From assembly GCF_001463705.1 (NCBI RefSeq), contig NZ_BBWH01000031.1, positions 62,001 to 126,000 of the forward strand: a DNA stretch of 64,000 bases, in the 5' to 3' direction. Every line of letters begins with the position of its first letter. Position 1 is the stretch's first letter. Made by a program: the position numbers and the translations under genes. The notes beneath the pieces are model-generated. The model worked only from the letters and a program-made list of their open reading frames with translations, did not search any database and was not told where the DNA came from. This DNA is from Aureimonas sp. AU12. Its GTDB lineage: Bacteria > Pseudomonadota > Alphaproteobacteria > Rhizobiales > Rhizobiaceae. Of the stretch, positions 1-64,000 are shown one piece after another.

Positions 1-73
1 GGTCGAAGCCCTTCGGGTGGCGGGCGAGGAGCTTGCCGATCTCGGCATCGGCAAGGCTGGTTGGCGCGGTCAC
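1..73 (-). CDS. folC: Folylpolyglutamate/dihydrofolate synthase, N-terminal fragment
   Basis: Only the first 24 codons lie in the window; the rest runs off the left edge. Translation from a GTG at 73 gives VTAPTSLADAEIGKLLARHP followed by KGFD, which resembles the start of alphaproteobacterial FolC (the LLxxHPKGFD segment). FolC adds glutamate to dihydropteroate and folates. It starts 33 nt after the accD stop, matching the common accD-folC order in this class, so it is probably the last or next-to-last gene of the trp-accD transcript. The call rests on a short peptide plus context. Confidence 0.7.
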   Translation of the reverse strand, partial: MTAPTSLADAEIGKLLARHPKGFD

Positions 74-106
74 GGGCGGCAAGCTTTCGCGGAGGGAAGC
101 CGAGGC

Positions 107-1021
107 TCAGGCCGCCTCGGCTTCGCTTTCGTCGGTGATGAGGCCGGCGGGCTCTACCGCGGCAATGTCGCTCTTCGTCAGCACCTTGAGGAGACGGGCG
201 ATCGTCTCCTTCAGCTCGTGCCGGTGCACGACCATGTCCACCATGCCGTGCTCCATCAGGTATTCGGAGCGCTGGAAGCCCTCGGGCAGCTTCTCGCGAA
301 TGGTCTGCTCGATGACGCGCGGGCCGGCGAAGCCGATGAGCGCGCCGGGTTCGGCGATGTGGACGTCGCCGAGCATGGCGTAGGAGGCGGTGACGCCGCC
401 GGTGGTCGGATTGGTCAGGACGACGATGTAGGGAAGTCCGGCATCCTTCACCATCTCAACCGCCACAGTGGTGCGCGGCAGCTGCATGAGCGAGAGGATG
501 CCCTCCTGCATGCGCGCGCCGCCCGAAGAGGCGAAGAGCACGAGCGGGCGCTTGCGGTCCACCGCCGTCTCGGCGGCGGTGACGATGGCCTCGCCCGCCG
601 CCATGCCGAGCGAGCCGCCCATGAAGGAGAAGTCCTGCACCGCCGCGACGATCGGCAGGCGCTCGATCTCGCCGCAGGCCACGAGCACGGAATCCTCCAT
701 GCCGGTCTTGGCGCGCGAATCCTTCAGCCGGTCGACATAGCGGCGCTCGTCTCGGAACTTCAGGGGATCGACGGGCACCTTGTCGAGTTCGATCTCCTCG
801 AAGACGCCGTTGTCGAGGAACGTCGTCAACCGGTCGCGCGCGCCGATGCGCATGTGGAAGTTCGACGAGGGAATGACGAACTGGTTGGCCTCGAGGTCCT
901 TGTGGAACACCATCTCGCCCGTCTCCGGGCACTTGATCCAGAGGTTCTCCGGCACCTCGCGCGGCTGCTGGCCGAGAAGCGAGGAGATCTTCGGACGGAC
1001 GTAGTTGGTGATCCAGTTCAT
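107..1021 (-). CDS. accD: Acetyl-CoA carboxylase carboxyltransferase subunit beta
   Basis: 304 residues from ATG at 1021; the frame is open further upstream, but the family start is [10 protein letters not shown]. AccD pairs with AccA to transfer carboxyl from carboxybiotin to acetyl-CoA, the first committed step of fatty acid synthesis. The crotonase-like core is complete, including the [13 protein letters not shown] and [10 protein letters not shown] segments and the [12 protein letters not shown] segment near the C-terminus. The N-terminal zinc ribbon, which has four cysteines in E. coli AccD, keeps only one Cys ([12 protein letters not shown]) and has Pro/Ser where the second pair should be. 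I believe this loss is usual in rhizobial AccD. It follows trpA by 94 nt on the same strand. Confidence 0.97.
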
Positions 1022-1115
1022 GGCGGAGCGGTCCTTCACGGCCAAATCGGACGGGAGCCCCGCGCGCCGGTCGGCGTCGGCGGGGCCACCTTGAGGAAAA
1101 CAGATGGCGGCGCGC

Positions 1116-1943
1116 TCAGGCCGCCGCAAGCTTGATGCGCGACAGGCCGCCGGCGATCTCGCGCACCAGCGCCGAGACCGCCTCGACCTGTGCCTCTCGG
1201 CCGCCCTCGTGCGCGCCCTCGATGGCGGCGACGAGCGCCGAGCCGACGACGACGCCATCGGCATGGCGGCCGATCGCCTCGGCCTGCTCGGCCGTGCGCA
1301 CGCCGAAGCCGACGCAGACCGGCAGCGCGGTCTGGCTTTTGATGCGCGCCACGGCGGCCGAAACGAGCGAGGCATCGGGCGCGGCGGAGCCGGTGATGCC
1401 GTTGATCGACACGTAGTAGACGAAGCCCGACGTGTTGCGCAGCACGACGGGTAAGCGCTTCTCGTCGGTGGTGGGGGTGGCGAGACGGATGAAGTTGAGC
1501 CCGCCCTCGATCGCCGGCAGGCAGAGCTCGCCGTCCATTTCGGGCGGCAGGTCGACGACGATCAGCCCGTCGACGCCCGCCTGCTTCGCATCGGCCACGA
1601 ATCGCTCGACCCCGTAGATGAAGACCGGGTTGAAGTAGCCCATGAGGATCACCGGCGTCGCCGCGTCGTCCTCGCGAAAGCGGCGGACGGTGTCGAGCGT
1701 CTTGCCCAGCGTGTGTCCGCTGGTCAGCGCCCGCAGGCCGGCGCGCTGGATCGCCGGGCCGTCGGCCATCGGATCGGAGAAGGGCATGCCGAGTTCGATC
1801 AGGTCGGCGCCGGCCGCCGGCAGCGCCTTCATCACGGCGAGCGCGGTCTCGGTGTCGGGATCGCCCGCCATCACGAAGGTCACGAGCGCCGGGCGCCCCT
1901 CGCGCTTCAGCGCCTCGAACCGCGTCTCGATGCGTGTGGTCAT
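1116..1943 (-). CDS. trpA: Tryptophan synthase alpha subunit
   Basis: 275 residues, normal for the family. The alpha subunit cleaves indole-3-glycerol phosphate to indole and glyceraldehyde 3-phosphate and passes indole to TrpB. Visible TIM-barrel landmarks are the catalytic Glu in [17 protein letters not shown], the catalytic Asp in IVVDLPPE, and the phosphate-binding VCVGFGVRT and GVVVGSALV segments. It lies 126 nt downstream of trpB and 94 nt upstream of accD, all on the minus strand. Confidence 0.98.
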
Positions 1944-2069
1944 GGGGTCGGCCTTCGGCTGCGAAAAGGAAGGGGCCTTGCCGGCCGCGTCCGCGGTTTG
2001 GAGGATCGTCTCGAAGGCCCTGCGATACAGGGCGGGCCGGCGCGACTCAAGCGTCGCGCCGCCGGTGCC

Positions 2070-3289
<1,220 letters not shown>

Positions 3290-3293
<4 letters not shown>

Positions 3294-4027
3294 GCGGATT
3301 GCCGTTCCTGCAAGGGGTGATCGGGCCGGCCGTCGTCAGCCGTCGGGACGGGAGCGCGTTCCGCGCCGGTTTGTTCCAGGGTGAGGGCCGCATCGACCGC
3401 GTCGAACAGACGGTGCACCAGCCCAGCATCCTTCACGCCGGGCGCGCTCTCGACCCCGGAGGAGACATCGAGCCCGCGCGGGCGGATGCGCCGCACGGCG
3501 TCGGCGATGTTGTCGGGATTGATGCCGCCCGACAGCACGAAGTCGCGGTCCTCGCCGAGTGCATCCAGCATCGTCCAGTCGAAGGCAACGCCGTTGCCGC
3601 CCGGCAGAACCGAACCCTTCGGACGCTTGGCGTCGAGAAGAATGCGATCGGCAACCGCGCGGAAGGACGCGACCGCGTCGAGATCGGCTGCCGTCGCGAC
3701 CGAGATCGCCTTCATGATCGACAGGCCGCTGGAGGCCGCGATCTCGGCGACGCGCGCCACGGATTCAGACCCATGAAGTTGCAGCGTGTCCGGCCGCACC
3801 CGCGCGGCGATGCGCGCCACCAGCTCGTCGGAGGGATCGACGGTCACCACCGTCACCGCGGCGCGCCCGCCGACATGGGCGCGCAGACGGATCATGTCCT
3901 CGATCGACAGGTGGCGCGGGCTCGGCTGGAAGTGCACGAGGCCGATTTCCGTGCAGCCACGGCTGAGCACCGCGTCGATCAACGCTTCGCTCTTCAGTCC
4001 GCAGATCTTGATATGCGGTCGTATCAC
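3290..4027 (-). CDS. trpF: Phosphoribosylanthranilate isomerase
   Basis: Converts N-(5-phosphoribosyl)anthranilate to the CdRP intermediate of tryptophan synthesis. I start it at GTG 4027 ([12 protein letters not shown]), because ICGLK is the conserved beta-1 strand with the catalytic Cys. The frame is open to an ATG at 4099, but that extension looks unrelated. The catalytic Asp is in the RILLDAKRP segment and the phosphate site in [10 protein letters not shown]. At 245 residues it is longer than the usual ~210, with an Ala/Pro-rich C-terminal tail. It is the first gene of the trpF-trpB-trpA-accD-folC cluster and overlaps trpB by 4 nt. Confidence 0.95.
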
Positions 4028-4145
4028 GCGCTCAGTCCGTCGTCGTTTCGTTATGTCGTGAAGAGCCGACCTTATCGCCCCGGAATGCGGCGGGGACAAG
4101 CCGAAAGTGCCGGAAGGGCCGTTGGTCGCGGGCCGGTCGCGCTCG

Positions 4146-4916
4146 TCAGTCGAAGCGAAACCGGTGCAGGCTGGATCCCTCGCTCTTCAGCCAGGCCCGG
4201 CCGCGGTCCATGTCGGGGCAGAGGTCGCGGCAGAGCGTCCAGAAGCGGTCGCCGTGGTTCATCTCCTTGAGATGCGCCACCTCGTGCGCTGCGAGATAGT
4301 CGAGCGCGAAGGGCGGCGCCATCACGATGCGCCAGGAAAAGGCGAGCCGCCGGTCCTGCGTGCACGAGCCCCAGCGGCTCACCGTGTCCTTCAGCACCAT
4401 AGCACGGGGGCTGAGCCCCAGCGTGGCGGCATGCCGGGCGACGGCGCGCTCCAGATCGGCGCGCGCCTCGCGCTTCAGCGCATCGCGCACCCGGCGGGCG
4501 AAATGCGCGGGCTCGCCGCCGACCGTCAGCTGCGCGAGGCCCGGCCCCCTCGCCTCCCACAGCGCGCCGCGGCGTTTGGGGTCGTGTTCGAGGCGCAGCG
4601 TCCCGCCGCGAAACGGCAGGTCGAGGCCCGGCGCGACGGTGTCGAGCGGTGCGGCTGCGGCGAGGCGCTCGTTCACCCAGCCGACATGGCGATCGAGGAA
4701 CGCGGCGACGAGTTTGGGCGAGACACGGGCCGGCACGGTCAGCCGCACCGCCGCGCCGCCGGGCGCCAGCCGCATGACGATGCGCTTGGCGGTGGCGTGC
4801 GGGCGCACGATCACGGGCAGGCTGCGCCCGCCGAGATCGATCGTGTCGGGAAAGCGGGCCGCAGGCGTGCGCGGCGAGACGAGACGGCGAAGGAGCGTCG
4901 GCAGGAGAGGCTTCAC
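4146..4916 (-). CDS. YgjP-like M48-family (DUF45) metallopeptidase domain protein
   Basis: 256 residues. The C-terminal half carries a zinc metalloprotease motif HEVAHLKEMNHGDRFW preceded by the conserved VSRWGSCTQDRRLAFSWRI segment, the signature of the YgjP/DUF45 (WLM-like) family. The N-terminal half is the beta-rich region that precedes it in family members. The substrate is unknown; the protein is probably cytosolic because no signal peptide is visible. It reads in the same direction as the trp cluster but is 118 nt upstream of the trpF start. Confidence 0.85.
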   Translation of the reverse strand: MKPLLPTLLRRLVSPRTPAARFPDTIDLGGRSLPVIVRPHATAKRIVMRLAPGGAAVRLTVPARVSPKLVAAFLDRHVGWVNERLAAAAPLDTVAPGLDLPFRGGTLRLEHDPKRRGALWEARGPGLAQLTVGGEPAHFARRVRDALKREARADLERAVARHAATLGLSPRAMVLKDTVSRWGSCTQDRRLAFSWRIVMAPPFALDYLAAHEVAHLKEMNHGDRFWTLCRDLCPDMDRGRAWLKSEGSSLHRFRFD

Positions 4917-5094
4917 GGGTTCGCAGGAAACAACGAGGGTTGGCGGCAGCGGGTCGATGCGAGGTCGATGATGATGTCGGTCTCGAGACGCTCATGCGCC
5001 GGACCACGACAGGGTCCCTCCGCTTCTAGCGCCAAAGCCGGGCGCCGTCTTCACCGGATGCTCGGGAGCCGGCTCCCCCGCCCGCCCGACATGC

Positions 5095-5128
5095 AAAGAA
5101 CCGCCGACCCAGGGGTCGACGGCTCTTG
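5095..5128 (-). terminator. Rho-independent-type terminator after the DUF2852 gene
   Basis: Two 15-nt arms (5096-5110 and 5113-5127) are complementary with G-U pairs (AAGAGCCGTCGACCC with AAGAACCGCCGACCC) and have a very small loop. Read on the minus strand the stem ends in TTCTTTG. It lies 35 nt beyond the stop of the DUF2852 gene. Confidence 0.6.
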
Positions 5129-5162
5129 CGTGTCAGGTCGAGAAGCCCGCTGCGGCGGGCGA

Positions 5163-5603
5163 TCAGTGGGCGTTCACCATCTCGGCGTCGACGACGTCGT
5201 TGCCGCGGCGGTTGCGCGAGCGGTCCGACATGAAGCGGTCGAACTCTTCCTGGTCCTTGGCGCGGCGCAGTTCGCGGGCGTAGGACTCGAACTCGGCGCT
5301 CGCCTCGTTCAGGCGGCGACGCTCCTCGTCGAGGCGCTTCAGCTCGGCGTCGCGCCAGTCGTCGAAGGCGACGTTGCCGGTCCGCTCGGTGGCGAAGGGC
5401 GTGCGCGCGCCCGAGCGACGGAAGCCCGCCATCACCCGGTCGGTGGTGCGGTTCACGTCGCGGCGGAAGATTTCGAGGCGGTCGCCCCAGAGGATGTAGG
5501 CGAGAACGGCGAGGCCGAGCGGCCAATAGGCCATGAAGCCGAGCACCATCAGCGCGATGGTGGCGGGCGTCCAGGCGGGGCGAATCAAAGCTTGCGACGT
5601 CAT
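5163..5603 (-). CDS. DUF2852 family membrane-associated protein
   Basis: 146 residues from ATG 5603 (MTSQALIRPAW), chosen over the upstream ATG 5645 because a GGAA sits about 10 nt before it and the extra 14 residues look random. One hydrophobic segment (about residues 11-35, with PLGLAVLAYILWGDRL) is followed by an Arg/Glu-rich helix likely to form a coiled coil (about 80-125). This matches DUF2852 proteins, which are common in Hyphomicrobiales and of unknown function. Transcribed alone, with a terminator after the stop. Confidence 0.8.
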   Translation of the reverse strand: MTSQALIRPAWTPATIALMVLGFMAYWPLGLAVLAYILWGDRLEIFRRDVNRTTDRVMAGFRRSGARTPFATERTGNVAFDDWRDAELKRLDEERRRLNEASAEFESYARELRRAKDQEEFDRFMSDRSRNRRGNDVVDAEMVNAH

Positions 5604-5760
5604 GTGTCGTGGTTCCGTCAATCGAAGCCCATGGGAAGCGGGCAAGGATCCCGTGATTCGAGATGGGATCGACGAACGGAGCGTTCAACGGAGGGATGCG
5701 TTTCATGATCGCGCGACGAGGAGACCGCGCGATCACGATGATGGATGAAGCCGTCCGGCG

Positions 5761-7533
5761 TCAGCGCTTGCGGCGCGGGCGCGTCGCCGCCTTCACCAGC
5801 TTCGGGCTGCCCTTGATCGTGGGGGCAGACGTCGCAGCGGCTCCTAGGAAACCTTCCGGCAGGATCGAGGGCACCGGCTCGGCGCCGTCCGCCAGCGCCG
5901 TCTGGAGATCGGCCAGCGTGATCGGGATCGCGCCGTCCGCATGCGGCTCCAGCACCGGCGGCACCAGGGCGGTATCGGCTTCCAGCGCGGCGTCGGCGGG
6001 CTCGAAGGACACCGATGCGTCCATGACCTCGGCAGGCTCGTGGGTCTCGATTGCCTCGTCAGGAACAGGCGTTTCGGCTTCCGGGTCTTCAGGAACAGGC
6101 GTTTTAGCTTCGACTTCGACGATGAACGCTTCGGGCGTGGGTTCCGACGGGACCTCCGCCGCCACCTGGGGCTCGCTCGGGGCGACGAAGACGGTCGGCT
6201 GCGTCGGTGCAGCGTCCAGCGCCTCGGGCGGCTGGAGCGTGGCGTCGTGGGTCTCGGCCGAGAGATCCGGCACCGGCACGAGCGGCGCCTGCGCCGCGTC
6301 GCGCTTGCCGCCATGCGTCAGCGCGAAGTCGACGATGCGCGGCGCGATCTCGGCGCGGAAGCGCGAGCCGTTGAAGACGCCGTAATGGCCGACCTTGGGC
6401 TGCATGTAGTGGACGCGCATGTCGTCGGGCAGCGCGGTGCAGAGCGTCTGCGCGGCCTGCGTCTGGCCGACGCCGGAAATGTCGTCGTTCTCGCCCTCGA
6501 CGGTGAGGAGCGCGGTGCGCCGGATCTTGCCCATGTCGAGGCGGTGGCCACGATGGGTGATCTCGCCCTTGGGCAGCGAGTGCTTGATGAAGACCTCGTC
6601 CACCGTCTGCAGGTAGAACTCGGCGGTGAGATCCATCACCGCGTTGTACTCGTCGTAGAAGGTGCGATGCTTCTCGGCGGAGTCGCCGTCGTCCTTCACC
6701 AGATGGACGAAGAAGTCCTTGTGGGCGATGAGGTGCCGGTCGAGGTTCATCGACATGAAGCCGGTGAGCTGCAGGAAGCCGGGATAGACGTCGCGCATGA
6801 AGCCGGGCTGCGGGAACGGCACCTTCATGATGACGTTCTGGCGGAACCAGTCGATGCCCTTTTCCTCGGCCAGCCGGTTGACGCCGGTCGGGTTGATCCG
6901 CGTGTCGATCGGCCCGCCCATCAGCGTCATCGTGGCCGGCGAGCAGGGATCCTCGTCCTCCTCCATCCGCGCCACCGCCATCATGACCGGCACCGCCGGC
7001 TGGCAGACGCCGATCACATGCGTGTCGGGACCAAGGAAGCGCAGCATCTCGATGACGTAGTCGACATAGTCGTCGAGGTCGAAGCGCCCGGCCGCGACCG
7101 GCACCATGCGCGCATCCTGCCAGTCGGTGATGTGGACGTCGCCGTAAGGCAGCAGCGCCTCGACGGTGCCGCGCAGCAGCGTCGCGTAGTGGCCCGACAT
7201 CGGCGCGACGATGAGGAAGCGCGGGTCGGCGCGCCGTCCGGCGGGCAGCTCCCGCTCGAAATGCAGGAGCCGGCCGAAGGGCTTCTCCCAGACCACCTTG
7301 TCGATGACGGGAACGCGCATGCCGTCGACGAACGTGTCGTGCAGGCCCCATTCCGGCTTGGCGTAGACGCGGGTCGAACGCTCGAAGACCTCGGCCATCG
7401 CGGCGACGGTGCGACCCATATCGGTATGCGAGAGCGGGTTCAGCGGGTTCTGGTAGAGCGCGCGCGTCGCATCGGCCACGGCGCGAAGCGGTGCCATAAC
7501 CGCATGATTCCATTCGTAAAATGCGTACAACAT
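5761..7533 (-). CDS. phaZ: Intracellular polyhydroxyalkanoate depolymerase with long C-terminal extension
   Basis: 590 residues from ATG 7533, which has GGGAG just upstream; the frame is open further but the family begins MLYAFYEW. Residues 1 to about 415 are a complete PhaZ that degrades stored polyhydroxybutyrate on granules. The nucleophile sits in GVCQPAVPV (Cys about 177), the Cys-type lipase box of intracellular depolymerases, with Asp in the GENDDISG segment and His in KVGHYGVFNG. The last ~170 residues are unusual: an acidic Pro/Glu/Ala-rich linker containing two PVPxxETPVP-like repeats, ending in a basic tail (RPRRKR). Family members are usually about 400-430 residues. The tail could bind granules or DNA-associated phasins; that is speculation. 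Confidence 0.92.
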   Translation of the reverse strand: MLYAFYEWNHAVMAPLRAVADATRALYQNPLNPLSHTDMGRTVAAMAEVFERSTRVYAKPEWGLHDTFVDGMRVPVIDKVVWEKPFGRLLHFERELPAGRRADPRFLIVAPMSGHYATLLRGTVEALLPYGDVHITDWQDARMVPVAAGRFDLDDYVDYVIEMLRFLGPDTHVIGVCQPAVPVMMAVARMEEDEDPCSPATMTLMGGPIDTRINPTGVNRLAEEKGIDWFRQNVIMKVPFPQPGFMRDVYPGFLQLTGFMSMNLDRHLIAHKDFFVHLVKDDGDSAEKHRTFYDEYNAVMDLTAEFYLQTVDEVFIKHSLPKGEITHRGHRLDMGKIRRTALLTVEGENDDISGVGQTQAAQTLCTALPDDMRVHYMQPKVGHYGVFNGSRFRAEIAPRIVDFALTHGGKRDAAQAPLVPVPDLSAETHDATLQPPEALDAAPTQPTVFVAPSEPQVAAEVPSEPTPEAFIVEVEAKTPVPEDPEAETPVPDEAIETHEPAEVMDASVSFEPADAALEADTALVPPVLEPHADGAIPITLADLQTALADGAEPVPSILPEGFLGAAATSAPTIKGSPKLVKAATRPRRKR

Positions 7534-7738
7534 GCACTCCCACGTCTTGATTGGCGGGACGTTCGAACTCGGCATACCGCAGCGCAAGATGGCAGATTTC
7601 GCCTGCGCCGCAAGATGGGGGTCCCAGTCGCGCGGGGTTCGGGTCGTCGGATGCCGGGCGAAGCGGGCGCTTCGTTCGGAAAGGGTCTCGGGCATTGGCA
7701 CACGAAGCGGACACGCTTCGTCGTCGGACACGGCGGAC

Positions 7739-7793
7739 ACAACAAAGACCTAGGGCCCATCCGGCGAACCGATGTTCGCAGGATGGGCCCTAG
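7739..7793 (-). repeat. Short hairpin repeat, copy 1 (terminator-like)
   Basis: A 13-bp perfect stem (7750-7762 with 7781-7793, CTAGGGCCCATCC) encloses a second 6-bp stem GCGAAC/GTTCGC with a 4-nt loop. Read on the minus strand the stem is followed by GTCTTTGTTG. The base of the stem contains the TAG stop codon of the GNAT gene (7790-7792). A related hairpin with compensatory base changes and the same ACAAAGACCTAG flank is at 44231-44284. Probably a transcription terminator spread as a repeat. Confidence 0.7.
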
Positions 7794-8371
7794 AGCCAGC
7801 GGATCATGACGCACCGCCGGTCGGGGCTCACGCCCTCCGGCAATTCCGCCATGAAGCGCTGGTGCAGGGCTGGTGTGAGATCGTCGGGCGAAACGCTTAA
7901 GAATCCGCGCTTGGCGTAGAACAGTTCGTTGAAGGCAACGCCGCGCGCCGTCGAAAGTCCCACGGCGCGGTGAAAAAACCAGCCGGCTCGTCGCTCCACC
8001 GCGGCCAGAAGCGCCGAACCGACACCGCGGCGCCCGTGTGCAGGATCGACCGAGAGTTCCGACAGCCAGTAGCAGCCGGCCCCCTCGCCGTCCTCGCCGC
8101 CCGCGCCCGCAATCGAGGCGAGGTCGGCGGCGGCGGCGAAGCCCACCGGTCCGCCGCCCTTTTCCTCTGCGACGAAGATCTCGTGGCGCAGGAGAAACGG
8201 CACGAAGCGATCGAGCGGCACCGGGTCGGCGCTGGCGATATGCCCGGCCTCGACGAGCAGACGCCCGGCCGCCGCATCGATGCGCTGCAACGCCTCGGCC
8301 TCGCCGGGCTCCATCATGCGGATGCGGTAGCCTTGCGGCGCCATGCCCTTGAACGCCTTGCGGCCGCTCAC
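7790..8371 (-). CDS. GNAT-family N-acetyltransferase
   Basis: 193 residues from GTG 8371, whose first bases overlap the stop of the upstream DUF1330 gene (GTGA), indicating translational coupling; an ATG nine codons later is the alternative. The acetyl-CoA binding loop is LSVDPAHGRRGVGSALLAAVERRA, followed by the FYAKRGF segment typical of GNAT enzymes. Substrate unknown. Last gene of the LOV kinase-pyrF-DUF1330-GNAT operon, and its stop codon lies in the base of a hairpin repeat. Confidence 0.85.
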   Translation of the reverse strand: MSGRKAFKGMAPQGYRIRMMEPGEAEALQRIDAAAGRLLVEAGHIASADPVPLDRFVPFLLRHEIFVAEEKGGGPVGFAAAADLASIAGAGGEDGEGAGCYWLSELSVDPAHGRRGVGSALLAAVERRAGWFFHRAVGLSTARGVAFNELFYAKRGFLSVSPDDLTPALHQRFMAELPEGVSPDRRCVMIRWL

Positions 8372-8664
8372 GCGGTCTCGACGCCCTCGACGATGAGGAG
8401 ATCGGCCTCCGACACCTCCTGCCGGATCGCCATGCCCGCCCGGTACTCCTCGGACTGATAGCAGGCGAGCGCGGCTTCCATCGAAGGGAACTCGATCACC
8501 ACGTTGCGGGCGCGGGACTTGCCTTCGAGATCGCGGAACGGGCCGCCGCGGGCGAGGAACCTGGCGCCATAACGCTCCATCGCGGGTGCGGCGGTCGAGA
8601 CGTAGTCCTTGTAGCGCTCGGGGTCGCTGACATCGACATGGGCGATCCAGTAGGCCTTCGGCAT
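8368..8664 (-). CDS. DUF1330 family protein
   Basis: 98 residues, the normal size for DUF1330, a ferredoxin-like dimeric alpha-beta barrel family without assigned function. Recognisable segments are MPKAYWIAHVDVSDPERYKDY at the N-terminus and ARNVVIEFPSMEAALACYQS near residue 60. It is 22 nt after pyrF and overlaps the following GNAT gene by 4 nt. A pyrF-DUF1330 pairing is familiar from other Hyphomicrobiales. Confidence 0.85.
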   Translation of the reverse strand: MPKAYWIAHVDVSDPERYKDYVSTAAPAMERYGARFLARGGPFRDLEGKSRARNVVIEFPSMEAALACYQSEEYRAGMAIRQEVSEADLLIVEGVETA

Positions 8665-8686
8665 CCGACGTCTCCTGTGCGTGTGA

Positions 8687-9421
8687 TCAGGACAAGATAG
8701 GCGCCGGGTGGGCCGCTTCCATCTCGGCGAGGATGGCGCGGGCCGCCGCCAGCGGATCGGCCGCCTCGATGACGGGCCGCGCCACCACGAGGTGGCTGGC
8801 GCCGGCCTCGAGCGCGGCGCGCGGCGTCATCACGCGGGTCTGGTCGCCGAGCGCGGCGCCGGCCGGGCGAATGCCGGGGGTGACGATCGAGAGACCCGGA
8901 CCGACGATGGCGCGAATGCGATGGGCTTCCGCCGCCGAGGCGACGATCCCGCCGATGCCGGCCTCCACCGCCTGATGCGTGCGCCGCTCGACGAGTTCGG
9001 CGGCGCTTTCCGCATGGCCCATCGCGCGCAGGTCGTCCTCGCCCAGCGAGGTCAGGACGGTGACGGCGAGCACGGTGAGGCCGGAGCCCTCGGCGCCCTT
9101 GGCGGCGGCGCGCATCACCTGCGGGGTGGCATGCACCGTGGTCATCGCGACGCCGAGCTTGGCAATGCTCTCGACGCCCTTTTCCACGGTGTTGCCGATG
9201 TCGTGGAGCTTGAGGTCGAGAAAGACCTGCTTGCCCATGCGCACGAGCTCGCCGACGAAGTCGAGACCGCCGGCAAAGCCGAGCTGGTAGCCGACCTTGT
9301 AGAAGCGGACGGTGTCGCCGAGCTGCGAGACGAGCGCCTCGGCTTGGCTGCGCGAGGACACGTCGAGGCCGACGATGAGGCGGTCGGCCGCCTCGAGGGG
9401 GAGAAGGCTGGGAGCGGTCAT
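8687..9421 (-). CDS. pyrF: Orotidine 5'-phosphate decarboxylase
   Basis: 244 residues. Decarboxylates OMP to UMP, the last step of de novo pyrimidine synthesis. The catalytic DxKxxD is seen in VFLDLKLHDIGNTV, the substrate Asp in LIVGLDVSS, and the phosphate loop in TPGIRPAG. Its ATG overlaps the stop of the preceding LOV histidine kinase gene (ATGA at 9421-9418), so a blue-light sensor and a pyrimidine enzyme are translationally coupled here. Confidence 0.97.
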   Translation of the reverse strand: MTAPSLLPLEAADRLIVGLDVSSRSQAEALVSQLGDTVRFYKVGYQLGFAGGLDFVGELVRMGKQVFLDLKLHDIGNTVEKGVESIAKLGVAMTTVHATPQVMRAAAKGAEGSGLTVLAVTVLTSLGEDDLRAMGHAESAAELVERRTHQAVEAGIGGIVASAAEAHRIRAIVGPGLSIVTPGIRPAGAALGDQTRVMTPRAALEAGASHLVVARPVIEAADPLAAARAILAEMEAAHPAPILS

Positions 9422-10632
9422 TCGTCCTTCGGGATATCGACGGTCACGGTGGTGCCGACCGTATCGGAATTCAGATCGATGCGCGCGTCGAGACCGCGCA
9501 CGAGCGAGGTGACGATGCGACCGCCGAGGCCGCCCCGCTGACTTGGGGGCAAGCGGGGCCCGTCCACCGCCCCCTCGCCCGCCTGCGTCCGCGCCTCGCA
9601 GTCCGGTGCGGTGGTCATCGCGTCCGCAAGCTGGCGGGCGACGTTGCCCTCGGCGGGAAGCTGCACGGCCTCGCCGACGCTCTGGTCGGACCCGGCCTCG
9701 CGCACGCCATAGGGCCAGGCCGCGCCGGCGGGCAGGCCGACGCCGTCGTCGGTCACGGTCATCCGGATGACGCCCGAGGACAGCATCTTCAGCCGCGCCT
9801 CGACGAGCCCCTCCTCGCGCCCCTCGAACGCGTGCTTGAGGGCGTTGGTGAGAAGTTCGGAGAAGAGGAGCCCGACGCGCGCGGCCCGCTCGACGCTGAC
9901 CTCAATCGCGTCGCAATCGACGTTGACGCGCACAGAGCGGCGGCCATCGAGATAGCCGATGGTGGAGGCGATGCGGCTGATATAGGCGCCGAGCGGGATC
10001 TGCTGCGAGCGCGCCGAGCCGACGCCGGCTTCCGTCATCTCCTGGTAGAGGAGCTGCAGGCTCTCGATGCGCCGGGCCAGCGCATTGAAGGCGTCGGCGC
10101 TGGTGTTGGCGCGCGACTGCATGCGGATCATGCCGATGATCATCGCCAGATGGTTCTTCACCCGGTGCTGGATCTCGCCGAGCGCCGCATCCGGCGCCTC
10201 GCCGTTCGCACCCGCGCCGCTCTCGGCCAGTTCGCCGCCGAGTTCGCGCTGCACGCCGAGGAAGCATTGCAGCTTCTCCTGCGCGTCATAGAGCGGCGTG
10301 ATCATCAGCCGGTTGAGAAACTTCGTGCCGTCCGCGCGGTAGTTCACGAGGTCGACCGTCACGTCCTCCTCGGCCCGCAGCGCCTCGCCGATCCGGCGGA
10401 CGGTCGCCTCGTCGGTCTCCGGCCCCTGCAGGAAGCGGCAATTGCGCCCGATCGTGGCCTCCACGGCATAGCCGCTCATCCGCGCGAAGGCCTGATTGGC
10501 GTAGACGATCGGATTGTCGTCGAGATGCGGGTTGGTCAGCACGAGGGCGAGCGGCACCTTCGCGAGCGCCGCGGCGGTCATGCCGTCGGGCATGCCGACG
10601 CCGGCGGTCGTCTCGACATCCTGATGACCCAT
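9418..10632 (-). CDS. LOV-domain (blue-light) sensor histidine kinase, HisKA_2/HWE type
   Basis: 404 residues, no membrane segment. Residues about 25-130 form a LOV domain with the canonical flavin motif GRNCRFLQGPETD; Cys64 is the expected adduct-forming residue. The kinase part has the phospho-acceptor His155 in EIQHRVKNH, the HisKA_2 signature, an N box (LLFSELLTNALKHAF) and a G1 box (DDGVGLPAG). Between G1 and the G2-like GGLGGRIV is an unusual low-complexity insertion of about 60 residues (303-364). LOV-HWE kinases of the LovK/LovhK kind feed the general stress response in Caulobacter and Brucella; a similar role is inference. First gene of a four-gene operon ending at 7790. Confidence 0.92.
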   Translation of the reverse strand: MGHQDVETTAGVGMPDGMTAAALAKVPLALVLTNPHLDDNPIVYANQAFARMSGYAVEATIGRNCRFLQGPETDEATVRRIGEALRAEEDVTVDLVNYRADGTKFLNRLMITPLYDAQEKLQCFLGVQRELGGELAESGAGANGEAPDAALGEIQHRVKNHLAMIIGMIRMQSRANTSADAFNALARRIESLQLLYQEMTEAGVGSARSQQIPLGAYISRIASTIGYLDGRRSVRVNVDCDAIEVSVERAARVGLLFSELLTNALKHAFEGREEGLVEARLKMLSSGVIRMTVTDDGVGLPAGAAWPYGVREAGSDQSVGEAVQLPAEGNVARQLADAMTTAPDCEARTQAGEGAVDGPRLPPSQRGGLGGRIVTSLVRGLDARIDLNSDTVGTTVTVDIPKDE

Positions 10633-10801
10633 GCCGTCCCCTTGCGCCGCGATGGTCGCGGTCCTTCAGCTTCACGTGTCCGGTGGGCGCACCCCGGCGC
10701 GTCACGTCCGAGCGCATACCATGTTGGCCCCATCCCCATGCGACACGCATCCTGCCGCGCGATTTTGTCGCGCGGTTCGTTCGCATCGCAAGAGCCGGAT
10801 G

Positions 10802-13723
10802 TCAGTGAGCTTCGTCCCAATTCTGCGCCGCCCGCGCATCAACGACAAGGGGAACGGCAAGTTCCACCACGGGCTCGGCGGCCCGCTCCATCACCCGCTT
10901 CACCACGGGGATCGTCGCCTCGACCTCGTCGTCCGGCACCTCGAAGACGAGTTCGTCGTGCACCTGCAGCAGCATGCGGGCCGACAGGCGCTCGGCCGCA
11001 AGCGCCGCCTCCATCCGCACCATGGCGCGACGAATGACGTCGGCGGCCGAACCCTGGATCGGGGCGTTGATCGCGGCGCGCTCGACGGCGGCGCGCACCT
11101 GCGGGTTGGAGGAGCCGATATCAGGATAGTGCGCCCGCCGTCCGAACAGCGTCTCGACATAACCGGCATGGCGGCAGAACAGCTTCACCCGGTCCATGTA
11201 GTCGCGGATGCCGGGGAAGCGCTCAAAATAGCGCTTGATGTAGGCGCCCGCCTCCTCGCGCGGGATCGAGAGCTGCGCGGCGAGGCCGAAGGCCGAAATG
11301 CCGTAGACGATGCCGAAATTGATCGCCTTGGCGCGCCGGCGCACATCCGAGGGCATGCCCTCGACGGGAACCCCGAACATCTCGGATGCCGTCATCGCAT
11401 GGATGTCGATGCCCTGCCGGAAGGCCTCCGTCAGCTGCGGGATCTCGGCCATGTGGGCGAGCAGTCGCAGCTCGATCTGGCTGTAGTCGGCCGAGAGCAG
11501 CTTGTGGCCGGCGGGCGCGACGAAAGCGGTGCGGATGGCGCGGCCTTCCTCGGTGCGCACGGGAATGTTCTGGAGATTGGGCTCGGACGAGGAGAGCCGC
11601 CCCGTCGTGGTGGAAGCCATCGAATAGGAGGTGTGGATGCGCTCGTCGGCATCCATGTAGGTCGGCAGCGCGTCGGTATAGGTGCCCTTGAGCTTGGTCA
11701 GCTGGCGCCAGTCGACGATGCGGCGCGGCAGATCGTGGCCATCAGTCGCGAGGTCTTCCAGAAGCCGCGCGTCGGTGGCCCATTGCCCGGTCTTGGTCTT
11801 CTTTCCCCCGGGCAGGCCCAGCTTGCCGAACAGGATCTCGCCGAGCTGCTTGGGGCTGCCGACATTGAAGGGTTCGCCGGCCATGACGTGGATGTCGGCC
11901 TCGAGGCTGGCGGCCTTCTGGGCGAAGCGGCCCGACAGGCGCGACAAAATCTGCCGGTCGGTGCGGATGCCCCGCTCCTCCATGCGCGCCAGCACCGGCA
12001 CGAGCGGGCGCTCCAGCCGCTCGTAGACGTGGGACAGACCCTCGGCGGCGAGGCGCGGCTTCAGGACCCGCCAGAGCCGTAGTGTCACGTCGGCGTCCTC
12101 GGCGGCGTATTCGCTCACCCGCTCGATCGGGACGGCGGCGATCGGCTTGGCGTTCTTGCCGGTGCCGCAGAGCTCCTTGAAGGAAATCGGCTTGTGGCCG
12201 AGGAAGCGCTCAGACAGTTCGTCCATGCCGTGCCCCTCCAGCGACGACGAGGCGTCGAGCACGTAGGAGATCAGCATCGTGTCGTCGAGCGGCGCGGTCT
12301 CGATGCCGTGGCGGCGCATCACAAGATAGTCGTACTTGGCGTTCTGCGCGACCTTGAGGATCGCGGGGTCCTCGAGCAGAGGTCCGAGAAGGTCGAGAAC
12401 GCGCCCGAGCGGGATCTGCTCGCCGACGCCGGCCTTGGCCGCCTCGTCCGACAGGAGATCGCCCCCGCCCTCGCCGACATGGGCGATCGGCACGTAGGCG
12501 GCCTCGCCCGGCGCCACCGCCAGCGACAGGCCGACGAGATCGGCGCTGAAGGCGTCGAGCGCGGTGGTCTCGACATCGAAGGCGACGACGCCGGTCTCGC
12601 GGGCCCGCTCGATCCAGTGCACCAGCCGGGCCTCGTCGCGCACCGTCTCGTAGACGCTGCGATCGACCGGCGTCGAGGAGGCCGCCTGCAGCCTTTCGGC
12701 AGCGTGCGCGGCCGGGGTCATCGACAGATGCGAGCCGGTCTTCTCCGCCCCCGGCGTGCCGCCGGGATCGAGGTCGGGGCCGCGCGCCGGGGCGGTGACG
12801 TCGACCGTCGCGGCCTCGACAAGCGAGGCGTCGGTGCCGAGCTTGGCGGTGACGCGGCGCGTCAGCGAGGTGAACTCCATCGCCTTGAGGAAGCCGACAA
12901 GCTTCTCGCCGTCGGGTTCGTGGATGAAGAGATCTTCCAGCGGCACGTCGAGCGGCGTGTGCTGGTCGAGCGTCACCAGCCGCTTCGACAGGCGCGCCTG
13001 ATCGGCGTTGGCGAGGATGCTCTCGCGGCGCTTGGCCTGTTTGATCTCGCCGGCATTCTCCAGCAGATTCTCGAGCGTGCCGTAGGTGTCGAGGAGATCG
13101 GCGGCGGTCTTGGGTCCGATGCCCGGAACGCCCGGCACATTGTCGGAGCTGTCGCCGACGAGCGCCTGCAGGTCGATCATCTTCTCGGGGTAGACGCCGA
13201 ACTTCTCGAACACCTCCTGCGGCCCCAGCCGCTTGTCCTTCATCTGGTCGTAGAGCGTGACGCAGGGACCGACGAGCTGCATCAGGTCCTTGTCGGAGGA
13301 CACGATGGTGACGTCGCCGCCCGCTTCGAGCGCGAGGCGGGTGTAGGTGGCGATCAGGTCGTCGGCCTCGAAGCCCTGCTTCTCCACGCAAGGCAGATCG
13401 AACGCGCGCACCGCCTCGCGGATGACGGCAAATTGCGGCACGAGGTCTTCGGGCGGTGCCTGCCGGTTGGCCTTGTACTGGTCGTAGAGGGCGTTGCGGA
13501 AGGTCGTCGAGGAATGGTCGAAGATGACGGCGAAATGGGTCGGCGCGACGCCGACCGAGGTGTCGCGCGACTCCTCCACCAGCTTCCACAGCATGTTGCA
13601 GAAGCCCGACACGGCGCCGATCGGCAGCCCGTCGGACTTGCGCGTCAGCGGCGGCAGCGCATGATAGGCCCGGAAAATATAAGCCGAGCCGTCGACGAGG
13701 AAGAGATGGTCGCCCTTTTGCAT
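10802..13723 (-). CDS. polA: DNA polymerase I
   Basis: 973 residues from ATG 13723 (MQKGDHLFLVDGSAYIFRAY); the frame extends further upstream but without family similarity. Three domains in order: 5'-nuclease (FEADDLIATY, SSDKDLMQL), 3'-5' proofreading exonuclease with intact catalytic DVETTAL, and polymerase with motif A SADYSQIELR, motif B RRAKAINFGIVYG and motif C QVHDELVFE. It fills gaps during repair and removes Okazaki primers. Proofreading is likely active. Transcribed alone on the minus strand; the facing 650-bp gap holds a small RNA candidate. Confidence 0.98.
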   Translation of the reverse strand: MQKGDHLFLVDGSAYIFRAYHALPPLTRKSDGLPIGAVSGFCNMLWKLVEESRDTSVGVAPTHFAVIFDHSSTTFRNALYDQYKANRQAPPEDLVPQFAVIREAVRAFDLPCVEKQGFEADDLIATYTRLALEAGGDVTIVSSDKDLMQLVGPCVTLYDQMKDKRLGPQEVFEKFGVYPEKMIDLQALVGDSSDNVPGVPGIGPKTAADLLDTYGTLENLLENAGEIKQAKRRESILANADQARLSKRLVTLDQHTPLDVPLEDLFIHEPDGEKLVGFLKAMEFTSLTRRVTAKLGTDASLVEAATVDVTAPARGPDLDPGGTPGAEKTGSHLSMTPAAHAAERLQAASSTPVDRSVYETVRDEARLVHWIERARETGVVAFDVETTALDAFSADLVGLSLAVAPGEAAYVPIAHVGEGGGDLLSDEAAKAGVGEQIPLGRVLDLLGPLLEDPAILKVAQNAKYDYLVMRRHGIETAPLDDTMLISYVLDASSSLEGHGMDELSERFLGHKPISFKELCGTGKNAKPIAAVPIERVSEYAAEDADVTLRLWRVLKPRLAAEGLSHVYERLERPLVPVLARMEERGIRTDRQILSRLSGRFAQKAASLEADIHVMAGEPFNVGSPKQLGEILFGKLGLPGGKKTKTGQWATDARLLEDLATDGHDLPRRIVDWRQLTKLKGTYTDALPTYMDADERIHTSYSMASTTTGRLSSSEPNLQNIPVRTEEGRAIRTAFVAPAGHKLLSADYSQIELRLLAHMAEIPQLTEAFRQGIDIHAMTASEMFGVPVEGMPSDVRRRAKAINFGIVYGISAFGLAAQLSIPREEAGAYIKRYFERFPGIRDYMDRVKLFCRHAGYVETLFGRRAHYPDIGSSNPQVRAAVERAAINAPIQGSAADVIRRAMVRMEAALAAERLSARMLLQVHDELVFEVPDDEVEATIPVVKRVMERAAEPVVELAVPLVVDARAAQNWDEAH

Positions 13724-13988
13724 GGGCCGGTCGTATCGCGCAGGCGCGTGCGAGTCCATGCGATCGCATCGGAGCCCGCGATGGGGCAAGGCGCCGGTGC
13801 GAGCCGCAGGGCGGCGGAGGCGCGGACCGCCGCTCAGACTGACCCGGGCGGATTTCGCCAGCGCCCTGTCAATCCGTAAGACGGGTGCCGGCCACGAACC
13901 AGCCCGAGTTCGGAAGCGGCAGATGCCGGGTCGGATCTGCATTACAAAGGTTTAACCTCTGATATCACGATCATGTGATGGCAGCCGC

Positions 13989-14017
13989 TTGAACCCAAAT
14001 GAGGGGAAGCGCATTTA
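13989..14017 (+). promoter_or_regulatory. Sigma-70-like promoter upstream of the small RNA candidate
   Basis: TTGAAC at 13989-13994, a 17-nt spacer, then CATTTA at 14012-14017. The spacing is right for a vegetative promoter and would start transcription near 14024, just before a series of hairpins. No protein-coding gene follows for 360 bp. Confidence 0.4.
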
Positions 14018-14023
14018 TTCGAC

Positions 14024-14231
14024 AACGGCGCACGAAGCGTCGCCTTCGGTCAAAAGCTCGTCCCCCGCTTTGAAGCCGAACGTGAGCGGATCCATCCCAT
14101 CCCCCCTCTCGGGATCTCCGCTCGATCAGAAGGAGCCGTCGCGACAATCCCCCTCCAGTCCGCGACGGCTCTTCTTCTGTCTTTCCTCCCATATCGATAC
14201 CCGGCGCGCTGACAAGGCGCGCTTTTTTTGC
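14024..14231 (+). ncRNA. Candidate small regulatory RNA between polA and the M20 peptidase gene
   Basis: No convincing reading frame lies here, but three stem-loops follow a promoter-like site. They are 14033-14048 (CGAAG/CTTCG), 14084-14123 (GAGCGGA/TCCGCTC, with a C-rich loop containing six consecutive C) and 14133-14171 (11-bp perfect stem GAGCCGTCGCG/CGCGACGGCTC, loop containing CCCCTCC, then a pyrimidine-rich TTCTTCTGTCTTTCC). A last hairpin at 14204-14222 has a run of seven T. Exposed C/CU-rich loops facing Shine-Dalgarno sequences are a known feature of several alphaproteobacterial sRNAs. I do not recognise a specific family. Confidence 0.5.
14204..14230 (+). terminator. Strong rho-independent terminator
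   Basis: GCGCGC (14204-14209), loop TGACAAG, GCGCGC (14217-14222), followed by seven T. No plus-strand protein gene precedes it, so it probably ends a non-coding transcript. The next gene begins about 150 bp downstream. Confidence 0.75.
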
Positions 14232-14376
14232 GTCGGCACGAGCCGTTTCGATGAAGAGGCGCGCGTTCCCGCCCCTCGCTCGCCGGTTTTGCGTTCGTCG
14301 GCGCCTCGCGCTATGCCCGCTCGCATTCGGCGGCAGCGCACAACTCGGCCTGTCGTGCCCCCAGACGGAGCGCCCC

Positions 14377-15852
14377 ATGTCCGATCTCGACAGCGTCCTT
14401 GCCTGCCTCGACCTGAACCTCGATCGCTCGGTCGAGCGGCTGCAGGATCTCCTGCGCATTCCCTCGATCTCCACCGATCCCGCCTACGCTCCGGACTGCC
14501 GGCGCGCCGCCGAGTGGCTGGCGGGCGATCTCGATGCCATCGGGTTCGAGGCGCGCGTCGCCGACACGGCGGGCCATCCGATGGTGGTGGCGCATCGCAA
14601 GGGCCCCGAAGGCAGCCGCCACGTCCTCTTCTACGGCCATTACGACGTGCAGCCGGTGGATCCGCTGGCGCTCTGGGACACCGACCCGTTCGATCCCCGG
14701 CTCGTCACCATGCCCGACGGCACGCAGCGCCTCGTCGGGCGCGGCACAGCCGACGACAAGGGCCAGCTGATGACCTTCGTCGAGGCCTGCCGCGCCTTCA
14801 TCGCCGAGACGGGATCGCTGCCCTGCACCGTCACGATTTTTCTCGAGGGCGAGGAGGAGTCGGGCTCGCCCTCGCTCCTGCCCTTCCTCGACGCCCACCG
14901 TGCCGAGCTCTCGGCCGACGTCGCGCTCATCTGCGACACCAACATGTGGGACCGCGACACGCCCGCGATCTCCACCGGCCTTCGCGGCCTCGTCGGCGAG
15001 GAGGTGACGATCAAGGCCGCCTCGATGGATCTCCATTCCGGCTATTTCGGCGGTGCCGCCGCCAACCCCATCCATGTCCTGGCCAAGATCCTCGCCGATC
15101 TCCACGACGAGACCGGCCGCGTGACGCTGCCCGGCTTCTACGACGGGGTGCCGGACCTCCCGGCCGAGGTGAAGGCGATCTGGGACAAGCTCGACTTTTC
15201 GGAAGACCAGTTCCTTGGCGCGGTCGGGCTCTCGGTGCCCGCGGGCGAGAAGGGCCGCTCGGTGCTCGAGCAGACGTGGTCGCGCCCCACCGCCGAGGTC
15301 AACGGCATCGAGGGCGGCTATACCGGCAAGGGCTTCAAGACGGTGATCGCGGCGCAGGCGCACGCCAAGGTCTCGTTCCGCCTCGTCTTCGACCAGGACC
15401 CGGCGGCGATCCGCGCCGCCTTCCGCGCCTTCGTCACCGAGCGCCTGCCGGCCGACTGCACGGCCGAGTTCCATGAGCATGGCGGCTCGGCCGCGATCCA
15501 GCTCCCCTTCGACAGCCCGGTGCTGCAGACCGCGCGCGCGGCCCTGTCGGCCGAATGGCCCAAGCCCGCCGTGATGATCGGGATGGGCGGCTCGATTCCG
15601 GTGGTCGGCGAGTTCAAGCGCCGGCTCGACATGCCCTCGCTCCTCATCGGCTTCGGCCTCGGCGACGACCGCATCCACTCGCCGAACGAGAAGTACGAGA
15701 TGACCTCCTTCGCCAAGGGCCAGCGCTCCTGGGCGCGCGTGCTGGCGGCGCTGGACGAACGCGGGGCGAACGCGGGGCGAGTTGACGCCGCGCTCGGCGA
15801 CTTGATGGCGGCAGAAACTGTCGGTACAAAAATATCGTCGCCGCCTCGTTAG
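14377..15852 (+). CDS. M20-family dipeptidase / metallopeptidase
   Basis: 491 residues from ATG 14377 (MSDLDSVLACLDLN); an upstream in-frame ATG at 14251 would overlap no conserved sequence. Di-zinc ligands of the M20 fold are visible: His in YGHYDVQPVD, the bridging Asp in GRGTADDKGQ, the catalytic Glu pair in LEGEEESGSPS, Asp in ICDTNMWDRDTPA and the C-terminal His in DDRIHSPNEKYE. The lid domain (about 200-370) contains DLHSGYFGG. Such enzymes hydrolyse dipeptides or related amides in the cytosol; exact substrate unknown. Stands alone. Confidence 0.9.
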   Translation: MSDLDSVLACLDLNLDRSVERLQDLLRIPSISTDPAYAPDCRRAAEWLAGDLDAIGFEARVADTAGHPMVVAHRKGPEGSRHVLFYGHYDVQPVDPLALWDTDPFDPRLVTMPDGTQRLVGRGTADDKGQLMTFVEACRAFIAETGSLPCTVTIFLEGEEESGSPSLLPFLDAHRAELSADVALICDTNMWDRDTPAISTGLRGLVGEEVTIKAASMDLHSGYFGGAAANPIHVLAKILADLHDETGRVTLPGFYDGVPDLPAEVKAIWDKLDFSEDQFLGAVGLSVPAGEKGRSVLEQTWSRPTAEVNGIEGGYTGKGFKTVIAAQAHAKVSFRLVFDQDPAAIRAAFRAFVTERLPADCTAEFHEHGGSAAIQLPFDSPVLQTARAALSAEWPKPAVMIGMGGSIPVVGEFKRRLDMPSLLIGFGLGDDRIHSPNEKYEMTSFAKGQRSWARVLAALDERGANAGRVDAALGDLMAAETVGTKISSPPR

Positions 15853-16108
15853 ATCGGGCCAAGCGTGAGCGCGCGCTGGCCGAGCGTGGTCTCGACTTCG
15901 CTGATGCGCCCGGTCTCTTCGCAGACCGGACGCTGACGCCGGCCGACGAGCGGTTCGACTACGGCGAGCCGCGGCTCCAGATTGAGGGCTTTCTGGAGGC
16001 TCGGGTCGTCATGGTGGTCTGGACACCGCGGGCGACGTGCGGCACGTCATTTCGATGAGGCACTGCCATGAACGCGAAAGTCGAAGAGTCCTCGACCGAC
16101 TGGATTGA
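15834..16108 (+). pseudogene. Frameshifted BrnT-type toxin remnant
   Basis: Reading from 15834 gives a BrnT-like protein (DRAKRERALAERGLDFADA, then DERFDYGEPRLQIEGFLEAR and VVMVVWTPR). The frame ends at a TGA at 16056, but the family's C-terminal block GDVRHVISMRHCHERE continues in the next frame. Restoring one G in the GGG run at 16030-16032 rejoins them. No ATG, GTG or TTG start is visible in frame; the 5' end merges into the M20 gene. BrnT is the RelE-fold ribonuclease of the BrnTA toxin-antitoxin system, here apparently inactivated. A sequencing error could explain the shift but not the missing start. Confidence 0.75.
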
Positions 16109-16334
16109 TCCCGACGACGCGCCGGAATGGACCGACGAGATGTTCGATCGCGCCGACCTTCACGAGAACGGCGTGCTCATCCGGCGCGGGCGACCGCCCG
16201 CCGAGCATCCCAAGGCCCGCGTCACGCTGCGGCTCGATGCCGAGGTCGCCGCGGCGCTTCGCGCCTCCTGCAAGGGCTGGCAGACGCGGGTGAACCAGGC
16301 GCTGAAGGAGTGGCTCGCCAAGGGCGCGGCCTGA
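16068..16334 (+). CDS. brnA: BrnA-family antitoxin
   Basis: 88 residues. It carries the BrnA signature DPDDAPEWTDEMFDRADLH followed by LIRRGRPP, and a ribbon-helix-helix DNA-binding C-terminus with VTLRLDAEVAAALRA and GWQTRVNQALKEWL. BrnA neutralises BrnT and represses the brnTA operon. It overlaps the end of the broken brnT, as in intact brnTA loci. The antitoxin is complete while the toxin is not, so it may be a relic or may act on another BrnT elsewhere. Confidence 0.9.
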   Translation: MNAKVEESSTDWIDPDDAPEWTDEMFDRADLHENGVLIRRGRPPAEHPKARVTLRLDAEVAAALRASCKGWQTRVNQALKEWLAKGAA

Positions 16335-16391
16335 CGCTCGCATCCGGCTCGACGGACCTCCCGGCAAAACCTCGGGCGTCGAGCGATGATC

Positions 16392-17171
16392 TCAGCCGTT
16401 GGCGGACGAACGCGCGAAGACCTCACCCGCCGCGGCAGCCGCCGGCATCGCCTCCCCGGCGAAAGCACCCTGCGTTACGACCGCATGCCGGAGACTGAGG
16501 GCGCCGCAGCAGATCGCGGCGATCGACAGGAGTTCGCCGCCATCCTCGACGAGGCTGACGATTCCCTTGAAGGCCAGCGACGAGGCCGGGCCGATCACGG
16601 CCCCATGTAGGAAATCGATCACCACGGCGAAGCCGCCCACCGCCGCGATCGCGGCGACGAAGAACAGGTTGGCGCCCTTGCGCTGGTCCGCCGCCGTCAT
16701 TCGCGAGATCACGACGAGGAACAGAGCGAGGAAGGGCAGGAACCCCACGACCTCGCCGACGCGCGAGTCGATGGACAGCAGAGAAGCCAGCTGGTCGCCG
16801 ACCTGCTCGTGGAGGCTCAGGATGTTGTCGGCCGCGATCCAGGCGAAGAGGACGGCGAAGGACGCGATCGTCCGGTCGCCCTGCGCCTTGGCCACCTGCC
16901 AGAGACTGACCACCGTCACCACCAGCATGGCGGTCTCGCACAGCTCGCCGAGGCCCCGGTCCATGGTGATTTTCCATGCGTCGAGGGACGGCCAGATCGC
17001 GGTGACCGCGAAGACATGCTCGGCGATGAGCGCCGCGACGTGAAGACCGATGAGGCCCGTCACCAGCAGTCCAAACGGAATCGCGAGCTGGCCGAACGGC
17101 GGTGTTTGCAGGAAACGAAGCGTGCGGAGAAGCACACCATGGCATCTGCGGAAAACGAGCATCATCGCCAC
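16392..17171 (-). CDS. Six-helix membrane protein of unknown function
   Basis: 259 residues with about six hydrophobic segments (roughly 25-55, 78-98, 102-120, 143-165, 170-195 and 213-230) and an Ala-rich C-terminal tail. I do not recognise the family. A conserved-looking polar stretch (DNILSLHEQVGDQLASL) lies between helices 3 and 4. A 20-bp palindrome sits 41-60 bp upstream of its start. Monocistronic on the minus strand. Confidence 0.6.
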   Translation of the reverse strand: MAMMLVFRRCHGVLLRTLRFLQTPPFGQLAIPFGLLVTGLIGLHVAALIAEHVFAVTAIWPSLDAWKITMDRGLGELCETAMLVVTVVSLWQVAKAQGDRTIASFAVLFAWIAADNILSLHEQVGDQLASLLSIDSRVGEVVGFLPFLALFLVVISRMTAADQRKGANLFFVAAIAAVGGFAVVIDFLHGAVIGPASSLAFKGIVSLVEDGGELLSIAAICCGALSLRHAVVTQGAFAGEAMPAAAAAGEVFARSSANG

Positions 17172-17211
17172 CCCGTGACAGTTTGATGTCGTTTTCCTAA
17201 CAGAACCATGA

Positions 17212-17231
17212 AGGTTGTGAAGTCACAACCT
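17212..17231. promoter_or_regulatory. Palindrome AGGTTGTGA-AG-TCACAACCT, possible operator
   Basis: A perfect 9-bp inverted repeat with a 2-nt centre, 41-60 bp upstream of the membrane-protein start at 17171 and 53 bp beyond the end of the tctC-like gene. The compact symmetry suits a dimeric repressor better than a terminator, and no T run follows. The binding protein is unknown. Confidence 0.45.
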
Positions 17232-17283
17232 GAAGCACTTGCGATACACTGCGAGAGCGACGTCTGACGCTCAGGAAGGCACG

Positions 17284-18261
17284 CTATTCGATGCGTGCGC
17301 CGGACGCCTCGATCACCGGACGCCAGCGGGCGATTTCCTTCGTGACATGGGCGGCGAGCTCTTCGGGCGTGCCGCCGACCGTGGTCGCGCCGACCTCGGC
17401 GAGGCGAGCCTTCACCTTCGGGTCGGCGATCGCGGCGTTGGCCGCCTCGTTCAGCTTGGCGATGATGGCCGGCGGCGTGCCGGCTGGCGCGAAGAAGGCG
17501 TTCCAGGTGTTCGTCTCGTAGCCGGGAACGCCAGCCTCCTCCATCGTCGGCACGTCCGGGAAGTTGGCCGCCCGCGTCTTCGTGGTAACGGCCAGCGCCC
17601 GAAGGGCACCGGAGCGGATGAACTCAGTCGAGGAGGGCAGGTTGTCGAAATTGATCGGCACCGCGCCCGAGACGGCATCGACGAGCGCCGGGCCGGAGCC
17701 CTGGTAGGGGACGTGAACCATGTCGACGCCGGCCATCGACTTGAAGAGTTCGCCCGACAGGTGCAGCGGCGTGCCGTTGCCGGAGGAGGAGTAGATCTCC
17801 TCGCCGGGCTTCTCCTTCAGACGCGCGATCAGCTCCTTCACGTCCTTGGCCGGGTAGTCCTTGTTGACCGTCAGGACGTTCGGCACGGTGACGAGCAGCG
17901 CGATGGGCGCGAAGTCCTTTTCGGGGTCGAAGGGCGGCTTGGCATAGAGCGAGGCGACGAGCGCATGGGTGGCAATCGTGCCCATCAGGATCGTGTAGCC
18001 GTCGGGCGCGGCCTGTTTCACGAAACTCGCGCCGAGATTGCCGCCGGCCCCGCCCTTGTTGTCGACGAGCACCTGCTGCCCGAGCTTCTCGCTCATCGAC
18101 TGGGCGATGGTGCGCGCCACGAGATCGGTGGAGCCGCCGGCCGCGAACGGCACCACGAGCGTCACCGGCTTGGTCGGGTACTCTTGCGCCGAGGCCGAGA
18201 GGCTCCCGAGCGCCAGGATCGTGCCGGCGAGCGCGCCGGTGATGAAAGTGCGTCGTTTCAT
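17284..18261 (-). CDS. TctC/Bug-type tripartite tricarboxylate transporter substrate-binding protein
   Basis: 325 residues from ATG 18261, preceded by an excellent GGAGGAG. The N-terminus MKRRTFITGALAG with a hydrophobic stretch and ASAQE cleavage region is a signal peptide, possibly Tat type because of the Arg pair. The mature part matches Bug/TctC periplasmic receptors: KPVTLVVPFAAGGSTDLVAR, NKGGAGGNLGA and HVPYQGSGPALVD. These bind carboxylates for TctAB. No tctA or tctB is adjacent, so it is an orphan receptor, as is common for this family. Ligand unknown. Confidence 0.93.
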   Translation of the reverse strand: MKRRTFITGALAGTILALGSLSASAQEYPTKPVTLVVPFAAGGSTDLVARTIAQSMSEKLGQQVLVDNKGGAGGNLGASFVKQAAPDGYTILMGTIATHALVASLYAKPPFDPEKDFAPIALLVTVPNVLTVNKDYPAKDVKELIARLKEKPGEEIYSSSGNGTPLHLSGELFKSMAGVDMVHVPYQGSGPALVDAVSGAVPINFDNLPSSTEFIRSGALRALAVTTKTRAANFPDVPTMEEAGVPGYETNTWNAFFAPAGTPPAIIAKLNEAANAAIADPKVKARLAEVGATTVGGTPEELAAHVTKEIARWRPVIEASGARIE

Positions 18262-18502
18262 GGCTGAAATCTCCTCCCAGAGACGGCGCCCTCCCGGCGC
18301 CGATGATGGCCCGACTAGACACGGGGTGACCGGCGCAGGCGAGAGCGGAAGAACGGTCTCGCCATCACGGACGCGTGAGGCCGCACTCGTTGGCGCGCGA
18401 TACAAGCGCCTTTCGTGTCTTGGCGGCAACGCCTGTGGCGCGAATGCTGCATTGCGGGCGTTCAGTGATTGAAGTTGCACGGGTTTCCCCGACAATAGGG
18501 TC

Positions 18503-19372
18503 ATGAAACAGACGCCGATGCCGGAGCATGCACCCGTGACCTTCCGTTCCGCCCTTCTTCTCGCCGCCGCGTTCGCAGGCTTTGCCGCCGCGCCGGCCCT
18601 CGCCGCCGATGCGGTCGCCACCGTGGACACGACCGAGGTCGCGGTCGTGAACAATGCCGATCTCATCATCGAGCTCGGCGCCGGCGTCTCCACGCAGCCC
18701 GCCTACGAGGGTTCGAGCGACTACATCGTCTCGGGCTACCCGATCGTCGGCCTGCAGTACCTGAACATTCCCGGCATCGGCGCGATCGGCTCGCCGGACG
18801 AGAGCTACGGCGGCTTCAAGATCGCGCCTTCGTTCCGCTTCATCGACAAGCGCAACGCCGCCGACTATCCCGAACTGTTCGGCACCCGCGCCCTCGACGA
18901 GACCTATCAGCTCGGCCTGCGCGCCGGTTACGAGTTCCCGCTCTACGAGACTTTCAACGCCGAAATCTACGGTGAGGCGCGCTATGCGTTCGGCGAGGCC
19001 GAGGGCTTCGTCGGCGGCGCCGGCATCGACTTCATCTCGCGTCCGAACGAGCAGTGGACGCTGAAGCTCGGCCCGCGCACCACCTTCGCCTCGGCCGAGT
19101 ACATGAGCACCTACTTCTCGGTGACGCCGATCGAGAGCCTCGCTTCGTTCGGCCGCCTCGGCGCCTACGACGCGGGTTCGGGCTTCAAGACGGTCGGCGC
19201 CGCGGCCTCGGCTCGCTACGAGTTCCGCCCCAACTGGTTCGTCAATGCCAACGCCGCCTACGAGCGGATGATCGGCGACGCCAAGGATTCCCCGATCGTC
19301 AAGGTCGGCTCGGAAGACCAGTTCTTCGCCGGCATCGGCCTGTCGCACCGCTTCACGCTCGACCTGTTCTAG
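18503..19372 (+). CDS. MipA/OmpV-family outer membrane protein
   Basis: 289 residues: signal peptide (hydrophobic run to about residue 35, ending APALAADA), then a beta-rich barrel typical of MipA/OmpV, including the early ELGAGVSTQPAYEGSSDY segment and a C-terminal aromatic residue (FTLDLF), as expected for BAM recognition. The family is linked to murein-hydrolase scaffolding and acid or antibiotic response; the precise role here is unknown. An ATG five codons in is an alternative start. The stop codon lies in a 19-bp tandem duplication. Confidence 0.88.
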   Translation: MKQTPMPEHAPVTFRSALLLAAAFAGFAAAPALAADAVATVDTTEVAVVNNADLIIELGAGVSTQPAYEGSSDYIVSGYPIVGLQYLNIPGIGAIGSPDESYGGFKIAPSFRFIDKRNAADYPELFGTRALDETYQLGLRAGYEFPLYETFNAEIYGEARYAFGEAEGFVGGAGIDFISRPNEQWTLKLGPRTTFASAEYMSTYFSVTPIESLASFGRLGAYDAGSGFKTVGAAASARYEFRPNWFVNANAAYERMIGDAKDSPIVKVGSEDQFFAGIGLSHRFTLDLF

Positions 19373-19405
19373 GACCGGGCCACTCCTCTAGGACCGGGTC
19401 ACTCC
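19368..19405. repeat. 19-bp tandem duplication across the mipA-like stop codon
   Basis: TCTAGGACCGGGCCACTCC at 19368-19386 is repeated at 19387-19405 with a single C to T change. The first copy holds the TAG stop. It is a simple recent-looking duplication between the gene and its terminator. Confidence 0.85.
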
Positions 19406-19425
19406 GGCCGTTTCGACCCGATCGA

Positions 19426-19459
19426 GGCCCGGACGCCGAAAGGTGTCCGGGCCCTTTTG
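19426..19459 (+). terminator. Terminator after the MipA/OmpV gene
   Basis: A 12-bp stem GGCCCGGACGCC/GGTGTCCGGGCC with a GAAA tetraloop (19438-19441), followed by CTTTT. Textbook rho-independent form. Confidence 0.85.
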
Positions 19460-19483
19460 CATGTCCGGCACCATTTGGATGAC

Positions 19484-19508
19484 GGAACCGCTTTGCGCGC
19501 GATCCATT
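19484..19508 (+). promoter_or_regulatory. Possible EcfG (general stress) promoter for the alpha/beta hydrolase
   Basis: GGAAC at 19484-19488, 16-nt spacer, CATT at 19505-19508; the EcfG consensus is GGAAC-N16/17-CGTT, so there is one mismatch. It lies directly upstream of the hydrolase start at 19541 and after the previous gene's terminator. Confidence 0.3.
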
Positions 19509-19540
19509 CCTTGGAGACGAAACAGACCGAGGAGAACCGC

Positions 19541-20362
19541 GTGACCTACCTGCAGACGAAGGACGGTGTCGATCTCTACTACAAGGATTGGGGGACCGGC
19601 CGCCCGATCGTCCTCATCCACGGCTGGCCGCTCAATGCCGACATGTGGGACTACCAGGCCGACAAGCTGGTGGATCAGGGCTTCCGCGTCATCTCCTACG
19701 ACCGGCGCGGCTTCGGTCGGTCCTCGCAGCCCGGCACCGGCTTCGACTACGACACGCTGTCCGACGATCTCGCAGCCTTGATGGAGCATCTCGAACTCGA
19801 GAACGCCGTCCTCGTCGGCTTCTCGATGGGCGGCGGCGAAGTCGCCCGCTACATGTCGCGCCACGGCGGCAAGCGCGTCGGCAAGGCCGTGCTCGTCTCG
19901 GCGGTGACGCCCTATCTCCTCAAGGACGACACCAATCCGGACGGCGTCGACAAGTCGGTCTTCGACGGCTTCATCTCCGATCTCGAGAAGGACCGCCCCG
20001 GCTTCCTCACCGGCTTCGGCAAGCAGTTCTACGGCGTCGGCCCGCTGACCTTCTCGGTCTCGTCGGACTACCTCGCCTGGACGCAAGGCCTGGCGCTGCA
20101 GGCGTCGCTTCGCTCCTCGATCGCCTGCGTGCGCGCCTTCGGCACCACCGACTTCCGCGCCGACATGACCGCCTTCACCGTGCCGACGCTGGTGATTCAC
20201 GGCACGAAGGATGCGACGGTTCCCTTCGAGGTTTCCGGCGAGAAGGCCGCCAAGATGATCCCGGGCGCGCACCTGAAGGTCTACGAAGGCGCGCCGCACG
20301 GCCTGCACTATACCGAGCAGGAGAAGCTGACGAGCGATCTGGCGGATTTCGCGCGGGTCTGA
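19541..20362 (+). CDS. Alpha/beta hydrolase, non-heme chloroperoxidase-like
   Basis: 273 residues from GTG 19541, preceded by GAGGAG; the upstream ATG at 19457 lacks a site and falls at the terminator. The fold is complete: oxyanion region VLIHGWPLNADMWDYQ, YDRRGFGRSSQP, the nucleophile elbow GFSMGGGEVARYM, acid region HGTKDATVPF and catalytic His in APHGLHYTEQ. This is the arylesterase/perhydrolase-like group called bacterial chloroperoxidases. Natural substrate unknown. Flanked by terminators on both sides, so it is monocistronic. Confidence 0.92.
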   Translation: MTYLQTKDGVDLYYKDWGTGRPIVLIHGWPLNADMWDYQADKLVDQGFRVISYDRRGFGRSSQPGTGFDYDTLSDDLAALMEHLELENAVLVGFSMGGGEVARYMSRHGGKRVGKAVLVSAVTPYLLKDDTNPDGVDKSVFDGFISDLEKDRPGFLTGFGKQFYGVGPLTFSVSSDYLAWTQGLALQASLRSSIACVRAFGTTDFRADMTAFTVPTLVIHGTKDATVPFEVSGEKAAKMIPGAHLKVYEGAPHGLHYTEQEKLTSDLADFARV

Positions 20363-20410
20363 TCTCCACGACGATCCACGACACACATGACCGACGGCTT
20401 CGAGCCGTTC

Positions 20411-20443
20411 GGGCCGGCGCTCCGAAGGGGTGCCGGCCCTTTC
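20411..20443 (+). terminator. Terminator after the alpha/beta hydrolase
   Basis: GGGCCGGC (20411-20418) pairs with GCCGGCCC (20432-20439), followed by TTTCGTTT. Confidence 0.75.
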
Positions 20444-20506
20444 GTTTGCCGTGGCTCGCCGCCACGCCAAGCGCTGCCACAGGCGTTGACGACGCGGCAG
20501 GGTTCC

Positions 20507-20521
20507 TTAACGCCCCGTTAA
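20507..20521. promoter_or_regulatory. Perfect CtrA-type box TTAA-N7-TTAA upstream of PBP1A
   Basis: TTAA CGCCCCG TTAA exactly matches the CtrA consensus spacing. It is the only such match I noticed in this GC-rich sequence and lies about 200 bp before a cell-wall synthase gene, a plausible cell-cycle target. Confidence 0.5.
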
Positions 20522-20717
20522 ATCGCCGCATTTAAACTCCAGTTGCGAACGGGACGTCGGCGTGCTCGCGCGCGCCGCTTCGCCGCTGGTCGGCCATCGT
20601 CCCCGTTCGGGTTCAGCGGCGGTTCAGCCGCGGCCCGTCAGGATCGGATCCTGCGTCGGCGCGGCGGACGGGCGAGATCCCGGCAGCGACAGATCGAGAG
20701 TTGAGGAACGGGAACGG

Positions 20718-23414
20718 ATGGCGGCGAGGCGCAAGAACGACCGGATCGAACCGACCTTCGGCTCCTCGCGAGGCGGGGACGAAAGCGAGATCCGCGTTTC
20801 GGCCGACGACCGCGCCGTCCTGCCCGCCAGCGCCGCGGCCAACCGCAATGCGCGCGGCAGCCGCGGCACCCGGCGCGAGCCGGAGATCGAGGCGACCGCC
20901 ACGCGGCGCTCCTCGAAGTCGCGCGATCTCAGCTCGGGCAGCTCGGGCGGCGGCGGCGGATTCTTCGGGCGTCGGCGCAAGCGGCGCTCGCTCCTCGGCC
21001 ATCTCGTGCGCCTCTGCGTGCTGCTGGCGCTGTGGGGCGGCATCGCGGGCGCGGCCGTCATCGGCTATTTCGCGGTGAAGCTGCCGCAGGAGGCCTGGGC
21101 GATCCCCGCGCGCCCGCCCAACGTCAAGATCGTTTCCGTTTCGGGCGATCTGCTGGCCGACCGCGGCACCACGGGCGGCGAGGCCGTCGCCCTCGACCGC
21201 ATGAGCCCCTACCTGCCGCAGGCGGTGATGGCGATCGAGGACCGGCGCTTCTATTCGCACTGGGGCGTCGACCCCATCGGCATCGTGCGCGCCTTCTCCG
21301 AGAACGTGGCGGCGGGCGAAACCGTGCAGGGCGGCTCGACGCTGACCCAGCAGCTCGCCAAGAACGTCTTCCTCAATCCCGACCAGACGATCCAGCGTAA
21401 GGTGCAGGAAGCCATCCTCGCGCTCTGGCTCGAGCACAAGTTCACGAAGGACCAGATCCTCGAAATGTACCTGAACCGGGTGTATTTCGGATCGGGCGCG
21501 ACGGGCGTGCAGGCCGCCGCCCGGCGCTATTTCGACAAGAACGCCGACGAGCTCTCGCTGGTCGAGGCGGCGACGCTGGCCGGCGTTCTCAAGGCGCCCT
21601 CGCGCCTCTCGCCGGTGCGCGACGCCGCCGCCGCGCGGGCCCGCGCCGAGATCGTCCTGCAGGCGATGGAGGACGAGGGCTTCATCACGCAGGCCGAGTT
21701 CGACGCCGCCAAGGCCGCCAAGCCGACGAAGGCCCGCTCCTTCTGGACCGGCCCCGAACACTACGCCGCCGACATGGTGATGCGCGACCTGCCGCTCCTC
21801 GTCGGCGATATCAAGGAAGACGTGGTGGTCTCCACCACGATCGACCTGACGCTGGAGAAGAGCGCGCAGGCGGCGATCGCCGACACGATCGACAAGGCGA
21901 CGCAGAATGTCAGCCAGGGCGCGCTCGTCTCGATCGACGGCACCGGCGCGATCCGCGCCATCGTCGGCGGGCGCGACTACGCCACCTCCCAATTCAATCG
22001 CGCCTCCGAAGCCAAGCGCCAGCCGGGCTCGGCCTTCAAGCCCTTCGTCTACGAGACAGCGCTCGAATACGGCGTGCGGCCCGAAACGATCGTCGACGAC
22101 GCGCCGATCCGCATCGGCAACTGGACGCCCTCGAACTACGACAACAAGTTCCGCGGTCCGGTGACGGTCGCCGACGCGGTGATGAAGTCGCTGAACACCG
22201 TGGCCGTGAAGCTGACGGCCGAGGTCGGCCCGCCCGCCGTGATCGAGACGGCCAAGCGCATGGGCATCACCTCGCCGCTCGTCGACAACGCCTCGCTGGC
22301 GCTCGGCACCTCGGAAGTCTCGCTGCTTGAACTGACCGGCGCCTATGCGCCCTTCGCCAATGGCGGCTATCAGGCGACGCCGCACCTCGTGAACAAGGTG
22401 ACGACGGTCTCCGGCAGGGTGATCTACGAGCGCCCCGCCGAGGTGCCGCCGATCATCGTCACCTCCGACATCGTCGGCATGATGAACGCCATGCTGACCC
22501 GCGTCGTCACCTCCGGCACCGGCCGCCGCGCCGCCTTCCCCGGCTGGCAGGCGGCGGGCAAGAGCGGCACGACGCAGGACTTCAAGGACGCCTGGTTCGT
22601 CGGCTACACCGCCAACCTCACCACCGGCGTCTGGCTCGGCAACGACAACGGCAAGCCGATGCGGCAGGTGACCGGCGGCACGCTGCCGGCCGACGTCTGG
22701 AAGACCTTCATGACCGCCGCGCACGAAGGCCTGCCCGCCATGCCGCTGCCTGGCAACTACCGGATCGGCGATCCCGGCAACACGCCGGTCGCGTCCGGCT
22801 ACGGCGGCCAGATCATCGGCTACGACGCCTCCGGAAACCCGGTCTACGAGAACACCGAACTGCCCTCCGGCGGCACCGACGCCTACGGCGAGCCCGTGCC
22901 ACAGGAAGCCCTCCCGGCCGATCCCGCACCCGGCAGCCTGCCGGCCGACGGCGGCATCGCCTCGGTCGTGCCCGGTCAGGACGATCGCCCGGCCGAACCC
23001 GATGTCGGGCTCGGCGTCGGGCGCAGCGGCGTCCAGCCCGGCTATGCCTCGCGCGGCGAGCCCGAGCCGCGCCGCATCTTCCGGCGCGACGACGCCCCGC
23101 GAGATCCCTATCCGGCCGAAGACCCCTACGCCTCCGTTCCCGAGCCGTACGCCGACGGCCCCGATCCCTACGGCGACGACGTCTATGGCGGCCCGCCGCC
23201 CGAATATGGCGAGCCCGCCCGCATGCGCCCGCCCGCCGATATCGGCCCGCCGCGCGTCGTCCGGCGCGGCGACCTACCAGCGGATGCGGTGCTGGAGGGT
23301 CCGGCGCGTCAGGTGCGCCAGCAGGACCTGCCGCCCGACGCCGTGCTCGAAGGTCCCGCCTCCGGCGGACGCGCCAGCGACCGCTCGTTGTTCCGCGGCC
23401 TCTTCGGCAACTGA
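20718..23414 (+). CDS. Class A penicillin-binding protein (PBP1A-type transglycosylase/transpeptidase)
   Basis: 898 residues from ATG 20718; an upstream in-frame ATG at 20562 is less likely. A basic cytoplasmic tail (about 1-95) is followed by one membrane helix (about 100-125), a GT51 glycosyltransferase domain (EDRRFYSHWGVDP, GGSTLTQQLAKN), then a transpeptidase domain with SxxK in PGSAFKPF, SLN in MKSLNT and KSGTTQ. It polymerises and cross-links peptidoglycan. The last ~150 residues are Pro/Asp/Tyr-rich and end with two copies of a DLPxDAVLEGPA repeat. A CtrA-like box lies upstream and a bidirectional terminator follows. Confidence 0.95.
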   Translation: MAARRKNDRIEPTFGSSRGGDESEIRVSADDRAVLPASAAANRNARGSRGTRREPEIEATATRRSSKSRDLSSGSSGGGGGFFGRRRKRRSLLGHLVRLCVLLALWGGIAGAAVIGYFAVKLPQEAWAIPARPPNVKIVSVSGDLLADRGTTGGEAVALDRMSPYLPQAVMAIEDRRFYSHWGVDPIGIVRAFSENVAAGETVQGGSTLTQQLAKNVFLNPDQTIQRKVQEAILALWLEHKFTKDQILEMYLNRVYFGSGATGVQAAARRYFDKNADELSLVEAATLAGVLKAPSRLSPVRDAAAARARAEIVLQAMEDEGFITQAEFDAAKAAKPTKARSFWTGPEHYAADMVMRDLPLLVGDIKEDVVVSTTIDLTLEKSAQAAIADTIDKATQNVSQGALVSIDGTGAIRAIVGGRDYATSQFNRASEAKRQPGSAFKPFVYETALEYGVRPETIVDDAPIRIGNWTPSNYDNKFRGPVTVADAVMKSLNTVAVKLTAEVGPPAVIETAKRMGITSPLVDNASLALGTSEVSLLELTGAYAPFANGGYQATPHLVNKVTTVSGRVIYERPAEVPPIIVTSDIVGMMNAMLTRVVTSGTGRRAAFPGWQAAGKSGTTQDFKDAWFVGYTANLTTGVWLGNDNGKPMRQVTGGTLPADVWKTFMTAAHEGLPAMPLPGNYRIGDPGNTPVASGYGGQIIGYDASGNPVYENTELPSGGTDAYGEPVPQEALPADPAPGSLPADGGIASVVPGQDDRPAEPDVGLGVGRSGVQPGYASRGEPEPRRIFRRDDAPRDPYPAEDPYASVPEPYADGPDPYGDDVYGGPPPEYGEPARMRPPADIGPPRVVRRGDLPADAVLEGPARQVRQQDLPPDAVLEGPASGGRASDRSLFRGLFGN

Positions 23415-23428
23415 CGCCCCGACATGAC

Positions 23429-23462
23429 GAAGGCCGCGGGATCGATCGATCCCGCGGCCTTC
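23429..23462. terminator. 34-bp perfect palindrome, likely bidirectional terminator
   Basis: Arms of 15 bp (GAAGGCCGCGGGATC and its complement) around a GATC centre, between the convergent PBP1A and DUF3618 genes. It lacks a T run but is very stable. Confidence 0.65.
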
Positions 23463-23511
23463 ATGTTGAGCCCTTCCGTGCGCTCTCAGGAAGCGCCGGG
23501 CATGATCGAGA

Positions 23512-24588
23512 TCAGGACAGGCCTTCCTTGCGGGCCTCGTCCTTCCCGGTTTCGGCGGCGGTCTTCACCACGGACGAAACCTTCTGCGCGATGGTCTCGC
23601 CGCTGCCGGCCTCCGGCTTCAGCCCCTTCTCCTCGGCCTCGGCGCTGCCGGCCTCGTAGGCCTTCGCCGCCACGGTCTCGGCCTTTTGAACGGCGTCGCG
23701 CCCGTAGTCGATCGCCTCGTCGCGGAGACGATCGCGGGTCTCGCCGAGCCATTCGTCCTCGGTGCGCGTCGAGGGAAAAGCCGCGCCGATGGCCGCGCCG
23801 ATCGCCACCGCAACGGCGCCGAGGATCAGGGGCTCCTCCTGCAGCGTGTCGAGGAAGGTCCGCTTGGCGCGGGCTCCGTAGTCCGAAACACGCTCGCCGG
23901 CATAGGACGCGCTGCGATAGCCCGCCTCCGCGGCGCGATGGGCGGCGTCGCTCGCCTCGTGGCCGAGATGGGAGACGCCGCTGGCAACGCTCGATGCCGC
24001 GTCCGACACGGCACCCGCCGCGCTCGATGCGGCATCCGACACCGCGCCGGCGGCGTCCGAGGCAGCCGAGGAGACGCTGTCGCCGGCGCTCGTTGCGCCC
24101 TGACGCGCCCGTTCGCCGAGACCCGGTCCGCCCGAAGACGACGGCCGCGACGCTGCCCCGGCATAGGCGCGGGGCACACCTTGCGCGAGGTCGCTGCCGT
24201 AATCCGACGTGTAGGCGGTGGCGACAGGTCGCACGGGACCGTCGAAGCGGTTGTCGCGATCGTCGGCCGCCCAGCGATCGGGGGTGCGATCGTCGTCGCG
24301 CCGGTCGTCGTAACGGGACTTCAGCCGCGAGCCGTTGTCGCGCACGCCCTGCCCGAGCAGAAGCCAAGCCGCACCCGCGCCGATGAGGCCCAGCGCCAGC
24401 GGATTGTCGCGCACCTGCCGGTTGAGGTTCTGTACCATCTCGGCGCCCTGTCCGCCCCGAACATAGGCGGCGACCTCGTCGACGATCTGGCCCGGCGAGA
24501 ACCGGTCCTTCAGGCTGTCGAGGGTGGAATCGAGAGAGGAGCGGCGCTCTTCGGCCTCGCGGGCGAGGCGTTCGGTCTCGGTGCTCAT
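23512..24588 (-). CDS. DUF3618 domain protein with Ala/Ser repeat region
   Basis: 358 residues. The N-terminus (LAREAEERRSSLDSTLDSLK) is a DUF3618 region, followed by a hydrophobic segment NPLALGLIGAGAAWLLLGQG (about 82-101). The middle (about 160-215) is low-complexity with SDAAGAVSDAASSAAG-type repeats, and a second glycine-zipper-like hydrophobic stretch (ILGAVAVAIGAAIGAAF, about 262-278) follows. Such proteins are envelope-associated stress proteins of unknown mechanism. Its ATG overlaps the stop of the holin-like gene (ATGA). Last gene of a four-gene operon. Confidence 0.8.
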   Translation of the reverse strand: MSTETERLAREAEERRSSLDSTLDSLKDRFSPGQIVDEVAAYVRGGQGAEMVQNLNRQVRDNPLALGLIGAGAAWLLLGQGVRDNGSRLKSRYDDRRDDDRTPDRWAADDRDNRFDGPVRPVATAYTSDYGSDLAQGVPRAYAGAASRPSSSGGPGLGERARQGATSAGDSVSSAASDAAGAVSDAASSAAGAVSDAASSVASGVSHLGHEASDAAHRAAEAGYRSASYAGERVSDYGARAKRTFLDTLQEEPLILGAVAVAIGAAIGAAFPSTRTEDEWLGETRDRLRDEAIDYGRDAVQKAETVAAKAYEAGSAEAEEKGLKPEAGSGETIAQKVSSVVKTAAETGKDEARKEGLS

Positions 24589-24977
24589 CGGGTCTGCTCC
24601 TTCACGAGCCGGCCGTCCTTCTGCAGCTGCTGCAGCGTGCGGTCCGGCGTCAGGCTGACGGTTTCGAGGTCCTTCTTGCCCTTGGCGAGCAGCGCCACGC
24701 CGACGAGGGCAATGACGACGCCGACGATGAGCGCGGCCCAGCCGGCGCCCACGACATGGGCGAGTGCGATCACCAGCGCCTGCGCCAGCACCACGAGGGC
24801 GACGAGGAGGCAGATCGCGCCGGCGGCGATCGAGCCGCCACCGACCTGCACCTGCGCGATCTTGTCGGAGATCTCGGCGCGGATGAGCTTGCCCTCGGTG
24901 CGGAACAGCTCCGTGGTTTCACGCAGGACGTCGCCGATCAGATCGGGAACGGACCTCGTATCGCGGGGCTCGCTCAT
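24585..24977 (-). CDS. Phage-holin-like (YqjE/DUF1469) membrane protein
   Basis: 130 residues with two membrane helices (about 49-75 and 79-100) and short charged ends, matching the putative actinobacterial holin-X/YqjE family, which occurs chromosomally beside DUF3618 and is not evidence of a prophage. It overlaps both neighbours by 4 nt (ATGA at each junction), so the three genes are translationally coupled. Confidence 0.85.
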   Translation of the reverse strand: MSEPRDTRSVPDLIGDVLRETTELFRTEGKLIRAEISDKIAQVQVGGGSIAAGAICLLVALVVLAQALVIALAHVVGAGWAALIVGVVIALVGVALLAKGKKDLETVSLTPDRTLQQLQKDGRLVKEQTR

Positions 24978-25729
24978 CGCAGGAAGTCCTTTGTCATGTC
25001 AGAGGATCCGGCAAGGCCCTCTGTGCCAGTGGTGCCGGACGATCCGGACGATCCGAATTCGGCGCCCGTGGGACGGGACGCGGCCCCGGTGGTGCGCGAG
25101 GCTTCGAAGCCCGACGAGCCGACGCGGGTGATCGGCGCGCCCTCGGGATCGGAGTGGTTCAGGCCGTCGCTGGGAATGCTCGTGCGCTGGCTGCGCGACG
25201 AGGCGGAGCTGCGATCGAACGGGCGTGCCGAGCCGCCGCGAAGATGCTCGCGGTCGGCATGATCGCCGGAGGCGCGGGCGAAGCGCCCGAGCGCGACGCC
25301 GGCCAGCGCCGCACCGATGAGGAAGGCGGCGGGCTGGCGCCGGGCGAAGCCCGCGACCGAACGCGTCAGTTCCTGCAGGCTCTGGCCCTTGAGGGCCTCG
25401 GAGGCCTGTTCGAGACCGGATGCGGCCTCGCGAACGAGGTTGGCGGCCATCGACTGGTCGCGCTCGCCGAGTTCGTCGGATGCCTTGCGGATCGCGGCGG
25501 TGAAGTCCTCGAGGCTGGAGGCGGCGGCGGACTTGCCGTGCTCGACCTGCTCCTCGGCTTTCTGGCGCGCGCCGGAGACCAGCTTGGAGGCCTCGTCCCG
25601 GATCGTGCCGGCGGCATGGGAGGCCTCGGTGCGGGCGGACTGCGCTTCACGCTCGACGCCGCGAGAGGCGGCCTCGCGATCGTCGGCCCAGCGGCCGGAG
25701 CCGCCGGTGGTGTCGGATGTATTGGACAT
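24974..25729 (-). CDS. Nutrient-deprivation-induced-type protein (DUF3618 operon)
   Basis: 251 residues. A hydrophilic helical N-terminal half (about 10-125, rich in Ala/Glu/Arg, apolipoprotein-like) is followed by a hydrophobic stretch [21 protein letters not shown] (split around residue 145) and a Ser/Gly/Thr-rich disordered tail. The arrangement matches rhizobial proteins named nutrient deprivation-induced protein. Function unknown; probably membrane-anchored. Second gene of the stress operon, 32 nt after the small peptide gene. Confidence 0.75.
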
Positions 25730-25761
25730 GGACGGTCCCCTTGGGATCGGCGAGGGCGGGA

Positions 25762-25836
25762 TCAGCGAAGGCCGAGGAACGACAGGATGGCGAGAACGAC
25801 GACGATCAGGCCGATGAGGTAGATGATGCTGCGCAT
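25762..25836 (-). CDS. 24-residue single-helix membrane peptide
   Basis: [20 protein letters not shown] then LGLR, almost entirely a transmembrane helix with a basic residue at each end. Closely similar tiny proteins are widespread in Hyphomicrobiales. I choose ATG 25836 because GAAAGG is then about 9 nt away; ATG 25842 would leave almost no spacing. First gene of the operon running to 23512, about 80 bp downstream of an EcfG-like promoter. Confidence 0.7.
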
Positions 25837-25918
25837 GGGCATGCCTTTCGGGTCTCGAATGGCGCTCGCGGCATCTCCAGACTGCGACAATCTGGGCGCG
25901 GGCGGCCGTCGGGGGGTC

Positions 25919-25943
25919 AACACGCGCCGGTGAACTGCGTTCC
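25919..25943 (-). promoter_or_regulatory. EcfG-like general stress promoter
   Basis: Read on the minus strand: GGAAC (25943-25939), 16-nt spacer, TGTT (25922-25919), one mismatch from GGAAC-N16/17-CGTT. It sits upstream of the small peptide, nutrient-deprivation protein, holin-like and DUF3618 genes, a gene set typical of EcfG regulons. Confidence 0.5.
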
Positions 25944-26089
25944 GCCGAAACGCTCGCCGCGATCGATTTTCGAGAGGCCGGCGATGGAAGGCGTCGTCGG
26001 GCGCCGCCGCGCCAAACCCTTCAGGGAACTGGAATTTCGCCCGTGGGAGCCTCAGCGTGCCGCCGCATGCAACGGGTGTCGCGCGATGC

Positions 26090-26117
26090 CTTGCACCGCC
26101 GAAACCCGGTTCATATA
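26090..26117 (+). promoter_or_regulatory. RpoH (heat shock) type promoter for dnaK
   Basis: CTTGCA at 26090-26095, 16-nt spacer, CATATA at 26112-26117. This fits the alphaproteobacterial RpoH pattern (CTTG near -35, a CATAT-like -10) and lies 125 bp before dnaK. Confidence 0.55.
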
Positions 26118-26241
26118 TAGCTTCCAGTTTCGCCGGACGGGTTTGTGCCCCGGACCGGCGACCCACCCATTCTTAAGGTGCCGCCTGCCGGAACGCCTCC
26201 TGCGAGGGTCCGGGCGGTACGCTCAACAAGGAGAGAAGCAT

Positions 26242-28167
<1,926 letters not shown>

Positions 28168-28215
28168 TCTCTCGCGAACGATCCTTCCGGGATCGCTCGA
28201 TCGACATCTCGCAAG

Positions 28216-28246
28216 GAGCCTTGGCGCATCGCGCCGGGGCTCTTTT
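28216..28246 (+). terminator. Terminator after dnaK
   Basis: An 11-12 bp stem with two G-U pairs (GAGCCTTGGCGC / GCGCCGGGGCTC), loop ATC, then TTTTT. It implies that the downstream acyltransferase and dnaJ have their own promoter or depend on read-through. Confidence 0.85.
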
Positions 28247-28336
28247 TCGTATCGGCCGCAAAACACGAGCGCCGGCCGCCTTCATCTTGCGGAAGGAGAT
28301 CGGAGCCTAGGATGAGCCGAACCCGAGGGCGGTCGG

Positions 28337-28360
28337 AGTTTACGTTAACGGGAGGTAAAC
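28337..28360. promoter_or_regulatory. Inverted repeat containing a near-CtrA box before the acyltransferase gene
   Basis: GTTTAC and GTAAAC form a perfect inverted repeat, enclosing TTAA-N7-TAAA (28345-28359), one base from the CtrA consensus. About 90 bp upstream of the acyltransferase start. Confidence 0.3.
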
Positions 28361-28445
28361 GACGCAAAGACTCAAAGGCGGACCTTTAAAGCCCTATAAC
28401 CATCCTCGACGGGCTAGGCGGCGTGATGCCGGAACGGACGGCACA

Positions 28446-29540
28446 ATGTATTTCCGGATCTTCGACTGCTGGCGCTTCACCGCCGCGATGCTGGTAATGA
28501 CCTACCACTTCCTCTACTTCGCGCCGGGTCAGGGCGCGGTGGCGGGGACTGCCGTGCTGCACCGGTTGCTGCCGCTGCTCGACATGTTCTTCATGATCTC
28601 GGGCTTCTTCATCGCCAGCCGCTATCACGATAAGATCCACAGCATCGGCGAATACGCGACGTTCCTGCGCCGGCGGATCGCCCGCCTCTACCCGCTCCAC
28701 CTCATCACGCTCGCCTTCTTCGTCGGCGTCGCGCTGATCGGTTCGACCGGGCTCGTCCATCTCAGCGAAACACAGCGCTGGGACTTCGCGGTGCTGCCGC
28801 TGCAGCTTCTCGCCGTCCATGCCTGGGGCACGACGGATGCGCTCGCCTTCAACTATCCGTCCTGGTCGGTCAGCGCCGAGATCTTCTGCTACCTCCTGTT
28901 CCCGCTGATCCTCGTGGTGGCGCGCGATAGCGGCCTGCGCGGTCTCGTCCTGCTTCTCGCGGTGTGGGTCGGCGCGCTCGAACTTCTGAGCCGCCGCGGC
29001 GTCTTTCCGAGCGGTCACTGGACGGATGCCGACACACTCGGCGCCTATCGCGCCTTTGCCGACTTCCTGGCCGGCTCGATCGCGGCGCTGCTCGTCGGGC
29101 GGCGCGTCCTCGCCGTGCGCTCGCACCTGCCGGGCCTCGGCTTCCTGGCGCTCGCGGTCGCGGCGATGCTCGGCGAGTTCTCGCCCTACGTCTCACTCGT
29201 CCTGCTCTTCCTCGCCATTCTCTTCGTCGGCCTCTCCGAGACGGCGCGTCCCCGCTCCACCGCGGTGCTGGCGCCCCTGATGCCGCTGACGCGCCTCTCC
29301 TTCGGCATCTATCTCTGGCATCCCGTGATGGAGACGATCTTCCTCTCGCTCCTGTGGAAGCGGGTGATAGAGCCGACGGGCACCGTGAGCTTCTATCTCG
29401 TGTGGCTGCTGCCGATGGCCGCCTCGATCGCCGCGGCCTTCCTGTCGGAACGCTTTCTGGAAGGGCGGATCGCGCGGGTCCTCGCCGGTCCGTCTCCGGC
29501 GGCCAAACCGAAGCCCGCAGCCGTGCTCGCGAAGGTCTGA
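28446..29540 (+). CDS. Acyltransferase family 3 (OafA/YrhL-like) membrane protein
   Basis: 364 residues with about ten predicted membrane helices. The start [22 protein letters not shown] holds the family's early Arg and the catalytic-type His. [18 protein letters not shown]-like sequence near residue 138 ([14 protein letters not shown]) is a second signature. Such enzymes move acyl groups across the membrane onto sugars of exopolysaccharide, lipopolysaccharide or glucans. The acceptor is unknown. Placed unusually between dnaK and dnaJ. Confidence 0.88.
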
Positions 29541-29743
29541 GCGACGCGTCCTCGAACGGGCGCCTTGGTCCGGCAGGGACCGTTCGCAGCTTTTGCGCTG
29601 CGTCATCCTATGGTAACGCGTCGTTCCAGCCCTTACATGCGGCGAACGGCAGTCGAGGCCAGAACAGGCCCGATCGGCTGCATGCCCGTGCGGCGGCCCA
29701 TGCGAGGCCGCTCTTCCAGTCAGATGATGAGAACGGTGAAACG

Positions 29744-30916
29744 GTGTCCGTGAAGGTCGATTACTACGAGACGCTCGGCGTCGCCAGAGGCTGCGACGAC
29801 AAGGTCCTGAAGGCGGCGTTCCGCAAGCTGGCCATGCAGTATCATCCGGACAAGAACCAGGGCGATGCCGCCTCGGAGGTCCGCTTCAAGGAGATCGGCG
29901 AGGCCTACGAGGTCCTGAAGGATCCGCAGAAGCGCTCGGCCTACGATCGCTTCGGCCATGCCGCCTTCCAGAATGGACAGGGCGGCGCCGGGTTCAAGGG
30001 CGACTTCGCCTCGTCCATGGCCGACATCTTCGACGACATCTTCGGCGAGATGATGGGCGGCCAGCGACCGGGCGGCGGAGGCGGCGCGCAGGGCGCAGGG
30101 CGCCGGGGCGGCGGCCAGTCGGGGCGCGAGCGCGGCTCGGACCTTCGCTACAACATGGAAATCAGCCTCGAAGAGGCCTTCGGCGGCAAGACCGCCGAGA
30201 TCGGCGTGCCGACGACCATCCAGTGCGACGTCTGTAACGGCACGGGCGCGCGCACCGGCACGGCGCCGAAGGCCTGCCCGACCTGCGGCGGCATCGGCCG
30301 GGTGCGTGCGGCGCAGGGCTTCTTCTCGATCGAGCGCACCTGCCCGACCTGCCAGGGTCGAGGCGAGATCATCGCCGACCCTTGCGGCAAGTGCGGCGGC
30401 GACGGACGCCTTCCCGAAGAGCGCAATCTTTCCGTCTCGATCCCCGCGGGCATCGAGGACGGCACGCGCATCCGTCTGGCCGGCGAGGGCGAAGCGGGGC
30501 TTCGCGGCGGGCCGGCGGGCGATCTCTACATCTTCCTCTCGGTGAAGCCGCACGAGTTCTTCCAGCGCGACGGTGCCGATCTCTTCTGCAAGGTGCCGGT
30601 CTCGATGACGACCGCCGCACTCGGCGGCACGTTCGAAGTGACGACGCTCGATGGCCAGAAGGCCCGGGTCAAGGTTCCCGAAGGCACCCAGTTCGGCAAG
30701 CAGTTCCGGGTCAAGGGCAAGGGCATGCCGGTGCTGCGCTCGGCGCAGACCGGCGATCTCTTCATCCAGATCTCGATCGAGACGCCGCAGAGCCTGTCGC
30801 GCCGCCAGCGCGAGCTGCTTGAGGAATTCGAGGAGATCTCCTCCTCCGAGAACTCGCCGCAGTCGACCGGCTTCTTTTCGCGCATGAAGGACTTCTTCGA
30901 AGGGCTCAGCGAGTAG
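29744..30916 (+). CDS. dnaJ: Chaperone DnaJ (Hsp40)
   Basis: 390 residues if begun at GTG 29744 ([13 protein letters not shown]); GTG 29750 is equally possible. The J domain has HPDKN ([12 protein letters not shown]), followed by a Gly-rich region, four CxxCxGxG zinc modules ([32 protein letters not shown]) and the C-terminal substrate-binding domains. It stimulates DnaK ATPase. A hairpin (30919-30943) follows the stop. Confidence 0.97.
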
Positions 30917-30960
30917 CATTCGGTCTTTGACGCGCGTAAAGACCGAGCTCCAAGCGAATG
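30917..30960 (+). terminator. Hairpin after dnaJ, possible terminator or attenuator
   Basis: CGGTCTTT/AAAGACCG stem with an outer CATTCG/CGAATG pairing spanning the whole dnaJ-methyltransferase gap. The T run is weak, so it may reduce rather than stop read-through. Confidence 0.4.
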
Positions 30961-30973
30961 ACGGGAGGCCGGA

Positions 30974-31609
30974 CTGCTTACGCATCGCGACAAGCCACGG
31001 CGCGAGCCGATCAACGCCCATTTCCTTAAGGAGTGGCTGCGCCACCCCCTGAAGGTCGGCGCGGTCTCGCCTTCGTCGAAGGCGCTGGGCCGCCTCATGG
31101 CGGCGCATGTGCCGATCGAGCGCGGGTCGGTGGTGCTGGAACTCGGCCCCGGCACCTGCGTCGTCACCCGCTGCCTCCTGGAGCGCGGCGTCGAGGAAAG
31201 CGATCTCGCCTGCCTCGAATACGCGCCGGAGTTCTGCGCGCTGCTGCGGGCGCTTCACCCGCGCGCCCACATCGTGCAAGGCGACGCCTACCGGCCCGAC
31301 GTCGCCCTTCGCCGCTGGATCGGCGACCGGCCGCTGGCGGCCGTCGTCTCTTCGCTGCCGCTGATGGCGCGGCCCGAACTCGAGCGCGCCTGCGTCATCG
31401 CCGACTATCTCGACCTCCTGCCGCCCGGTGCGCCCTTCATCCAGTTCACCTATTCGCCCTCGCTGCCGGTGAAGCCCGAGCGCATCGGCGCGAGCGCCTT
31501 CGCCACGCACTGGATCAAGCGCAACCTGCCGCCGGCCCGCGTCCTGATCTATCGCCGCGGCGGTTCTGGCCTGAATGCGACACAGACTTGTCCGATTTCG
31601 TCGATCTGA
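30974..31609 (+). CDS. Phospholipid N-methyltransferase-like protein (first of two), probable CTG start
   Basis: 211 residues if begun at CTG 30974. The only in-frame ATG (31097) would delete the conserved FLKEWLRHPLKVGAVSPSSKALG block that its paralogue also has. No ATG, GTG or TTG exists between the in-frame stop at 30959 and that block, while GGGAGG ends 5 nt before the CTG. The SAM motif is VVLELGPGTCVVTRCLLE, with Cys in place of the usual Gly, followed by YSPSLPVKPE and NLPPARVLIYRR. Rhizobium-type PmtA enzymes methylate phosphatidylethanolamine towards phosphatidylcholine. The SAM-motif change makes its activity uncertain. Confidence 0.75.
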   Translation: MLTHRDKPRREPINAHFLKEWLRHPLKVGAVSPSSKALGRLMAAHVPIERGSVVLELGPGTCVVTRCLLERGVEESDLACLEYAPEFCALLRALHPRAHIVQGDAYRPDVALRRWIGDRPLAAVVSSLPLMARPELERACVIADYLDLLPPGAPFIQFTYSPSLPVKPERIGASAFATHWIKRNLPPARVLIYRRGGSGLNATQTCPISSI

Positions 31610-31683
31610 CAAACTGATGCGGTAGGACGGTCCGACGAATCGCCGGGACCGGCGATCGCAAGAGGAAGAAGGCGAGGCCCGAC

Positions 31684-32313
31684 ATGCAGCGGAACGAGCG
31701 TCAGACGAGCAACGCAGAAGCCCGCGAGCGACGCGCCGATCTCGTGCGCTTCTTCGGCACCTGGGTGCGCAACCCCATCAAGATGGGCGCCGTCGCGCCC
31801 TCCTCCGCCAGCTACTGCGCCACGATGGTGGCGGCCTCCACCACCGAGATCGACGGGCCGATCCTCGAGCTCGGCCCCGGCCTCGGCGTCGTCACCCGCG
31901 CGCTTCTCGATGCCGGCGTCGCCCCCTCGCGCATCACCTCGATCGAATACGACCGCGACTTCGCGGCCACGCTCACTCGCCGCTTCCCCGGCGTCAACGT
32001 CATCCACGGCGACGGCTTCGACCTCGATGCGACGCTCGCCGACGGCGGCGCGACGCGCTTCTCGACGATCCTCTTCGCCATCCCCATCGTGAAGCTGCCG
32101 CAGGCCGAGCGTCAGGCGTTGTTCACCCGCTACTTCGCGCGCTTGGCGCCGGGCGGCAACCTGACCCAGCTCTCCTACCTCTGGACCCCGCCGGTGAAGC
32201 CGGTGGCCGGGGTCTTCGACGTCTCGGCCTCGCCCATCGTCTGGGACAACATTCCCCCGGCCCGCGTCTGGATCTACCGCCCGGCTCGGCTCCCCACCAA
32301 GCCGGCGCCTTGA
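31684..32313 (+). CDS. pmtA: Phospholipid N-methyltransferase (Rhizobium-type PmtA-like)
   Basis: 209 residues. FFGTWVRNPIKMGAVAPSS is the membrane-binding N-terminus of the family, ILELGPGLGVVTRALLDAG the SAM-binding motif, and QLSYLWTPPVKP with NIPPARVWIYRP the C-terminal signature. It converts phosphatidylethanolamine stepwise to phosphatidylcholine at the inner membrane. Of the tandem pair this one has the intact SAM motif. The stop overlaps the TTG start of the FMN reductase gene. Confidence 0.85.
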   Translation: MQRNERQTSNAEARERRADLVRFFGTWVRNPIKMGAVAPSSASYCATMVAASTTEIDGPILELGPGLGVVTRALLDAGVAPSRITSIEYDRDFAATLTRRFPGVNVIHGDGFDLDATLADGGATRFSTILFAIPIVKLPQAERQALFTRYFARLAPGGNLTQLSYLWTPPVKPVAGVFDVSASPIVWDNIPPARVWIYRPARLPTKPAP

Positions 32314-32891
32314 TCCCGCGCATCCTGATCCTGCCGGGCTCGGCCGAACCCGGCTCGCCCACTCTGCGCCTCGCCGGCGAGGCGACGCGCCTTCTCGCGA
32401 TGACCGACGTGGCGCTCACCACTGCCAACCTCGCCGACTATCCACTGCCGATCCTCGACGGCGCTCCGCCCGGCGCGGTGCCCGAAAACGCCCGCCTTCT
32501 CGCCGGCCGCTTCGCGCTGCAGGACGCCATCCTCGTGATCGCGCCCGAGATCCATGCCGGCATCGCGCCGCTCCTGAAGAACGCGATCGACTGGATCGCC
32601 GCCGCCGGCGCCACGCTGCCGCCTCAGGCCGCGTCGCCGTTCCGGCGCGTCGTCGTCGGACTTGCCGGCCTGTCGCCCGCCGAAGGTGGCACCGGCGCAG
32701 GCCTGCGGCACCTGCGAGAGGTCCTGGCGGCGCTGGGTGCCGAGATCGTGACGGCGGAATGCCGCATCACGGCCGGTGAAACCCTCTTCGACGCCGACGG
32801 ACGCCTTGCCGGCGAGGGTGATCGGCGACATCTCGACGACCTCGTGGACGCGGTGCTCGACCACGCCCGCGCCCTCGGGCGCGGCATCTGA
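32310..32891 (+). CDS. NADPH-dependent FMN reductase family protein
   Basis: 193 residues beginning at TTG 32310, which overlaps the preceding stop (TTGA). Flavodoxin-like fold: ILILPGSAEPGSPTLRLAGE forms the FMN phosphate loop, and the IHAGIAPLLKNAIDWI segment matches the conserved EYHGGMPGxLKNAID-type motif. It probably reduces quinones or other small oxidants. Co-transcribed with the methyltransferases. Confidence 0.85.
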   Translation: MIPRILILPGSAEPGSPTLRLAGEATRLLAMTDVALTTANLADYPLPILDGAPPGAVPENARLLAGRFALQDAILVIAPEIHAGIAPLLKNAIDWIAAAGATLPPQAASPFRRVVVGLAGLSPAEGGTGAGLRHLREVLAALGAEIVTAECRITAGETLFDADGRLAGEGDRRHLDDLVDAVLDHARALGRGI

Positions 32892-32942
32892 GCCCCCACG
32901 CCCGACGACCCGCATTTCGCATGACGCGACAAGAGGCTGAGA

Positions 32943-33539
32943 ATGAGCGACGAGAAGAACCGGCCGGCCCCCGCCGCCACCGTGCGGCGCGAGGTTCGCC
33001 GCTACCTGCATCAGCACTGGCGCGCCTTCTCGCTGCAGGGCCTCCTCATGGCGCTGGCCGGCGTCGCCGCGCTCGTTGCGCCGCTCCTCGCCACACTCGC
33101 CACCTCGATCTTCCTCGGCTGGCTGGTGCTGGCGCTCGCCGGCGCCGCCTTCATCGCCTGCTTCCGCATGCGCGGTGCCGCCGGCTTCTGGTCGAACCTC
33201 GCGCTCTCGGTCCTGCTTCTGCTGCTGGGAATCGTCATCCTCGCCGATCCCTTCGCCGGCGCCGTGACCCTCACCACGGTCCTCGCCGTCTACTTCCTCC
33301 TCACCGGCCTGACGATCCTGTCGCTCGCCCGCGCCTTCCGCACCTCCACTGGGCGCTTCTGGCTGCTGGCCCTCGCCGGCGGGCTCAACGTCGCCCTCGC
33401 CTTCTTCCTCGTCATTGGCCTGCCCGGCACCGCCTCATGGGCTGTCGGCGTCTTCCTCGGCATCTCCCTGCTGATGTCCGGCCTCAGCCTCCTCGCCGCC
33501 GCGCTCGATGCCCGCACGGGGCCGAAGCCCGGGCGCTAG
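32943..33539 (+). CDS. HdeD/DUF308 family membrane protein
   Basis: 198 residues with six closely spaced hydrophobic helices between about residues 28 and 190 and a short polar N-terminus. This is the HdeD (DUF308) pattern, linked to acid resistance in enterics. It lies 51 nt after the FMN reductase gene on the same strand and may share its transcript. A structured repeat element begins 13 nt after its stop. Confidence 0.85.
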   Translation: MSDEKNRPAPAATVRREVRRYLHQHWRAFSLQGLLMALAGVAALVAPLLATLATSIFLGWLVLALAGAAFIACFRMRGAAGFWSNLALSVLLLLLGIVILADPFAGAVTLTTVLAVYFLLTGLTILSLARAFRTSTGRFWLLALAGGLNVALAFFLVIGLPGTASWAVGVFLGISLLMSGLSLLAAALDARTGPKPGR

Positions 33540-33551
33540 CGGGCGAGGGTC

Positions 33552-33725
33552 GCATGCAGGGGCGCTGCCCCCGCACCCCTGCCAAGGGCCTGAGGCCCTT
33601 GGATCCCCATCTGTTGTTTCAGTCACCGGGAGGGCCAGCGGCCCTCCCCGGTGACTGACAGGAGAAAGCGGGGGTCCGGGGGTGTCAGCCCTCGGGCGGG
33701 GCACGGGGCGGCAGCCCCGCCATGC
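33552..33725. repeat. GC-rich structured intergenic element, copy A
   Basis: 174 bp between the convergent hdeD-like and SDR genes. It has five hairpins in order: GGGGC/GCCCC at 33559; CCAAGGGCC/GGCCCTTGG at 33582; a central 17-bp stem at 33620-33657 with conserved tip GGGCC-AGC-GGCCC; CCGGGGG/CCCTCGG at 33676; and GGGGC/GCCCC at 33705. The two ends resemble imperfect inverted repeats beginning GCATG. Copies B (40370) and C (45453) have the same plan with different, still complementary, central stems. It could act as a terminator, a structured RNA or a MITE-like element. Confidence 0.9.
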
Positions 33726-33739
33726 CACCCGCCGCCGGC

Positions 33740-34498
33740 TCAGACGTGCTGGCCGCCGTTGATGTGGATTTCGCCGCCGCTGACGTAGGAGGCCTGGTCG
33801 GAGCAGAGGAAGTAGATGATGTCGGCGACCTCGGAGGTCAGGCCGAGGCGGCGCAGGGGGATGGTTTCGACGATCTTCTCGGTGCCGGGTGAGAGGATGG
33901 CGGTGTCGATTTCGCCGGGGGCGATGGCGTTGACGCGGATGCCGTCGGGACCGAAGTCGGCGGCCATCTCACGCGTCAGGGAGGCCAGCGCCGCCTTGGA
34001 GGTGGCGTAGGCGGTGCCGGCGAAGGGATGGACGCGGCTGCCGACGATCGAGGTGACGTTGACGATCGAGCCCTTCGCGCTGGCCAGTTCGGTGTGGAGG
34101 CCGCGGGCGAGCATGATCGGGGCGAAGAAGTTCACCTGGAAGACGTCGCGCCAGACATGCATGGGGGTGCGGATGGAATCCATGCGGGCGCCCTTCTCGA
34201 CCTTCGGCGAGATGGCCGCGTTGTTGACGAGCGCGTTGAGGCGCCCGCCATTGGCCTGCAGGCGCTGGCGGATCTCGGAAACGGCGTAGCCGACGTCTTC
34301 CGGGTCGGAGAGATCGACCTTGATGTGGTCCTCTGGTCCGGCGGGCCAGGGGCAATCGGCTGCGAAATCCTGGCGCGAGCAGGTGATGACGCGCCAGCCC
34401 TCGCGCGAGAAGCGCTTGACGGTGGCGTGGCCGATGCCGCGCGAGGCACCTGTGAGAACCAGCGTCTTGCGGGCGTCTTGCGGCTCGGACAGCGACAT
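33740..34498 (-). CDS. Short-chain dehydrogenase/reductase
   Basis: 252 residues from ATG 34498 (MSLSEPQDARKTLVLTG); the open frame upstream to 34768 is not conserved-looking. Classical SDR: cofactor motif TGASRGIGHATVKR, NNAAIS, a catalytic Ser in the NVTSIVGSRVHPFAG stretch, YATSKAAL for Tyr and Lys, and INGGQHV at the C-terminus. Substrate unknown. Copy A of the structured repeat ends 14 nt after its stop. Confidence 0.93.
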   Translation of the reverse strand: MSLSEPQDARKTLVLTGASRGIGHATVKRFSREGWRVITCSRQDFAADCPWPAGPEDHIKVDLSDPEDVGYAVSEIRQRLQANGGRLNALVNNAAISPKVEKGARMDSIRTPMHVWRDVFQVNFFAPIMLARGLHTELASAKGSIVNVTSIVGSRVHPFAGTAYATSKAALASLTREMAADFGPDGIRVNAIAPGEIDTAILSPGTEKIVETIPLRRLGLTSEVADIIYFLCSDQASYVSGGEIHINGGQHV

Positions 34499-34933
34499 GG
34501 GACCTCGTGCGAAGAGCGAAAGCGGCCGGCGGCGGCCGCGGGTCGGCGCTTTGGATCGAACTCCGCCGCGCCGTCCTTCCTTTAGACCACCGGGGCGAGC
34601 CGGGGGAATATCTTTCGCCGCCCGCTCCACTTCCCGTTTCAGCCAGAGAGGGCTCATCGGACGAAGGATGCCGAGCGGGGTGCGCGCGGTCTGCAACGAT
34701 CCACCTCGAGCACGGCACGCGGTGCCGCAGGCAAACCCTGCCGTCGGCGCGGAGCGCTCTCCCGGCACACGCGAAAATCGGCTATGCGGGACGTCGATGG
34801 CCGGCGACGATCCGGTGGCGGGCGGGACGCCGAGCCCTGCCGGGTCGGTTGGACGCCATCGTCTTCCGACGCCGCAGACGTCGCCTTCTCAGCCTCCCCC
34901 GGCCGGTCGCGGCCGACGTTCGACGGATCCGGC
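34499..34933. other. 435-bp divergent intergenic region without recognised feature
   Basis: Lies between the divergently transcribed SDR and DUF1345 genes. I see no RNA gene, convincing reading frame or long inverted repeat; it presumably holds both promoters. Confidence 0.5.
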
Positions 34934-35608
34934 ATGCCTCAGTCCCTTTCTCAATCCGGACCGGTCGTCCGTGTCTGGCGGGTGCTGCGCGCACGGCCGC
35001 GCCTCCTCGCCGGGTTCGCGGTGACGATCGCAGTGGCGCTGCTTCTGCCCGCGAGCCTCGCGGCGTCGACGCGGGGGCTCGTCGGCTGGAACTGCGGCGT
35101 CCTCGTCTATCTGGCGGCCACAGCGCGCGTGATGCTCGGCGCCGATGCCGGCGACATCCGAAGCCACGCGGCGGGGCAGGACGAGGGGCGTGCCGCGATC
35201 CTCGTCATCACCAGCCTCGCCATCGCCGTCAGCTTCGGTGCCATCGCAGTCGAACTGCACGGGATGGGCGGTGCTGCGATCTCGGGCTGGCGCCTGTCGC
35301 TCGCCGGCGCCACCATTCTTCTGTCTTGGACGATGACGCAGGTCGTCATGGCCATCCACTATGCCGGCGAATATTACGGCGACCCGAAGGCCGAGGGCGG
35401 CATGGCCTTTCCCGGCGGCGACGAGGAGCCGGACTATCTCGACTTCCTCTATTTCGCCTTCACGATGGGCGCGGCGGCCCAGACCTCCGACGTGGCGGTG
35501 ACGACGCGGGGCATGCGCCGCCTCGTGCTGGCGCACACGATCCTCGCCTTCCTCTTCAACACCACGATCCTGGCGCTCGCCGTGAATGTCGGCGCGAGCG
35601 TGATCTGA
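34934..35608 (+). CDS. DUF1345 family membrane protein
   Basis: 224 residues from ATG 34934 (MPQSLSQSGPVVRVW). About five membrane helices; the segment MAIHYAGEYYGDPKAEGGMAF followed by EEPDYLDFLYFAFTMGAAAQTSDV is the DUF1345 signature. Function unknown. It is 46 nt upstream of hrpB on the same strand. Confidence 0.9.
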   Translation: MPQSLSQSGPVVRVWRVLRARPRLLAGFAVTIAVALLLPASLAASTRGLVGWNCGVLVYLAATARVMLGADAGDIRSHAAGQDEGRAAILVITSLAIAVSFGAIAVELHGMGGAAISGWRLSLAGATILLSWTMTQVVMAIHYAGEYYGDPKAEGGMAFPGGDEEPDYLDFLYFAFTMGAAAQTSDVAVTTRGMRRLVLAHTILAFLFNTTILALAVNVGASVI

Positions 35609-35654
35609 ACGCACGCTGCTGGACAGCGCGGCGCCGATCCCCGACAAGCCGGCC

Positions 35655-38189
35655 ATGACCACGCCCGCCGCCGCTCTTCCCCTCGTGCTTCCGGCGCTGC
35701 CCGTCTCGGCCGTGCTGCCGGCGGTGGCGGAGGCCCTCGGCCGCATCGGCATGGCCGTCCTCGTCGCGCCGCCGGGCGCCGGCAAGACGACGCTCACACC
35801 GCTGCATCTCCTCGGCGAGATCGCGCAGGGGCGCATCCTCCTCGTCGAGCCCCGACGCCTCGCCGCCCGCGCCGCTGCCACGCGCATGGCCTCTCTGCTC
35901 GGCGAGCGACCCGGCGAGCGCGTGGGCTGGCGCATGCGGCTCGACACGAAGGTTTCGGCCGCCACGCGCATCGAGGTCGTCACCGAGGGCGTCCTGACAC
36001 GCATGATCCTCGCCGAGCCCGATCTGCCGGGCGTCGCCGCCATCCTCTTCGACGAATTCCACGAGCGCTCGCTCGACGGCGATTTCGGGCTGGCGCTGGC
36101 GCTCGACCTTCGCGGCGCGCTGCGGCCGGACCTCAAGATCCTCGTCATGTCGGCGACGCTCGACGGCGCGCGCGTCTCGCGGCTGCTGGGCGAGGCGCCG
36201 GTGATCGAAAGCGCGGGCCGCGCCTTTCCCGTTGCCATCCGCTACCGCGACCGCCCCGGCACCGAGCCGATCGAGGACGCCGTGGCCGGCGCGGTGCTGG
36301 CCGAGATCGCGGCCGGTCCCGGCTCGATCCTCGCCTTCCTGCCGGGCCAGCGCGAGATCGAGCGCACCGCCGAGCGCCTCGCCGCCAGGCTGCCGCCCGG
36401 CACGATCCTCGCCCCACTCTACGGGCTGATGGACGCGGCCGCGCAGGATCTCGCCATTCGCCCGGCCCCGGCGGGCACGCGCAAGGTGGTGCTGGCCACC
36501 ACGATCGCGGAAACCTCGATCACCATCGACGGGGTCAGCGTCGTCGTCGATGGCGGGCTCAAGCGCCAGCCGCGCTTCGAGCCGGCCACCGGCCTGTCGC
36601 GGCTGGAGACGGTGCGGGTGTCGCGCGCCTCGGCCGACCAGCGCGCCGGCCGCGCCGGCCGAACCGCGCCGGGGATCGCCGTGCGGCTGTGGCGCGAGGC
36701 CGAGACCGGCGCGCTCGACGCCTTCGACCGGCCCGAGATCCTTTCGACCGATCTCGCCTCGCTCGTCCTCGACACGCTGGCCTGGGGCGCGCGCGATCCG
36801 GCCGAACTCGCCTTTCTCGATCCCCCGCCCGCGCCCGCCGTGGCGGAAGCGCGCGCGCTGCTCGCCGATCTCGGCGCGATCGGTCCGGACGGCCGCCTGA
36901 CCGCGATGGGCGAGACGATGCGCCGCCTGCCCGCCCCGCCGCGCCTGGCCCGCATGGTGGCCGGCGCCGCGCCGGGCGCGCCGCGCCGCACCGCCGCGCG
37001 CCTTGCCGTGCTCCTCACCGAACACGGGCTCGGCGGGTTGGACGTCGATCTCACCGAGCGCCTGCGCCGCTGGGCGAGCGAGCGCTCGCCGCGCGCCAGG
37101 ATGGCCGACGACCTCGCCGCGCGGATGGTGCGCAGCGTGCCGGCATCGAGCGACGAGCCCGGGATCGGCGACCACGACGACGCGGACCCCGGCGCGCTGC
37201 TGGCGCTCGCCTATCCCGATCGCGTCGCCCTGCCGCGCGGCGCGCGCGGCGCCTTCGTCCTGTCGAACGGGCGCGGCGGCGTCCTGGCCGAAACCGAGGC
37301 GCTGGCGCGCGAGCCCGCGCTCATCGTCGCCGACCTGCAGGGCGTCGCGCCCGGTGGGCCCTCCCGCGCCGGGGCGCCGCGCGTCGGGCGCATCCGCTCC
37401 GCCGTCGCCCTGCCGCGCGAGGCGCTGGAGCGCATTCTCGCCGCCCGCATCGTCGAGGAGGACGTCATCGTCTTCGATCCCGCGAGCCGCTCGGTGCGCG
37501 CCCGCCATGTCCGCCGCCTCGGCCACGCCATCCTTTCGGAAGCCCCGCGCCCGCTGCCCGAGGACGGGAGCGCCGTCGGCCCATTGATGGCCGGGCTTCG
37601 CGATCTCGGTCTCGGCCTCGCGCCCCTGCCGATCGACCGCGACGGCGAGCGGCTGCTCGCCCGCCTGCGCTTTGCCGCCGAGGCGCTCGGCCCCGAGGCC
37701 GGCTGGCCCGACTTCTCGGACGACGCGCTCCTGACGACGCTGGAGGACTGGCTGGCGCCCTTCGTGCCCGGCGCCGCGTCGCTGGCTTCGATCGCGCCCG
37801 GTGCGATCCGCGAGGCGCTGCTCGCCCGCCTCGACCCCGCCGAGGCCCGCCGCATCGAGGGGATCGTGCCTTCGCATTTCGATGCCCCCACCGGCCAGCG
37901 CCATCCCATCCGCTACGAGCCGCAGGGGCCGGTGCTGGCCGTGCGCGTGCAGGAACTGTTCGGGCTGAAGCGCCATCCGGCCGTCGCCGACGGGCGCCTG
38001 CCGCTCATCCTCGAACTTCTGTCGCCGGCCGGGCGCCCGATCCAGGTGACGCGCGACCTGCCGGGCTTCTGGGCCGGTTCCTGGGCCGACGTTCGCGCCG
38101 ACCTTCGCGGCCGCTATCCGCGCCATCCCTGGCCCGAGGATCCCGCGAGCGCGGCCCCCACCGCACGGGCCAAGCCGCGCGGCACCTGA
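35655..38189 (+). CDS. hrpB: ATP-dependent helicase HrpB
   Basis: 844 residues, close to the family norm. DEAH/RHA helicase: Walker A APPGAGKTTL, the DEFHERSLD form of the DExH box, MSATLDG motif III, and motif VI SADQRAGRAGRTAPG. The C-terminal HrpB-specific region ends RYPRHPWPEDP. Proposed RNA helicase of unclear role in bacteria. In-frame and uninterrupted. Confidence 0.96.
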   Translation: MTTPAAALPLVLPALPVSAVLPAVAEALGRIGMAVLVAPPGAGKTTLTPLHLLGEIAQGRILLVEPRRLAARAAATRMASLLGERPGERVGWRMRLDTKVSAATRIEVVTEGVLTRMILAEPDLPGVAAILFDEFHERSLDGDFGLALALDLRGALRPDLKILVMSATLDGARVSRLLGEAPVIESAGRAFPVAIRYRDRPGTEPIEDAVAGAVLAEIAAGPGSILAFLPGQREIERTAERLAARLPPGTILAPLYGLMDAAAQDLAIRPAPAGTRKVVLATTIAETSITIDGVSVVVDGGLKRQPRFEPATGLSRLETVRVSRASADQRAGRAGRTAPGIAVRLWREAETGALDAFDRPEILSTDLASLVLDTLAWGARDPAELAFLDPPPAPAVAEARALLADLGAIGPDGRLTAMGETMRRLPAPPRLARMVAGAAPGAPRRTAARLAVLLTEHGLGGLDVDLTERLRRWASERSPRARMADDLAARMVRSVPASSDEPGIGDHDDADPGALLALAYPDRVALPRGARGAFVLSNGRGGVLAETEALAREPALIVADLQGVAPGGPSRAGAPRVGRIRSAVALPREALERILAARIVEEDVIVFDPASRSVRARHVRRLGHAILSEAPRPLPEDGSAVGPLMAGLRDLGLGLAPLPIDRDGERLLARLRFAAEALGPEAGWPDFSDDALLTTLEDWLAPFVPGAASLASIAPGAIREALLARLDPAEARRIEGIVPSHFDAPTGQRHPIRYEPQGPVLAVRVQELFGLKRHPAVADGRLPLILELLSPAGRPIQVTRDLPGFWAGSWADVRADLRGRYPRHPWPEDPASAAPTARAKPRGT

Positions 38190-38301
38190 CGCAAGGCCAG
38201 ACCGCGCGGCACCGGACGGCCGAATTTCCATTGCAAGGGAAAGAGGTTGCGCCGACGCGTCGCATCTTGGCAGGGGTGCGCCCGCTTCTAAGTGCGGCCG
38301 C

Positions 38302-39690
38302 ATGATGAACCGATCGCACCATGCCGATTTCGAACCGGGTCCGTCTTGGTCCGGCCGCGCCTCGAACGAGGGCCAGCGCATGCGCCTGGCGACGCTGACG
38401 CGGCTGCGCTGGCTGTCGATCGCCGGGCAGACCGCGGCCTGCGTCTTCGTCGCCTGGGGCCTCTGGTATCCCTATCCGGTGTTTCTCTGCTTCGGTCTCA
38501 TCGCCCTGTCGGTGGCGCTGAACATCGTCCTCTCGCTGCGCTTTCCCAAGAGCGAGCGGCTGGAGTCGCGGCAGGTCGCCGCGATCCTCGCCTTCGACAT
38601 CCTGCAGCCGACCGGGCTCCTCTTCCTCACCGGCGGCATCCAGAACCCGTTCGCGATCTTTCTCATCGTGCCCGCGATGACCGCCGCGGCGACCCAGCCG
38701 CCGGCCACCACGATCGGCCTCGGCATCCTCGCCGTCGCGGCGTCCACCGTGCTCGCCTTCGTCCATATGCCGATGCCCTGGCCGCTCGACCTTCCCTTCG
38801 CGCTGCCGCTCCCCTACCTCGGCGGCATGTGGTTCGCGCTCGTCACCACGCTTCTGTTCTCCACCTTCTACATCTACCGCGTCGCCGCAGAGGCCCGCAC
38901 GCTTTCCGACGCGCTGGCCGCCACCGAACTCGTGCTCCAGCGCGAGCAGCATCTCTCCGCCCTCGACGGGCTCGCCGCCGCCGCCGCGCACGAACTCGGC
39001 ACCCCGCTTGCCACGATCGCCCTCGTCGCCAAGGAGATGGGCCGGTCCACTTCGACCGCGCATCCGATGCGCGAGGACGTCGATCTCCTCATTACCCAGA
39101 CCGAGCGCTGCCGCGACATCCTGCGCCAGCTCACCAGCCTCTCGTCGTCCTCAGAGGAGCATCTGGCACGCCTGTCTTTCCTGTCGCTCGTCGAGGAGGT
39201 CGTCGCCCCGCATCGCGATTTCGGCGTCACCATCCGCGTCATCGCGGCGCGGCGCGAAGGCCCCGAACCGGTGATGCGGCGCAATGCCGGCATCGTCTAC
39301 GGGCTCGGCAACATCGTCGAGAACGCCGTCGATTTTGCCGCGGGCGAAGTCACGATCTCGCTGGGATGGACGGGAGAACGCATCGACATCGAGATCGTCG
39401 ACGATGGCTCGGGCTTTCCCGCCGACGTGCTCGCCCGGATCGGCGATCCCTACATGGCCCAGCGTGAGGCGGGACCGCGCAATTCCGGCGGCGGCCTCGG
39501 CCTCGGCCTCTTCATCGCCAAGACCCTGCTCGAGCGCTCGGGCGCCCGGATCGTCTTCGGCAACCGCCCGGAGGCCGAGCGCCCCGGCGCCCTCGTCGCC
39601 ATTTCATGGCCGCGCGAGATCTTCGGGCGGCTCGCCGCCAGCGAAGACAGCGAGGAACGGGTCTCGATGTCGGCCCTCCCCTCCCTCTGA
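38302..39690 (+). CDS. actS: Redox sensor histidine kinase ActS/RegB/PrrB type
   Basis: 462 residues. Six membrane helices span about residues 35-195 and include the quinone-binding type motif GGIQNPFAIF. The H box is AAAHELGTPLATIA (His230). Cys270 in QTERCRDILRQL lies exactly 40 residues later, the same spacing as His225 and the redox-active Cys265 of Rhodobacter RegB, so redox sensing is probably retained. N box (NIVENAVDFAAG) and G boxes (DDGSGFPADV, GGGLGLGLFIAK) are present. Followed by its response regulator 87 nt later. Confidence 0.93.
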   Translation: MMNRSHHADFEPGPSWSGRASNEGQRMRLATLTRLRWLSIAGQTAACVFVAWGLWYPYPVFLCFGLIALSVALNIVLSLRFPKSERLESRQVAAILAFDILQPTGLLFLTGGIQNPFAIFLIVPAMTAAATQPPATTIGLGILAVAASTVLAFVHMPMPWPLDLPFALPLPYLGGMWFALVTTLLFSTFYIYRVAAEARTLSDALAATELVLQREQHLSALDGLAAAAAHELGTPLATIALVAKEMGRSTSTAHPMREDVDLLITQTERCRDILRQLTSLSSSSEEHLARLSFLSLVEEVVAPHRDFGVTIRVIAARREGPEPVMRRNAGIVYGLGNIVENAVDFAAGEVTISLGWTGERIDIEIVDDGSGFPADVLARIGDPYMAQREAGPRNSGGGLGLGLFIAKTLLERSGARIVFGNRPEAERPGALVAISWPREIFGRLAASEDSEERVSMSALPSL

Positions 39691-39777
39691 TCCTAAACTC
39701 TGTCCATCGGACGCGATGTCGCGCCCGTTGACTTGCGCGCGAACGGCTCCAAATCAGAACGGAAAAGGAACGAAACC

Positions 39778-40353
39778 ATGCTCATGGACGTCACCGCTTC
39801 CACCCCCGTCCCCGCCCGCCTGCCGGACGGCGACCACTCGATCCTCCTCGTCGACGACGACCGCCCGTTCGTAACGCGTCTCGGACGCGCCTTCGAGCAG
39901 CGCGGCTTCGACGTGCGCACCGCCGAGGGCGTGTCGGACGGCATCGCCGCCATCCGCGCCCAGGCCCCGGCCTATGCGGTCGTCGACATGCGGCTCGGCA
40001 CCGGCAACGGGCTCGAGATCATCGAGGCGCTGCGCCGCGCCCGCCCCGACGCCCGCGTCGTCGTCCTCACCGGCTACGGCAACATCGCCACCGCCGTCAC
40101 CGCCGTGAAACTCGGCGCCATCGATTATCTCGCCAAGCCCGCCGATGCCGACGAGGTGATCGCCGCGCTCATGCGCGAGCCCGGCACCAAGGCCGAGCCG
40201 CCCGAGAATCCGATGTCGGCCGACCGTATCCGCTGGGAGCACATCCAGCGCGTCTACGAACTCTGCGACCGCAACGTCTCCGAGACCGCGCGCCGCCTCT
40301 CCATGCACCGCCGCACCCTGCAGCGCATCCTCGCGAAGCGCGCCCCGCGCTGA
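39778..40353 (+). CDS. actR: Redox response regulator ActR/RegA/PrrA type
   Basis: 191 residues from ATG 39778, with AAGGA 8 nt upstream. Receiver domain with acidic pocket VDDD, phospho-acceptor Asp70 in VVDMRLGTGNGLE, and Lys in DYLAKPAD; then a proline-containing linker and a Fis-type helix-turn-helix NVSETARRLSMHRRTLQRIL. Global regulator of redox-responsive metabolism, partner of the adjacent ActS. Copy B of the structured repeat begins 16 nt after the stop. Confidence 0.95.
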   Translation: MLMDVTASTPVPARLPDGDHSILLVDDDRPFVTRLGRAFEQRGFDVRTAEGVSDGIAAIRAQAPAYAVVDMRLGTGNGLEIIEALRRARPDARVVVLTGYGNIATAVTAVKLGAIDYLAKPADADEVIAALMREPGTKAEPPENPMSADRIRWEHIQRVYELCDRNVSETARRLSMHRRTLQRILAKRAPR

Positions 40354-40369
40354 GGCGTGGGGCGATGCG

Positions 40370-40541
40370 ATGCAGGGGCGCTGCCCCCGCACCCCTGCCA
40401 AGGGCCTGAGGCCCTTGGAACCCCATCACTTCTGTCGATCATCGGAAAGGGCCGCCGGCCCTTTCCGATGATCGATCAAAAGAAGCGGGGGCTTCGGGGC
40501 GTCAGGCCCCGAGCGGGGAAGGGGCGGCAGCCCCGCCATGC
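40370..40541. repeat. GC-rich structured intergenic element, copy B
   Basis: 172 bp between convergent actR and mmcB. Outer parts are nearly identical to copy A, but the central hairpin (40435-40474) is a 19-bp perfect stem whose outer half (TCGATCATCGGAAA) has no similarity to copy A; the GGGCC-GCC-GGCCC tip is conserved. The fourth hairpin is TCGGGGC/GCCCCGA. It ends 1 nt before the mmcB stop codon. Confidence 0.9.
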
Positions 40542-40542
40542 G

Positions 40543-41049
40543 TCAATCCTCGTCCAACGTCGGCTCGCCCGTGAGGAACGGGTTGGCGGTCCATTCAGCC
40601 TGAAGCAGGCGATCGGAGGCGAGGCGGGCGAAGCGCAGCGTCAGCGCCTTGCGGGTGGCCGAAGGCAGCTTGTGCTCAGGCGCCTCGCGCAGGATCTCGG
40701 CGCCGTAGCCGTCCGAGAGGATGAGGCCGCAATCCTCCGGGAAGATGTCGGTGGGAACGCCGGGATGGGTCGCGAAGTAGAGGCGGTCGCAGTGGAGCCG
40801 ATAGTCGGGCCATTTGCGATCGACGCGGAAGTCCTCGATCGAGGACTTGATCTCGACGATGGTGAACTCACCCTTCTCGGACAGGCAGAGAAGATCGGCG
40901 CGCCGCCCCGAGACGAGCGGTATTTCCGGCAGGACCGACACGCGCAGACGGATCATCAACCGCTGGACGCCGCGCCGCACAAGCATGGCGCGCTCGGACT
41001 GACGGCCGTCGACGAGGGGATCGCGGCGGTTGGGCGAGACGAGAGGCAT
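40543..41049 (-). CDS. mmcB: MmcB family DNA repair protein
   Basis: 168 residues. A PD-(D/E)xK nuclease-like core is visible: SGRRADLLCLSEKGEFTIVEIKSS provides the acidic residue and ExK, followed by DFRVDRKWPDYRLHCDRLYFA. MmcB is a DNA repair factor first described in Caulobacter and is conserved in alphaproteobacteria. Convergent with actR; the structured repeat fills the whole gap. Confidence 0.9.
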   Translation of the reverse strand: MPLVSPNRRDPLVDGRQSERAMLVRRGVQRLMIRLRVSVLPEIPLVSGRRADLLCLSEKGEFTIVEIKSSIEDFRVDRKWPDYRLHCDRLYFATHPGVPTDIFPEDCGLILSDGYGAEILREAPEHKLPSATRKALTLRFARLASDRLLQAEWTANPFLTGEPTLDED

Positions 41050-41465
41050 GGCGCAAGGCGTAGACCGCGACGCGCCGGTCGATCAAGACGCCCGGCGAGC
41101 AAAACCGAAACGCCGAGTCGTTCCGCCGCATGAGAAAGGCGAACGCTTGTGGGCCGACGAGGCGAATGCGCCGCCTTGAGCGGAGCATTCGGTGCCGCGA
41201 CACGCACGGGATGGGCGGGAGCGGATGCGAATGCGATAAGCTCGTTCGCGCAAACGGAGTGACGTCGAGTTCAACTGTTCCCCAGCGAACCCGAACGACT
41301 TGCAAGGGCCGATCAGTCAGTCGGCCTTCCCCTTCCTGGAGAACGACGCGTCTCTGCAGACAGCCCGGATCGACGCGATCTGCATCGCCAGATCCAGCCT
41401 CGCTGGAAGTCCCGGCGTCGTTGCGCGTTGTAATCACACCATCCGGAGGCGGAACACGCCGCGCC
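41050..41465. other. 416-bp gap without recognised feature
   Basis: Lies upstream of mmcB and downstream of the cueR-like gene, both on the minus strand. An open frame at 40868-41437 overlaps mmcB and has no family-like sequence, so I do not call it. No clear hairpin or RNA gene seen. Confidence 0.5.
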
Positions 41466-41912
41466 TCAACGATGGCCGGCGGCTTCGCCTCCCGCCGACG
41501 CCAGCGCCGGGCTGGCTATGCGCGCGCTCTCACCGGCGATCTCGTCGAGGATCGGGCAGTCGGGCTCGCGGCCGGAATGGCATTCCTCGCTCAGCATGGC
41601 CAGCGCCCGGCGCAGGGACTGAAGCTCCTCGATCTTGTGGTCGATCTCGCCGATGCGCCGCGCCACGAGGCGCCGGCCATCGCCGCGATCGCGCGCCTCG
41701 CCGCCATAGAGCGCCAGGAGCTTGCGCGCCTCGTCGATCGAAAAACCGCCCGAGCGCGAGCGCTGCAGGAAGCGCAGGACATGCACGTCGCGCTCGCAAT
41801 AGTCGCGGTATCCGTTGGCCGCGCGGGCCGGCTGCACGAGCCCGACCTCCTCATAGTAACGGATGGTCTTCGACGGCAGGCCGGACCGTTTCGACGCTTC
41901 GCCGATATTCAT
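41466..41912 (-). CDS. MerR-family copper-responsive regulator (CueR/HmrR-like)
   Basis: 148 residues from ATG 41912 (MNIGEASKRSGLPSKTIRYYEEVGLVQP), the classic MerR helix-turn-helix start. After a long dimerisation helix come two cysteines spaced CxxxxxxxC in ECHSGREPDCPIL, the Cu(I)-binding loop spacing of CueR. It would activate copper export genes by distorting their promoter. No copper ATPase is adjacent; the neighbouring L,D-transpeptidase is divergent. Confidence 0.88.
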   Translation of the reverse strand: MNIGEASKRSGLPSKTIRYYEEVGLVQPARAANGYRDYCERDVHVLRFLQRSRSGGFSIDEARKLLALYGGEARDRGDGRRLVARRIGEIDHKIEELQSLRRALAMLSEECHSGREPDCPILDEIAGESARIASPALASAGGEAAGHR

Positions 41913-42149
41913 CCGAAGTCCCCGATTTGTCAGCATTTTCGTCCCTTGAGAGAGGAAATGCGGCAAAGCTGGGGATCGTCAACTGTGCTCGCGTTGCAAC
42001 AAGAATATCTTAACCATGGAGGGGTCTACTCGTGTCGTTGCCAGCTGAATCGCATCGGCGTACCAGAAGGACGGCCCTCCCGGGACGCCCGATCCGGGAA
42101 CCGTGCCTCGCCTGGCCGCCCAACCCTCGCAGCCTGACCCGGACGCCCC

Positions 42150-42917
42150 ATGACGACCCGCTCGACCCTCTCCCTTCTCGGCGTCTCGCTCGCCGCTCTG
42201 GCCGCCCTCGGCGGCTGCACGACCCAGCAGCGGGCGTCGATCAGCACCGACGTGCCGATGGCGCAGGCCTATGTCGCGCCGGCCCCGGTCGAGCAGATCA
42301 AGTCGGGCGGACCGCTTGGCCCGGTCGAGCTGACGGCCTACGATTCGATCGAGGACGGCGGCTTCAAGCTGCCGGCCATCCCGATCTCGAAGGTTTCCGA
42401 AGAGTTCCGCCGCCAGCGCGTCGTCTACAATGGCGAGGGTCTCGAGCCCGGCACCGTGGTGGTCGATACGAAGAACCATTTCCTCTACGTCGTGGAGCCG
42501 CAGGGCACCGCGATGCGCTACGGCATCGGCGTCGGCAAGGCCGGCTTCTCGTGGTCCGGCCAAGCTGAGATCAAGGACAAGCAGCACTGGCCGAAGTGGT
42601 TTCCGCCGGTCGAGATGATCGCGCGCAGGCCCGAGCTCAAGCCCTATGGCAACGAGGTCGGCATGAATCCCGGCCTGCAGAACCCGCTCGGCGCCCGCGC
42701 CCTCTACCTCTATCAGGGCAACAAGGACACGCTGTTCCGCCTGCACGGCACGCCGGAATGGTGGTCGATCGGCAAGTCGGTCTCGTCGGGCTGCATCCGC
42801 CTGATGAACCAGGACATCGTCGACCTCTACGACCGCGTTCCGATGAACGCGAGCGTCATCGTGCTTCAGGGCAAGGAGACGCTGGAATCGCGTCGCCGCA
42901 CCGCGCCGCAGAGCTGA
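42150..42917 (+). CDS. L,D-transpeptidase (YkuD) lipoprotein
   Basis: 255 residues. The N-terminus has a hydrophobic stretch ending AALGGCTT, a lipobox with the acylated Cys22. The catalytic YkuD motif [20 protein letters not shown] carries the His and Cys. It makes 3-3 peptidoglycan cross-links or anchors outer-membrane proteins to peptidoglycan in the periplasm. A TTAACCAT octamer (42010-42017), a CtrA half-site-like sequence, lies upstream. A terminator follows. Confidence 0.94.
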
Positions 42918-42955
42918 TCGAGCTCCCACACGAGTTAAAGGCGGGGGACCGCCAT

Positions 42956-42990
42956 GGCCGGACGCTTCGGGGGAAGCGTCCGGCCTTTTT
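42956..42990 (+). terminator. Terminator after the L,D-transpeptidase gene
   Basis: 12-bp stem GGCCGGACGCTT/AAGCGTCCGGCC with a C-G-rich loop, followed by TTTTT. Confidence 0.9.
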
Positions 42991-43216
42991 GTTTGCGAGC
43001 GGACCGGGGATCCATGTTCTCGGACGGCAACTGGTGGGCTGGGCGTCCCCCACCCCTTCGATCGGGCCCGGGCTTGATCGGACGTCGAGGACGCATCCCT
43101 CCCTCCCTTGCATCTTCACACGCGCCGTCTTCGAAAACCGCGCGGCGTCATCGGAGCGGTGCTATAGGGACGGCGCATTCCGTCGTCCCTTCGTCCCAGC
43201 ATTCGAGCCCCGCCCC

Positions 43217-44197
43217 ATGGATCCAGACTTCCTGCGCGCCCAGGCGCATCGCGTCCTGCCGGCCGCCGTCCTTCCCGAACTGCCGGGCTTCTACAGCGGC
43301 AAGGTGCGCGAGAACTACGACCTAGCCGACGGGCGCCGCGTCATCATCGCCACCGACCGGCTCAGCGCCTTCGACCGGATCCTCTGCGCCGTGCCCTTCA
43401 AGGGGCAGGTGCTGACGCAGACCGCGCGCTTCTGGTTCGAGGCGACCTCCGACATCTGCCGCAACCATGTCCTCGACACGCCCGACCCGAACGTCGTGAT
43501 CGGCCAGCGCCTCGACATCCTGCCGGTCGAGATCGTGGTGCGTGGCCATCTCGCGGGCACCACCGGCACCTCGATCCTGACCCTCTACAAGAGCGGCCAG
43601 CGCGACATGTACGGCGTCCACATGCCGGACGGCCTGCGCGACAACGAGCGTCTGCCGCAGCCGATCATCACACCCACCTCGAAGGCTTTCGACGGCGGTC
43701 ACGACGAGCCGCTGACGCCGGCCGAGATCCTCGAGCGCGGCCTCCTCACGCCCGCGCAATGGGACGAGGTCAGCGCCCATGCGCTGGCCCTCTTCGCACG
43801 CGGCCAGGCGATGGCCGCCGATCGCGGCCTCATCCTCGCCGACACGAAATACGAGTTCGGCACCGATCCGGCCGGGCGCATCGTGCTGGCCGACGAGATC
43901 CACACGCCCGATTCCAGCCGATACTGGAAGGCCGCGAGCTTCGAGGAGCGCTTCGAGGCGGGCGAGCGCCCCGACAGCTTCGACAAGGATTTCGTGCGCT
44001 CCTGGGTCGCGGCGCGCTGCGACCCGTACCAGGACGAGATCCCGGAGATTCCGGAGGACATGATCCTCGACACCGCGCTCGTCTATGTCGAAGCCTTCGA
44101 GACGATCACCGGGCGGTTCTTCGAGCCCGATCTCTCCGGCGACAGCGTGCTGGAGCGCATCCACACGCGCCTCGCCCCGCTCTTCGGCGGCCGCTGA
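43217..44197 (+). CDS. purC: Phosphoribosylaminoimidazole-succinocarboxamide synthase
   Basis: 326 residues from ATG 43217 ([15 protein letters not shown]). SAICAR synthase joins aspartate to CAIR in purine synthesis. Visible segments are the [12 protein letters not shown]-binding start, [26 protein letters not shown], and [11 protein letters not shown] with the [12 protein letters not shown] motif. It is the longer form of the enzyme (about 300 residues or more). Stands alone; a hairpin repeat lies after the stop. Confidence 0.96.
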
Positions 44198-44230
44198 GGG
44201 GTCCAGAGCATTTCCAGCGGACAACGCGGC

Positions 44231-44284
44231 TCACAAAGACCTAGAGCCGATCCTGTGACCCCTTGTTCGCCGGATCGGCTCTAG
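44231..44284 (-). repeat. Short hairpin repeat, copy 2 (terminator-like)
   Basis: 13-bp perfect stem (44241-44253 with 44272-44284, CTAGAGCCGATCC) and 18-nt loop, flanked by ACAAAGACCTAG as in copy 1 at 7739. Two stem positions differ from copy 1 and both changes are compensated in the other arm. The stop codon of the ceramidase-like gene (44281-44283) is in the stem. It is downstream of both purC (+) and the minus-strand gene, so it may terminate both. Confidence 0.7.
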
Positions 44285-44937
44285 GCGCGTCGGGGCGCAT
44301 GGATCGCCCCCACGAGAAGGATCCCGAGCACGGTCGCGTTCAGCACGTGCCAGAGAAAATGCAGCCCGAGCGGCACCGCGGCACAAAGTGGGCTGTCGAG
44401 TGTGCGCAACGTCAGCGACACCGCGAAGACCCCGCCCGCGCCGAGAAGCGCTCGCGCCGCCGGATGGCCTCGCGCGGTCAGCAGCGTACCCAGGCCGAAC
44501 AGCGCCGCCAGCGCCGGAATATAGGCGGCCGAGGAGCCCATCCACGGCTCCGCCAGCGGTGCCAGCGCCTGACCGCCAAGCGCGAAAGCCAGCGTGCCGA
44601 GCGCGCTCGCGCCCCGGCCGAGTTCGACGAACCGCCGCAGCGCCAGCGCGAAATAGCCGTAGATGAAGATCGCGATTGGGATCACGTCGGCAAGCACCGA
44701 CCACTGGTCGGCAAAGGTGTGGAACAGGAACGAGCCGATGCCGATCACCGCGACGAGCGCGATCAGCGCTAACGTCGCGCGGTCGCCGCCCTCGATCTTG
44801 GCCCGCCGCCGCCAGAGGCGAAAGGCCAGCGCCGCCGCGACGAGGAAGGCCACGTTCGACAGCGCGTTGACGGGTTCGGCCCAGAAGGCCCCGCTCGTGC
44901 GCTCGCAATAGGCGTCGATCGGCGCGAACCAGTCCAT
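44281..44937 (-). CDS. Alkaline ceramidase-family membrane protein
   Basis: 218 residues with seven or so membrane helices. Motifs of the CREST/alkaline ceramidase family are visible: AFWAEPVNALSNVAF early, GIGSFLFHTFADQW in the middle and GLHFLWHVLNA near the end; their Glu, Ser, Asp and His residues form the zinc hydrolase site. It would cleave the amide bond of ceramide-like lipids, but bacterial substrates are poorly known. Its stop codon lies in a hairpin repeat. Confidence 0.85.
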   Translation of the reverse strand: MDWFAPIDAYCERTSGAFWAEPVNALSNVAFLVAAALAFRLWRRRAKIEGGDRATLALIALVAVIGIGSFLFHTFADQWSVLADVIPIAIFIYGYFALALRRFVELGRGASALGTLAFALGGQALAPLAEPWMGSSAAYIPALAALFGLGTLLTARGHPAARALLGAGGVFAVSLTLRTLDSPLCAAVPLGLHFLWHVLNATVLGILLVGAIHAPRRA

Positions 44938-44979
44938 GGCCTGCCCTTCCCGCTTCCCCGATCGCAGTGCCCGCCGGCC

Positions 44980-45435
44980 TCAGCCGCCGCCCGACGCCAG
45001 ACCCAGCGTCGTCAGCGTCACGAAGAGATAGCGCAGGCCCTTGCCCGTGCCGACCAGCAGCAGGAACGGCACCACCCGCACGCCCAGCAGCCCCGCGATC
45101 ACCGTCAGCGCGTCGCCCACCACCGGCACCCAGGCGAACAGGAGCGAGGGCAGCCCGAAGCGCTCGAACCAGCCGCTCGCCCGCGCGATCCGTCGCTCGG
45201 GCACCGGAAACCACTTGGCCTCGCGGTAGGCCGCCAGAAATCGCCCGCAACCCCAGTTGAACAGCCCGCCCAACGTGTTGCCGAGCGTCGCCGCCAAGGT
45301 CAACAGCCACGGGCTTCCCGTGCCCGCCAGAAGCAGGCCCACCAGCACTGCCTCCGACGATGCCGGAATGAGCGTCGCCGCCAGAAACGCCGCCGCGAAC
45401 AACCCGCCATACGCCGCCAGAAGCTCGACGGTCAC
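44980..45435 (-). CDS. YqaA/DedA-like membrane protein
   Basis: 151 residues from GTG 45435 (VTVELLAAYGGLF). The frame continues to 45510 into the adjacent repeat element, so the longer form would be an annotation artefact. Segments PASSEAVLVGLL, ATLGNTLGGLFNWGCGRF and FAWVPVVGDALTVIAGLLG match YqaA, a small VTT/DedA-type family. Probably involved in membrane transport or homeostasis. Same strand as the ceramidase-like gene, 42 nt upstream. Confidence 0.85.
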   Translation of the reverse strand: MTVELLAAYGGLFAAAFLAATLIPASSEAVLVGLLLAGTGSPWLLTLAATLGNTLGGLFNWGCGRFLAAYREAKWFPVPERRIARASGWFERFGLPSLLFAWVPVVGDALTVIAGLLGVRVVPFLLLVGTGKGLRYLFVTLTTLGLASGGG

Positions 45436-45452
45436 GGAGCGCGGCGCGTGGC

Positions 45453-45623
45453 AAGCAGGGGCGCTGCCCCCGCACCCCCGCCAAGGGACTTGAAGCCCCT
45501 TGGAACCCACTCTCTGGTTTCCCTCGATGGGGTGGGCCGTTGGCCCGCCCCATCGAGGGACAAAAGAAAAGAAGGGTCCGGGAATTCATTCCCGGGCGGG
45601 GACCGGGGCGGCAGCCCCGCCAT
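45453..45623. repeat. GC-rich structured intergenic element, copy C
   Basis: 171 bp between the yqaA start and the glcB stop, both minus-strand genes. Same plan as copies A and B. The central hairpin (45520-45560) is a 19-bp stem with one G-U pair; its outer half (CCCTCGATGGGGT) is unrelated to those of A and B, and the GGGCC-GTT-GGCCC tip is conserved. The fourth hairpin is CCGGGAAT/ATTCCCGG. It ends 8 nt from the glcB stop and begins 17 nt before the yqaA start codon, so unlike A and B it may influence a 5' leader. Confidence 0.9.
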
Positions 45624-45631
45624 CGCGCGCC

Positions 45632-47827
45632 TCACGCCCGGCGGCCGGCGGCCTTCTTCTCGCGGCGGCGGCGGTGAAGGACGGGTTCGGTGTAGCCGTT
45701 GGGCTGGATGCGGCCCTCGAGCACGAGCTCGAGGGCCGCCTGGAAGGCGACGGACTCGTCGAAATGGCCGGCCATCGGCTCGTAGAGCGGGTCGCCGGCG
45801 TTCTGCCCATCGACGACGGCGGCCATGCGCCGGAGGGTCTCGACGACCTGCGCCTCGGTGACGACGCCGTGGAGAAGCCAGTTGGCGATGTGCTGGGAGG
45901 AGATGCGCAAGGTGGCGCGGTCTTCCATCAGGCCGACATTGTTGATGTCGGGCACCTTCGAGCAGCCCACGCCTTGGTCGACCCAGCGCACGACGTAGCC
46001 GAGGATGCCTTGGGCGTTGTTGTCGAGCTCGGCCTGGATGTCCTCGGGTGTCCAGTTCGGGCGCACCGAGACGGGGATGGTGAGGATCTCGGAGAGCTTC
46101 GTGCGCGAGCCGCCGGCGAGCTCGGTCTGGCGCTGAGCGACGGAGACCTCGTGATAGTGGGTGGCGTGGAGGGTGGCGGCGGTCGGCGAGGGCACCCAGG
46201 CGGTGTTGGCTCCGGCGCGCGGGTGGGCGATCTTCTGCTCGAGCATGGCGTGCATGAGGTCGGGCATGGCCCACATGCCCTTGCCGATCTGGGCGTGGCC
46301 CTTGAGGCCGCAGGCAAGGCCGACGTCGACGTTGCGATCCTCGTAGGCCTTGATCCAGGGGGCGGCCTTCATGTCGCCCTTGCGGATCATCGGGCCGAGT
46401 TCGATCGAGGTGTGCATCTCGTCGCCGGTGCGGTCGAGGAAGCCGGTGTTGATGAAGACGACGCGGTTCTTGGCGCGGCGGATGGCCTCCTTGAGGTTCA
46501 CCGTGGTGCGGCGTTCCTCGTCCATGATGCCCATCTTGATCGTGTTGGGCTTGAGGCCGAGAGCGCTCTCGACACGGGCGAAGATCTCGTCGGCGAATTC
46601 GACCTCGTCGGGCCCGTGCATCTTGGGCTTGACGATGTAGACCGAGCCGGCGCGCGAGTTGCGGGGCCCCTGCTGCTTCTTCAGGTCGTGAAGGGCGACG
46701 AGCGTGGTGATGGCGGCGTCGAGCATGCCCTCGGGCGCCTCCGACCCGTCGCGCAGGAGCACGGCCGGGTTGGTCATCAGGTGCCCGACATTGCGGATGA
46801 GCATGAGCGAGCGGCCGGGCAGGGTCAGCGCGGAGCCGTCGGGCGCGGTGTAGTCGCGATCGGGGCTCAGGCGACGGGTGACGGTCTCGCCGCCCTTCTG
46901 GAAGCTCTCGACGAGGTCGCCCTTCATCAGGCCGAGCCAGTTGCGATAGACGGCGACCTTGTCCTCGGCATCGACGGCGGCGACCGAATCCTCGCAATCC
47001 TGGATCGTGGTGACCGCGCTTTCCAGGATCACGTCGGAAAGGCCGGCGGGATCGGTGGAGCCGATCGGCGAGGTCGGGTCGATGACGATCTCGCCGTGCA
47101 GGCCGTTCGTGGCGAAGAGGATCGAGGTCGGGGCGCCCGGCTCGCCGCGATAGCCCGCGAACTGCGAGGGCTCGGCCAGCGGCACGAGGCGACCGTCGTG
47201 CAGCGTCGTCATCAGCCGTGCCTTCTCCACCGCGAAGCCTTCCGCCTCGCGCCAGGAGGCGCCGTTCAGCGGCACGGAGCGGTCGAGGAAGTCGCGCGCC
47301 CAGCCGACGACCTTCTCGCCGCGCACCGGGTTGTAGCCGCGGCCGCGCTCGGCGCCGCCTTCTTCCGAGATGGCGTCGGTGCCGTAGAGCGCATCGTAGA
47401 GCGAGCCCCAGCGGGCGTTGGCGGCGTTGAGCGCGAAGCGGGCGTTGAGGACGGGCACGACGAGCTGCGGCCCGGCAATGCCGGCGATCTCGGCATCGAC
47501 ATCGGCGGTCTCGACCGAGAAGGCGCCGCCCTCGGGCACGAGATAGCCGATCTCGCGCAGGAAGGCCTCGTATTCCACGCCGTCCACCGTGCCGCCGCGC
47601 CGGTCGCGGCACCAGGCGTCGATCTTCGACTGGAGGTCGTCGCGGATGGCGAGAAGCTCGCGGTTGCGGGGCGCGAGATCGTGGAGGAGCCCCGAGAGAT
47701 CACGCCAGAAGGCGTCGGCCTCGATGCCGGTTCCCGGCAGCGCCTCGGTCTCGACGAACTGCTTCAGGCGATCATCGACCTTCAGGCCATGAAGTTCGGT
47801 GCGGCTTTCATCGGCGGCGGCGGACAT
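45632..47827 (-). CDS. glcB: Malate synthase G
   Basis: 731 residues from ATG 47827 ([17 protein letters not shown]), the normal length for the monomeric G isoform. It condenses glyoxylate with acetyl-CoA in the glyoxylate cycle or glycolate use. The active-site region includes [21 protein letters not shown] and [19 protein letters not shown], with [20 protein letters not shown] and [14 protein letters not shown]. No isocitrate lyase gene is nearby. Confidence 0.98.
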
Positions 47828-48026
47828 GCGGCTTTTCCCCTCGTGCGATCCCGGCGCGCGGGCGCTTGGTTCCCGTGGAGGTGTCGCGAATAGGGGCGCG
47901 GCTGTCAAACGGACTTTACCGCCCCGTGCGAGACGGGACCGGGCGCCTCGCCTACGATGATCGCCGGGCCCCTCGCGCCCGTTCCGCACTGCCGCACGCC
48001 GCCGACCCGAAAGGACCGACCTGCCG

Positions 48027-49634
48027 ATGAGACCCGCCCTTCTCGCCCTCGCCGCCGCGCTCGGTGCGTCCGCCACGCTGCCGGCCGAAGCGTTCGACCT
48101 CAAGATCCTGCACGTCAACGATGTCCATTCGCGGGTCGAGCCGATCAGTCGGAGCGACGGCCCGTGCTCTGTCAAAGACGCGGAGGCCGGTGCCTGCTTC
48201 GGCGGGGTGGCGCGGCTGGCGGCGGCGATCGCGAACGAGCGCGCCAGGGCCGGCACGACGCCGGTGCTGCTCCTCGATGCCGGCGACCAGAGCCAGGGAT
48301 CGCTGTTCTATACGGTCTACAAGGGCAGGGACGCCGCGGAGTTCATGAACGCGATGGGCTTCGAGGCGACGGCCGTCGGCAATCACGAGTTCGACGACGG
48401 CGTGCCGGTGCTCTCGGACTTCGCCCGCAGCGTCCGGTTTCCGGTGCTCTCGGCCAATCTGGATCTCACGCGCGAGCCGGACCTCGCCGCGCTCATCGCG
48501 CCCTCCACGGTGGTCGAGAAGGGCGGCGAGCGGATCGGCACCATCGGCCTGACCCCGCCCGACACGGCGGAGCTGACGATCGGCGGCAGGACTGTCGGCT
48601 TCGGCGATCCCGTCGCGGCGGCGCGGCGCGAGGCCGAGCGCCTGACGGCGCAGGGCGTGACCAAGATCGTGCTCCTCAGCCATTCCGGCTACGCGCTCGA
48701 CCAGCGGCTGGCGGCCGAGGTGCCCGGCCTCGACGTGATCGTCGGCGGCCATTCGCACACGCTTCTCTCCGCCACCGACCCGAAGGCCGCCGGACCCTAT
48801 CCGACGCTCGTCACCGGGTCGGACGGGGTGGGCGTTCCGATCGTGCAAGCCTACGCCTACGGCAAGTATCTCGGCGACCTCACCGTGACCTTCGACGAGC
48901 GCGGCGTCGTGACCAGGGCCGAGGGCGCGCCGATCCTTCTCGAGCAGAGCCTGCCCGAGGACCCCGCCATGGTGGCGCGTGTCGCTGAGCTGGCGGTGCC
49001 GCTCGAGGCCATGCGAACGAAGGTGGTGGGGACGAGCGCCGCCGCCATCGACGGCTCGCGCGACACCTGCCGCACCGGCGAGTGCCAGATGGGCAATCTC
49101 GTCGCCGAGGCGATGCTGGCGCGCACCGGGGACCAGGGCGTGACGATCGCCATCGCCAATGGCGGGGGCCTTCGCGCCTCGATCGACGCCGGCCCGGTGA
49201 CGCTCGGCGAGGTGCTGACGGTGCTGCCCTTCCAGAACACGATCGCGACGTTCCAGCTGACGGGCGCCGACGTCGTGGCGGCGCTGGAGGGCGGCGTCGC
49301 CGAGGTCGAGGCCGGCGCCGGCCGCTTCCCGCAGGTGGCGGGGCTGCAGTTCGACTGGTCGCGAACCGGGCGGCCGAACGAGAGCCGGATCGAGGCAGTG
49401 CGGGTGCGCGACGATGCAGGCCGATGGGTGCCGATCGACCCGGCCGTCACCTACACGCTCGTCTCCAACAACTTCCTGCGCACCGGCGGCGACGGCTACA
49501 AGGTCTTCGCCGAGAAGGCGGTGAACGCCTACGATTACGGGCCGAACCTCGAAGACGCCGTCATCGCCTACCTGACGGCGGAGAACGCGCCCTACCGGCC
49601 GTCCACCGACGGGCGCATCCGCGAGACGCGGTAG
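48027..49634 (+). CDS. Periplasmic 5'-nucleotidase / UshA-like metallophosphoesterase
   Basis: 535 residues with a signal peptide (cleavage after about residue 21, TLPAEAF). The metallophosphatase domain shows [30 protein letters not shown] and GGHSHT; the C-terminal 5'-nucleotidase domain shows [13 protein letters not shown] and [14 protein letters not shown]. It dephosphorylates nucleotides in the periplasm to allow uptake of nucleoside and phosphate. Monocistronic, convergent with the ROK regulator gene. Confidence 0.94.
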
Positions 49635-49652
49635 GAACGCTCGGGTGCCGCC

Positions 49653-50885
49653 TCAACGGTCGGCGAGAAGCACCCGGTGGTCGAGCAGGAACTTGGCGAA
49701 GAAGGGCAGGCTCGCCGAGCCGACCTCGCGGGCCGAGCGGCCGATCGTGCCCTCGGCCACCGCGACGGGGGGCAGGCCCTGCAGGTCGAGCCGCGCCAGC
49801 GCCTCTCGCGTCGCCTCGGTGAGGCGCCGGCGCACGGTGGCGGGAAAGCTGCCGTCGATTACGGCCTTCTCGAAGTCGTAGACCGCGGCAGACGCGGCCA
49901 CCGCATGGGCGAGCCCGCCAGCCGCGATGGTGATCCACTCGTTAAGAAGCGGCCCGAGATCGCTCCAGTCGGCATCCCGGCGCCAGAGCTCGACGCTCGA
50001 GCGCCCGGAGGCCTCCACCATGCGCTCCAGCACGTGGATCGAGGCGACGTGGATGAGCTGGCGCTCGGGGCCTTCTCTCGTCGGGACCAGCATCGAGCCG
50101 AGCGCGCCGGCATTGCCGGTGCGCCCCGAGACGAGGGCGCCGTCGATGACGATGCCGCCGCCGACGAAGGCGCCGACGAAGAAGTAGATGTAATGGGCCG
50201 AAACGGCGGTGCCGAAGGCCTGCTCGGCGCCGCAGGCCGCGGTCACGTCGTTGGCGAGATAGACGGCCTCGCCGGTCGCCTGTTCGAGCTCGGCGGCGAA
50301 GTCGAGCCGGCGCCATTCCTCCATCTCGCCGGGCGGCGCCCCGTTGGCCTCGCCCCAGGCCCAGAGTTCGAAGGGCATGCCGACCCCGAGGCCCGACAGG
50401 CGACGGCGCAGGAGCGGCGGCAGCGCCGCGCGCAGCTCGTCGGCGGCGCGGGTGACAAAGGCGAGGATCTCGGCATGGCGGGGAAAGCGGTAGAGGATGG
50501 CGCGGCTCTCGCGCACCGTGCCGACGAAGTCCATCAGCACCATCTCGCTCGTGCGCCGGCCGAGCTTGAGGCCGAGCGCGAAGGCGCCGTCCGGGTTGAG
50601 CCGCATCGGCACCGAGGGCTGGCCGACGCGCCCGCGCCGCGGCTCGCCGGCCAGCACCAGCCCGTCGCCCTCGAGCGAGCGCATGATCACCGAGGCGGTC
50701 TGCGGCGAGAGGCCGGAGAGGCGCGCGATCTCGGACTTGGCGAGTTCGCCGTGGCGGCGGATGAGCGAGAGCACGGCGCGCTCGTTGTGCGCGCGAAGGC
50801 CCGCCTGGTTCGAGCCCCGGAGGCGTTCGTCGCCGCCGCTCGCCGGGCGCGCCGACCCGTCCGTCGGCAGCATCGCGTCGCCCAT
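49653..50885 (-). CDS. ROK-family transcriptional regulator (FrcR-like)
   Basis: 410 residues. The N-terminal winged helix (RRHGELAKSEIARLSGLSPQTASVIMRSLE) precedes a ROK sugar-kinase-like domain with FVGAFVGGGIVIDGALVSG. The CxCGxxGCxE zinc motif common in ROK proteins is missing; at that position the sequence runs VPTREGPERQLIH. It is divergent from the frcB-like gene, as frcR is in Sinorhizobium, so it probably represses the sugar transporter and is released by a sugar ligand. Confidence 0.9.
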   Translation of the reverse strand: MGDAMLPTDGSARPASGGDERLRGSNQAGLRAHNERAVLSLIRRHGELAKSEIARLSGLSPQTASVIMRSLEGDGLVLAGEPRRGRVGQPSVPMRLNPDGAFALGLKLGRRTSEMVLMDFVGTVRESRAILYRFPRHAEILAFVTRAADELRAALPPLLRRRLSGLGVGMPFELWAWGEANGAPPGEMEEWRRLDFAAELEQATGEAVYLANDVTAACGAEQAFGTAVSAHYIYFFVGAFVGGGIVIDGALVSGRTGNAGALGSMLVPTREGPERQLIHVASIHVLERMVEASGRSSVELWRRDADWSDLGPLLNEWITIAAGGLAHAVAASAAVYDFEKAVIDGSFPATVRRRLTEATREALARLDLQGLPPVAVAEGTIGRSAREVGSASLPFFAKFLLDHRVLLADR

Positions 50886-50959
50886 GCCCTGTGGCCCTCC
50901 CCCGATGTGAGGCCGATCTCGCGCCGGCTGTCACGGCCGAACCTTTCCCAACCCGCGGA

Positions 50960-51002
50960 CCCTGTCAATAAATAAATCCTCGTGAGTTATAGATTGACAG
51001 GG
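50960..51002. promoter_or_regulatory. Inverted repeat holding two divergent -35 elements
   Basis: CCCTGTCAAT (50960-50969) and ATTGACAGGG (50993-51002) are perfect inverted repeats 23 nt apart in the regulator-transporter gap. Each arm contains TTGACA facing outward. On the plus strand TTGACA (50994) is followed after 17 nt by TTGGAT (51017-51022), a good frcB promoter. A regulator bound here would control both directions. Confidence 0.55.
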
Positions 51003-51124
51003 GCTGACGGCTTGTGTTGGATGCCCCGGTACGACCCGGCGAGGAGGCTCGGGTCGCCCGCGTCCGACGCCCGGCCTCGAAGGTCGGGCCGGCCGGTGAT
51101 CGTTTTTTTCGGGAGGCTTCTTAA

Positions 51125-52156
51125 GTGAATTTGCGTCATCTCTTCGCGTCCGCCGCCGTCGGCGCGCTCGGTGTCCTCGCTCTCGCCGGCAGCGCCTCCG
51201 CGCAGTCGCCGATGACGGTCTGCCTGATTACCAAGACCGACACGAACCCCTTCTTCGTCAAGATGAAGGAAGGTGCCGAGGCCAAGGCCAAGGAACTCGG
51301 CATCAACCTGCAGTCCTATGCCGGCCGCGTCGACGGCGACTCGGACAGCCAGGTCCAGGCGATCGAAAGCTGCATCGCGGCGGGCGCCAAGGGCATCCTG
51401 ATCGCCGCCTCCGACACGAAGGGCATCGTGCCCGCCATCACCAAGGCACGCGACGCCGGCCTCATCACCATCGCGCTTGACACGCCGCTCGAGCCGCTGA
51501 ACGCGGCCGACGCGACCTTCGCCACCGACAATTACGAGGCGGGCGTCCTCATCGGCCAGTGGGCCAAGGCCAAGATGGGCAATGAGGCCGCCGACGCCAA
51601 GATCGCCTTCCTCGACCTGACCCCGCAGCAGCCCTCCGTGGCCGTGCTGCGCGACCAGGGCTTCATGGAGGGCTTCGGCATCGACGTGAAGAACAAGGAC
51701 GTGGTGGGCGACGAGAGCGACGCGCGCATCGTCGGACACGACATCACCAACGGCAACGAGGAGGGCGGCCGTCAGGCGATGGAGAACCTTCTCCAGAAGG
51801 ATCCGACGATCAACCTCGTCTACACGATCAACGAGCCGGCCGCGGCCGGCGCCTACGAGGCGCTGAAGGCGCTGGGCCTCGCCGACAAGGTGACGATCGT
51901 CTCCGTCGACGGCGGCTGCCCCGGCATCGCCAACGTCAAGGACGGCGTCATCGGCGCCACCTCGATGCAGTATCCGCTGAAGATGGCCGCGATGGGCGTC
52001 GAGGCGGTCAAGACCTTCGCCGAGTCCGGCAAGAAGCCGGAGGCCTCCGCCGGCCTCGAGATCACCAACACCGGCGTCGACCTCGTCACCGACGCGCCGG
52101 TCGACGGCGTCAAGTCGATGGACTCGGCCACGGCCGCGAAGGCCTGCTGGGGCTGA
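51125..52156 (+). CDS. frcB: Sugar ABC transporter substrate-binding protein, FrcB-like
   Basis: 343 residues from GTG 51125, with GGGAGG about 10 nt upstream. Signal peptide to about residue 24 (AGSASAQSP). Type 1 periplasmic-binding fold: [48 protein letters not shown] and [18 protein letters not shown]. Best match by recollection is the fructose/mannose/ribose receptor FrcB of Sinorhizobium. The ligand cannot be fixed from sequence. First gene of frcBCA. Confidence 0.88.
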
Positions 52157-52279
52157 TACGCTTCGCAAATCTCCGGCGCCGCGGGCTTGGAAAGCCCCGG
52201 CGCCGGAGCCTCGCGAGCCGGGCCGCCCGACGGGCGCGTCCGGCTTTGACGGACCCCGCGCAAGGGAGATCGCGGCTCG

Positions 52280-53358
52280 ATGACCGACACCACCACCCGA
52301 AAGGGCAGCGACTTCGAGGCGGGGCTCGACAAGAGCGACACCCGCGTGGCGGATTTCTCCGCCAAGCATAAACGCACGCCGCTCCAGCATCTCCAGCACT
52401 TCCTCCACGCCAATCCCACGATGGTGCCGGTGATCGTGCTGCTCTGCGGCATCGGCGTCTTCGGCGCGCTCATCGGCGGCCGCTTCTTCAACGCCTTCAC
52501 GATGACGCTGATCCTCCAGCAGGTCGCGATCGTGGGCATCGTCGGCGTCGCGCAGACGCTCATCATCCTCACCGCCGGCATCGACCTCTCGGTCGGCGCG
52601 ATCATGGTCCTCTCCTCGGTGGTGATGGGCAATCTCGCCGTGCTGCACGGCGTGCCCTCGCCACTGGCGCTGCTCATCGGCCTCGCCGTCGGCACGCTCT
52701 GCGGCGCCATCAACGGCGTGCTGGTCGCCAAGGTGCGCCTGCCGCCCTTCATCGTGACGCTCGGAACCTGGTTCGTCTTCGAGGCGATCAACTTCATCTA
52801 CACTCAGAACGCCACGATCCGGGCGCAGGACGTCGAGGCCGCCGCCCCGATGATGCAGTTCCTCGGGCGCACGTTCCAGGTCGGCGGCGCCGTCTTCACC
52901 TATGCGGTGGTGGCCGTGCTGCTTCTCGTGGCGCTGTTCTACTACATCCTCAACAACACGGCCTGGGGCCGCCACGTCTACGCCGTGGGCGACGACGAGG
53001 ACGCAGCGCGCCTGTCGGGCATCCGCTCGAACAAGGTGCTGATCTCGGTCTACGCGGTGTCGGGCCTCATCTGCGGCTTCGCCGGCTGGGCGCTCATCGG
53101 GCGCATCGGCTCGGTCTCGCCGACCTCGGGCTATGAGGCCAACATCCAGGCGATCACCGCGGTCGTCATTGGCGGCACCTCGCTCTTCGGCGGGCGCGGC
53201 TCGGTGCTCGGCACGCTCGTCGGCGCGCTCATCGTCGGCGTCTTCGCCATGGGCCTGCGCATCTACGGCACCGACCCGCAATGGACCCGCCTGACGGTGG
53301 GCGCGCTCATCATCCTGGCGGTCGCATCCGACCAGTGGATCCGGAAGGTCTCGGCCTG

Positions 53359-53359
<1 letters not shown>
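52280..53359 (+). CDS. frcC: Sugar ABC transporter permease, FrcC-like
   Basis: 359 residues with a ~50-residue polar N-terminus and eight to ten membrane helices of the ribose/xylose (BPD_transp_2) type. The segment GIDLSVGAIMVLSSVVMGN and the cytoplasmic GDDEDAARLSGIRSNKV loop that contacts the ATPase are characteristic, as is GGTSLFGGRGSVLGTLVGAL. Its TGA overlaps the next ATG (TGATG). Confidence 0.92.
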
Positions 53360-54153
<794 letters not shown>

Positions 54154-54182
54154 CAGAGGCTTCTCATCCGAACCCGGCATGG

Positions 54183-54222
54183 ACAAGAAGGGCTGCCCAG
54201 AAAGCGGCCCTTCTGCTTGTCA
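54183..54222 (+). terminator. Terminator-like hairpin after frcA
   Basis: GACAAGAAGGGC pairs with GCCCTT-CTG-CTTGTC around a TGCCCAGAAAGCG loop. There is no long T run. It also lies just past the parE stop on the other strand, so it may serve both. Confidence 0.5.
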
Positions 54223-54234
54223 ACGTCATGACCG

Positions 54235-54534
54235 TCAGGACTGAATCCGGGAAACGACGTCCATCCGGCGATGCAGGACACGCACCACGTCGATCCCACG
54301 CGGCGTCGATCTGCAGACGATCAGGTGAGATGCGACGGCGTAGGATCGGATCGGCGGTTCGATGCCTTCGATCGCGCGTCCAAGGTCCGGTGACCGTGTG
54401 ACCGCCTCCATTCCGGCCGTCAGAGCCAGGATATACCGGTCCGCTCGCGAAACGGACCATCTCTCGATCGAATAGGCGAAGATCTCGCCAAGGTCCGCCC
54501 GCGCCCGAGGCCGAAGCCGGATCTCAGACGCCAT
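54235..54534 (-). CDS. parE: ParE-family toxin
   Basis: 99 residues of the RelE/ParE fold: RLRPRARADLGEIFAYSIERW at the N-terminus, RADRYILALTAGMEAVTRSPDLGR in the middle and VVRVLHRRMDV near the end. ParE toxins usually poison gyrase. It overlaps the 3' end of parD by 11 bp, as expected for a coupled pair. Confidence 0.88.
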   Translation of the reverse strand: MASEIRLRPRARADLGEIFAYSIERWSVSRADRYILALTAGMEAVTRSPDLGRAIEGIEPPIRSYAVASHLIVCRSTPRGIDVVRVLHRRMDVVSRIQS

Positions 54535-54769
54535 GCTTGCGATGCATGTCGCTCAGGAAGTCGTGCGGGTCGAACGCCTCTGCCGGTCCGCTGTCCTCGC
54601 CTTCGCGGATCGCATCTCGCAACCCCTGCAGGCGCACCTCGTGCTCTTCCAGAAGGCGCAGGCCCGCTCGCACGACTTCGCTGGCCGAGCCGTATCGACC
54701 ACCGTGAAGCTGCGCCGCAACGAAATCGGAGAAGTGATCGCCCAGGATCACCGACGTGTTTTTCGCCAT
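54524..54769 (-). CDS. parD: ParD-family antitoxin
   Basis: 81 residues: ribbon-helix-helix N-terminus (MAKNTSVILGDHFSDFVAAQ, GRYGSASEVVRAGLRLLEE) and a charged flexible tail that binds ParE. Autorepressor of parDE. Placed between the frc and opp operons, on the opposite strand to frc. Confidence 0.9.
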   Translation of the reverse strand: MAKNTSVILGDHFSDFVAAQLHGGRYGSASEVVRAGLRLLEEHEVRLQGLRDAIREGEDSGPAEAFDPHDFLSDMHRKHGV

Positions 54770-54848
54770 CAGCTCCTCTTTCCACTACCAGCAAATATTA
54801 CCAGGGAGCACGGGCGCGAACAAGATAAGAGCGATGGTGACGATTGAG

Positions 54849-55905
<1,057 letters not shown>

Positions 55906-55913
<8 letters not shown>

Positions 55914-57018
55914 GGAGCGCGGTCTCCGTGGCGGTTCGTTCGACCGAGCCGGTGCCGGTTCCCGGCGCTGAACCGTACCCGGTTCCCGGCGCGGAACCAT
56001 ATCCGGTTCCGCGGGACGCATCGACGAAGGGGCGCCAGCAGGCGGCGCGGCGCACGGGCCCGGCGCGACCCTCCTGTGCCACAGCCTCCAGTGGCGGGCG
56101 CTCGGTGGCGCAGCGCTCGATGGCGCTGCGGCAGCGCGGATGGAAGGCGCAGCCGGCGGGCGGGTGGATGAGGTTGGGCGGGCGGCCGGGGATCGGCTCC
56201 ACCGCGCCGACGTCGCGGTCGACACGCGGGATCGAGGCGAGAAGCGCGGCGGTGTAGGGATGGGCGGGCGCGGCGAAGACGTCGTCGACCGCCCCCTCCT
56301 CGACGATCCGCCCCGCATACATCACCGCGATCCGGTCGGCGACGCCGGCGACGACGCCGAGATCGTGGGTGATGAGCACGAGCGCGGTGCCCGAGCCGGC
56401 GGTCAGCTCGGCGAAGAGCTCGAGGATCTGCGCCTGGATGGTGACGTCGAGCGCGGTGGTCGGCTCGTCGGCGACGAGGATCTTCGGCCGGCACAGCAGC
56501 GCCATGGCGATCACGACGCGCTGGCGCATGCCGCCGGACAGTTCGTGCGGATATTGCTCGATGCGACGTTCGGCGTCGGGAATGCCGACGCGCTTCAGCA
56601 TCGCCAGCGACTGCACCTCCGCCTCGCGCCGGCCGAGCCCCTGATGGACCTCCAACGTCTCGGCGAGCTGGCGCTTGATCTTCATGGCGGGGTTGAGCGC
56701 CGTCATCGGGTCCTGGAACACCATCGCCATCTCGCGGCCGCGAACCTTGTCGAGGTCGCGGGATTTGAGCGCCAGGAGATCGCGCCCCTCCAGCCGCGCC
56801 GCGCCGCTCGCACGCCCGTTGCGCGCCAGGAGGCCGAAGACGCCGTTAAAGGTCTGCGACTTGCCCGAACCGGACTCGCCGACGATCGCCAGCGTCTCGC
56901 CGGGCCGCACCGCCAGATCCATCTCGCTGACCGCCCGCACCTCGCCGTCGGGCGTGGCGAAGCGGATCGAATAGCCGGAGAGCTCCAACAGCGGGGGCGT
57001 GTCGTCGGGTATCAGCAT
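55906..57018 (-). CDS. oppD: Oligopeptide ABC transporter ATP-binding protein OppD-like
   Basis: 370 residues from ATG 57018 ([17 protein letters not shown]). Walker [11 protein letters not shown], signature [16 protein letters not shown], Walker [14 protein letters not shown]-terminal [15 protein letters not shown]. The C-terminus ends in a tandem GTGYGSAP repeat encoded by 24-bp DNA units at about 55945-56013, unlike any part of OppD I know. Overlaps oppF. Confidence 0.92.
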
Positions 57019-57058
57019 GAAGGGACCTCGCGAGCGTCGGTCTTGCACCGGCGGGCGG

Positions 57059-57346
57059 TCACCAGCCCATTCCGGTATAGAGTTCGTTCCAGTCGGGGTT
57101 GATCGCTTCGATGAGCGAGACCTTCCACGAGCGCGGCCAGCGCTTGAGCGTCTTCTCGCGGGCGATGGCGTCGCGGATGTCGAAATGCTCCTCGTACCAG
57201 ACGAGGCGGCGGCATCGGTAGCGCGAGGCAAAACCCGGCGTCAGGTCCGTGCGGTGCTCGAAGACGCGGCGCGCGAGATCGCCGGTCACGCCGACATAGA
57301 GCGTGCCGTGCTTCTGGTTGGCCATGATGTAGACGTGTCCGGCCAT
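57059..57346 (-). CDS. Stand-alone GIY-YIG nuclease domain protein
   Basis: 95 residues: GHVYIMANQKHGTLYVGVTGDLARRVFEHR holds the GIY-YIG core (Tyr, Tyr, Gly) and the catalytic Arg; LVWYE and AIAREKTLKRWPRSWKVSLIE follow, with the conserved Glu. This is the small YhbQ-like group, probably a DNA nuclease of unknown target. It sits inside the opp operon, between oppD and oppC, next to inverted repeats, which suggests insertion. Confidence 0.88.
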   Translation of the reverse strand: MAGHVYIMANQKHGTLYVGVTGDLARRVFEHRTDLTPGFASRYRCRRLVWYEEHFDIRDAIAREKTLKRWPRSWKVSLIEAINPDWNELYTGMGW

Positions 57347-57871
57347 GGCTCGTGCCCCTCACGCTGGAGCTGCGGATCAAAGGGCTCGCGCCACAAGGCC
57401 CGCCTCCGTCTCCGCCCTTCTCGTCATCCTGGGCTCGATCCGGGATGACGAAGCTGAAGAGCGGCGGTCTCATCCGAAACGGCAGTGAGCACAAGCCCGT
57501 TCGCAGATCCTCCAAGGCGCCTGCCGCGCACCGTAGGCGTCGTAGAAACCGTGGGCATCGCGATCCTTCGGGCCGAAGGCGTCGCAAATACCGGTTGGCT
57601 TCGGAAGAAGAGAACTCGACTGAGTTCCAGCCCCATCCCCCACCTCTCTCGTCATCCCGGGCTTGACCCGGGATCCATGCCGAGACCTCGCCGGAGACGA
57701 TCGCAGTTGTATCCGGCGCCTCATGCGCGAGACGAGCCCGCCGCCGCCCGGGCATGGATCCCGGGTCAAGCCCGGGATGACGAGGTGGAAAAGTGCTGGA
57801 TGCTTTCGGAAGGGCCTGGCTCCCATCCTGGACCACGCGTGGTCCAGCGAGCCGGTGGCGCATGGCAGGCA
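57347..57871. repeat. 525-bp non-coding repeat region inside the opp operon
   Basis: Contains a 34-bp perfect inverted repeat (57648-57681 and 57751-57784, core CATCCCGGGCTTGACCCGGG) separated by 69 bp, and a diverged third copy at about 57421-57451 (GTCATCCTGGGCTCGATCC then GGGATGACGA). Each unit is itself palindromic. I recall similar palindromes being dispersed in many Hyphomicrobiales genomes. No gene is seen here. Confidence 0.85.
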
Positions 57872-58792
57872 TCACCGGTCCTTCGGGTCGAAGGCGTCGC
57901 GCAGGCCGTCGCCGATGAAGGCGAGCGCGAGGAGAAGCGTGACGAGGACGCCGCCGGGGAAGAGCAGCAGCCAGGGCATGGTCTCCAGCGTGTCGGAGCC
58001 CTCCGAGATGAGGGTGCCCAGCGAGGTCAGCGGCTCCTGCACGCCGAAGCCGAGATAGGAGAGGAAGCTCTCGGTGACGATGATCTCGGGGATGGTGAGC
58101 GTGGCGAAGATCACCACCGGGCCGATGAGGTTGGGCACGATGTGGCGGCGGATGATGGTGAAGGTCGAGACGCCCGAGGCCCGCGCCGCCTCGACGAACT
58201 CGCGCTCCTTCAGGGACAGCGTCTGGCCGCGCACGATGCGCGCCATCGTCAGCCATTCGAGAAGGCCGATGGCGGCGAAGAGCAGGTAGACGTTGCGCCC
58301 GAAGATCACCATCAGGAGAATGACGAAGAGGATGTAGGGAAGCGCGTACATCACGTCGACGAAGCGCATCATCGCCTGGTCGACCCGCCCGCCGACGAAG
58401 CCCGACACCGCGCCGTAGAGGATGCCGACCAGCACCGACACGCTGGTGGCGATGAGCGCCACGAGCAGCGAGACGCGGGTGCCGTAGAGCGTTCGCGCCA
58501 GGAGGTCTCGCCCGTTCGGATCGGTGCCGAAATAGTGGCCGCTCTCGATCGAGGGCGGCGCGCGGAACGCCGCCCAGTCGGGGGTCTCGTAGTCGTAGGG
58601 CACGAACCACGGGCCGACGATGGCGGCGACCACGATGAAGGCGAAGACGAGGAGCGAGACCACCGCCGCCTTGTTGGCGAAGAGGCGGCGCAGGGCGTCG
58701 CGCGTCAGCGAGCGCGGGCGCCCGTGCATGGCCTCGGCCTCGTGGGCGGCGAAGGGCTCGAGCGCCTCGCGCTTGGTGACGAAGAGCGTCAT
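57872..58792 (-). CDS. oppC: Oligopeptide ABC transporter permease OppC-like
   Basis: 306 residues from ATG 58792 (MTLFVTKREALEPFAAHEAEA), overlapping the oppB stop (ATGA). The N-terminal cytoplasmic tail is followed by six membrane helices; FGTDPNGRDLLARTLYGTRVSL and the EAA loop EREFVEAARASGVSTFTIIRRHI are family hallmarks. Confidence 0.94.
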   Translation of the reverse strand: MTLFVTKREALEPFAAHEAEAMHGRPRSLTRDALRRLFANKAAVVSLLVFAFIVVAAIVGPWFVPYDYETPDWAAFRAPPSIESGHYFGTDPNGRDLLARTLYGTRVSLLVALIATSVSVLVGILYGAVSGFVGGRVDQAMMRFVDVMYALPYILFVILLMVIFGRNVYLLFAAIGLLEWLTMARIVRGQTLSLKEREFVEAARASGVSTFTIIRRHIVPNLIGPVVIFATLTIPEIIVTESFLSYLGFGVQEPLTSLGTLISEGSDTLETMPWLLLFPGGVLVTLLLALAFIGDGLRDAFDPKDR

Positions 58793-59712
58793 CGCGTGCG
58801 GACCCTCGGATCGAGATAGGCGTAGGCGAGATCGACGAGGAGGTTCAGGACGACGATGAGCAGCATGTAGAAGACCACCGTGCCCAGAACCATGCCGTAG
58901 TCGCGGTTCAGCGCTGCCTGGATGAAGTAGCGCCCGATACCGGGAATGCCGAAGATCTCCTCGATGACGATCGATCCGGTGAGGAGATAGCCCGCCGCCG
59001 GCCCGAGATAGGAGATCACCGGCGTCAGCGCCGGTTTCAGCGCGTGCCGCATCACCATGCGGCGCGAGCCGATGCCCTTGGCCTTGGCGGTGCGGATGAA
59101 GTTGGAGTTCAGCACCTCGATCATCGAGCCGCGCATCAGCCGCGAGATGCGCCCCGCATGGGGAAAGGCGAGCACGAAGACCGGCAGGACGAGAAAGGGC
59201 AGCGAGCCGTCGCCCCACCCGCCCACCGGCAGCCAGCCGAGCTTGATGCCGAAGACGAGCTGCAGCACCGGTGCGACGAGGAAGTTCGGCACCACGACGC
59301 CGATCATGATGAGCCCGGCGATGAGATAGTCCGCGCCCCTGTTCTGGTAGAGCGCCCCGTAGATGCCGGCGACGAGCCCCACCACCACCGCCACCACGAA
59401 GGCCGAGCCGCCGAGGATCAGCGTGTAGGGCAGGCCGATGGCGATCTGCTCGCCGACGGTGAAGTCCTTCGTGACGAAGGACGGGCCGAGATCCCCCTGC
59501 GCCAGGCGCCCGAGATAGCGCAGGTACTGCTCGACGAGAGGCCGGTCGAGATCATAATGGGCGCGGAGGTTGGCGAGGATCTCCGGCGGCAGGGCGCGTT
59601 CGCGGTCGAACGGCCCGCCGGGCGCCAGCCGCAGGATGAAGAAGCAGGCGGTGACGGCGATCAGCACCACCGGGATCGCCGTCAGCAGCCGGCGAAAGGC
59701 GAAGGAGAGCAT
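58789..59712 (-). CDS. oppB: Oligopeptide ABC transporter permease OppB-like
   Basis: 307 residues with six membrane helices. The start FRRLLTAIPVVLIAVTACFFILRLAPGGPFDRER and the EAA loop NFIRTAKAKGIGSRRMVMRHALK are typical of OppB. It lies 232 nt after the oppA stop. Confidence 0.95.
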   Translation of the reverse strand: MLSFAFRRLLTAIPVVLIAVTACFFILRLAPGGPFDRERALPPEILANLRAHYDLDRPLVEQYLRYLGRLAQGDLGPSFVTKDFTVGEQIAIGLPYTLILGGSAFVVAVVVGLVAGIYGALYQNRGADYLIAGLIMIGVVVPNFLVAPVLQLVFGIKLGWLPVGGWGDGSLPFLVLPVFVLAFPHAGRISRLMRGSMIEVLNSNFIRTAKAKGIGSRRMVMRHALKPALTPVISYLGPAAGYLLTGSIVIEEIFGIPGIGRYFIQAALNRDYGMVLGTVVFYMLLIVVLNLLVDLAYAYLDPRVRTR

Positions 59713-59944
59713 GGGCGCTTGTGTCTTTCACGGGCGCTACGGGACGAGAAAGCCGGGCACGGTCCGGCGGGCGGCGCGGACGGCAGGACCGGCCGCCGGC
59801 ATCGGCCGGATCGCGGCTGGGAAGGGCGCGGGCGCGGCCTGGCGACCGCCACGCGGGCAGGGGTTCTCCGGCGTCGCCCGGCCATCACGTGACCGGGCCG
59901 GACGGAAAGTCCCGGCCGCCCTCCCCTTGCGATGCCGTCCCGCG

Positions 59945-61531
59945 CTACTCGGCCTTGGCCAGCCAGCGGGTGCGGTGGATGTCCTTCACGTTGTCCTCGA
60001 AGCCGCTGATCTTCGGCGATACGACATTGTGGGTGACATAGTAGTAGAGCGGGATCGCCGCCGAATCCGTCAGGGCGATCGTCTCGGCCTGCTTGAGGAT
60101 CCCGGCGCGGGCCTTGAGGTCCGGCGTCGTCTGCGCCTGAGCCAGCAACTTGTCGTAGTCGGCATTGGACCATTTGCCGTAGTTCATCTCGATGCCGCCC
60201 TTGAGGAGGTCGAGGAAGTTCGTGGGATCGTCGTAGTCGGCGAGCCAGCCGGCGCGCCCGACCGTGAAGTCGCCCTCGCGCAGGTCCGCGTAATGCACCT
60301 TCGTCTCGGCGTTGAGGAGCTCGACATTGACGCCGAGCGGCTTCCACATCGAGGCGATGGCGACCGCCAGCCGCTTGTGGTTGTCGTCGGTGTTGTAGCG
60401 AAGCTGCAGCGTCAGCGGCTTGTCGGCGCCGTAGCCGGCCGCCGCGAGCAGCGCCTTGGCCTCGCCAAGCTTGGCGGGATAGGCCAGGTCCTTCCACTCG
60501 ACGGTGGCCGGGCCGCCCTCGTAGTTCGAGATGCCCGGCGGCACCCAGCTATAGGCGGGCAGTTCGCCGGTGCCGAGGATCTGCGGGCCGATCACCTCGC
60601 GATTGACCGCCATCGACAGCGCCTTGCGCACGTTGGCATTGTCGAGCGGCGGCTTGGCGGAGTTCAGGACGTAGTAGTAGAGGCCGGCGAAGGGCGTCAC
60701 ATGCGCCTGTCCCGGCATGTTCTCCTCCAGCCACTTGAACTGGTCGGCCGGGAACGAGGTGAGGATGTCGAACTCGCCGGCGCGGTAGCGACGCAGGGCC
60801 GCCGCCTGGTCTTCGAGCGTGAAGAACTTGGTGCCGTCGATCTGAAGATCGGCGGTGCCGTACCATTGCGGGTTCTTCGCGGTCAGGACATGGCTGCCCG
60901 GCACCCATTCGGTGGGCACGTAGGGGCCGTTGGTGACGATGTTGCCGATCTGCACCCAGGCATCGCCCTTGGCCTTGATCAGGTGCTCGGGCAGCGGATA
61001 GGCGGTGTAGTGCGTCAGCGCGCCGAGGAAGAAGGGCGTCGGGTTTTCAAGCGTGATGACGACGGTGCGCTCGTCCGGCGCGGCGACGCCGAGCTGGTCC
61101 ATGTCGGCGAGCTTGCCGGTGTTGATCGCCTCGGCATTCTTGATGGGATACTGCAGGTAGGCGTATTCGGCGGCCTGCTTGGGATCCATCAGCCGCTTGA
61201 AGCCGAAGACGAAGTCCGAGGCCTTCACCGGCTGGCCGTCCGACCACTTGATCCCCTCGCGCAGCTTGAACGTATAGACGAGCCCGTCCGGCGAGATCGT
61301 CCAGCTCTCGGCCTGCCCCGCGATCGGCTGCGCCTTGGCGTCCTCGGTGACGAGGCCCTCGAACAGGTCGCCCGCGACGCGGTTCTCCCAGTCGCCCGAC
61401 ATGCGCTGCGGGTCGAGCGAGGCGACGTCGCCGCCATTGTGCAGATTGAGCTGGGCGGCATCGGCTGCGCCGACCGTCATCATCGCGGCCAGCGACACGG
61501 CGCCGAGGAAGGATCGCATGTGCAGGGTCAA
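59945..61531 (-). CDS. oppA: Oligopeptide ABC transporter substrate-binding protein OppA-like
   Basis: 528 residues if begun at TTG 61531, which has a perfect GGAGG with 8-nt spacing; ATG 61519, four codons later, is the alternative but has poor spacing. Signal peptide (MRSFLGAVSLAAMMTVGAADA), then SBP_bac_5 fold: LNLHNGGDVASLDPQRMSGDWEN, GLVYTFKLREGIKWSDGQPV and the C-terminal LADYDDPTNFLDLL. It captures peptides in the periplasm. First gene of the operon; a 7-bp hairpin (61555-61580) is in its leader. Confidence 0.94.
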   Translation of the reverse strand: MTLHMRSFLGAVSLAAMMTVGAADAAQLNLHNGGDVASLDPQRMSGDWENRVAGDLFEGLVTEDAKAQPIAGQAESWTISPDGLVYTFKLREGIKWSDGQPVKASDFVFGFKRLMDPKQAAEYAYLQYPIKNAEAINTGKLADMDQLGVAAPDERTVVITLENPTPFFLGALTHYTAYPLPEHLIKAKGDAWVQIGNIVTNGPYVPTEWVPGSHVLTAKNPQWYGTADLQIDGTKFFTLEDQAAALRRYRAGEFDILTSFPADQFKWLEENMPGQAHVTPFAGLYYYVLNSAKPPLDNANVRKALSMAVNREVIGPQILGTGELPAYSWVPPGISNYEGGPATVEWKDLAYPAKLGEAKALLAAAGYGADKPLTLQLRYNTDDNHKRLAVAIASMWKPLGVNVELLNAETKVHYADLREGDFTVGRAGWLADYDDPTNFLDLLKGGIEMNYGKWSNADYDKLLAQAQTTPDLKARAGILKQAETIALTDSAAIPLYYYVTHNVVSPKISGFEDNVKDIHRTRWLAKAE

Positions 61532-61854
61532 GGGTGAGACCTCCAGGATCGGGGGCGTTTCGCGGAGCCCCGGGAAACGCGCATCAATCATCCCGCCGCC
61601 GGTCTTGTCCAGACGGTCAAAGATGAATTCGTAGGCATGACTTCACGAAGACGCGAAATGTTGCAGTGCATCAAGCGGGTGTCGAACCCTGCGTGGCCAA
61701 GGCTCGGAACGGGGTGCCGAACCCCTGCGTTGCCGGTGGGTCACGACGCGACCGGGCGTTCGCACCGCGTTCAAATGCCGCCCCATCCGCAAGGCCGCGT
61801 GGGGACGGCGCGACCGGCGTCCGACGGACGTTCGCACAGGGCGAGGAGACGAGA
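61532..61854. other. Divergent oppA-gst intergenic region (323 bp)
   Basis: Contains the oppA leader hairpin GCGTTTC/GAAACGC (61555-61580) and presumably promoters in both directions. I found no other feature. Confidence 0.4.
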
Positions 61855-62604
61855 ATGGCCGAATACGATCTCTACTACTGGCCGACCATTCCCGGCCGCG
61901 GCGAGTTCGCGCGTCTGGTGCTGGAGGCCGGCGGCGCCGACTATCGCGATGTCGCGCGCCTGCCGGAGAGCGAGGGCGGGGGTGTTCAGTCGATGCTCGG
62001 GATCGTCGAGGGGCGCGGCACGCACCGCATCCCCTTCGCCCCGCCCTTTCTCATCCACCACGACCCAATCCACGGCGAGATCGTGGTGGCGCAGGCCGCC
62101 GCGATCGCAGCCTATTGCGGCGAGCGGCTGGGGCTTGCGCCGCAGGCCGAGGCCGACCGCCAGTTCGCCCGAAGCGCGGCGCTCACCACGGCCGACCTCG
62201 TGGCGGAGGCACATGACACGCATCATCCCGTCGCCACCTCGCTCTATTACGAGGACCAGAAGCCGGAAGCCCTGCGCCGCGCCGCCGAGTTCCGCAGCGA
62301 GCGCCTGCCGAAATTCCTCGGTTGGTACGAGGCGGTGCTGGCCAACGATCCCTCGGGCGGCGACTTCCTCGCCGGCGGGGCACTCTCCTATGCCGATCTC
62401 GGCCTGTTCCAGGCCATCGAGGGCCTGCGCTACGCTTTCCCGCGCCGCATGGCCGCGATCGAAGCCGGCTTTCCGCTGACCCTCGCCCTCCACCGCCGCG
62501 TCCACGCAGCGCCGCGCCTCGCCGCCTATCTCGCCAGCCCCCGCCGCATCCCCTTCAACGAGGACGGCATCTTCCGCCGCTACCCGGAACTGGACGGGGA
62601 CTGA
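61855..62604 (+). CDS. Glutathione S-transferase family protein
   Basis: 249 residues from ATG 61855 with GAGGAG upstream. The thioredoxin-like N-terminal domain begins MAEYDLYYWPTIPGRGEFAR, resembling pi/sigma-type GSTs with a Tyr near residue 7, and includes the GSH-site region IVVAQAAAIAAYCGERL. A helical C-terminal domain follows, with FLAGGALSYADLGLFQ. Its 3' end overlaps the convergent PAP2-like gene by 25 bp. Confidence 0.88.
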   Translation: MAEYDLYYWPTIPGRGEFARLVLEAGGADYRDVARLPESEGGGVQSMLGIVEGRGTHRIPFAPPFLIHHDPIHGEIVVAQAAAIAAYCGERLGLAPQAEADRQFARSAALTTADLVAEAHDTHHPVATSLYYEDQKPEALRRAAEFRSERLPKFLGWYEAVLANDPSGGDFLAGGALSYADLGLFQAIEGLRYAFPRRMAAIEAGFPLTLALHRRVHAAPRLAAYLASPRRIPFNEDGIFRRYPELDGD

Positions 62605-63581
62605 GCGCCGGCAAGCCGGACGAGCCTACAATCGCCGGTCGCCGCATCTGCCACCACTCGCCGTGCAAGCCACTGGGCCGCGCTCAACCCGCCAACCGCC
62701 AGGGCAGCGCCAGCCATCAGGTCCGCGATGTAATGACTTCCTTGCAGCGGGGTGGCCACGGCCATCAGGATGTTCAGGACGAGCGCCACCCATCGGATGA
62801 CAGGAATACCCCAGAAGCCCCAGGCGAACAGGACGGCCAGAACCATGTGGAAACTCGGAAAGGTGATGATCCCGAGGATCGCGGACACGCCCACGCTGTG
62901 CGTCGCGTCCCGCAACTGCATCATTACCGGGACATGATGGCTCATCGTCACCAACGTCAAATTAGGATGGTCGATCGCCTCGCGGACCCCGAGATATTCA
63001 TAGACGCCAAGGGCTGGAACGAGTGCCGAAACAAGAACGCAGGCGAGCCCAGCGAGCTGAAAGGCAAGCACGAAGATCTGCAGCCGACGCGCATTGCCCC
63101 ATAGAAACAGAAGCAGGATCAGCGAGAGGGCCTGCCACAGGAGGCTATCGTAAGCGAAGGCCAGCACATTCGACAGGACAATATGGGGCCCGAGCCACCG
63201 CAGGAAACCCAGCCAGTCGAACCCGATCGCCTCATCGAACGCGCTGAATGCCTCGTCCTGCAGCATCGACCACGCGCCCATCGCCGCCGCCACATAGCTC
63301 AGGATCCCTGCGATGGCCGAGAAGGCGATTAGTTGCGCGAAGGCGTCGAACAGCATCGCAAGACGGAGATCGAACCGACAATACGTGTAGACGAATGCAA
63401 TGATCGCGGAGACGCCGCTGACCAGAATTTGCGCCGAGACGTCCTCGAAGCGAACCATGATCCGCGTCGCCGGCAGAAAGAACAGGAGCGTAACGAAGGT
63501 CCCAAAGGTGACGGTCCACTGCGCAAGACTCAGGCGTTGAAACACGTGCCTGGCTTCGATCCCAGGCTGCCGATCCTGCAT
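62580..63581 (-). CDS. PAP2-superfamily membrane phosphatase / inositolphosphotransferase-like protein
   Basis: 333 residues with about eight membrane helices. The C-terminal half shows the PAP2 active-site blocks FPSFHMVLAVLFA (Ser-x-His) and GSHYIADLMAGAA (His-x3-Asp); the phosphatase motif 1 (KxxxxxxRP) is not clear. This arrangement occurs in the PAP2_3/Aur1-like group acting on lipid phosphates. It overlaps the gst end by 25 bp, tail to tail. Base composition seems a little less GC-rich than its neighbours. Confidence 0.75.
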   Translation of the reverse strand: MQDRQPGIEARHVFQRLSLAQWTVTFGTFVTLLFFLPATRIMVRFEDVSAQILVSGVSAIIAFVYTYCRFDLRLAMLFDAFAQLIAFSAIAGILSYVAAAMGAWSMLQDEAFSAFDEAIGFDWLGFLRWLGPHIVLSNVLAFAYDSLLWQALSLILLLFLWGNARRLQIFVLAFQLAGLACVLVSALVPALGVYEYLGVREAIDHPNLTLVTMSHHVPVMMQLRDATHSVGVSAILGIITFPSFHMVLAVLFAWGFWGIPVIRWVALVLNILMAVATPLQGSHYIADLMAGAALAVGGLSAAQWLARRVVADAATGDCRLVRLAGAQSPSSSG

Positions 63582-63764
63582 GACTCACTCGCTGCAACAC
63601 ACACGTATTGCATCAGCATGACCACAACCGGTTAAGGCCCCATTGATCGCCGCCGGAATCGGCGAACACCTAAACTTGCCTCGACATCGGCGCCCTTAAA
63701 GCAGAACGCCCCCCGATCGGACGACGATCGAGGGCCGCGATGCAAAGGTGCCGGATGGCGTCGA

Positions 63765-64000
63765 TCAGTTCGCGAGCTTGGTCGCGAAGAGGGCGAGGCC
63801 CTGCTGGTAGACCGTGGCGCGGTTCCAGTCGACGAGGCGGGCGAAGTTGGGCTCGCCCGGATTGTAGCCGGCGCCGGCGATCCAGCCATGCTGCTTGAGG
63901 AAGTTCGCGGTCGAGGCGAGGACGTCGGCCTTCGAGCGGATGAGGTCGCGGCGGCCGTCGCCGTCGAAGTCCACGGCGTAGCGCAGGTAGTTCTTGGCGA
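63765..64000 (-). CDS. Lytic murein transglycosylase (MltB-like), C-terminal fragment
   Basis: The gene continues beyond the right edge; 78 codons including the stop are visible. AKNYLRYAVDFDGDGRRDL, SKADVLASTANFLKQHGWI and FARLVDWNRATVYQQGLALF match the end of the MltB/SLT_2 family that cleaves peptidoglycan to 1,6-anhydromuropeptides. Confidence 0.85.
   Translation of the reverse strand, partial: AKNYLRYAVDFDGDGRRDLIRSKADVLASTANFLKQHGWIAGAGYNPGEPNFARLVDWNRATVYQQGLALFATKLAN

Follow-up and report, generated by a model that had tools for sequence, protein, structure and literature searches.

How the two arms of a hairpin stem stay paired as their sequence turns over has long been asked, and one-step template switching has been proposed as an answer, from RNA genes (PMC8794818). 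The question arises anew in the window, a 64-kb stretch of the Aureimonas sp. AU12 genome, where a reading of the sequence alone placed three copies of a structured element at 33552–33725, 40370–40541, and 45453–45623, each with a fixed order of five hairpins and a central stem that is rewritten from copy to copy and is nevertheless self-complementary.

Results

Three Copies in the Window

All three copies were recovered within 2 nt of these ends, and the order of the hairpins, H1–H5, is identical in each (Table 1). The central hairpin, H3, carries in every copy the constant tip GGGCC-NNN-GGCCC and its own complementary outer arms, as had been described, and H4 likewise covaries: its sequence differs among the copies, and its two halves are complementary in every one, copy 1 having one G-T pair. 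Folding z scores against shuffled sequence are −7.9, −9.3, and −7.4 for copies 1–3, respectively, with 0 of 200 shuffles as good for any copy. The minimum-energy RNA fold of each window copy is a single long hairpin that unites both halves, not five hairpins; the five-hairpin reading is used here because each hairpin is self-complementary in sequences that differ across the copies.

Table 1. Positions of the three elements, their hairpins, and the adjoining genes in the window
Feature	Position	Strand	Basis
Copy 1, canonical orientation	33554..33723	+	R1 172.8 bits
Copy 1 neighbors, convergent: DUF308 protein; SDR oxidoreductase	end at 33539; 33740		Pfam
Copy 1 H1 hairpin GGGGCGCTGCCCC	33559..33571	+	sequence, alignment
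Copy 1 H2 hairpin CCAAGGGCCTGAGGCCCTTGG	33582..33602	+	sequence
Copy 1 H3 central hairpin, left arm short by one base	33619..33658	+	sequence
Copy 1 H4 hairpin, one G-T pair	33676..33696	+	sequence
Copy 1 H5 hairpin	33704..33719	+	sequence
Copy 2	40370..40539	+	R1 176.4 bits
Copy 2 neighbors, convergent: response-regulator gene; mmcB-like gene	end at 40353; 40543		Pfam
Copy 2 H3 central hairpin, 19 perfect pairs, loop GCC	40435..40475	+	
Copy 3	45453..45623	+	R1 168.8 bits
Copy 3 neighbor: malate synthase G gene, copy 3 directly downstream	ends at 45632	-	Pfam
Copy 3 H3 central hairpin, 19 bp including one G-T pair, loop GTT	45520..45560	+	

In A. pseudogalii, the site orthologous to copy 1 holds an element in the same orientation, the counterpart of copy 3 is inverted in place, and the gap corresponding to copy 2 has no element by the model; in a further genome, G020, the element in that gap is oppositely oriented. 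A scan for intrinsic terminators, GC hairpins with a U tract immediately after them, found nothing at copy 1 and a single weak match at copy 2 (shuffles 0.2, SD 0.5). Its one match at copy 3 (shuffles 0.4, SD 0.6) is H4 read in the direction of the malate synthase G gene, on the minus strand; neither match is clearly above shuffles. The elements, which lie mostly at gene 3′ ends, may nevertheless be a terminator family, one of the roles suggested by the sequence-only reading. No existing Rfam family accounts for the elements, none of 4227 scoring at or above its gathering cut-off within the window. The best score below the cut-off around copy 1 was 31.1 of 197 bits, from a microRNA model, and such weak scores were taken as chance.

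An Aureimonas Family at Common Sites

A model search of the genome and its relatives revealed a family of intergenic repeats of about 165–190 bp with five hairpins, represented by 19 copies in the AU12 genome, carried by 14 of 21 Aureimonas genomes, and without a match in 20 relatives outside the genus. With at most 134 candidates scored per genome, the 14 genomes gave at least 262 strand-matches, equal to at least 131 places. The analyzed set consists of 124 copies, 19 from AU12 and 105 from the other genomes; G001:C282 was left out, stretch L113 came without its element (G010:C2:318921), which was taken from L105 instead, and G002, with one 28-nt BLAST match and none with the model, was classed as a non-carrier. 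An exact 26-mer from H2 is also present in Roseomonas, Pararoseomonas, and a few other records (at least 80 loci among the matches listed). Forty of the 80 listed loci were followed and comprise two loci of A. pseudogalii, one contig of a Desulfovibrionaceae MAG at 51.5 bits, and others at 28–41 bits; all of the ten loci viewed except the Desulfovibrionaceae contig look by eye like different, mostly shorter elements. At E 1e-5, neither the 72,556 plasmid records nor the 50,697 phage records searched contain a match to copy 2, and spread by plasmid or phage was rejected on this ground. No account naming this Aureimonas family was found in the literature searched, most subscription journals lying outside the search.

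The 124 copies fall into 36 sites, a number that exceeds the ancestral places by two, as sites 33 and 34, both in genome G018, are recombinant forms of sites 6 and 10. Twenty-eight sites are common to at least two genomes, one is occupied in 13 of the 14, and all 15 analyzed copies of A. pseudogalii lie at sites also used in AU12. A stop codon lies within 30 nt of the element in 100 of 124 copies. Between tandem genes the element strand is that of the genes in 41 of 61 copies and the opposite one in 20, a possible strand preference that is partly owing to site 3. Precise empty sites between close species were not seen; the one missing copy examined, site 8 of G009, is a 106-nt internal deletion, which rules out precise excision there. 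A flank search from one copy (L005) found a single flank in A. pseudogalii, and element-free regions have short gaps and are too diverged to reveal a footprint. The common sites show that the family has largely kept its places while the species diverged; the repeats are probably ancient and mostly fixed.

The Central Stem Is Kept as a Structure

The central stem is gapless, with at least 19 bp and a 3-nt loop, in 114 of the 124 copies, which serve for the arm-swap and close-pair counts; counts of pairing types use the 117 copies with a stem of at least 17 bp and a 3-nt loop. The outer 13 pairs are 96% Watson–Crick. Among the 114 copies, 12.5 of the 13 outer positions are paired when the two arms come from the same element, as compared with 6.0 when they come from copies with different stems and with 22–37% pairing in slid registers of the arms. 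Within the inner stem, 2136 of 2219 pairs are Watson–Crick, and 59 of 117 central stems are perfect. Three or four Watson–Crick types are seen at 12 of the 13 pairs from 6 to 18, and two at pair 9. No noncomplementary family of central stems emerged, the stems of the genome and the genus being complementary. The outer stem, which had been called unrelated between copies, is not entirely so: the AU12 genome has a loose consensus, TC..TCATCGGGGA, although 97 distinct 13-mers occur among 114 genus copies. The hairpins, above all the 19-bp central stem with its 3-nt loop, are thus shown to be kept as structures, not as sequences.

Stems Are Rewritten Faster than Their Flanks

Twenty orthologous pairs have flanks at least 92% identical (92–96%), and in 13 of them stem identity is 0.69 or lower, which shows that both arms are often rewritten between the most closely related species, with the flanks nearly unchanged. 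At sites 1 and 4 of the pair G009/G015 (flanks 92.2% and 94.5%), 7 of 19 left-arm positions have changed and all 7 are compensated. Together with the stem pairing and arm-swap data, these comparisons substantiate the earlier claim that pairing is preserved despite sequence change by a process beyond base-by-base drift. Among the 13 changed pairs, H1–H2 are still at least 0.92 identical in 6 and both ends in 4; H1–H2 have also changed in 7, and therefore replacement of the whole element fits as well, as at site 3 of G009/G015, where the flanks are 94.9% identical and the element 0.62.

Stem identity between orthologs does not exceed that between different sites within one genome (0.54 and 0.56, respectively; 0.736 and 0.753 for whole elements), a pattern of concerted evolution. 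One stem stands at four sites of G018 and another at three sites of G016. The proposal of a locus-barcoded RNA is rejected, as a given locus has different stems in different species and one stem can occupy several loci. Two AU12 copies, L005 and L009, share an identical stem with the same mismatch; therefore copying alone does not rewrite the stem.

A site-specific mobile element, whose copies are excised and replaced by others inserted at the same targets in either orientation by a transposase or recombinase, would account for constant sites with changing occupants and orientations, for the whole-element change in some close pairs, and for the spread of one stem within G018. The alignment also has weak inverted repeats at the element ends. 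As regards MITE-like non-autonomous elements, the copies here are short and dispersed, and the exact inverted words between their approximately placed ends have a median of 6 nt. We consider this explanation unlikely, in view of the internal deletion found in place of an empty site, the retention of locus-specific H1–H2 in 6 of the 13 changed pairs, and the absence of a Y1 transposase (PF01797, the one family searched) from 21 Aureimonas genomes in a search that was positive in 5 of 14 controls. This absence ruled out mobilization by RAYT. For the hairpin-replicating mobile element suggested earlier, the stem repeated at four G018 sites speaks in favor, and sites mostly common to several species and the missing Y1 (RAYT/IS200) transposase speak against.

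Compensatory evolution of a transcribed RNA, in which second mutations restore pairs and no special DNA process is needed, could explain the strong covariation, the long stem (19 bp or more) and 3-nt loop of 114 copies, and the location at gene 3′ ends. One transcribed strand should favor G-U pairs; the 40 G-T pairs are, however, little commoner than the 29 A-C pairs, which amounts to strand symmetry. With stems that change faster than their flanks, as at sites 1 and 4 above, and with the inversions described below left unexplained, this account appears improbable.

Elements Are Inverted in Place

Opposite orientations are found in 138 of 316 orthologous pairs and, within five sister pairs, in 15 of 37. 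Parsimony over 28 sites requires at least 27 flips, and these 27 changes on the species tree compare with a mean of 29.0 for shuffled labels, 94 of 500 shuffles giving no more changes than observed. Among 27 flipped pairs whose flanks are at least 88% identical, 25 have flanks that align to within 25 nt of the element on either side. At site 2 of G009/G015 the same element is flipped, with flanks 96.1% identical, an element identity of 0.91, and a stem that differs by one base; site 3 has a single orientation in 10 of 10 genomes. In G018, an inverted 9-kb segment is bounded by two elements (L145 and L146) that join crosswise the site 6 and site 10 flanks of G003, G007, G009, and G015, the outer flanks being collinear and the inner flanks inverted, an arrangement that suggests crossing over between two copies.

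A regulated switch of the phase-variation kind, turned by a site-specific invertase, would give such in-place inversion with flanks collinear up to the element ends, but it is very unlikely, as none of the three window copies has a promoter-like site nearby, the elements lie mostly at 3′ ends, and the rewriting of stems is unexplained. It is equally hard to credit that changes of orientation and occupant are assembly errors at repeats: most of the genomes are drafts, and random errors would also give orientations that fit the species tree barely better than shuffled labels, but the longest exact word common to two copies of one genome is 30–108 nt (medians 17–33) and that common to both ends of one copy at most 14 nt, hence ordinary reads should span the differences, the orientation at site 3 is constant, and stem complementarity is independent of assembly.

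Discussion

The reading that we favor, at a probability of roughly 60%, is that these are genus-level, non-autonomous palindromic repeats that swap their hairpins as whole units through recombination, template switching, or both, which would also invert the elements. The family would have settled at some three dozen sites, most of them directly after a stop codon. Ectopic recombination or gene conversion may have moved central patches between copies, and template switching on a hairpin may have recopied one arm from the other; by either route the arms would stay complementary in one step. Recombination or template switching between the inverted ends could also turn whole elements in place. Template switching homogenizes the arms of inverted repeats and inverts spacers, according to PMC8604942 and PMC8794818. 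Broken copies would be purged by selection for hairpin geometry in both directions, perhaps acting through the 3′ ends of both neighboring transcripts or through the DNA cruciform itself.

Some observations weigh against this reading. The exact words common to both ends of one copy have a median of 6 and a maximum of 14 nt and thus offer little homology for recombination between element ends. The single stem shared by L005 and L009, the constant orientation at site 3, the possible strand preference between tandem genes, and the changed H1–H2 in 7 close pairs count against it as well. Stem diversity is high, whereas conversion alone should lower it, and no donor copies were found for most rewritten stems. 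A more radical and rather doubtful idea is that Aureimonas has a dedicated palindrome-rewriting process that, at fixed genomic sites, replaces the outer 13 bp of the 19-bp stem on both arms at once and turns the element in place, geometry alone being inherited; if true, bacteria would have a system for varying structured DNA while leaving it intact, faster than ordinary mutation.

The family is a natural test bed for the maintenance of DNA palindromes: its 124 analyzed copies occupy 36 sites across 14 genomes, and many are orthologous. Stems and orientation differ at flank identities of 92–96%, and therefore rate and mechanism could be measurable in culture. A repeat family can evidently be conserved by site and structure without conserved sequence or orientation, and therefore surveys based on sequence only could misjudge the age and mobility of repeats.

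Rhizobium and Sinorhizobium belong to the same bacterial order as Aureimonas. Their RIME, Sm, and ABC repeats are described in PMC2573895 as dozens of structured intergenic repeats with unknown function; the Aureimonas elements are likewise structured, intergenic, and numerous, RIME being compared by description only. The enterobacterial ERIC/IRU (127 bp) and YPAL/RU-2 (about 168 bp) repeats are dispersed, intergenic, and lineage-restricted and can form long stem-loops (PMC2229807, in part). The Aureimonas elements resemble them in size, dispersed intergenic copies, long stem-loops, and lineage restriction and are set apart, as far as these descriptions go, by their host, the five-hairpin plan, and the sequence-free central stem, as well as by in-place inversion at common sites, which is absent from the portion of PMC2229807 available.

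REP, BIME, and REPIN sequences are intergenic palindromes that follow genes and occupy both unidirectional and convergent gaps (PMC3733652 and PMC3116915). Short REPs bear a GTAG or CGTC tag (PMC3733652). Placement between genes at their 3′ ends is common to the Aureimonas palindromes. REPs are 20–40 bp long and are accompanied by RAYT, whereas the Aureimonas elements are longer and occur without a Y1 transposase in the 21 genomes. Gene conversion was reportedly proposed for REPs in a 1988 review. The pneumococcal BOX, RUP, and SPRITE repeats are dispersed and over-represented between convergent genes, and the words inversion, gene conversion, and compensat- are absent from the main text of PMC3049150.

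Template switching predicts one-step compensatory change and in-place inversion and is described for RNA genes and yeast coding genes in PMC8794818 and PMC8604942; for the dispersed bacterial repeats of Aureimonas we infer it. In Wolbachia, insertion sequences are inverted in place at fixed loci by recombination between terminal inverted repeats, at 9% of IS loci (PMC3004938). The Aureimonas elements are likewise dispersed and inverted in place at fixed loci, but in 138 of 316 orthologous pairs and as elements of about 170 bp, too short for a transposase.

Distribution and Architecture of the Element

The three window elements reported from sequence alone are borne out (Table), and a covariance-model search of the genome and its relatives, as the sequence-only reading had proposed, recovers many more. 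Aureimonas belongs to the order Hyphomicrobiales; the AU12 assembly is a draft of 4.67 Mb in 92 contigs, in which searches with copy 1 and the covariance model yield 19 copies; 11 lie on the plus strand of their contig and 8 on the minus strand. With the model built from these 19 copies, and among the candidates scored, 14 of 21 genomes of the genus carry the element. BLAST with copy 2 found it in 0 of 20 relatives outside the genus, and no element was found in the plasmid and phage collections searched. The set analyzed here comprises 124 copies among the matches listed, 19 from AU12 and 105 from other genomes.

The canonical order is H1, H2, a pyrimidine-rich link, the central stem H3, a purine-rich link, H4, and H5, with H1 of the GGGGCGCTGCCCC type, H2 of the CCAAGGGCCTGAGGCCCTTGG type, and GGGGCGGCAGCCCC as H5. 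Every one of the five hairpins is self-complementary, and the left half of the element also pairs with the right half, so that the minimum-energy fold is a single long hairpin. In other species, H2 (e.g., CCAGGGGAAATGATTTCCCCTGG) and H4 (e.g., CTCGGGAATTCCTTCCCGAG) have other sequences and form the same hairpins. In four of the 19 AU12 copies, an alternative left module, GGGCGAGCCACSGGTCTCGCCCGTCC..ACGGACGG, takes the place of H1 and some of H2. End hairpins in several genomes either give way to an exchangeable module, GGGCGAGCCACSGGTCTCGCCC with GTCC..GGAC, or contain it as an insertion; the module also occurs as its reverse complement. The 26-mer module of H2 is abundant in Roseomonas and Pararoseomonas too, with different partners.

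Locations of the window elements and of related features
Feature	Sequence	Positions	Remarks
Copy 1	window	33554–33723	
Copy 2	window	40370–40539	
Copy 3	window	45453–45623	
Another inverted repeat	window	57648–57784	arms 47 nt, complementarity 87%, start CTCGTCATCCCGGGCTTGACCCGGGATCC
Five-hairpin look-alike	L277, contig filed as Desulfovibrionaceae MAG	2046–2202	same H2 26-mer, 51.5 bits
Copy with GGGCGAGCCACSGGTCTCGCCC module	L009		
Copy with GGGCGAGCCACSGGTCTCGCCC module	L013		
Copy with GGGCGAGCCACSGGTCTCGCCC module	L015		
Copy with GGGCGAGCCACSGGTCTCGCCC module	L017		
Copy with GGGCGAGCCACSGGTCTCGCCC module	G012_L196		
Copy with GGGCGAGCCACSGGTCTCGCCC module	G020_L205		

Pairing in the Central Stem

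In 114 of the 124 copies, H3 has a 3-nt loop and a gapless stem of 19 bp or more. The inner 19 pairs of 117 copies comprise 2136 Watson-Crick, 40 G-T, 29 A-C, and 14 other pairs, and the inner stem is perfect in 59 of these copies; as G-T and A-C occur in comparable numbers, the pairing shows no obvious adjustment to a single transcribed strand. The five loop-proximal pairs are nearly constant, and among pairs 6–18, pair 9 takes two Watson-Crick forms and each of the other 12 takes three or four. The earlier claim of a central stem that is rewritten yet complementary holds across this set: the 114 copies contain 97 distinct 13-mers, and at positions 6–18 a copy's own arms form 12.5 of 13 pairs, versus 6.0 when arms are exchanged between copies whose stems differ. 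Such swaps reach 12 pairs in 0.9% of cases, and sliding the register along H3 lowers pairing to 22–37%. Stem length and loop size are constant while the sequence is free, which suggests that the geometry of the hairpin is under selection. AU12 copies L005 and L009 have the same stem, G-G mismatch included; copying alone therefore does not rewrite it.

Genomic Sites and Gene Context

Comparison of flanks places the 124 copies at 36 sites, 28 of them found in more than one genome. The most widespread site is occupied in 13 of 14 carriers, and all 15 analyzed copies of A. pseudogalii DSM 102238, the closest relative among the genomes compared, lie at sites also occupied in AU12. In 20 syntenic regions around the window copies, the model search found three elements only, of which A. 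pseudogalii has two and the relative G020 the third, and 15 other regions with both neighbors of copy 1 have 18–147 nt between the matched neighbor parts.

As judged with a simple codon-usage gene finder, a neighboring gene's stop codon lies at most 30 nt away in 100 of 124 copies and a start in 11. When each site is classed by most of its copies, 28 of the 36 are stop-adjacent; one of the eight exceptions is site 1, which more genomes share than any other and which lies in a divergent gene context. The 36 contexts are 11 convergent, 19 tandem, 4 divergent, and 2 undecided, against a window baseline of 8 convergent among 53 neighboring gene pairs. The location makes it plausible that the element acts at the 3′ ends of transcripts; scans for intrinsic terminators gave no match at copy 1 and one each at copies 2 and 3, none clearly exceeding shuffled sequence. 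Copies are also seen to cluster around the replication origin: contig C2 of A. pseudogalii (391 kb, holding dnaA) has 8 of the 15 copies analyzed in that genome, the AU12 contig that contains the window (C31, 185 kb) has 7 of 19, and in genome G012, with dnaA at the start of its main contig (C1), all 8 analyzed copies fall within ~1.25 Mb of that gene (P ~0.04).

Inversion of Elements in Place

Orientation is the same in 178 and opposite in 138 of 316 orthologous pairs, which are not independent of one another. Opposite orientation is found for 15 of 37 shared copies in five sister pairs of a species tree based on four proteins of one region, some nodes of which are weakly supported. Across the 28 sites, parsimony requires a minimum of 27 flips; label shuffles give a mean of 29.0, with 94 of 500 needing no more than observed, and orientation thus carries little or no phylogenetic signal. 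The flanks of flipped pairs are collinear right up to the element: where flanks are at least 88% identical, alignment comes within 25 nt of both element ends in 25 of 27 flipped pairs and, by the same measure, in 39 of 47 unflipped pairs. Copy 3 is inverted relative to A. pseudogalii, and at site 2 genomes G009 and G015 carry the same element, inverted. Copy 1 shares its orientation with A. pseudogalii, its outer hairpins almost unchanged and its stem rewritten with compensation. The contrary case is site 3, with one orientation in 10 of 10 genomes; this site (L020, L114, and eight others) is widely shared and has a tandem gene context. Most genomes are drafts; exact words common to copies within a genome reach 30–108 nt, and those common to both ends of one copy at most 14 nt, short enough that ordinary reads should resolve the copies.

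A larger rearrangement is seen in G018. Sites 6 and 10 lie on one contig, 8–9 kb apart, in G003, G007, G009, and G015, whereas the G018 copies L145 and L146, 9 kb apart and with identical stems, connect the flanks of the two sites crosswise, the outer flanks collinear and the inner flanks inverted. In this one draft assembly, the 9-kb inversion is what recombination between two copies would be expected to give.

Turnover of Stems and Whole Elements

Mean element identity is 0.736 for orthologs, 0.753 for copies of the same genome, and 0.681 for different sites of different genomes. By part, the values for orthologs and within genomes are 0.54 and 0.56 for the stem, 0.60 and 0.68–0.71 for the links, and 0.74 and 0.74 for H1-H2. 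Among 20 pairs with flanks at least 92% identical, stem identity is 0.69 or less in 13 and 0.77 to 1.00 in 7. Six of the 13 strongly changed pairs keep H1-H2 at 0.92 or above, as between G009 and G015 at site 5 (flanks 94.3%, H1-H2 0.98, stem 0.62) and site 1 (92.2%, 0.96, and 0.46). Slow compensation, in which stem pairs are restored one mutation at a time, is difficult to square with roughly a third or more of stem positions having changed while flanks changed 5–8%.

In the other 7 of 13 pairs H1-H2 has changed as well, which would follow from replacement of the whole element. G018 has one stem, TGACAACAAAAAGG, at four sites (2, 7, 33, and 34), and site 4 holds a version of it with one extra base; most other genomes have other subtypes at sites 2 and 4. 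The copy missing from site 8 of G009 (L326) reflects not an excision but a 106-nt internal deletion that removed H3 and H4. A second damaged copy at site 8, in G007 (L174), has lost half of the central stem.

A Possible Route to New Stems

The sequence-only reading had offered selection on structure or a process that makes new palindromes. Structure is indeed kept; for the rewriting, we infer that whole hairpins would be exchanged between copies and one arm re-copied from the other by template switching. Together these steps could account for complementarity, within-genome similarity, inversion in place, and the ends that stay unchanged in some cases. Template switching is described as homogenizing the arms of inverted repeats and inverting their spacers (PMC8604942; PMC8794818), and IS elements are described as being inverted when their terminal repeats recombine (PMC3004938).
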